Shown here one piece after another: positions 1 through 21,870 of a DNA stretch of 21,870 bases. Each line of letters opens with the position of its first letter. The stretch's first letter is position 1. Location of the stretch: the IMG/VR virus record IMGVR_UViG_3300020470_001312, positions 1 through 21,870 of that record. The stretch is one strand, 5' to 3'. A program made the position numbers and the translations under genes. Source of the DNA: a virus. The notes under the pieces were generated by a model. It saw only the letters and a list, made by a program, of their open reading frames with translations. It had not been told where the DNA came from and made no database searches.

Positions 1-296
1 TTACACAGGCAATTAAGCGTGTTGAGTCTAGGAATATTGCTGGAATCCGTATTGCATTATTAGGTGGAGGTTGTTCAGGTTTTAAATATGATTTCAATTA
101 TGCCGATGGCCCGAAGTCAGACCAAGATATAGAGTTAGACTTTGGTAAGTTTAAAATGTGGGTTTGTCCTATGTCAGAGATGTACCTTGATGGGGTAGTA
201 ATTGGCTGGGAAGTAGAAGGATTGAATGAACAGTTTACATTTTGGAATCCAATGGAACAGAACTCATGTGGTTGTGGGGCATCGGTAGGTTTTTAA
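1..296 (+). CDS. IscA/HesB-like A-type Fe-S carrier (5' end missing)
   Basis: Only the C-terminal part is present: the reading frame is open from base 3 and stops at the TAA at 294-296. A-type carriers hold an Fe-S cluster or iron through three conserved cysteines and pass it to target apoproteins. The translation shows the family pattern: an isolated Cys in LLGGGCSGFKYDF, then about 60 residues later the C-terminal pair in NSCGCGASVGF. All three ligands are therefore present and the domain looks intact. HesB/IscA-like genes are known in marine T4-like phages. The gene is followed after 13 bases by a small basic ORF with a strong ribosome binding site. The start lies outside the window, so length and any N-terminal extension are unknown. 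Confidence 0.88.
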   Translation, partial: TQAIKRVESRNIAGIRIALLGGGCSGFKYDFNYADGPKSDQDIELDFGKFKMWVCPMSEMYLDGVVIGWEVEGLNEQFTFWNPMEQNSCGCGASVGF

Positions 297-309
297 AAAG
301 GAGTATATT

Positions 310-468
310 ATGGCAAAAACTTGGAGTGGAAAAATCACTCATACAGTTAGAAAAAAAGCCACTTCACAAGGTGTAGGTGGCAGAAGTAGAAGTGTAAAAT
401 GCTCTACTTCAACAATGAATAAACACAAGAAAAGATCTTATAAGAAATATAGAGGTCAAGGGAGATAG
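310..468 (+). CDS. Small, highly basic protein (52 aa), function unknown
   Basis: This short ORF starts at ATG 310, seven bases after an AAGGAG ribosome binding site, and its TAG stop at 466-468 directly abuts the ATG of the next gene. The protein is 52 residues and very rich in Lys and Arg, with basic runs such as VRKKA, KHKKRSYKKYRGQGR near the end and several Ser/Gly/Thr; it has one cysteine. The composition suggests nucleic-acid binding or a DNA-associated internal virion protein, but no family was recognised. The near-perfect RBS and tight packing between two real genes argue that it is expressed. Confidence 0.7.
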   Translation: MAKTWSGKITHTVRKKATSQGVGGRSRSVKCSTSTMNKHKKRSYKKYRGQGR

Positions 469-1062
469 ATGGCATTAACAGAAGACATTACCGTATCAGC
501 TAATTCGTGGAGTAATGCAAATCCTAATGAGTTAGATTACCTAAGACCAAATGGTTTTAAGTTTCAGGTACATAACATACCTAACACGTCTTATATGTGT
601 CAGGCTGCTAACATACCTGAAATATCAGTAGGTAATCCAACACAATTCACACCACTTGTAGACATACCAATTCCAGGAGACAAATTGGAATTTGGTGCAT
701 TACAAATAATGTTTATTATACAAGAGGACATGATGAATTACAAAGAACTATATGAATGGCTAATTGGAATGGGTTTCCCAGAGGATAGAAAACAATATCA
801 ACAGTATGGTGAACAACAAACATACAGATTTCCTCAGGTAGCAGACTCAACCAGAAACCAGCAAGGTTTATTAAGTGATGCTTCTTTGTTTATATTGGAT
901 TCAAATAATAATCCTAGTGTTACTATAACATTTAGGGATTGTTTTCCAACAAGTTTGGGTGGTCTAAACTTTGAAATTGTATCTGGAAGTACAGATTATA
1001 TGCAGGCAGTAGCTATGTTTAGGTACAAAGATTATCTAATTGAAACTGCAGCAGGTAGTTAA
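469..1062 (+). CDS. T4-like tail tube protein (gp19 family)
   Basis: A 197-residue structural protein that resembles T4 gp19, the subunit of the inner tail tube through which DNA is ejected. The N-terminal part reads LRPNGFKFQVHNIP followed by a Cys-containing CQAANIPEIS and then PIPGDKLEFGALQIMF, matching the RPN-F-V / CKATALP / GD-F order of gp19. The middle EDMMNYKELYEWL corresponds to the DEAHDARQKFVDW segment, and near the C-terminus FRDCFPTSLGGLNFEI corresponds to the WPTNVGELQLDW strand. T4 gp19 is 163 residues, so this protein is somewhat longer, with a Gln/Tyr-rich insertion around residues 108-125. The paralogous tube initiator gp54 shares the fold, is longer (about 320 residues in T4) and cannot be fully excluded. 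It is probably expressed late. Confidence 0.72.
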   Translation: MALTEDITVSANSWSNANPNELDYLRPNGFKFQVHNIPNTSYMCQAANIPEISVGNPTQFTPLVDIPIPGDKLEFGALQIMFIIQEDMMNYKELYEWLIGMGFPEDRKQYQQYGEQQTYRFPQVADSTRNQQGLLSDASLFILDSNNNPSVTITFRDCFPTSLGGLNFEIVSGSTDYMQAVAMFRYKDYLIETAAGS

Positions 1063-1082
1063 CCAAACGGTACAATAAACAG

Positions 1083-1111
1083 TTGACTCTTACTTAGTAA
1101 GAGCCTATAAT
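1083..1111 (+). promoter_or_regulatory. Strong sigma-70-type promoter for the uvsY-uvsW operon
   Basis: TTGACT at 1083-1088 and TATAAT at 1106-1111 are separated by exactly 17 bases, close to the ideal bacterial sigma-70 promoter. It sits in the 58-bp gap between the tail tube gene and uvsY. The expected start of transcription (about 1117-1119) falls only a few bases before the uvsY ATG at 1121, so the mRNA would be nearly leaderless. It suggests transcription by unmodified host polymerase, i.e. early or middle expression of the recombination genes. Confidence 0.85.
1087..1103. repeat. Perfect palindrome inside the promoter spacer (possible operator)
   Basis: CTCTTAC (1087-1093) and GTAAGAG (1097-1103) are exact reverse complements around a TTA centre. 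The palindrome overlaps the end of the -35 box and fills most of the spacer. A related palindrome sits at the same place in the promoter at 19671. The location suits a repressor or activator binding site better than an RNA hairpin, because the element lies upstream of the predicted transcription start. Confidence 0.7.
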
Positions 1112-1120
1112 GTGTATATT

Positions 1121-1564
1121 ATGATAACTCTAAATGAGATACAAGAGATGTGGGAAGAAGACTGTAAAGTCGACGAGCTCAACTTGGGTCAAGAATCCAC
1201 AAAAATACCAGAATTACATGCTAAATATTTGAACATGTTAAGCACATTCAAATTACAGCTACGAAAAAATAGATCCAATTTATTATCCTTGCGTAGGACC
1301 AAATGGAAATACTACCGAGGTGAATTAACTCAACAAGAACTTAATACATTAGGTTGGGAACAATACTTAGGTTCAGCTCCACTGAATAATCAAATGAATG
1401 ATTATTTAGATACTGATCCTGATATAATTAAGTTAACAGATAAAGTAGAATATATAGAAACTTGTCTTAATCAATTGGATTATATTATGCGTTCAATCAA
1501 TAGTAGGTCTTTTGATATTAAAAATGCTATTGAATGGACTAAGTTTACAAATGGACTTTTATAA
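1121..1564 (+). CDS. uvsY: UvsY-like recombination mediator
   Basis: UvsY loads the UvsX recombinase onto single-stranded DNA covered by gp32 in T4-type recombination-dependent replication and repair. The 147-residue product is close to T4 UvsY (137 aa). It has the same layout: a short acidic N-terminus (LNEIQEMWEEDCKVD), a helical Lys/Arg-rich middle (FKLQLRKNRSNLLSLRRTKWKYYRGE, matching the KARLDYYSGRG region), and a C-terminal IMRSINSRSFDIKNAIEW that matches the DAIKSRGFAIKHI segment. I chose ATG 1121 rather than the in-frame GTG at 1112, because 1112 would overlap the -10 box. No Shine-Dalgarno sequence is visible, consistent with a leaderless transcript. The stop overlaps the next ATG by one base. 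Confidence 0.88.
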   Translation: MITLNEIQEMWEEDCKVDELNLGQESTKIPELHAKYLNMLSTFKLQLRKNRSNLLSLRRTKWKYYRGELTQQELNTLGWEQYLGSAPLNNQMNDYLDTDPDIIKLTDKVEYIETCLNQLDYIMRSINSRSFDIKNAIEWTKFTNGLL

Positions 1565-2112
1565 TGAATATATTTTTATTACATGAAAACCCAACCATCT
1601 GTGCAGAACAACATTGTGATAAACATGTTGTTAAGATGGTTATAGAATATGCACAACTTATGTCAACAGCACACCGGGTACTTGACGGAGACTTATATGA
1701 AGACAGAACTGCAGCAGGCAGACGAATTAAAAGATGGCGACACCCTAACTCAAATATGGAGGCTACTTTATACAAGGCCAGCCATATCAATCATCCAGAT
1801 GGTTTATGGGTTAGAAGTAGTGATGCCAATTATAATTATCTATATAATTTATGGTGTAGGTTATGTGAAGAATATACTCACAGGTATGGCAGGGTACACC
1901 TAACAGAAGAAAAACTTAAAAATTTACTTAGGTTTGCTCCAACAAATATTAACCATGTAATACAGGCAGACGTACATGGTTTACCTCTTGCAATGCCTGA
2001 TGATGTTAAAGGTAATAGTGTAGTAAATTCTTATCGTAGGTATTACAAGAAATATAAAATAGACTTTGCCAAATATACAAACAGAGATTATCCTGAATGG
2101 TTATTAGCGTAA
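1564..2112 (+). CDS. Conserved phage protein of unknown function between uvsY and uvsW
   Basis: A 182-residue soluble protein, not assigned to a function. It begins MNIFLLHENPTICAEQHCDKH and carries several conserved-looking polar motifs: the CDKHVVKM segment near residue 18, an AHRVLDGD segment, SHINHPDGLWVR, and a C-terminal NRDYPEWL. The pattern (CDKHVVK, HP..WVR, AMPD, YR.YY) is one I associate with a protein family recurring in T4-like marine phages, but I cannot name an activity. Conserved His, Cys, Asp and Glu residues would be compatible with a nuclease or another metal enzyme; this is speculation. Its start overlaps the uvsY stop by one base and its end overlaps the uvsW start by 16 bases, so it is translationally coupled to recombination genes. 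Confidence 0.8.
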   Translation: MNIFLLHENPTICAEQHCDKHVVKMVIEYAQLMSTAHRVLDGDLYEDRTAAGRRIKRWRHPNSNMEATLYKASHINHPDGLWVRSSDANYNYLYNLWCRLCEEYTHRYGRVHLTEEKLKNLLRFAPTNINHVIQADVHGLPLAMPDDVKGNSVVNSYRRYYKKYKIDFAKYTNRDYPEWLLA

Positions 2113-3572
2113 CAAAGAAAGACGAAGTACATTTAAGAATCAAGACTGAACCTAGTATTGAACAAGAAATAAATGACTTCTTTACCTTTGAAGTGCCTGG
2201 CGCAAAGTTTATGCCTTTGTATAGAAAAAGAATGTGGGATGGTAAAGCAAGACTTTTTAGTATGTACAATAAAGAACTATATATTGGTTTGTTACCTTAC
2301 TTAAAAGAGTTTGCTGATACATTAGAATATAAATTAGACGTAGACATACCTGACATAGGAGAACAAACAGATGTCGACAAACTCACAAAAGCGCTCAACT
2401 TCCAATCAGGAGGAAATCCAATACAAATTAGGGACTATCAGAGGGATGCAGTTGATCATTGCATTAAGCAAGGAAGAACTTTACTTCTGTCGCCGACTGC
2501 TAGTGGTAAGTCTCTTATTATCTATAGTCTTATTAGGTATCACAACGCTCGTGGGCGTAAACAGCTTATTGTCGTTCCTACTACGTCCTTGGTAGAACAG
2601 ATGTATGGCGACTTCCAAGATTATGCTAGTGCAGATAGTTGGAGTGTTGCAGAGAACTGCCATAGGATATATGGGGGCAAGGTTAAGAGTAATGATTACC
2701 CTGTTATAATAAGTACATGGCAATCAATATACAAGTATCCTAAAACATGGTTCAAAGACTTTGATGTTTTTTATGGTGATGAAGCACATTTATTTAAGGC
2801 AAAGTCATTAACAACATTAATGAACAAGTGTACAAACACACCTTATAGAATAGGAACAACAGGAACATTAGACGGAACAAAAACACATAGGTTGGTGTTA
2901 GAAGGTGTATTTGGACAAGTACATAAGGTTACAACTACTAAAAAATTAATGGACGACAAACAACTTGCTAATCTAAAAATTGTTTGTATGGCATTGAACT
3001 ATGATGACAAAACTAAAAAGGAAAATAAAACATTTAACTATCAAGAAGAGATAGATTGGATAGTTAAGAACCCAGAGCGTAATAAAATAATAAGAGATTT
3101 AACAGTATCACAAGATGGTAATACATTAGTTCTATTTCAATTTGTAGAAAAGCATGGAACAGTACTACATGAGATGGTACAGAAGGCAGTAGATAAAGAT
3201 AGAAAAGTATTTTTTGTATTTGGAGGCACAGATACAGAAACAAGAGAAGAGATTAGAGCTATTACAGAAAAAGAAAACAATGCTATTATAATTGCTTCTT
3301 ACGGAACATTTTCAACGGGTATAAATATAAGGAACCTTCATAATATTGTGTTCGCCTCCCCTAGTAAGAGTAGAATAAGAAACTTACAGAGTATAGGTAG
3401 AGGACTTAGAAAAGGAGACAAGAAGGTTGTATGTAACTTGTTTGATATTGGAGACGATTTATCATGGAAGTCTCACAAGAATTACACTTTAAACCACCTA
3501 ATAGAAAGGGTTAAAATTTATAACGAAGAAGGCTTCGATTATAAGTTAGTTAAAATAGATGTCGGAAGTTAG
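2097..3572 (+). CDS. uvsW: UvsW-like DNA/RNA helicase
   Basis: UvsW is a superfamily 2 helicase that unwinds branched DNA and R-loops and shifts T4 replication from origin-dependent to recombination-dependent mode. The 491-residue product matches T4 UvsW in length and along its whole sequence. The N-terminal domain has FFTFEVPGAKFMPLYRKRMW followed by DGK, like the T4 FFSFEADGYRFNPRFRYGNWDG. Walker A is SPTASGKS at residues 132-139, motif II is DEAH at 228-231, motif III TGT at 254-256, and the C-terminal half has ASYGTFSTGINIRNLH and the arginine-finger motif QSIGRGLRKG. The ATG at 2097 overlaps the upstream gene by 16 bases, and the end overlaps the next gene by 14 bases. Confidence 0.95.
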   Translation: MVISVTKKDEVHLRIKTEPSIEQEINDFFTFEVPGAKFMPLYRKRMWDGKARLFSMYNKELYIGLLPYLKEFADTLEYKLDVDIPDIGEQTDVDKLTKALNFQSGGNPIQIRDYQRDAVDHCIKQGRTLLLSPTASGKSLIIYSLIRYHNARGRKQLIVVPTTSLVEQMYGDFQDYASADSWSVAENCHRIYGGKVKSNDYPVIISTWQSIYKYPKTWFKDFDVFYGDEAHLFKAKSLTTLMNKCTNTPYRIGTTGTLDGTKTHRLVLEGVFGQVHKVTTTKKLMDDKQLANLKIVCMALNYDDKTKKENKTFNYQEEIDWIVKNPERNKIIRDLTVSQDGNTLVLFQFVEKHGTVLHEMVQKAVDKDRKVFFVFGGTDTETREEIRAITEKENNAIIIASYGTFSTGINIRNLHNIVFASPSKSRIRNLQSIGRGLRKGDKKVVCNLFDIGDDLSWKSHKNYTLNHLIERVKIYNEEGFDYKLVKIDVGS

Positions 3573-3993
3573 CATATTAAAATTAAGAGACGGAACAACT
3601 TTAGTTGGTAAGGTTACCTCTGATGGAGAGATGGTAGATATAGAACACCCAATAGAAGTAGTACCACAACAAGGAATGCTTTCACAAGGTATAATTGGTG
3701 AACATATAAGTTTACGACCTTGGATAGCATTAGCAGAAGAACAAACTTTCACAATTGAAAGATATAATGTTATAACAATAGCATCATTACAGACAGCATT
3801 TCAGAAAGGATATCATGATATGGTTGAATCTATATACATGAAAGACCCTGAATGGGCTGGCTCATTTATTAACGAGCATGAACTACTAGAAGAACTTAGA
3901 GAAGATTTAAGGAGAAGAGTAGAAGACATGGAAGATGAAGCAAGTCTATCAACTGAATTAGCAGATGCTAAGTTAAATAAAAAGATTCATTAA
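3559..3993 (+). CDS. Sm-like (LSm-fold) conserved phage protein
   Basis: A 144-residue protein. The first 80 residues look like an Sm/LSm or SH3-like small beta barrel: ILKLRDGTTLVGKVTSDGEM, then VDIEHPIEVV, then ISLRPWIALAEEQTFTIERY and NVITIASL. The D-G-x-x-x-x-G-x-V strand pair and a late N-V-I-x-I strand are typical of this fold. The C-terminal 50 residues are helical and strongly charged (LLEELREDLRRRVEDMEDE). Sm-like proteins often bind RNA, so a role in RNA handling is possible, but this is inference from pattern only. It overlaps the end of uvsW by 14 bases and lies 10 bases before the gp55 gene, placing it in the same transcript as the late sigma factor. Confidence 0.72.
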   Translation: MSEVSILKLRDGTTLVGKVTSDGEMVDIEHPIEVVPQQGMLSQGIIGEHISLRPWIALAEEQTFTIERYNVITIASLQTAFQKGYHDMVESIYMKDPEWAGSFINEHELLEELREDLRRRVEDMEDEASLSTELADAKLNKKIH

Positions 3994-4003
3994 GGAGTAT
4001 ATA

Positions 4004-4603
4004 ATGGCAAAAAGACGTGATCCTAATTCAGCACATTACATAGATAACAAGGAGTTCCTTGCTAAGATTACTGATTATAGGAATAGTAGGATTGAAGCAG
4101 AAGAATGTGGAGACCCTAAACCACAAGTAACTAATTACTTAGGAGAGTGCTTTGTTAAAATAGCAAACCACTTAGCATACAAATCAAATTTCGTAAACTA
4201 TACATTCAGAGATGAGATGATTTTAGATGGTATTGAAAACTGTTTAACATATATAGACAATTTTAATCCAGAAAAATCTAATAATCCTTTTGCATACTTT
4301 ACACAAATCACATATTACGCTTTCATTAGACGTATCCAAAAAGAGAAACGTCAACAAGAAACCAAAATGAAATATATTAAAAGTTTGGACCTTGAAGAGA
4401 TGTTAGAACAAGGTGCAGATGGTGATACACATTCAAATGAATATTTGAATTACATGAAACAAATTATTGAACAGTCAGACGCAGATAAAGAGGCAGCAGA
4501 GAAACAAAATACTGGTAAGAAAATGCCTAAGCGTAGACCCAAATATTTAGATGAGAAAATTAAAAAAGAAGAAGAGGCTAAAAAAGGTAAACAAGACTCT
4601 TGA
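4004..4603 (+). CDS. 55: T4-like late sigma factor gp55
   Basis: gp55 binds host RNA polymerase core and directs it to late promoters of the TATAAATA type, with the sliding clamp as activator. The 199-residue product (T4 gp55 is 185) aligns with T4: [16 protein letters not shown] for the YVNNKELLQAIIDWKT region, [19 protein letters not shown] for the sigma region 2-like [40 protein letters not shown] for the DNA-melting/-10 recognition helix, and [11 protein letters not shown]. The C-terminus is very Lys/Glu-rich and lower in conservation. A clear RBS (AAGGAG at 3993-3998) precedes ATG 4004. The presence of late-type promoters elsewhere in the window supports the call. Confidence 0.93.
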   Translation: [199 protein letters not shown]

Positions 4604-4628
4604 TTATAGGTTAGCCCTTATATATAAT
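4600..4628 (+). promoter_or_regulatory. Sigma-70-type promoter for queE
   Basis: TTGATT (4600-4605) and TATAAT (4623-4628) are 17 bases apart, directly before the queE ATG at 4637; the -35 box overlaps the gp55 stop. The predicted transcription start is within about two bases of the ATG, so this too would give a nearly leaderless mRNA. An 11-base dyad, CAAGACTCTTG at 4592-4602, overlaps the -35 edge and contains the same CTCTTG half-site seen in the palindrome of the 19671 promoter. Confidence 0.72.
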
Positions 4629-4636
4629 ATCACATT

Positions 4637-5512
4637 ATGAAACTCAGGTACTCAGAAGCATTTTATAGTATTCAAGGCGAAGGTAGATTCGTTGGTGTCC
4701 CTAGCGTATTCCTTAGGGTGTTTGGTTGCAACTTTGAGTGTAGAGGATTTGGACAGGAAAGAGATAATATGATTCCTGTAGAAGAAATGCCTTACTACAC
4801 AGATCCAAAGGCAGATAAAAATCACCCAGAAGCTTATAAGTCTATAGACGATTTACCTGTTACACCAATAGGTTGTGATAGTTCAGCATCTTGGGCTATG
4901 AAATATAAACATTTACAAATGACTAAGACAATAGATGAAGTCTTTGAACATGTAATAAGTTTATTACCTAATGGTAGGTTTGATGAAAAAGAAGATATCC
5001 ATTTAGTCATAACAGGCGGTGAACCGCTATTGGGTTGGCAACGGTGTTGGCCAACTCTACTCCAACTATGTTGGAAGAAGGGATTAAAGAATGTTACATT
5101 TGAAACTAATGGCACACAACTTGTTAGCGGTGACTTATGTTCATTCTTTAATAACCTTCCTGACTTACATGTAACATGGAGTACATCTCCTAAGTTAAGT
5201 TTAAGTGGAGAAAAGAGAGAAGAAGCCTTGAACCCCGAGGCACTGAACACAATGAATGGGGTATGGAACAGTCATTTATATAATAAATTTGTAGTTAGAG
5301 ATATGGATGATTTTAAAGAGGTGGATATTTTTGTTAAGGCATATAAAGAGGCAGGTGTAAAATTAGATGCTGTATATTGTATGCCAGAAGGTGCAACCTT
5401 AGAACAACAAACTCTAACTGCAAAAGGTGTTGCAGAAGCATGTATGGAAACAGGTTATAAGTTCAGTCCTAGATTACATATAGATTTATTTGGCAATGCC
5501 TGGGGAACATAA
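4637..5512 (+). CDS. queE: QueE-like 7-carboxy-7-deazaguanine synthase (radical SAM)
   Basis: QueE is a radical SAM enzyme that contracts 6-carboxy-5,6,7,8-tetrahydropterin to 7-carboxy-7-deazaguanine (CDG). The N-terminal EAFYSIQGEGRFVGVPSVFL is the family hallmark. Two cluster cysteines are C31 and C35 in GCNFECRGFG; the third is probably C80 in PIGCDSSASW, because no nearer cysteine follows, giving Cx3C-x44-C instead of the compact motif of many bacterial QueE. This spread layout is one I associate with phage enzymes. The SAM-binding GGEP lies at residues 127-130 (LVITGGEPLLGW). Length is 291 residues, longer than the roughly 220 of typical bacterial QueE. It is the first gene of the deazaguanine block, with its own promoter and no visible RBS. 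Confidence 0.92.
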   Translation: MKLRYSEAFYSIQGEGRFVGVPSVFLRVFGCNFECRGFGQERDNMIPVEEMPYYTDPKADKNHPEAYKSIDDLPVTPIGCDSSASWAMKYKHLQMTKTIDEVFEHVISLLPNGRFDEKEDIHLVITGGEPLLGWQRCWPTLLQLCWKKGLKNVTFETNGTQLVSGDLCSFFNNLPDLHVTWSTSPKLSLSGEKREEALNPEALNTMNGVWNSHLYNKFVVRDMDDFKEVDIFVKAYKEAGVKLDAVYCMPEGATLEQQTLTAKGVAEACMETGYKFSPRLHIDLFGNAWGT

Positions 5513-5515
5513 ACA

Positions 5516-5716
5516 ATGAAATGGTGGGATATATTATGGAAACAAAATCCTGAAACGGATATTGATACTTGGAAAGATCCAGATCCAGCAGATTTAAATA
5601 TAGATAATGCTTATAAGACAAGATGGATTTGGTATCATACTATATTAGCAGTTGAACTCTTGTTAGTTATTATAATACAACTTGCTATTTTATTATTGTT
5701 AGCGATAAAATTATGA
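5516..5716 (+). CDS. Small single-pass membrane protein (66 aa)
   Basis: The N-terminal 38 residues are polar and Trp/Asp-rich (MKWWDILWKQNPETD, TWKDPDPADL), and the C-terminal 25 residues form one strongly hydrophobic segment (HTILAVELLLVIIIQLAILL). This predicts a tail-anchored inner membrane protein with the N-terminus probably in the cytoplasm. No family was recognised. It sits 3 bases after queE and its stop overlaps the next ATG by four bases, so it is co-translated with the deazaguanine genes, although nothing in it points to that pathway. Confidence 0.72.
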   Translation: MKWWDILWKQNPETDIDTWKDPDPADLNIDNAYKTRWIWYHTILAVELLLVIIIQLAILLLLAIKL

Positions 5717-6219
5717 AAACAGCAATTGATCCAAGAACAACAGAAGAAAAAATTTATGTTACATGGGACGACCATAAAGGTTTAGTCTATGAACTTTACG
5801 AACAAATAAAAATAGCAAGGTGGTATTACAATGAACACTTATCTGTTCATCATCAACGACCTGTTAAAAAAATTGTAGGTGTGAGTCGAGGAGGACTTGT
5901 ACCAGGTGTCATGTTAAGTCATATGTTTGATGCAGAATTTGAACCATTAGTTTGGCAAACAAGAGACGGTGGTGAAACAGATACAATAAAGGCTATTGAA
6001 TTAAATAATAGTGATGTATTAAAGGATACCATTTTTGTAGATGATATATGTGATAGTGGTACTACAATAAAACAAATAAGATCTTTAATACCAGACAGTC
6101 AATGGGCAGTACTTCATAACAAATTGGGTGACATGGATATTGACTTTGAAGGCAAAAGGCTTTATTATGATGGACAATCAGACCAAAGATGGGTAGTTTA
6201 CCCTTGGGAGAACAGTTAA
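5713..6219 (+). CDS. Purine phosphoribosyltransferase (XGPRT/Gpt-like)
   Basis: Type I phosphoribosyltransferases join a free purine base to PRPP to make the nucleotide. The PRPP-binding loop is at residues 107-118 (IFVDDICDSGTT), preceded by IVGVSRGGLVPG around residue 54, which forms the pyrophosphate-binding turn. The C-terminal RWVVYPWE matches the W-x-x-x-PW ending of E. coli xanthine-guanine phosphoribosyltransferase, so guanine or xanthine is the likely base. At 168 residues it is close to the 152 of Gpt. It lies between queE and folE; recycling guanine would feed GMP and GTP for FolE and could recover the guanine released by DpdA (inference). Substrate cannot be fixed from sequence alone. 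Confidence 0.83.
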   Translation: MKTAIDPRTTEEKIYVTWDDHKGLVYELYEQIKIARWYYNEHLSVHHQRPVKKIVGVSRGGLVPGVMLSHMFDAEFEPLVWQTRDGGETDTIKAIELNNSDVLKDTIFVDDICDSGTTIKQIRSLIPDSQWAVLHNKLGDMDIDFEGKRLYYDGQSDQRWVVYPWENS

Positions 6220-6224
6220 AGATG

Positions 6225-6232
6225 TATAAATA
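6225..6232 (+). promoter_or_regulatory. T4-type late promoter upstream of folE
   Basis: An exact TATAAATA lies in the 75-bp gap between the PRTase gene and folE. This is the octamer recognised by gp55-type late polymerase, and gp55 is encoded at 4004. Transcription would start about 6238, leaving a leader of about 57 bases. Confidence 0.65.
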
Positions 6233-6237
6233 TATAG

Positions 6238-6253
6238 GCAACACAAAGGTTGC
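6238..6253 (+). promoter_or_regulatory. Small hairpin at the predicted 5' end of the folE late mRNA
   Basis: GCAAC (6238-6242) and GTTGC (6249-6253) can pair around a 6-base loop. If the late promoter at 6225 is used, this hairpin would be at the extreme 5' end of the transcript, where it could protect the mRNA. A strong purine-rich RBS (AAGGAAGGAG at 6278-6287) follows, 7 bases before ATG 6295. Confidence 0.4.
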
Positions 6254-6294
6254 AAGTATAATAAACAAATATCCGTGTAAGGAAGGAGTAAAAA

Positions 6295-6969
6295 ATGGCT
6301 TTTAATAAGACAAAAACTGACCCTGAACTTGGGTTAGAAATTCACAAGCACTTAGTCAAGTGTGGAGTAGAAACACCCGTAACAGATAATTCACTTAATC
6401 GTACTGAGAAGATAGATATAATTGAATCTCGGTTTACAGATATTATGAACGCATTAGGACTTGATCTTAACGATGATAGTCTTATGGACACACCTAAGCG
6501 TGTGGCAAAGATGTATGTGAATGAAATCTTTTGGGGTTTAGACTATGAGGCATTTCCAAAATGCACAGCAGTTGAAAACAAAATGGAATATGAAAGCATG
6601 GTTATAGAAAGGAACATTAATGTTCAATCTAACTGTGAACACCACTTTGTTGTAATTGATGGTGTTGGAACTGTGGCATACATTCCTAATAAAAAAGTAT
6701 TAGGATTAAGTAAACTGAACAGAATAGTAGAATACTTTGCTAAAAGACCTCAGATACAAGAGCGTTTAACAGAACAAGTATATTATGCACTACAATACAT
6801 TCTCGATACAGACAATATTGCAGTAGTTATTGATGCTCAGCATTATTGCGTAAAGAGTAGAGGTGTAGAAGATGTAGGCTCGTCTACTATTACTAGCAAA
6901 CTAGGTGGTGGGTTTAAAGATGACCCAGCACTAAGGCATGAATTTATGAATATGATTGCTAGAAAATAA
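6295..6969 (+). CDS. folE: GTP cyclohydrolase I
   Basis: FolE converts GTP to 7,8-dihydroneopterin triphosphate, the first step towards folate and 7-deazaguanines. The 224-residue protein has all parts of the type I family: DTPKRVAKMYVNEIFWGLDY near residue 65, the zinc ligands C114 and H117 in SNCEHHFVVIDG, C185 in AQHYCVKSRGVED, the VLGLSKLNRIVEYFAKRPQI substrate-site helix, and the C-terminal SSTITSKLGGGF (usually ...TxxxxGxF). Length equals bacterial FolE (222 in E. coli). With queD and queE in the same block, its role here is most likely to supply precursor for DNA base modification. It has its own strong RBS and a late promoter upstream. Confidence 0.96.
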   Translation: MAFNKTKTDPELGLEIHKHLVKCGVETPVTDNSLNRTEKIDIIESRFTDIMNALGLDLNDDSLMDTPKRVAKMYVNEIFWGLDYEAFPKCTAVENKMEYESMVIERNINVQSNCEHHFVVIDGVGTVAYIPNKKVLGLSKLNRIVEYFAKRPQIQERLTEQVYYALQYILDTDNIAVVIDAQHYCVKSRGVEDVGSSTITSKLGGGFKDDPALRHEFMNMIARK

Positions 6970-6985
6970 CAACAGAGATTATATT

Positions 6986-7495
6986 ATGAATATTGATGGA
7001 AGGCACATAGTCTTAGACTTAGAAACATTATCAACTAGATCCAATGCAGCTATTGTTTCAATAGGAGCAGTAGCAATAGAAGGTCTTGAGATAGTTGACG
7101 AGTTTTATATTAATGTAGATCCTAAAACTTGTAAAGAATCAGGTCTACACATAGACCCTTTGACTATTGAGTGGTGGGCAGAACAAGATAGAGAAGTAAG
7201 GGAAGCCCTACAAATTAATCCTGTTACATTACAAGAGGCACTAGACAAATTTATTAGTTGGTATGGTAATGAGTCGGTTCCTATTTGGGGATTTGGTGCT
7301 AACTTTGATGTTGTAATTATAGAGAGTGCCTTACATGCAGAAGGCATTACAATACCATGGAAGTTCTGGGACATTAATTGTTTAAGAACATTATCTAATG
7401 TATTAGACAAAAGACTACCTAAGAAGAATAATCACAATGCGTTAGACGACGCTAAGGCGGAGGCTAACCTTTTAATTGAAATATTGGAATCATGA
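6986..7495 (+). CDS. dexA: DexA-like 3'-5' exonuclease (DEDD family)
   Basis: A 169-residue 3'-5' exonuclease of the DnaQ/RNase T fold. Exo I is IVLDLETLST (D11, E13), the middle has LTIEWWAEQDREVREAL, very like the STIEWWKNQSPEARKN of T4 DexA, Exo II is GFGANFDVVIIES, and Exo III is NHNALDDAKAEA, carrying the last catalytic His and Asp. KFWDINCLRTL also parallels DexA. It is shorter than T4 DexA (227 aa). The ATG at 6986 is preferred over the upstream TTG at 6956, which would overlap folE. DexA degrades DNA from 3' ends in T4; here its gene overlaps the dpdA ATG by four bases. Confidence 0.85.
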   Translation: MNIDGRHIVLDLETLSTRSNAAIVSIGAVAIEGLEIVDEFYINVDPKTCKESGLHIDPLTIEWWAEQDREVREALQINPVTLQEALDKFISWYGNESVPIWGFGANFDVVIIESALHAEGITIPWKFWDINCLRTLSNVLDKRLPKKNNHNALDDAKAEANLLIEILES

Positions 7496-8832
7496 ATAAA
7501 TTAGAATATGTAATATCAGGAACGTCATATATGCGTTTAAGTAATCCAGGCATTGCTTTAGACGAGACAAATACTGGTATTGTGAATATGTTAATAGACA
7601 AATTATGTAAAGACTATTCACACAACATATCCCTATTATATAATGCTCATACCGAGAGTGCATTTGGAGAAAGATTTAAACCTTATAAGGACCATGTTCA
7701 TAGCATACATGCTGACTCAGGTGGTCTACAGATGATTACATTAGGTTTAGATATTACAGATGAACTAAAAGATAAGGTTTATGAAAACCAGGCAGAGTAT
7801 GCAGATGTAGGTATGTGTTTTGATGAGATACCTGTTAAAGTTCGAGACGGAAGGTCAGAAAGAAATGACACAAAAGGCAGATCTTTTGATAGAGAAAATT
7901 TTGAAGACTATGCTAGGAAGACAGGACAAAATGTTAAACGTCAACTAGAAGTCTTTGACAGTAAAGAGAGCAGCTGTAAACCATTTGTTATTATCCAAGG
8001 GAACGATATTGATACATACCTGAGTTGGTATCACTATGTTATGGAAGAAATCCCTAATGAATGGCACAATCGTTTGGGAGGAATAGCATTAGGTGCAGCT
8101 GCTCTTGGAACTGGAGCATTAGAAGATATTAAAAGAGGTTTCATAGCATCTGAAATAGAAAAGTTATGGCCAATGGATAATATGCACTTACACGTCTTAG
8201 GTATTGGTTCCATTAGACGAATGTTGCCTTACTTGGTATTCCAAAACAACGGTCTTTATAAGGATATTAATATATCATATGACTCTACAACTCATAGTAG
8301 GGCGGTTGAGACAGGTTTGTTTTACATGGGACAAGGCACAACTAAGTTTAGCAGAGAGATGTCCAATTTCTATACAGAAATGTATCAAAACTGCATGAAA
8401 ACTGTTAATTTGGGTGTAGAAATAGACGAATTTCATCATCTTTTAAACACACCTAGTCTAAAGGCAAAGGAAGAATATGGAGATTTGAATAAGTGGTTGT
8501 ATGTTAGAACAGCATTTATTCTAATGTCTATTAGAAACTTCATGCAACACTTAGAACAAATGACTGAGAAGGAACCATTGTTAAAATTTGCAAGTAGAAT
8601 GAAACTAGAGCCTGTATTCAATGCTTTATACAATGTACAAGACAGAGATGGCTTTGAAACATGGTTACGAGAAACAAGAACAGTTAAAGAGTTGAAAAGT
8701 CAAGCAATTGGTACTGGAGATGAAGGAGAACTAGAATTAGAACTTCCCGAAACAGATGCAGATGCTTTAAAAGAGTTTAAGAAAAGTAATTTTAAAAAGG
8801 AGACAGGCAGTTTAGATGAACTGTTTGGTTAG
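7492..8832 (+). CDS. dpdA: DpdA-like DNA 7-deazaguanine transglycosylase
   Basis: DpdA is a relative of tRNA-guanine transglycosylase that exchanges guanine in DNA for a 7-deazaguanine base. The 446-residue protein shows the TGT active-site motif HADSGGLQM with D75 as the likely general acid/base, the substrate-pocket segment GGIALGAAALGTGALEDI around residue 196, HVLGIGSIRRMLPYLVF around 234, and ISYDSTTHSRAVETG with D264 as the likely nucleophile. The C-terminal CxCxxC zinc site of bacterial tRNA TGT is not visible. The gene starts inside the dexA stop and is surrounded by folE, queD and queE, the precursor pathway, which supports a DNA rather than tRNA target. The last 50 residues are Glu/Lys-rich and probably flexible. 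Confidence 0.93.
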   Translation: MNKLEYVISGTSYMRLSNPGIALDETNTGIVNMLIDKLCKDYSHNISLLYNAHTESAFGERFKPYKDHVHSIHADSGGLQMITLGLDITDELKDKVYENQAEYADVGMCFDEIPVKVRDGRSERNDTKGRSFDRENFEDYARKTGQNVKRQLEVFDSKESSCKPFVIIQGNDIDTYLSWYHYVMEEIPNEWHNRLGGIALGAAALGTGALEDIKRGFIASEIEKLWPMDNMHLHVLGIGSIRRMLPYLVFQNNGLYKDINISYDSTTHSRAVETGLFYMGQGTTKFSREMSNFYTEMYQNCMKTVNLGVEIDEFHHLLNTPSLKAKEEYGDLNKWLYVRTAFILMSIRNFMQHLEQMTEKEPLLKFASRMKLEPVFNALYNVQDRDGFETWLRETRTVKELKSQAIGTGDEGELELELPETDADALKEFKKSNFKKETGSLDELFG

Positions 8833-8836
8833 TAAC

Positions 8837-8914
8837 ATGGATGAAGGTTGGTTAGTAGGTTTAATGATGTTAGGCTTTGTAATAATGGAGATGTTTTTAT
8901 ATGTCAGTTTCTAA
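8837..8914 (+). CDS. Possible membrane micropeptide (25 aa)
   Basis: A short ORF begins five bases after the dpdA stop and overlaps the start of the next gene. It encodes MDEGWLVGLMMLGFVIMEMF and five more residues, i.e. an acidic start followed by one hydrophobic helix. There is no strong ribosome binding site, so it would depend on translational coupling to dpdA. It may alternatively be only a leader for the gene at 8901, whose GGAG site lies inside it. Confidence 0.35.
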   Translation: MDEGWLVGLMMLGFVIMEMFLYVSF

Positions 8915-9287
8915 TAGAATGATAAAAGTATCCTTCCAGAGAGAAGGTGTCCACATGTTCCCTGGAGCAGATACAAATCCAGATTATGCAACAGGTGATT
9001 GGAGAGATGTTAGTTTTTTAGGTTATCCTCATAGACACATCTTCCATTTTTATGTAACCCTAGGTGTTTCACATAATGATAGAGATGTGGAGTTCATACA
9101 GTTTAAAAGAGAATTGGAAAGACTTTATAGTAATGAAGTACTACAATTAGACCACCAATCATGTGAAATGATAGCAGAATCTCTTATAAATTATATAGAG
9201 GAAAACTATCCTAACCGTGCAGTCCGAGTGGAAGTATATGAAGATGATGAAAACGGAGCAATATTAGAAAATGATTTATTTAGTTGA
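8901..9287 (+). CDS. T-fold protein resembling QueD/6-pyruvoyl-tetrahydropterin synthase
   Basis: A 128-residue protein with a faint QueD-like layout. PHRHIFHFYVTLGV resembles the HGH-x-Y-x-V-x-V zinc-site strand, EFIQFKRELERLY the following helix, SCEMIAESLINYIEENYP the T-E-N-x-A helix (compare VGCEKFAEQAFHF of the true QueD at 10367), and RAVRVEVYEDDENGAI the last strand with its catalytic Glu region. The canonical FxxxH first zinc ligand is not evident, so it may be a divergent or non-catalytic member. It sits two genes before queD in the deazaguanine block. GGAG at 8887 serves as RBS. The family call is my own motif reading. Confidence 0.5.
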   Translation: MSVSNRMIKVSFQREGVHMFPGADTNPDYATGDWRDVSFLGYPHRHIFHFYVTLGVSHNDRDVEFIQFKRELERLYSNEVLQLDHQSCEMIAESLINYIEENYPNRAVRVEVYEDDENGAILENDLFS

Positions 9288-10389
9288 TCTAGAATATGTA
9301 GAATCCAGATATACTGCCCAATGGAAAGACGCATTTCCTCAGATGTTAGCAAATGCGTTCCAACAAGATATAGTTTCAATTGAAGGCCCAGATTCCATAC
9401 CACCTTCTACATCTCCAGGTGCTTTTTTAAACTTTGGTGGTACCAATATTTACAAGTCAGCACAGGTTATAGAGATTTCTAGAAGATTTACTGAGGATAT
9501 AATACAAGATGGTGACCAATTTGTATTTGCAGATGCTTGGCATACAGGTATCTTACAGTTAAAATATATGGCAGAACTATTACAAAAAGATATAACAATA
9601 CATGCTTTATGGCATGCTGGTAGTTATGATAAACATGATTTCTTAGGTAGACTTATAGGAGATAAACCTTGGGTAAGGCATACAGAAGAAGCTATATTCC
9701 ATGCAGTAGATAAAAATTATTTTGCATCTAAATTTCATATGGAATTATTTGCTAATTGTTTTTTCCATGATCCTGATTGGCAAAAACCTAAAAAGGCAGA
9801 ATATTTATCAAATAAAATGGTTAGATCAGGTTGGCCTATGGAGTATCTAGAAGAAATGATACGAGAAGATGTTGAAGATAAAGAATACACAAATAAAAAA
9901 GATATAATTTTATTCCCACATAGAATTGCACCTGAGAAACAAGTAGATATATTTAAAGACTTAGAAAAAGAATTACCTCAATATGAATTTATTGTATGCC
10001 AAGAAAAAGAATTAACAAAACCTGAATATCATAAATTGTTAGGTGAGGCAAAGATGGTATTTAGTGCTAACTTACAAGAAACATTAGGCATATCTTGTTA
10101 TGAAGCACTATGTACAAAAGGAATGCCATTAGTTCCTGAAAGACTAAGTTATAAAGAAATGTATGAAGATAGATTTATGTATCCTTCTAAATGGACACAG
10201 AATTGGAAAGAGTATCAGGAACATAAAGAAGAATTAAAAGAAAAGATTGTTACTTTGATGGATAGTTATAATACTAATGAAGTCTTAGCTGACATTGAAA
10301 CAAATAAGCAGAGGTTGCGACTAGAGTATTTTGGAGCAGCTAACTTATACAAGGAGATATATAATAATGAACCAACCAGAACCTTATAG
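9271..10389 (+). CDS. GT-B fold glycosyltransferase-like protein
   Basis: A 372-residue protein whose C-terminal half looks like a GT4-type nucleotide-sugar domain: DIILFPHRIAPEKQVDIFKD (the typical R-x-x-x-E-K strand), LPQYEFIVCQ, HKLLGEAKMVFSANLQETLG with the E-x-x-G donor-site motif, and SCYEALCTKGMPLVPE. The N-terminal half has GT-B acceptor-domain features such as FVFADAWHTGIL and ITIHALWHAGSYDKHD. The acceptor cannot be read from the sequence. Its gene lies inside the DNA-modification block, overlapping the T-fold gene by 17 bases and queD by 23, so sugar transfer onto modified DNA bases, as T4 does with glucose on hydroxymethylcytosine, is an attractive inference. A lipid, protein or LPS acceptor remains possible. 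Confidence 0.72.
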   Translation: MIYLVDLEYVESRYTAQWKDAFPQMLANAFQQDIVSIEGPDSIPPSTSPGAFLNFGGTNIYKSAQVIEISRRFTEDIIQDGDQFVFADAWHTGILQLKYMAELLQKDITIHALWHAGSYDKHDFLGRLIGDKPWVRHTEEAIFHAVDKNYFASKFHMELFANCFFHDPDWQKPKKAEYLSNKMVRSGWPMEYLEEMIREDVEDKEYTNKKDIILFPHRIAPEKQVDIFKDLEKELPQYEFIVCQEKELTKPEYHKLLGEAKMVFSANLQETLGISCYEALCTKGMPLVPERLSYKEMYEDRFMYPSKWTQNWKEYQEHKEELKEKIVTLMDSYNTNEVLADIETNKQRLRLEYFGAANLYKEIYNNEPTRTL

Positions 10390-10840
10390 AGATTACAAAT
10401 ATTACTCTACAAAAACTTATGGACATGAACAAGGTCTTTCATGTATGTTTAGACAACCTTTGGCAACTCATAGTCATTGTAGTTTACTACATGGTTACGC
10501 TTTGTCTTTTAGTTTTAAATTTGGATGTGACCAACTTGATGATAAAAATTGGGTGGTAGACTTTGGTGATTTAAAAGATTTAAAAGCGTGGTTAAAAGAT
10601 AATTTCGACCACAAACATGCAGTAGCAAAAGACGATCCTGAACTACAAGAGTTTCTATTAATAGAACAGAAAGGATTGTCAGAAGTACGAGTTATGAACG
10701 GAGTAGGATGTGAAAAGTTTGCAGAACAAGCATTCCACTTTGCTAATGACTTGGTAAGAAAGAAAACAAACAACAGGTGTTATGCAGTATCCTGTGAAGT
10801 GAGAGAACATGGAGCTAATTCAGCAATATACGAAGGTTAA
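10367..10840 (+). CDS. queD: QueD-like 6-carboxy-5,6,7,8-tetrahydropterin synthase
   Basis: QueD turns the FolE product into 6-carboxy-5,6,7,8-tetrahydropterin, the substrate of QueE. The 157-residue protein has the QueD pattern: QGLSCMFRQPLATHSHCSLL with HGY following (catalytic Cys and metal-site His), NWVVDFGDLKDLKAWLKD, the DHKHAV loop, VGCEKFAEQAFHFANDL, and VREHGANSAIYE with the conserved Glu. Compared with E. coli QueD, the HGH pair is HGY and the first zinc His is replaced, with extra His residues in THSHC; I associate this GLSC-FRQ form with a known QueD subfamily. ATG 10367, 10 bases after AAGGAG, is chosen over the upstream TTG at 10331. It overlaps the glycosyltransferase gene by 23 bases. 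Confidence 0.9.
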   Translation: MNQPEPYRDYKYYSTKTYGHEQGLSCMFRQPLATHSHCSLLHGYALSFSFKFGCDQLDDKNWVVDFGDLKDLKAWLKDNFDHKHAVAKDDPELQEFLLIEQKGLSEVRVMNGVGCEKFAEQAFHFANDLVRKKTNNRCYAVSCEVREHGANSAIYEG

Positions 10841-10842
10841 CA

Positions 10843-11904
10843 ATGAAAGTTGCTCTAGTTACAGATACGCACTTTGGTGCTCGTTCAGATCATTTAGCAT
10901 TTGATGCTTATTTTGAAAAATTTTATACTGATTTTTTCTTTCCTTACTTAGAAAAGGAAGGCATAAAAACAATATGTCATTTAGGTGATATATTTGATAG
11001 AAGGAAGTATATTAATTTCAATACATTGAAGTCTTGTAAAAGATACTTCTTTGGCAAAGCAGCAGAGTTGGGTATCGAAATACATATGGTGCCAGGTAAT
11101 CATGATACATACTTTAAAAATACAAATGAAGTAAACAGTCCTAACTTATTACTTGGTGAATACAATAACATAACATTATACGAAGAGCCAGAAGAGATAA
11201 TGTTAGATAGGGAAAAGGTTCTTTACCTACCCTGGATATGCGGAGAAAATTATGACAGGACTATGGCCAAAATTAAAGAGACAGACGCAAAGACTTGCTT
11301 CGGACATTTCGAATTCGCAGGTTACGACCTTCTTCCTGGAATGCCTAATCTCCACGGCATGGATTCTTCTATTTTTAGTGATTTTGAGCTCGTTGTTAGT
11401 GGCCACTTTCACCATCGCCATTCTAGAGGCAATATTACATATATGGGCAACCCTTATGAAATCACCTGGAGTGATTACGAAGACCCTAGAGGATTTGCGA
11501 TCTTTGATACTAACAAAAGAGCATTGGAATACCATAACAACCCTTATAGACTCTTCCATAAAATCTATTATGACGACTCCACCTTTGAAGGTGTTAATAG
11601 TATCAGCCATTTTGATTTCGGTAGTATTACTGGTGGTTGTGTAAAACTAATTGTAAGCAATAAGACAGACTTTACAAGGTTTGACCACTTTGTAGATAAA
11701 TTATATCAATGTAATTTAATTGATTTAAAAATTATAGAAGATTTCTCAGAGTTCGAAGATGAAGCATTGGGTGAAGATATAGATTTAGAAGACACAATGA
11801 CTTTATTAAAAGAATATGTCAATTCAGTTGAAACAGATTTAGATAAACAAAGAATTAAAAATCTGTTACAAAGTTTATATGTGGAAGCACAAGATATAGG
11901 ATGA
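10843..11904 (+). CDS. 47: gp47-like recombination nuclease subunit (SbcD/Mre11 family)
   Basis: gp47 is the Mre11-type nuclease that, with gp46, resects DNA ends for phage recombination and host DNA breakdown. The 353-residue protein (T4 gp47 is 339) contains all phosphoesterase motifs: LVTDTHFGAR (D8, H10), HLGDIFDRR (D49), VPGNHDTYF (N86, H87), and LVVSGHFHHRHSR with the last metal histidines. It begins two bases after the queD stop and overlaps the gp46 start by four bases (ATGA). A segment of roughly 400 bases in its middle (about 11230-11640) has noticeably more C-ending codons and fewer stops in other frames than its flanks. Confidence 0.94.
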   Translation: MKVALVTDTHFGARSDHLAFDAYFEKFYTDFFFPYLEKEGIKTICHLGDIFDRRKYINFNTLKSCKRYFFGKAAELGIEIHMVPGNHDTYFKNTNEVNSPNLLLGEYNNITLYEEPEEIMLDREKVLYLPWICGENYDRTMAKIKETDAKTCFGHFEFAGYDLLPGMPNLHGMDSSIFSDFELVVSGHFHHRHSRGNITYMGNPYEITWSDYEDPRGFAIFDTNKRALEYHNNPYRLFHKIYYDDSTFEGVNSISHFDFGSITGGCVKLIVSNKTDFTRFDHFVDKLYQCNLIDLKIIEDFSEFEDEALGEDIDLEDTMTLLKEYVNSVETDLDKQRIKNLLQSLYVEAQDIG

Positions 11905-13574
11905 TTAAATTTACAAATATTAGATGGAAAAATTTTCTATCTACAGGCAATGCGTGGACCGAGATTGATTTTCAACATAGTCCCAGCACATTGATTGTAG
12001 GTGAAAACGGCAGTGGCAAATCTACATTATTAGATGCTTTAACATTTGCATTATTTAATAAACCATTTAGAAATGTAAGTAAACCACAACTAATTAATTC
12101 TATTAACAACAAACATTGTTTGGTTGAAATTAACTTTAGGATAGGCAGTAAAAATTATCTTATAAGAAGAGGATTACAACCAAGAGTATTTGATATAGAA
12201 ATTGATGGAGAGTTATTAGATAAGAATGCTAACATTAGAGACTTCCAAAAGTATTTAGAAGAAAATATTCTTAAACTTAATTACAAATCATTTACACAGA
12301 TAGTGATGTTAGGTAGTGCTTCTTTTACTCCTTTTATGCAGTTACATTTAGGAGCAAGAAGAGAGATAATTGAAGACATATTAGACATTACAATCTTTAC
12401 TGCCATGAACGGTGTGTTAAAGACAAAGGTAAATGATTTAGAAAACAAAGTAAGACTTATAACAGGTGAAGTAGATGTAGCAAAGCAGAAAGCAACTCTT
12501 CAAGAACAATATATAAAGACATTGGAGGACGATAAAGAGTCCAAAGTAATCTCACTACAGGAATCAATTAATGAAGCAGAACACGCGATTAAGGTTTATG
12601 AAGAAAGTACACATGCAGCAACAGAGAAGAAGAGCAATTTGGGCGACGTTGACAAGAAGAAGAGGGAGCTCGAAAGATACAGAGACAAATTCACAGGACA
12701 AATTAACGACCACAGAAAACAAATAGAGTTCTTCCATAATAATGAGGAGTGTCCTGTTTGTCAACAAGGTATTGAGCACGATCATAAAGAGATAATGACA
12801 CAAAGAGATGAAGAGAAAGTCTCTGAACTGGAAGGTGCTCTAGAAGAACTGAATACGAAGTACGAAGAAGTAGAAAAACTTGTTGAACAAGTAAATGAAT
12901 TAGACAAACAAATAATGGATTCTAATAATGAAGTTATTGCACAACAAAGAATAGTGCAACGACTTACATTAGAGATGAGTGAGACTCAAAATAAAGTAGG
13001 AGATATAACAGCAGAGAAAGACAAGTTAAAGAAACTTGCCAAAGATGTTATTAAAAAGTCCACAGAAAAAACAGACTTAAATGAAACGAATCATTATTAT
13101 AGTCTATGTACTTCCTTATTAAAAGATTCTGGTATTAAAACTAAGATAATTAGACAATATGTTCCTATAATAAACAAATTAGTTAATAAATACCTTGCAG
13201 CAATGGACTTTTTTGTTCAGTTTGAAATGGATGAAACATTCAAAGAAACAATTAAGTCTAGGTTTAGAGATAAATTTAGTTATGCATCTTTCAGTGAAGG
13301 TGAGAAACAAAGAATAGATTTAGCATTGGTGTTTACTTGGAGAACTATTGCCAAGATGAAAAACAGCGCTAGTACTAATATACTTTTATTAGATGAAGTG
13401 TTTGATAGTAGTTTAGATAATGATGGAACGCAATATGTTATGCAACTATTAGATACAATAGGAGAAGATACGAATGTCTTCGTAATATCTCATAAGGGAG
13501 ATCAATTGTTTGATAAATTTAGATCAGTTATTAAATTTGAGAAGAGGCAGAATTATTCTGTAATAGCAAAATGA
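11901..13574 (+). CDS. 46: gp46-like recombination ATPase subunit (SbcC/Rad50 family)
   Basis: gp46 is the Rad50-type ATPase that partners gp47. The 557-residue protein matches T4 gp46 (560). Walker A GENGSGKST is at residues 34-42, a long coiled coil spans about 165-400, the zinc hook CPVC is at 284-287 in its middle, the ABC signature FSEGEKQR is near residue 464, and Walker B ends in LLLDE with D498 and E499, followed by VFDSSLDNDG. The short coiled coil is typical of phage rather than cellular Rad50. The start overlaps the gp47 stop, and the stop overlaps the next ATG, both as ATGA. Confidence 0.95.
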   Translation: MIKFTNIRWKNFLSTGNAWTEIDFQHSPSTLIVGENGSGKSTLLDALTFALFNKPFRNVSKPQLINSINNKHCLVEINFRIGSKNYLIRRGLQPRVFDIEIDGELLDKNANIRDFQKYLEENILKLNYKSFTQIVMLGSASFTPFMQLHLGARREIIEDILDITIFTAMNGVLKTKVNDLENKVRLITGEVDVAKQKATLQEQYIKTLEDDKESKVISLQESINEAEHAIKVYEESTHAATEKKSNLGDVDKKKRELERYRDKFTGQINDHRKQIEFFHNNEECPVCQQGIEHDHKEIMTQRDEEKVSELEGALEELNTKYEEVEKLVEQVNELDKQIMDSNNEVIAQQRIVQRLTLEMSETQNKVGDITAEKDKLKKLAKDVIKKSTEKTDLNETNHYYSLCTSLLKDSGIKTKIIRQYVPIINKLVNKYLAAMDFFVQFEMDETFKETIKSRFRDKFSYASFSEGEKQRIDLALVFTWRTIAKMKNSASTNILLLDEVFDSSLDNDGTQYVMQLLDTIGEDTNVFVISHKGDQLFDKFRSVIKFEKRQNYSVIAK

Positions 13575-14227
13575 AATACACGGAACAATTTAATTCAGGA
13601 CCAGAATATTTAACAGATAAATGTTGGCCACATTCATATGGACCTAAAGTCTATGATGAATTGTTTGAGCCTATACAAAATTCTGTTAGAAATTATTTAG
13701 AGATAGGCTCTGCATATGGAGGTTCTTGTTTATTAGCTAGAGATTATTTTCCTAGGGCTACTATTTGGACAATAGATAGACTTGTACCTAATAGACGAAT
13801 TAGAGATTCAGAAAGAATAGTTAGTTTATGTGCTGATGCTTATCAACAAAAAGTAGCAAATATGTTTGCAGCAGAAATGGATATTATTATTGATGATGGT
13901 TCACATAATATAGATGATCAATGCAAAGCTATTGATTTATATTTAGAGAAGTTACTACCAGGAGGCCTTTTTATTATTGAAGATGTAGAGTGGCCAGAAA
14001 ATTCATTCAAATTATTTGATGAGAGATTAAAATTAATAGAAGAAGATTTAAGACGTAATGGCAATCATTGGATAACTTATGATGTTGCTACCTATGTAGG
14101 TCCAGAATACTTTAATAATGTAAAGCCTGGAAGAGAACAGTATGCAGAAGAAGAAATGAAAAAGCATGGTGAACTAAAAATGAAAGCCAAGGATGATAAT
14201 CTTTACATAGTAAAAAGAGTATCGTAA
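13571..14227 (+). CDS. Class I SAM-dependent methyltransferase
   Basis: A 218-residue Rossmann-fold methyltransferase. Motif I is YLEIGSAYGGSCLLA near residue 42, followed by the acidic ribose-binding strand TIWTIDR (D69), and motif IV is EMDIIIDDGSHNIDDQ at about 102-117, with LPGGLFIIEDVEW after it. The DDGSH motif is typical of the Methyltransf_24/CmcI-like group, whose known members methylate small molecules or sugars, often metal-dependently. The acceptor here is unknown. A sugar or surface glycan target would be compatible with the glycosyltransferase at 9271, but the two genes are separated by queD, gp47 and gp46. It overlaps the gp46 stop by four bases. Confidence 0.8.
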   Translation: MKYTEQFNSGPEYLTDKCWPHSYGPKVYDELFEPIQNSVRNYLEIGSAYGGSCLLARDYFPRATIWTIDRLVPNRRIRDSERIVSLCADAYQQKVANMFAAEMDIIIDDGSHNIDDQCKAIDLYLEKLLPGGLFIIEDVEWPENSFKLFDERLKLIEEDLRRNGNHWITYDVATYVGPEYFNNVKPGREQYAEEEMKKHGELKMKAKDDNLYIVKRVS

Positions 14228-14251
14228 AGTTAATATTTAAAAGGAAAACAA

Positions 14252-14485
14252 ATGAAGGTTACAATATATGGAAAAACACGATGTACATTTTGCACATCAG
14301 CAAAACAACTTTGTGAACAAAAGGGTTTAGATTATGAATACTTGTTACTAGATGCAGACTATAAAGCAGAAGAACTGTTTGAAAAAGTACCCAATGCAAG
14401 AACATTTCCACAAATTTTTATTGATGATAACCCTGTTGGTGGATTCCAAGAGTTCCAACAGATACTTAATTTAGGAACAAAATGA
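14252..14485 (+). CDS. Glutaredoxin
   Basis: A complete 77-residue glutaredoxin. The redox motif is CTFC at residues 11-14 after TIYGKTR, the cis-proline loop is RTFPQIFIDD, and the glutathione-binding GG is in NPVGGFQEF. In T4-like phages the corresponding protein (NrdC) donates electrons to phage ribonucleotide reductase; no nrdA or nrdB is in this window, so partner assignment is by analogy. An AAAAGGAAAA ribosome binding site precedes the ATG, and the stop overlaps the deformylase ATG by four bases. Confidence 0.92.
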   Translation: MKVTIYGKTRCTFCTSAKQLCEQKGLDYEYLLLDADYKAEELFEKVPNARTFPQIFIDDNPVGGFQEFQQILNLGTK

Positions 14486-15015
14486 GCGATTTAGAATTAA
14501 TCCCTTTTACATCTCCTCAACTGAAGGAACCTCCAAAACAGTTGGATATAGAAAAGGAAGATTTAAAAGCACTTAAATTTGAATTACTACAAGCAATGCA
14601 AAAGTTTGGTGGTGTAGGTTTATCTGCTAATCAAGTAGGTATTGATAAGGCATACTTTGTTATTGGAGATGGCAAACCTGAAGGCATGCAAAAAGCATTT
14701 TTCAATCCACTATTAATAGCAGTTAGTGATGATGAAGAAGTTATGAGAGAAGGTTGTTTATCATTCCCTGGTTTGTGGTTAATGGTAAATAGACCTAAAC
14801 AATGTACAATATTATATCATAATTCAGACGGTGAAGAACAACAAGAAACATATGAAGGGATAGGTGCTAGAGTTATACTACACGAATACGATCATATGGT
14901 AGGGCAAAACTTTACACAAAGAGTTTCAAAGTTCAAACTAGAGCGTGCTTTCAAAGCTCTAGAAAAGAAAATAAAGAAGTACCAAAGACAATCCAAACAA
15001 CTCAAACAGGCATAA
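14482..15015 (+). CDS. def: Peptide deformylase
   Basis: Peptide deformylase removes the formyl group from the N-terminal methionine of new proteins. All three motifs are present in 177 residues: GGVGLSANQVG at 43-53 (the usual GLAA is GLSA), EGCLS at 90-94 with metal ligand C92, and HEYDH at 134-138 with the two metal histidines and the catalytic Glu. Phage deformylases are well known in marine T4-like phages, usually shortened at the C-terminus. This one instead keeps a Lys-rich C-terminal helix of about 25 residues. The TAA stop lies inside a CATAAATA late-type promoter for the next gene. Confidence 0.94.
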   Translation: MSDLELIPFTSPQLKEPPKQLDIEKEDLKALKFELLQAMQKFGGVGLSANQVGIDKAYFVIGDGKPEGMQKAFFNPLLIAVSDDEEVMREGCLSFPGLWLMVNRPKQCTILYHNSDGEEQQETYEGIGARVILHEYDHMVGQNFTQRVSKFKLERAFKALEKKIKKYQRQSKQLKQA

Positions 15016-15018
15016 ATA
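15011..15018 (+). promoter_or_regulatory. Probable T4-type late promoter (CATAAATA)
   Basis: CATAAATA overlaps the deformylase stop codon and precedes ATG 15037. It differs from the T4 late octamer at the first base only, a position that varies in marine T4-like phages. Transcription from about 15024 would place an ideal AAGGAGG ribosome binding site (15024-15030) almost at the 5' end. Confidence 0.5.
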
Positions 15019-15036
15019 GTAGTAAGGAGGAAAACT

Positions 15037-15387
15037 ATGGCAGAAGAATTTGATTTTGGTTTTACGGCAGTTGATGAACCGGACCAACCGGCTTCACAAC
15101 CAGTAGCTCCGTCCGTAGATGAAGATAAAATAATGGACAAATTACAGCAGCTAGAAGCCAAGATACTGACAGCTGATAACTCCGGAATGATAAATGAGCA
15201 TAGAGCTCTTATTGAATCTGATGTGGCAACTAAACTTCGTGATGTAGAAGATCTCATACTACCTTTACTGTTTAATTTGCAGAAAAATCCTGAAAAGGAA
15301 TATATACATTGGCCCAATAGAACGGCAATAATTGATAAACAAATTGAAAAAATAAAGGCGGTAACGAGATATTATGAGCGAATCTAG
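15037..15387 (+). CDS. Conserved phage protein of unknown function (116 aa)
   Basis: The N-terminal 35 residues are acidic and low-complexity (EEFDFGFTAVDEP, then Pro/Gln/Ala-rich), followed by a helical region (KIMDKLQQLEAKILTADN, LRDVEDLILPLLFNLQ) and a compact motif NPEKEYIHWPNRTAIIDKQI near the end. I associate the NPEKEYI-WPNR ending with a conserved hypothetical protein of T4-like marine phages, but no function is known to me. It has a consensus RBS and a likely late promoter, so a virion or assembly role is plausible. Its end overlaps the ClpP-like gene by 14 bases. Confidence 0.82.
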   Translation: MAEEFDFGFTAVDEPDQPASQPVAPSVDEDKIMDKLQQLEAKILTADNSGMINEHRALIESDVATKLRDVEDLILPLLFNLQKNPEKEYIHWPNRTAIIDKQIEKIKAVTRYYERI

Positions 15388-15982
15388 TCCAGCAAAACCA
15401 ATAAACATACAACCCACGGGCAACGCTTACGAAAGACCTGTTGCCCGTGTCTTTGATTTATATTTAACAGGCGTAATAGGAGAACCAAAAGAGTATCAAG
15501 ATTGGAATCAGATACTACGGATGTCTAGTGAACATGATGCTGTTATAATTCACATTAATTCTGAAGGCGGTGCTATGTTTACTGCAATACAATTAATGAA
15601 AGCAATTGCAGAAAGTCCTGCAACAGTAATTGCCTCGGTAGAAGGTATGTGTATGTCAGCAGCAACATTAATATTTTTAAGTGCTGAGATATGTGAAATA
15701 TCTGAACATAGTCATTTCATGTTCCATACATATAGTTCAGGTAATTGGGGTAAAGGTAACGAACAGATAGCTAATGTACAAGCAGATGATAAGTGGGCAA
15801 GACATTTATTCCAGTCTGTATATAAAGACTTTTTATCACCACAAGAACTTAAACAAATGGTAGATGGCAAAGACTTTTGGATGACTCCTTCAGAAGTTAC
15901 TAAAAGATTAGAAGCAAGGAATAAAAAAATCAAAAGAACTAGAGGACCAAAAGCGAAACAAAATGCTTTACAAAAGGCTTAA
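15374..15982 (+). CDS. ClpP-like serine protease
   Basis: A 202-residue protein of the ClpP/crotonase fold. The strand-turn INSEGGAMFTAIQLMKAI matches the N-S-P/E-G-G oxyanion region, the nucleophile is S95 in GMCMSAATLIFLSA, the histidine is H118 in HFMFHTYSSG, and the third residue is probably D157 in KDFWMTPSEV, aligned with the ClpP D-R-F-L-S-A-x-E-A segment. The full triad therefore appears present. The C-terminal 30 residues are very basic. Phages use ClpP-like proteases in head maturation or as host-protease homologues; T4 itself uses gp21. No capsid genes are in view, so the role is open. It could be co-expressed with the deformylase for protein turnover. Confidence 0.85.
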   Translation: MSESSPAKPINIQPTGNAYERPVARVFDLYLTGVIGEPKEYQDWNQILRMSSEHDAVIIHINSEGGAMFTAIQLMKAIAESPATVIASVEGMCMSAATLIFLSAEICEISEHSHFMFHTYSSGNWGKGNEQIANVQADDKWARHLFQSVYKDFLSPQELKQMVDGKDFWMTPSEVTKRLEARNKKIKRTRGPKAKQNALQKA

Positions 15983-16027
15983 TTTGTGCTTAAATTATTG
16001 TATATATAGTAATGGAGGTATAGATAT

Positions 16028-16621
16028 ATGCGTAAAAGAATAATAATAGTAGGGGCAGTATTAGCAGCCATATTTATGGCAACACCTGTTAAAGCAGCAG
16101 ATACATCAGATGTAATTGCTGGTATTATCTTTGGCGGACTATTGGGATCAGAGATACAAAAGAATAGAGAGTATAGGGACGACTATCCTCACCCATATTA
16201 CAATGACAGATATAATAGTTATGGTGGGTATGAACAAAGACGTAGGCATGGTAATTACAGACATTATTATCAACCTAGTATCTTAATTCTACCTGACGGA
16301 ACTATTATAGAACCAAGAGTAAGTTTACCTAGAGTTAGGGAAGACTTCTGTTGGTATGTAAATCCAGATGCAACACTTCCTAGATGTAGGGATATTGATA
16401 TTGGATACATGAAAGACTCTGGGTTCAATTACATGGAGATTGATCGTATGTTAAACTTAGGTTCATACGCACAGTCATATGTAAATAGAACTTATGGTAA
16501 AAGGAGAAGTAGTGAACACCGAGACTTGGTGGAACGCTATTCTTATCCATGTGGACATGCAGGTTATGTTCCAATGGGTATTAGGGGCTGCACGGAAGTA
16601 GCAGAATATTATAACAAATAA
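16028..16621 (+). CDS. Secreted glycine-zipper protein of the cell envelope
   Basis: A 197-residue protein with a clear signal peptide: MRKR, the hydrophobic IIIVGAVLAAIFMA, and a VKA-A cleavage site near residue 23. Right after it comes a glycine-zipper-like hydrophobic segment (VIAGIIFGGLLGSEI), as in the 17-kDa surface antigen type of outer membrane proteins. A Tyr/Arg-rich stretch follows (about 45-85), then a folded C-terminal part with four cysteines (in FCWYV, PRCRD, YPCGHAG and RGCTE) that could form disulfides in the periplasm. There is no lipobox. It has a GGAGG RBS and stands 14 bases before the TonB-dependent receptor gene, so the two probably act together in the host envelope. 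The precise function is unknown. Confidence 0.78.
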   Translation: MRKRIIIVGAVLAAIFMATPVKAADTSDVIAGIIFGGLLGSEIQKNREYRDDYPHPYYNDRYNSYGGYEQRRRHGNYRHYYQPSILILPDGTIIEPRVSLPRVREDFCWYVNPDATLPRCRDIDIGYMKDSGFNYMEIDRMLNLGSYAQSYVNRTYGKRRSSEHRDLVERYSYPCGHAGYVPMGIRGCTEVAEYYNK

Positions 16622-16635
16622 TTTTTAAGTACATT

Positions 16636-18180
16636 ATGAAAAATTTGGTAGTATTAGTCGTGGCCTTTTTGGCCACGTCTGTCTATGCGCAACAAAGTGA
16701 TATAGAAGAAATAGTAATTGTTGGATCAACAATCAAAAACGGGTTTTCAGATCCTGAAACAGATAACCTAGCAATAGAAGCAATAGAACCCATTAAAATA
16801 TATGCACCTGGAGGTAGGGGTGGTTTTATTGGAGCAACATTAAATGGAACTGACGTAAAAAATACAGCAGTTTTTAGAAATGGAATTCCTGTAAACGATC
16901 CTGGCTCTGGTTGGTATGACTTTGGTGTAGACATTCCTTCATATCAATCTTACAAAGTAATATCAGGACCTAACTCTGTATTATTTGGAAGTTCAAGTAT
17001 GGCAGGAACAGTATTGATAGAAGATGAATATTGGCAAGACGTATTATATAGTAAAGGTGGTGAAGACCAAAGCTATGTGATGTTTGGTAATAAGCATTTA
17101 CTTGTATCAAGATACCATGGTACTAGCGGTTCTGTAATGACAGACAATAGTGAAGACGATTGGTTTAAAAATACAACATTAAGATCTAAAATGGAGTGGC
17201 AAGGATTTCAGTTTCTTTCTACAGTTACAGATTATGAATATGAGTATGATAATTGTTATGCTGTTGACTGGAGTAATACAGATGAATGTAAACAAAATGG
17301 CACAAAGTTAACATCATCAATACGAAATGATTGGTTAACACTAGGTTACAGTAGAAATGATACTGAACATCTTAGTGCAGGAGATAAAACTTGGCAAGCA
17401 GATAATAATAGATATTACATTGACGCTAAGGAAAGTATAGGTGACTTTTTATTGGGTGCAACATATCAGAAAGAAAAATATAATGATCTAGAAGATGAGA
17501 GACCAGCAGTATATGTGAATTGGCAAAATACACATTTTGGAGTTGGTTATCGTCGTGAAGAGTCAACAAACATATTTAGATTTGGATTAGATTTAAAAGG
17601 TGTTAAGTTTTCCTTAGGTAACAGTTTTAGATCTCCTAATTTATATGAACGATTTGGGGATGACTGGGTGGGTGCAAACCCTAGTTTAAAGCCTGAAGAA
17701 GGTAAAGGTGCTGAAATAAGTTATAGTAAATTTACTGCATGGAGATATGAATTTGATGAGGGTATTGATTTTGATTTTATGCAATATCAATATATAAACT
17801 CTGGAGAGTACACATCTACAGGTATTAAGTATGCTAATCATATAATAACTGAGAACGGAAGTTGGTATGTATTGGCACAATACACAGACACAGATAAACT
17901 TAGGGTTCCTAAATATCAAACAAAGATATCTTACTATAATGGTTGGGGTGACTTTGATTATATGATTGAATATGTAGGAGCATACGATAAAGGATTAGAG
18001 TTTGATGGCAGACCTATAGATGATATGTCAACATTTAATTTTAATTTAGGATATTATTTCGATAGGAAATATCGTTTAGGTTTACAGATCAAAGATATTA
18101 TGAACAGACACTTTGAAATTTTACCAGGGTATAGCGCAGGTGGTAGAGAGCTAACTCTTAGTCTCGACGTCAGTATATAA
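16636..18180 (+). CDS. BtuB-like TonB-dependent outer membrane receptor
   Basis: TonB-dependent receptors pull scarce ligands (cobalamin, siderophore iron, heme) through the outer membrane. The 514-residue protein has a signal peptide cut after VYA (residue 18), a TonB-box-like EEIVIVGS (24-31), a plug with VISGPNSVLFGSSSMAGTVL (108-127) matching the G-P-x-S-x-x-Y-G-S-x-x-x-G-G motif, and a beta barrel with SFRSPNLYERFG then NPSLKPEEGKGAEI. Its end, HFEILPGYSAGGRELTLSLD, is close to the last strands of E. coli BtuB (YGYQTAGREYTLSG). It is shorter than BtuB (614), and the plug lacks the usual D-V-L-x-x-x-P-G-V segment. No Shine-Dalgarno is seen. Cobalamin is the best guess for ligand, by resemblance only. 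Confidence 0.92.
   Translation: MKNLVVLVVAFLATSVYAQQSDIEEIVIVGSTIKNGFSDPETDNLAIEAIEPIKIYAPGGRGGFIGATLNGTDVKNTAVFRNGIPVNDPGSGWYDFGVDIPSYQSYKVISGPNSVLFGSSSMAGTVLIEDEYWQDVLYSKGGEDQSYVMFGNKHLLVSRYHGTSGSVMTDNSEDDWFKNTTLRSKMEWQGFQFLSTVTDYEYEYDNCYAVDWSNTDECKQNGTKLTSSIRNDWLTLGYSRNDTEHLSAGDKTWQADNNRYYIDAKESIGDFLLGATYQKEKYNDLEDERPAVYVNWQNTHFGVGYRREESTNIFRFGLDLKGVKFSLGNSFRSPNLYERFGDDWVGANPSLKPEEGKGAEISYSKFTAWRYEFDEGIDFDFMQYQYINSGEYTSTGIKYANHIITENGSWYVLAQYTDTDKLRVPKYQTKISYYNGWGDFDYMIEYVGAYDKGLEFDGRPIDDMSTFNFNLGYYFDRKYRLGLQIKDIMNRHFEILPGYSAGGRELTLSLDVSI
16659..16677 (+). promoter_or_regulatory. GC-rich hairpin inside the receptor's signal-peptide codons
   Basis: CGTGGCC (16659-16665) and GGCCACG (16671-16677) pair perfectly around TTTTT. 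AG (16656-16657) and CT (16679-16680) extend the stem past one mismatch. It starts 23 bases after the receptor ATG, in a gene that has no clear RBS and a G+C-poor context. It could modulate translation, or merely reflect hydrophobic codons. Confidence 0.4.
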
Positions 18181-18183
18181 ATA
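18176..18183 (+). promoter_or_regulatory. T4-type late promoter before the radical SAM gene
   Basis: An exact TATAAATA overlaps the receptor stop codon and lies nine bases before ATG 18192. It is embedded in a short dyad, CAGTAT (18171-18176) and ATACTG (18181-18186). A start about six bases downstream of the octamer would leave almost no leader, and no Shine-Dalgarno is present. Confidence 0.6.
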
Positions 18184-18191
18184 CTGATGAG

Positions 18192-19640
18192 ATGCCTGAT
18201 ATAATTCTATTCACAGATGTATGCAGTCCCGGTTTTGGAAGATATGCCGGGACATATCGTATTGCATCTGAGCTCAGGGCTAATGGATACAAAGTACAGG
18301 TTATAGAATACTTTACTAAGTGGTCAACAGAAGAACTTATAAACATAATTAAAAAATTTGTTGGTAAGAATACATTATGGGTTGGAATTAGTACTACATT
18401 TTTAGAGTATGAACGCATGCTCCAAACAGGTAAAAACAGAACGAATGTTTTTACTGCACAAATGACTGTTACAGGAAGAGACGATTGGGCAGAATTAGTA
18501 GATGAAATAAGATCAATTAATCCTGATTGTAAGATTGTAGCAGGAGGCACAAAGGTAGGACATATAAGACCTGATGATAAAACATTTGATATTATTATAC
18601 AAGGACAAGGTGAGGAAAGTGTCCTACAAATTACAAAAGAAATAGAAGAAAAAAGACCATCAAAAAGAACATTGAACTTAGGGTTTGAAAGATTTTCAAC
18701 CTGTTCTATATTATGGGACGATGATGATTTAATATTTCCTAACGAACATTTACCAATAGAAATTGCTAGGGGTTGCATATTTAAATGTAGCTATTGTAGT
18801 TATGATCTTAATGGTAAAAAGATATGGGAGTTTAATAGAGTTCCTGAATTAGTTAGAAAAGAAATAGAAGATGCAAAGAATAGATTTGGAAGTACAGGGT
18901 TTATGTTCTGTGATGATACCTATAATGATAGTCCAGAAAAAGTAGCAAGGTTCCATGAGGAATTTATGAAAATGGATTTCAATATTGAGTTCAGTAGTTT
19001 TGCTAGATTAGATCTAATAGTATCTCATTGGGAGACAGCAAAACAATTATATGAAAGTGGTCTTAGAAGTGTCTTTTTTGGTGTTGAATCCTTTAATACA
19101 TTATCAGGTAGAGCAATAGGTAAAGGTATGCCAGGTGAGAAACTTAAAGATGGGTTGATGAGATTACGAGAGGAATGTCCTGATATGATTATACTTACAG
19201 GACTAATTGTAGGGTTACCACATGATACACCTGATACATTACGAGCTAATAATGAGTGGTTAAAGCAGCCAGACTGCCCCGTAGATGTAGTTTCATATCA
19301 CCCACTATACATACACCCACATGATGGTAGTCTAATGGCTAAGAACCCTGAACAATATGGATATGAGTTAGACGGACTGGGTGGTTGGACAAGAGATGAT
19401 GGTATTACAAGGCAAGATTGCGTAGGATTGGCACAAGAATTACAGTTAGATTTCGCCAAAGGAGAACCCTTAAAACGTGGTGCCTGGACCTTCTTTAATA
19501 GGTTCCAGAACTTAGGGTTTACTGCAGAACAGTTCAAAAAAACGTCCCTAGGGTATCCAAATGACGTTTTGGACTCAGAAATAGTGGGTCGAGAACAAGA
19601 AAAATTCGATTTTTATAAGTCCAGACTCCTAAGTCTTTGA
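18192..19640 (+). CDS. Radical SAM protein with B12-binding-like N-terminal domain
   Basis: A 482-residue enzyme in two parts. Residues 1-145 resemble the cobalamin-binding Rossmann domain of B12-type radical SAM proteins: DIILFTDVCSPGFGRYAGTY, IASELRANGYKVQVIEYF, KIVAGGTKVGHI and IIIQGQGEES, the last matching the usual G-E-G-E. The radical SAM core begins at IARGCIFKCSYCSY with cluster cysteines C195, C199 and C202, followed by FMFCDDTYNDSPEKV, FFGVESFNTLSGRAIGKG and LTGLIVGLPHDTPDT, the order of Elp3/MiaB-type barrels. No DxHxxG lower-ligand motif is visible, as in many enzymes of this group, so cobalamin binding is not proven. The reaction is unknown; methylation or other chemistry on an unactivated carbon would fit. 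It follows the BtuB-like receptor directly. Confidence 0.88.
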   Translation: MPDIILFTDVCSPGFGRYAGTYRIASELRANGYKVQVIEYFTKWSTEELINIIKKFVGKNTLWVGISTTFLEYERMLQTGKNRTNVFTAQMTVTGRDDWAELVDEIRSINPDCKIVAGGTKVGHIRPDDKTFDIIIQGQGEESVLQITKEIEEKRPSKRTLNLGFERFSTCSILWDDDDLIFPNEHLPIEIARGCIFKCSYCSYDLNGKKIWEFNRVPELVRKEIEDAKNRFGSTGFMFCDDTYNDSPEKVARFHEEFMKMDFNIEFSSFARLDLIVSHWETAKQLYESGLRSVFFGVESFNTLSGRAIGKGMPGEKLKDGLMRLREECPDMIILTGLIVGLPHDTPDTLRANNEWLKQPDCPVDVVSYHPLYIHPHDGSLMAKNPEQYGYELDGLGGWTRDDGITRQDCVGLAQELQLDFAKGEPLKRGAWTFFNRFQNLGFTAEQFKKTSLGYPNDVLDSEIVGREQEKFDFYKSRLLSL

Positions 19641-19670
19641 TTTTCGGTATAAAAAGATTTTAAAAAATGC

Positions 19671-19699
19671 TTGACTCTTGGTTCACAAGAGTGCATAAT
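19671..19699 (+). promoter_or_regulatory. Sigma-70-type promoter with palindromic spacer
   Basis: TTGACT (19671-19676) and CATAAT (19694-19699) are 17 bases apart in the 99-bp gap before the VWA gene. The spacer holds CTCTTG (19675-19680) and CAAGAG (19686-19691), an inverted repeat in the same register as the one in the promoter at 1083. The predicted start near 19706 leaves a leader of about 34 bases with AAGGA at 19723. The rest of the gap (19641-19670) is A+T-rich and shows no further feature. Confidence 0.78.
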
Positions 19700-19739
19700 A
19701 ACGGTATATTAAATAAAAATGTAAGGACTTTTATAGAAT

Positions 19740-21870
19740 ATGAACCAGATAGAAACAAAATCAATACTAGCAAAATGTTTGGCAACGGAAAACATCGAAG
19801 TCATTCATGATAAAAACATGCCTACAGCGGCATTTGATGTTAAGAACAGAAAATTACTTCTTCCAGTTTGGAAGGAGATGTCTACAGACTTATATGATCT
19901 GTTTATTGGCCATGAAGTTGGACACGCACATGAAACTCCTGAAGAAGGATGGCATGATTTCGTAATTGAAGACATGAACAAAAAAGCATTCCTTAATGTT
20001 GTTGAAGATGTTCGTATTGAAAAGAAAATTAAAGCAAGATATCCTGGTTTAGTTAAGTCCTTCTACAAAGGTTACAAAGAATTATTTGATAAAGACTTTT
20101 TTGGTATTGGTAACTTAGACGTTGACCAACTACCACTTATTGATAGAGTAAACCTACATTATAAAGTAGGCCATCTACTTGGTGTTACATTCGCAGAACA
20201 CGAAAAAGATTTAGTAGAAAGAATTGGCAAAGTTAAAACTTTTGAAGAGGTTATGAAACTTGCTGAAGAACTTTATGGCAATCATAAAAAAGAACAAGAG
20301 GAAAGACAAGAAGACCTCTCAGACTTTATTGAAAAAAACATGCCACACCCTTTTACACAAGAAGGACAGGAAGAGTTACAAGAAAGACAGCAACAAAGGG
20401 AAGCTGCTAAGGAACAAATCCAAGAAGAAAGAGATGCAGCTGAAGAAGCATACGAAAAAGAAGAGAATCGTAGACGTGATCTTCAAAACGAAGCATGGGA
20501 CAATGATCAAGAATTTGATGAAGACCAATTCAAAGATGAAGATGGTAGAGATGAACATGCAAGCAGATCATCATACGACGGATTGACTTGGGATGAAAGA
20601 CAAGATTTAGAAGATCGTGAGAGAAAACTTGAAGAAGAAGAAAAAGAAGATGCGAAAAGTGTTCTTGAAGCACAAAAAGAAAAAGATCTTCTTGATGAGA
20701 TTCAAGACTACTTAGATGAAGATGGACATTCAATTACAGACTCACAGTTTAGAAAAAATGAGAAAGGTTTAGTTGATGAAGATTCAAAAGATTTAAAACA
20801 TGTCAAACCTTTTAAAGGTGAAGTAGCTGATTATGTTGTTCCAATGGAAGAGGTATATGATTGGAACGAATGTGCTAGAGTTACTAGGACATATAGAGAA
20901 GAAGACAGTTATATGGGATCTTGGAAAGAAGAAGAGATTACAGATGTCAAAGGTTATGGTCAGAAACTTTGGAAAGAGTATGAACCAAAACAAAGATCTA
21001 TAATTAACTCAATGGCTCAACAGTTTGAACTTAGAAAAGCAGCAACATCATTTAAGAAATCTAGAATTTCTAAAACAGGTAAGTTGAATGAGGACAAGCT
21101 TTGGGCATACAAAATTACTGAAGATCTTTTCCACCAAACTCAAATCGTACCACAAGGTAAGAATCATGGTATCCTAATGTTCGTAGACATGTCAGGTAGC
21201 ATGAACAGACAGATGAAGGGTACATTAGAACAAATGGAAACGATGGCAATGTTTTGCAGAAGAGTTAACATTCCTTTTGATGTTTATGGATTTAGTGATT
21301 CAGGAAAAAGAACATCAAGTCATACCAAACAACAATTGGTAGACGAACTTACAGCAGAAGGTGGTAGAGGTAACTTTAGTTTTGCACACTTACTTAGCTC
21401 TAAGTGGAACAATGTTCAATGGAACGACGCAATGGCTTACCTACAAGTAATGAAAAAAGGTTATGAGCGTTCTAGGTATTACACAGATTTAACTGACGGA
21501 CATTATGTTTACCTTGATAACAGATTCTTTAGACTAGGTGGTACACCACTTGTAGCAGCACTTACATTGGCTCCTGAGTTAGCAAAAAGATTCCAAAAGA
21601 ATTACAATGTAGAAAAATTGACTACAATAATTCTAACAGATGGTGACCCAACTGATGATCTTACTTTTGTTGATGACCCAGATGCAGATCAGCACTGGGC
21701 TAGACATAGTGATAAGAAATTTGTAATCAAAGATGGAGCAACAACATTCTCAATTCCAACTAATGATAGTTATTATAATAATAGAAAAGAGAATGTGATA
21801 TTACTTTTAGAATACTATAAGAGAATCACACAATCTGTTCTAATTAACTTCCACTTATTAGATGACAATT
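19740..21870 (+). CDS. HExxH metallopeptidase-like / VWA-domain protein, CobT-like (3' end missing)
   Basis: The frame is open from ATG 19740 to the window end (710 codons). The N-terminal 190 residues contain LFIGHEVGHAHETP with HEVGH at 58-62, a zinc-peptidase signature, and a further VVEDVRIEKKIK motif where a third ligand might be. Residues about 190-330 are a Glu/Gln/Lys/Asp-rich, probably coiled or disordered linker. The C-terminal part is a von Willebrand A domain with a full metal-site (MIDAS) motif: DMSGSM (D483, S485, S487), GGTPL (T602) and LTDGDP (D634). This linker-plus-VWA layout resembles CobT, the cobaltochelatase subunit, and similar genes occur in marine T4-like phages beside a CobS-like MoxR ATPase. 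A peptidase or ATPase-partner role is as likely as cobalt insertion. Confidence 0.85.
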   Translation, partial: MNQIETKSILAKCLATENIEVIHDKNMPTAAFDVKNRKLLLPVWKEMSTDLYDLFIGHEVGHAHETPEEGWHDFVIEDMNKKAFLNVVEDVRIEKKIKARYPGLVKSFYKGYKELFDKDFFGIGNLDVDQLPLIDRVNLHYKVGHLLGVTFAEHEKDLVERIGKVKTFEEVMKLAEELYGNHKKEQEERQEDLSDFIEKNMPHPFTQEGQEELQERQQQREAAKEQIQEERDAAEEAYEKEENRRRDLQNEAWDNDQEFDEDQFKDEDGRDEHASRSSYDGLTWDERQDLEDRERKLEEEEKEDAKSVLEAQKEKDLLDEIQDYLDEDGHSITDSQFRKNEKGLVDEDSKDLKHVKPFKGEVADYVVPMEEVYDWNECARVTRTYREEDSYMGSWKEEEITDVKGYGQKLWKEYEPKQRSIINSMAQQFELRKAATSFKKSRISKTGKLNEDKLWAYKITEDLFHQTQIVPQGKNHGILMFVDMSGSMNRQMKGTLEQMETMAMFCRRVNIPFDVYGFSDSGKRTSSHTKQQLVDELTAEGGRGNFSFAHLLSSKWNNVQWNDAMAYLQVMKKGYERSRYYTDLTDGHYVYLDNRFFRLGGTPLVAALTLAPELAKRFQKNYNVEKLTTIILTDGDPTDDLTFVDDPDADQHWARHSDKKFVIKDGATTFSIPTNDSYYNNRKENVILLLEYYKRITQSVLINFHLLDDN

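Follow-up and report, generated by a model that had tools for sequence, protein, structure and literature searches.

Dyad-bearing promoters upstream of uvsY and a peptidase gene as probable members of a promoter family in uncultured marine T4-like phages

Two predicted promoters in a single viral contig, one upstream of the recombination mediator gene uvsY and the other upstream of a putative peptidase gene, carry the same inverted repeat in the same place, which raises the question of whether this repeat is an operator through which one protein controls both genes. The window, by which we mean the whole stretch of DNA that was analysed, is a 21.9-kb virus record with a gene order like that of the Kyanoviridae replication core (P-SSM4, Syn9, HTVC008M), and its proteins are less than 60% identical to those of every isolate. 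The close relatives were all uncultured contigs. No isolate was found to carry the promoter family described below (gp43 and uvsY fall below 60% identity to all isolates, and the 108-aa gene had no match), and scans of bacterial and archaeal genomes for a host found nothing. The features considered here are the following (sub-classes A and B are defined below).

1083-1111, + strand: predicted uvsY promoter of class B (TTGACT-17-TATAAT) with CTTACTTAGTAAGAGCC as its spacer; orthologous promoters occur upstream of uvsY in about 29 distinct variants
1087-1103: perfect 8-pair dyad CTCTTACT-T-AGTAAGAG within the uvsY promoter, without compensatory maintenance among relatives
1112-1564, + strand: uvsY recombination mediator (phrog_231, 1.5e-41)
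4592-4602: CAAGACTCTTG, the end of the gp55 coding sequence, outside the promoter family
4600-4628, + strand: predicted promoter of queE (TTGATT-N3-GGTTA-...-TATAAT), which belongs to the same broad family and lacks a dyad in the register
6140-6168, + strand: probable folE-type promoter, TTGACT-17-TATTAT, a weaker match, about 127 bp upstream of a GTP cyclohydrolase-like ORF at 6295
19671-19699, + strand: predicted class A promoter of the phrog_459 peptidase gene, TTGACT-N3-GGTTC-N3-AGAGTGCATAAT
19675-19691: 6-pair dyad CTCTTG-N5-CAAGAG within the peptidase promoter; left arm not conserved in class A
19740-21870, + strand: phrog_459 'peptidase' with an HEVGH motif, running off the window end (phrog_459, 2.8e-157)

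The original prediction had described this pair of promoters exactly. The 29-mers at 1083-1111 (TTGACTCTTACTTAGTAAGAGCCTATAAT) and 19671-19699 (TTGACTCTTGGTTCACAAGAGTGCATAAT) are identical at 21 of 29 bases and have a 17-bp spacer each, CTCTT...AAGAG stands in one register in both, with the dyad centre at base 13 of the 29-mer, and the sixth dyad pair is A-T in the former and G-C in the latter. The dyad at 19671-19699 consists of six pairs plus one outward A-T. The 20 bases 5′ of the two 29-mers match at just nine positions, and the pattern common to both sites, which was derived from those same sites, has an expectation of 0.02 per window when up to three mismatches are allowed. Comparison of the two sequences thus supports the view that the promoters are related to each other.

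The annotation of the genes concerned was refined in several respects. In the uvsY promoter, the -10 box is directly followed by a GTG at 1112, and the likely start is the ATG at 1121, nine bases past the end of that box. In some uvsY relatives an ATG lies at about +1 (35 from the start of the -35 box), and uvsY mRNA may be leaderless, or nearly so, in this uncultured clade. The gene from 19740 on had been called a VWA gene; we found no VWA domain in the part present and Pfam gave no match, and the N-terminus instead has an HEVGH zinc-protease motif. Homologues of this gene adjoin cobS in relatives. A dyad related to those of the two promoters had also been noted near queE. The CAAGACTCTTG repeat is indeed present at 4592-4602, but it consists of the last gp55 codons (stop codon at 4601-4603), just 5′ of the queE spacer and in another place than the promoter dyads, and since it is confined to the window and the two relatives closest to it, we rejected it as a related dyad. 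Elsewhere in the window, a phage gene at 16636-18180 has a TonB-dependent receptor plug domain (PF07715, 4.5e-06) and adjoins a short gene of no assigned function at 16028-16621 with a signal-like N-terminus.

Inverted repeats of this kind could also act in RNA, as terminators or as stems in transcripts that read through from the gene upstream. The site at 19671-19699 did fold better than shuffled sequences (z = -3.15), but that at 1083-1111 was ordinary (z = -1.10), and each set of repeats lies 5′ of the point where its own transcript is expected to begin. Neither stem is followed by a U-run or conserved in relatives, on which grounds we rejected such a function as highly improbable.

Extent of the promoter family and the genes served

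An exact scan of IMG/VR with the originally predicted pattern, which leans towards dyads and was kept out of the tree and register tests described below, returned 75 stretches, almost all of them 29-70 bases upstream of uvsY, the peptidase gene, gp43, a gene of 108-122 aa or a gene of 145 aa. For uvsY, 80 of 593 relatives were taken into the search. Looser matches in G001, a complete 170-kb relative, revealed further copies, and a profile trained without this genome found 19-20 sites in it, compared to 0-0.1 per genome in shuffled sequence at the same scores. Nearly all of the G001 sites have 17-bp spacers and lie on the coding strand, no more than 160 bp from the start of a gene, and they precede uvsY, queE, folE, the phrog_459 peptidase gene, cobS, and the genes for the gp45 clamp, the gp43 polymerase and the primase, as well as unassigned genes. 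About 20 sites in this genome therefore combine a TTGACA-like -35 box, a TATAAT-like -10 box, 17-bp spacing and upstream placement on the coding strand, the properties of sigma-70-type promoters. Also in G001, a second spacer-like copy, AATGGTCCTATAGAGTC, lies at 157895-157950 (L164, around 18600), directly upstream of the promoter at 157923; this is possibly a decayed or tandem promoter.

The expectation that scanning relatives would uncover further copies was thus borne out, and these copies stand upstream of a definable set of genes. The two window sites are, as judged from sequence, members of a promoter family of about 20 copies that precedes DNA-replication genes, and the comparisons demonstrate both the family and the positions of its members. 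The proposal that uvsY and the peptidase gene are controlled together holds in part: the promoters mark a possibly co-regulated set, and since about 20 of them stand before genes in G001, the claim is reasonable for some twenty genes rather than for two.

We consider it likely, with a probability of roughly 0.7, that the window sites belong to a lineage-specific set of sigma-70-type phage promoters, numbering about 20 in a 170-kb genome, from which early or middle operons of an uncultured marine T4-like myovirus clade are transcribed. These operons would comprise replication, recombination and nucleotide genes, with the early or middle timing inferred. The host RNA polymerase holoenzyme would read TTGACW and [TC]ATAAT, always 17 bp apart; we propose transcription by the host sigma-70 polymerase because no T4-like phage of this kind is known to carry a polymerase gene.

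Asymmetric elements and the fate of the dyad

The features that the family conserves are asymmetric, namely the -35 box, GGTYC or a similar element at -26 to -22, AGAG at -18 to -15, and two contexts of the -10 box. The family comprises two sub-classes: class A has an AGAG-TGCATAAT ending, for example at the peptidase gene, cobS and gp43, and class B has AAGAG-[CT]C-TATAAT (a YCTATAAT context), for example at uvsY, gp45 and the operon of a small winged-HTH (wHTH) protein. The site at 1083-1111 belongs to class B and that at 19671-19699 to class A, which weakens the idea of a single shared operator. Among the matches listed, in which the right side and the -10 box were fixed, there were 72 distinct 29-mers, with G10 in 53, G11 in 52, T12 in 61 and C14 in 54. 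The left arm in these matches, with the right side fixed, read ATTT, TCTT, TTTT, TTAT or ATTA, and C7, the dyad partner of the fixed G19, occurred in just 12 of the 72 distinct sites among the matches listed. Specificity would be conferred by two asymmetric spacer elements: one, in the middle of the spacer at about -26 to -22, reads GGTYC or alternatively GGTTA or ACTTA, and the other, AGAG at about -18 to -15, adjoins the -10 box where the extended -10 region is contacted. They would be read by the polymerase itself or by a non-palindromic phage factor in the role of T4 MotA.

The dyad fared differently from these elements across relatives. In G001, CTCTT/AAGAG was found at one of the 20 family sites. 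Most peptidase homologues, to as low as about 50-60% protein identity, had a promoter that kept TTGAC-17-TATAAT and its distance from the gene, and the dyad was absent; these relatives were gathered with an alignment query, a single-sequence query having given just four loci, and one set of these promoters was partly built from sites found via the right-arm pattern. In the uvsY promoters the CTCTT left arm stays, and the right arm turns into AAGGT, AACCA, AATCA or AATAC. The uvsY gene tree gave 0.6 compensatory events versus 0.45 expected, and 34 pair-breaking changes versus 32 expected, with counts made by parsimony against an approximate null. Class A promoters showed no association between the left and right sides (1.62 paired positions versus 1.59 in shuffled sets, P = 0.43), and another register than that of the dyad (26) suited them best. 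Among class B promoters the dyad register beat every other (0.43 overall and 0.55 in the A18G19 subset), and the left/right association was weak (P = 0.005, and 0.05 in the A18G19 subset, uncorrected for relatedness or for the few gene classes tried).

A palindromic operator with compensatory change as the feature shared by these promoters, which was the core of the original prediction, is thus not supported in class A, in the uvsY and peptidase promoters or in G001. Arms that vary without keeping symmetry, set beforehand as the refuting outcome, are what these same four comparisons revealed, and a regulon defined by a conserved and compensating dyad was not found among the class A, uvsY and peptidase promoters. 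Since the dyad is mostly not preserved in relatives, it is probably not a control switch. With the left arm drifting and a single copy among the 20 sites of G001, we rejected the dyad as the recognition element of the family for class A, peptidase and uvsY promoters; the tempting operator reading proved to be mostly wrong. The alignments demonstrate the conserved columns and the failure of class A and uvsY promoters to maintain the dyad, and indicate that the dyad is not the feature by which the family is recognised. It would arise by chance: the conserved AAGAG stands opposite a T-rich stretch downstream of the -35 box, and in some members that stretch happens to read CTCTT.

Joint control of uvsY and the peptidase gene by a dimeric repressor, from phage or host, that binds CTCTT...AAGAG between the -35 and -10 boxes is in our estimation quite unlikely. 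Such a repressor would account for the common register of the dyad at both window sites, for the preference of class B promoters for that register, and for the distinct palindromic cassettes CTTGGTTNACAAG, TATACTTAGTATG and TTTACTTAGTAAG at one locus, the wHTH operon. However, the dyad occurs in just one of the 20 members in the complete genome, compensation is lacking at the uvsY promoters, the dyad is missing from peptidase orthologues and from class A, and the queE copy is limited to the window and its two closest relatives. The two window dyads are placed like known repressor operators between the -35 and -10 boxes, but unlike in such operators the symmetry is lost across the family and through time.

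The winged-HTH operon and the class B promoters

A conserved small wHTH protein (PF14090) is encoded in an operon behind one of the family promoters (G001, L163, 134732-134905). The protein is likewise encoded in G002, G005, G006 and G008, and its gene follows a family promoter in all five records where it was found. At the promoters of this operon (n = 41, chosen irrespective of the motif), 4.5 compensatory events were counted versus 0.32 expected (P about 0.0005, from parsimony and an approximate null and uncorrected for the few gene classes tried). The changes on the tree were mostly replacements of the whole spacer, palindrome to palindrome (CTTGGTTNACAAG, TATACTTAGTATG, TTTACTTAGTAAG); between certain phages that are almost identical, the spacer had been swapped to class A, without a dyad (L379 versus L377). 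Rapid turnover of an operator and recombination between promoters would each be consistent with this pattern.

It is conceivable, though doubtful, that class B promoters (uvsY, gp45 and the wHTH operon) bear a true, loosely specified palindromic operator for a putative phage regulator, with cassettes being swapped at the regulator's own operon. If so, this would represent MotA-independent control of middle genes with fast operator turnover. A more specific form, somewhat less probable still, confines operators to class B; the regulator, perhaps the PF14090 protein, would recognise TTRS-N3-SYAA, an inner dyad, at its own operon as well as at uvsY and gp45. The excess of compensatory events at the wHTH-operon promoters, the position of the wHTH gene behind a family promoter in five of five records and the best class B register of 26 are all consistent with this form, but the changes are whole-cassette swaps, some of them to dyad-less class A, and no compensation was seen at uvsY. 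Moreover, the recognition region of the wHTH protein did not track the cassette type (L417 versus L423, L379 versus L377), so that its candidacy as the cognate binder was not supported.

Among the upstream regions L377-L451, near-identical phages have different whole spacers in front of the same gene (for example L379 versus L377 and L417 versus L413). This suggests an exchange of promoter cassettes among nearly identical phages.

Comparison with known phage promoters

In T4, middle promoters serve replication, recombination and nucleotide genes, including P43, P45, PuvsX and PuvsY (PMC2988021). The family described here precedes the same kinds of gene (uvsY, gp43, gp45, primase, folE, queE and cobS) and in both cases a good -10 box is preceded by an asymmetric element; the MotA protein of T4 binds as a monomer. 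However, the T4 middle promoter lacks a -35 box and instead has a MotA box, TGCTTtA, centred at -30 and 12 ± 1 bp upstream of the -10 box (PMC2988021), whereas the family keeps TTGAC at -35, has its extra elements in the spacer, and shows TGACTCTTGG or a similar sequence at the place of the MotA box; the family promoters are therefore not members of that class. MotA (PF09114) was matched in none of 10 records and in no control genome either, so this search was silent throughout. Unlike T4-type late promoters, which have a TATAAATA -10 box and no -35 box, the family has TATAAT or CATAAT at -10 together with a -35 box.

Cyanomyoviruses and the Pelagibacter phage HTVC008M are without motA, asiA, alt and modA (PMC2984593, PMC7029224). 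The timing of middle genes in cyanomyoviruses and pelagimyophages, which proceeds without MotA and AsiA, has been called unclear, and attempts to find the middle promoters of pelagimyophages were unsuccessful (PMC2984593, PMC7029224, PMC9004378). The promoter family bears on this unsolved problem of marine T4-like phages, and its fixed spacer elements before the replication genes of a common marine clade offer a concrete sequence to test.

In overall form the family resembles the early sigma-70-like promoters of S-PM2, Syn9, P-SSM4 and HTVC008M, which have TTGAC, 16-18 bp and TATAAT before homologous genes. The window pattern itself was rejected for HTVC008M, P-SSM4 and Syn9, whose promoters are of the same overall kind with other spacers. 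The HTVC008M spacer differs in reading TTGACTTTT...TGTGATATAAT, and the gp55 promoters of P-SSM4 and Syn9 differ in having a TTGACAA-GT-TTGTCAA repeat over the -35 box. This inverted repeat, at the promoters of the late sigma gene gp55, is conserved from P-SSM4 (L289, 23238) to Syn9 (L290, 22926). HTVC008M (L287, L288) has its own, apparently undescribed set of TTGACTTTT...TGTGATATAAT promoters before gp43, gp55, primase and other genes.

Follow-up and report, generated by a model that had tools for sequence, protein, structure and literature searches.

We find that a T4-like phage encodes an intact TonB-dependent transporter (TBDT) whose nearest solved structure, judged from its predicted model, is the B12 transporter BtuB. 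The gene lies at 16636..18180 (+) of the window, by which we mean the whole 21,870-nucleotide stretch analysed here, and it is a gene of T4-like phages and no host contamination, as the transporter sits among phage core genes on independent contigs. The reading we favour, with slightly less than even confidence, is that the phage encodes a functional importer for cobalamin or some similar corrinoid, representing a virus-specific BtuB-type family. As we picture it, the transporter would be expressed during infection, exported by its own signal peptide and built by the host into its outer membrane; cobalamin or a related corrinoid would be captured in a pocket ordered by calcium-binding loops, and the host TonB-ExbBD would pull on the Ton box and so admit the ligand. 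The corrinoid might then support infection; its most plausible user is a phage radical SAM enzyme of B12-binding type, encoded directly downstream in this lineage. This suggests that uncultured T4-like viruses with their own relative of the B12 gate may control the vitamin uptake of the cells they infect.

The open reading frame runs from an ATG through 514 residues with no internal stop, in agreement with the preliminary description of this DNA, which had named a TBDT of that length on a T4-like phage. At the N-terminus we read, by eye, a signal peptide followed by the Ton-box-like segment DIEEIVIVGS. The Pfam Plug domain (PF07715) is recognised on residues 57-125 (profile positions 38-107 of 107) with an E-value of 4.5e-6 and 27.6 bits against a cut-off of 23.9, and it also exceeds the cut-off in all six further family members scanned. 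Base composition is even, with a GC content of 0.33-0.36 across the gene against 0.30-0.37 in the window. A search for T4 late promoters returned TATAAATA three times in the window where 4.3 occurrences are expected; one copy (18176-18183) overlaps the transporter stop and ends 8 bases ahead of the next start, and because of this overlap and the low count we claim no late promoter.

Structure prediction and comparison with known transporters, which the preliminary description had proposed as a check, gave a 22-strand barrel with a plug and BtuB as its closest structural match. The AlphaFold2 model, built on a 17-row alignment (pLDDT 80.0, pTM 0.80), has the plug followed by 22 barrel strands at residues 136-512. 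Foldseek places E. coli BtuB entries in positions 1-6, and BtuB also heads the DALI-like VIA-align results (Z 35.2 over 492 residues, rmsd 3.0, 20% identity), whose rows 1-15 are B12 transporters only (E. coli, Z 33.2-35.2; Bacteroides, 31.0-31.1), the next being a heme transporter at 29.8; a family missing from the VIA-align listing is not thereby excluded. Profile comparison in local mode scores BtuB at 145, above CirA (52), FepA (33), FhuA (31) and FecA (26). The model of a distant member (L040) has about 20 barrel strands, with residues 458-490 at low confidence; the clade of L032, L035 and L040 has about 22 residues fewer near the transporter C-terminus.

The earlier wording "very close to BtuB" holds for the barrel end, where the BtuB model TIGR01779 finds its best stretch on residues 322-510 (E 3.4e-12; NCBIfam), but not for the protein as a whole, which at 20% identity misses the BtuB equivalog score by far (TIGR01779, 45.7 bits against 599.7; PRK10641, 41 against 836). 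These two BtuB models, both far below their cut-offs, are the only NCBIfam matches of the window protein at E <= 0.1. Two of three close members additionally match the hemoglobin/transferrin receptor model, and among nine distant members six match a BtuB model at E <= 1e-5 and three match no model.

A first scan of viral contigs returned a single relative, 92% identical and on a syntenic T4-like contig; a second syntenic T4-like contig (L003), with a 67% identical transporter, was reached by taking the adjacent radical SAM gene as the query. Profile scans extended this to 32 viral loci with a three-row alignment and to 70 viral-contig loci with the 17-row alignment, several of them near-copies, at best-segment identities of 28-92%. 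A search for homologues beside phage genes had been suggested at the outset; Gp23, the T4 major capsid protein, is found on 13 of the 20 transporter contigs tested, the remaining seven being records of 47.7-103 kb that are possibly fragments. For conservation analysis we retained 39 representatives, namely those of the 70 loci with at least 480 aa, minus near-copies (similarity ratio >= 0.95) and the incomplete L059 and L077; L009 and L010, copies of L001 and L003, are represented by the latter, and the fragments L027, L031, L071 and L078-L081 were excluded. In a maximum-likelihood tree the 39 phage representatives split from eight bacterial sequences with support 100/100 on a branch of 2.03, a separation to be read in light of the small bacterial sample and the long branches. 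The transporter dN/dS is 0.195 between the window and L001 and 0.225 between the window and L003, and together with the intact frame this bears out the earlier view that the gene is not a decayed acquisition. Elsewhere in the window, a methyltransferase-like gene (13571-14227) has a dN/dS of 0.64 against L001, much above its neighbours.

The gene run of the window is T4-like, with gp46 (phrog_77), a ClpP-like protease (phrog_1827) and a phrog_459 peptidase recognised by PHROGs profile, and gp47 and a UvsW-like helicase recognised by eye. The ClpP-like gene (15374..15982, +) forms the left border of the cargo site, and the peptidase (19740..21869, +), which has HEVGH and DMSGSM motifs and runs off the window, forms the right one. 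Just upstream of the transporter lies a gene for a secreted-looking protein of 197 aa with a Gly-rich stretch and several Cys (16028..16621, +). Look-alikes occur in L116, L121 and L040, and since L116 and L121 have no transporter, this protein is probably independent of it and an unlikely partner. In L007 and L008 the ClpP-like and peptidase genes, between which the transporter stands elsewhere, enclose ligase-like and cell-wall-hydrolase-like genes (by eye). The window also encodes QueE-like, FolE, Tgt/DpdA-like and QueD-like proteins (4637-5512, 6295-6969, 7492-8832 and 10361-10840), which resemble a 7-deazaguanine pathway that might serve to modify phage DNA.

Other members of the family occupy other sites. 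In L044 and L046-L048 the transporter stands between a conserved small gene and gp47, in L062-L069 immediately upstream of the uvsW-like helicase gene, and further settings are seen in L053-L057/L070, in L029/L034/L058/L060/L061 and in L035-L038. A gene for a membrane-protein-like product of 446-456 aa with no PHROG match ends just ahead of the transporter in L053-L057 and L070. Given these varied settings and a dN/dS of about 0.2, the transporter behaves as cargo under selection. Among the best 80 of at least 595 gp46 loci, with the transporter scored in whatever stretch was available per locus, it is present in 20 of 30 at gp46 identities of at least 70%, in 1 of 11 at 60-69% and in 0 of 39 below 60%. 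Of the ten loci without it in the top class, L116 alone has ample sequence past gp46 (7.7 kb), and this close relative offers a natural comparison: at 11621-14761 it has the ClpP-like gene, secreted protein and peptidase, but neither the transporter nor the radical SAM gene lies among them.

Two extracellular loops, within residues 166-219 (17131..17293, +), align with the calcium cage of BtuB and contain a Cys pair. Across the 39 representatives N171, E173, D175 and D205 are present in all, Y204 in 38 and D170 in 29, and the Cys pair, C207 and C218 of the same loop, is invariant (39/39). In BtuB numbering, counterparts of N194, D195 and D230 are kept in 39/39, of Y229 in 38/39 and of D193 in 29/39; hhalign agrees on these counterparts except for D195. 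BtuB D179 has no counterpart and that of D241 is uncertain. The five cage columns in E. coli FhuA, CirA and FecA show at most two of the BtuB letters, and FepA shows three of the five (D, N and D), with W and N in the remaining columns, in a low-confidence alignment. In BtuB, two calcium sites in a five-aspartate cage lie near the pocket and calcium raises cobalamin affinity about 1000-fold (PMC7360065).

A second line of evidence is the gene directly 3' of the transporter (18192..19640, +), which encodes a radical SAM protein of 482 aa with a B12-binding-type N-terminal domain (Pfam, NCBIfam). The domain match, at 25 bits, is below the Pfam cut-off of 32.1, and the two best NCBIfam matches of the protein, PhpK radical SAM P-methyltransferases and a lipid-biosynthesis B12-binding radical SAM family, are likewise below cut-off. 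Only in the window, L001 and L003 does the gene adjoin the transporter. More broadly, B12-domain matches occur in 8 of 19 records that carry the transporter and in 1 of 9 that do not, some records being near-copies. They exceed the Pfam cut-off in one of 28 records (1 of 12 in one scan, 0 of 16 in the other). Among records of at least 83 kb the match is found in all six transporter-bearing ones tested (G005, G006, G007, G008, G010, G300) and in neither of two others (G291, G293); G009 (103 kb, with a transporter, and apparently a near-copy of G008) was left out of this search, and the 82-kb, transporter-bearing G011 gave no B12-domain match. Both G009 and G011 carry a radical SAM homologue close to the transporter (28% and 30%). 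The sole transporter-less record with a B12-domain match, G295, begins inside gp46 and shares its IMG dataset number with L048, whose contig stops inside gp46 just past the transporter; from the shared number and the two breaks within gp46, we infer that G295 may represent the second half of a phage with a transporter.

All ten loci examined, including three pairs that are alike, have a CxxxCxxC frame matching the window radical SAM protein at 27-30%, and in both of two such proteins scanned Radical_SAM is above and the B12-binding match below cut-off. Searching three of these proteins by tblastn against 50,697 phage records returned 1, 0 and 1 record, the same faecal contig both times. In L001 a CobS-like ATPase gene of the kind found in T4-like phages (phrog_249, 'porphyrin biosynthesis') follows the radical SAM gene and the peptidase. 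Its cobalamin annotation is a link of sorts, but the product is an ATPase far below the CobS cut-off (TIGR01650, E 6e-21, 74.9 bits against 558.55), and we give it little weight and regard the neighbourhood as possibly coincidental since L116 appears to keep a look-alike with no transporter. Downstream of it in L001 (17128-18192) lies a gene for a ferritin-like protein resembling R2-like ligand-binding oxidases or aldehyde oxygenases. A need of B12 for class II ribonucleotide reductase is unsupported: NrdJ_Z matches 13 of 20 records but exceeds its cut-off in 0 of 20, and the same 13 have a class I ribonucleotide reductase small subunit above cut-off.

Taken together, we favour corrinoid import because BtuB ranks first by both fold and profile, B12 transporters stand above heme transporters, the window protein matches no NCBIfam models other than those of BtuB, BtuB-type loop residues are kept, several extracellular loops are well conserved, dN/dS is about 0.2 and B12-type radical SAM genes occur in these phages. 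Against it we count the alignments that disagree on the Ton box, conservation of only 0.49 in loop L3, the three cage letters shared by FepA, B12-domain matches mostly below cut-off, a radical SAM gene adjacent in three contigs only, and a phage-encoded TonB in none of 12 phage records, in a search in which two bacterial records were positive. Further points on this side, namely the 20% identity, the widely missed BtuB cut-offs, a calcium cage lacking D179 and uncertain at D241, and the hemoglobin/transferrin matches in two of three close members, also fit a real phage TonB-dependent importer of another ligand, such as heme, a metal chelate or some other scarce cofactor, in which the likeness to BtuB would be ancestry only. 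We consider this somewhat unlikely, as the ranking of B12 over heme transporters in the fold comparison, the retained BtuB-type loop residues and the B12-type radical SAM genes of the same phages all argue against it.

Loop conservation bears on a different role. Assuming the usual topology, mean conservation is 0.59-0.72 in extracellular loops L2, L7 and L9-L11 against 0.49 in the strands; periplasmic turns are at 0.26-0.39 in nine of ten cases and at 0.62 in one, and L3, which has D205, is at strand level. This pattern is easier to reconcile with a fixed ligand than with an arms race, although part of it, for instance the NPNLKPE-like motif of L7, is shared by TBDTs in general. The phage protein might instead replace, or compete with, a host surface transporter used by other phages, in a form of receptor replacement or superinfection exclusion for which transport would be unnecessary. 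TBDTs are classic phage receptors (PMC11658791), and five extracellular loops (L1, L4-L6 and L8) have only 2-4 residues each and would offer little grip, but its longer surface loops rank with the best-conserved parts and not with the most variable ones, and the Ton-box-like segment is conserved although superfluous for a mask. We thus regard receptor replacement as quite unlikely. Among the roles proposed in the preliminary description, nutrient import is the one that the evidence favours, most likely of a corrinoid, and masking or decoy functions come out as less favoured.

The Ton-box-like segment (residues 23-31; 16702..16728, +) is conserved, with E25 in 38 of 39 representatives and V or I at residue 28 in all 39. 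From E25 to the NG motif, 35 of the 39 representatives span 57 residues and the remaining four span 53 (column count). In the profile alignment (hhalign) BtuB has 18 additional residues, with the gap at about mature residues 22-39 (hand numbering), and the phage segment falls on the BtuB Ton box; in the MAFFT alignment the phage N-terminus falls gap-free on the first BtuB plug strand, and the BtuB Ton box and linker are what is missing. We tentatively prefer the former because the segment directly follows the signal peptide, fits the Ton-box pattern and is poorly ordered in the model (pLDDT in 10-residue blocks from residue 1: 44, 31, 60, 82).

In BtuB, residues 23-73 form a mechanically weak plug part that unfolds under TonB pull, and its modelled removal yields a 12.5 x 30 Å channel (PMC5413942). 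By the profile alignment the phage plug lacks about 18 of the 50 weak-part residues, and would have lost part, but not all, of the mechanically weak half. A plug trimmed in this way might open under weaker or no Ton pull and let scarce B12 into infected cells for viral B12-dependent radical SAM chemistry; this extended scheme we think unlikely. The shortening also invites the idea of an outer-membrane pore for lysis or permeabilisation, leaky or easily opened, all the more as it affects 39 of 39 representatives in the very region whose modelled removal opens BtuB, as the related cultured phage Melnitz has a different outer-membrane pore, CsgGF, with a proposed lysis role (PMC9004378), and as the hydrolase-like gene of L007 and L008 occupies this site. 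Such a pore is nevertheless improbable, since so few weak-part residues are gone, the plug core is the best-conserved region of the protein (0.72 in the 39 representatives) and the transporter neighbours vary by lineage and as a rule are not lysis genes. Finally, a host gene misassembled onto a phage contig, the chimera against which the preliminary description had cautioned, or a decaying recent acquisition has a negligible chance and no supporting point, given syntenic T4-like contigs with 92% and 67% identical copies, Gp23 on 13 of 20 transporter contigs, 70 loci, a dN/dS of about 0.2, even base composition and no close cellular relative in the scans made.

If phage-encoded corrinoid import is real, a lytic phage would alter what enters the cell, besides the metabolism inside it, and would compete for a vitamin in short supply in seawater, so that phage infection would be tied to B12 ecology. 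Small natural TBDTs with a trimmed plug would be models of gating, and the self-feeding of lytic phages through their own outer-membrane proteins would become testable.

How far the family extends beyond these contigs can be gauged from several collections. At E <= 1, tblastn with the transporter matched 16 of the 50,697 phage records: two Salmonella contigs with btuB and 16S rRNA filed as phages (AFYI01000005.1, AGRM01000004.1; E 2e-4), a faecal contig at E 0.2, and thirteen records of T4-like phages at E 0.8, of which ten are annotated as single-strand binding protein and three have no annotation. In the same collection gp46 is found in 2,691 records, and its closest match, at 47%, comes from the Methylophilales phages Melnitz. 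With 70 viral-contig loci the phage copy, called unusual at the outset, is not a one-off, and a SusC-type precedent is on record (PMC9723777). A sequence search of solved structures gave one chance match and nothing else. As for a cellular source, scans of genome contigs returned none and later three weak partial relatives. In the class to which the L043 genome belongs, the profile matched 2 of 274 genomes at E <= 1e-15, in each case at the plug end (model positions 8-165 and 15-193) of a protein of about 640 aa; in the class of the L041 genome it matched 0 of 289, a scan run without a positive control; as the cellular scans used phage-derived motifs or a loose first pass, distant donors can escape them. 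The literature search, which left out most subscription papers and all preprints, turned up no BtuB-type viral family and no paper combining cobalamin, auxiliary metabolic genes, TonB and viruses.

Among known systems, the sole PHROGs family to match the protein is phrog_5687, of unknown function, which covers window residues 323-409 (E 2.7e-9), a partial match to a 760-position profile. The only named TBDT among BFVD viral structures at E <= 0.001 is of SusC type (A0A8D9FQQ5) and is apparently an entry of the kind found in the marine megaphage Mar_Mega_1, whose SusC-type TBDT was proposed to raise nutrient uptake in infection (PMC9723777); it too is a TBDT on a phage, but it has 805 residues, a TM-score of 0.51 and 10% identity to the window model, and comes from another phage group. 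Another marine phage, the pelagiphage Skadi, has an annotated TBDR, which its authors read as a pointer to the adsorption receptor (PMC10504331); Skadi is of HTVC010P type, and there the gene is surrounded by tail-tube and capsid genes. E. coli BtuB (TIGR01779; PDB 2gsk, 1nqh) is the best match by fold and profile, sharing the plug and 22-strand barrel, the C-terminal strands and several calcium-loop residues, yet identity is 20%, the phage protein has 514 residues against 614, several of its loops are very short, its N-terminal plug region is about 18 residues shorter, D179 is not kept and the gene is phage-borne. Phage-borne TBDTs have precedent; what appears new here, relative to the literature searched, is a viral family of BtuB type, shortened in its plug region and present on many T4-like contigs.
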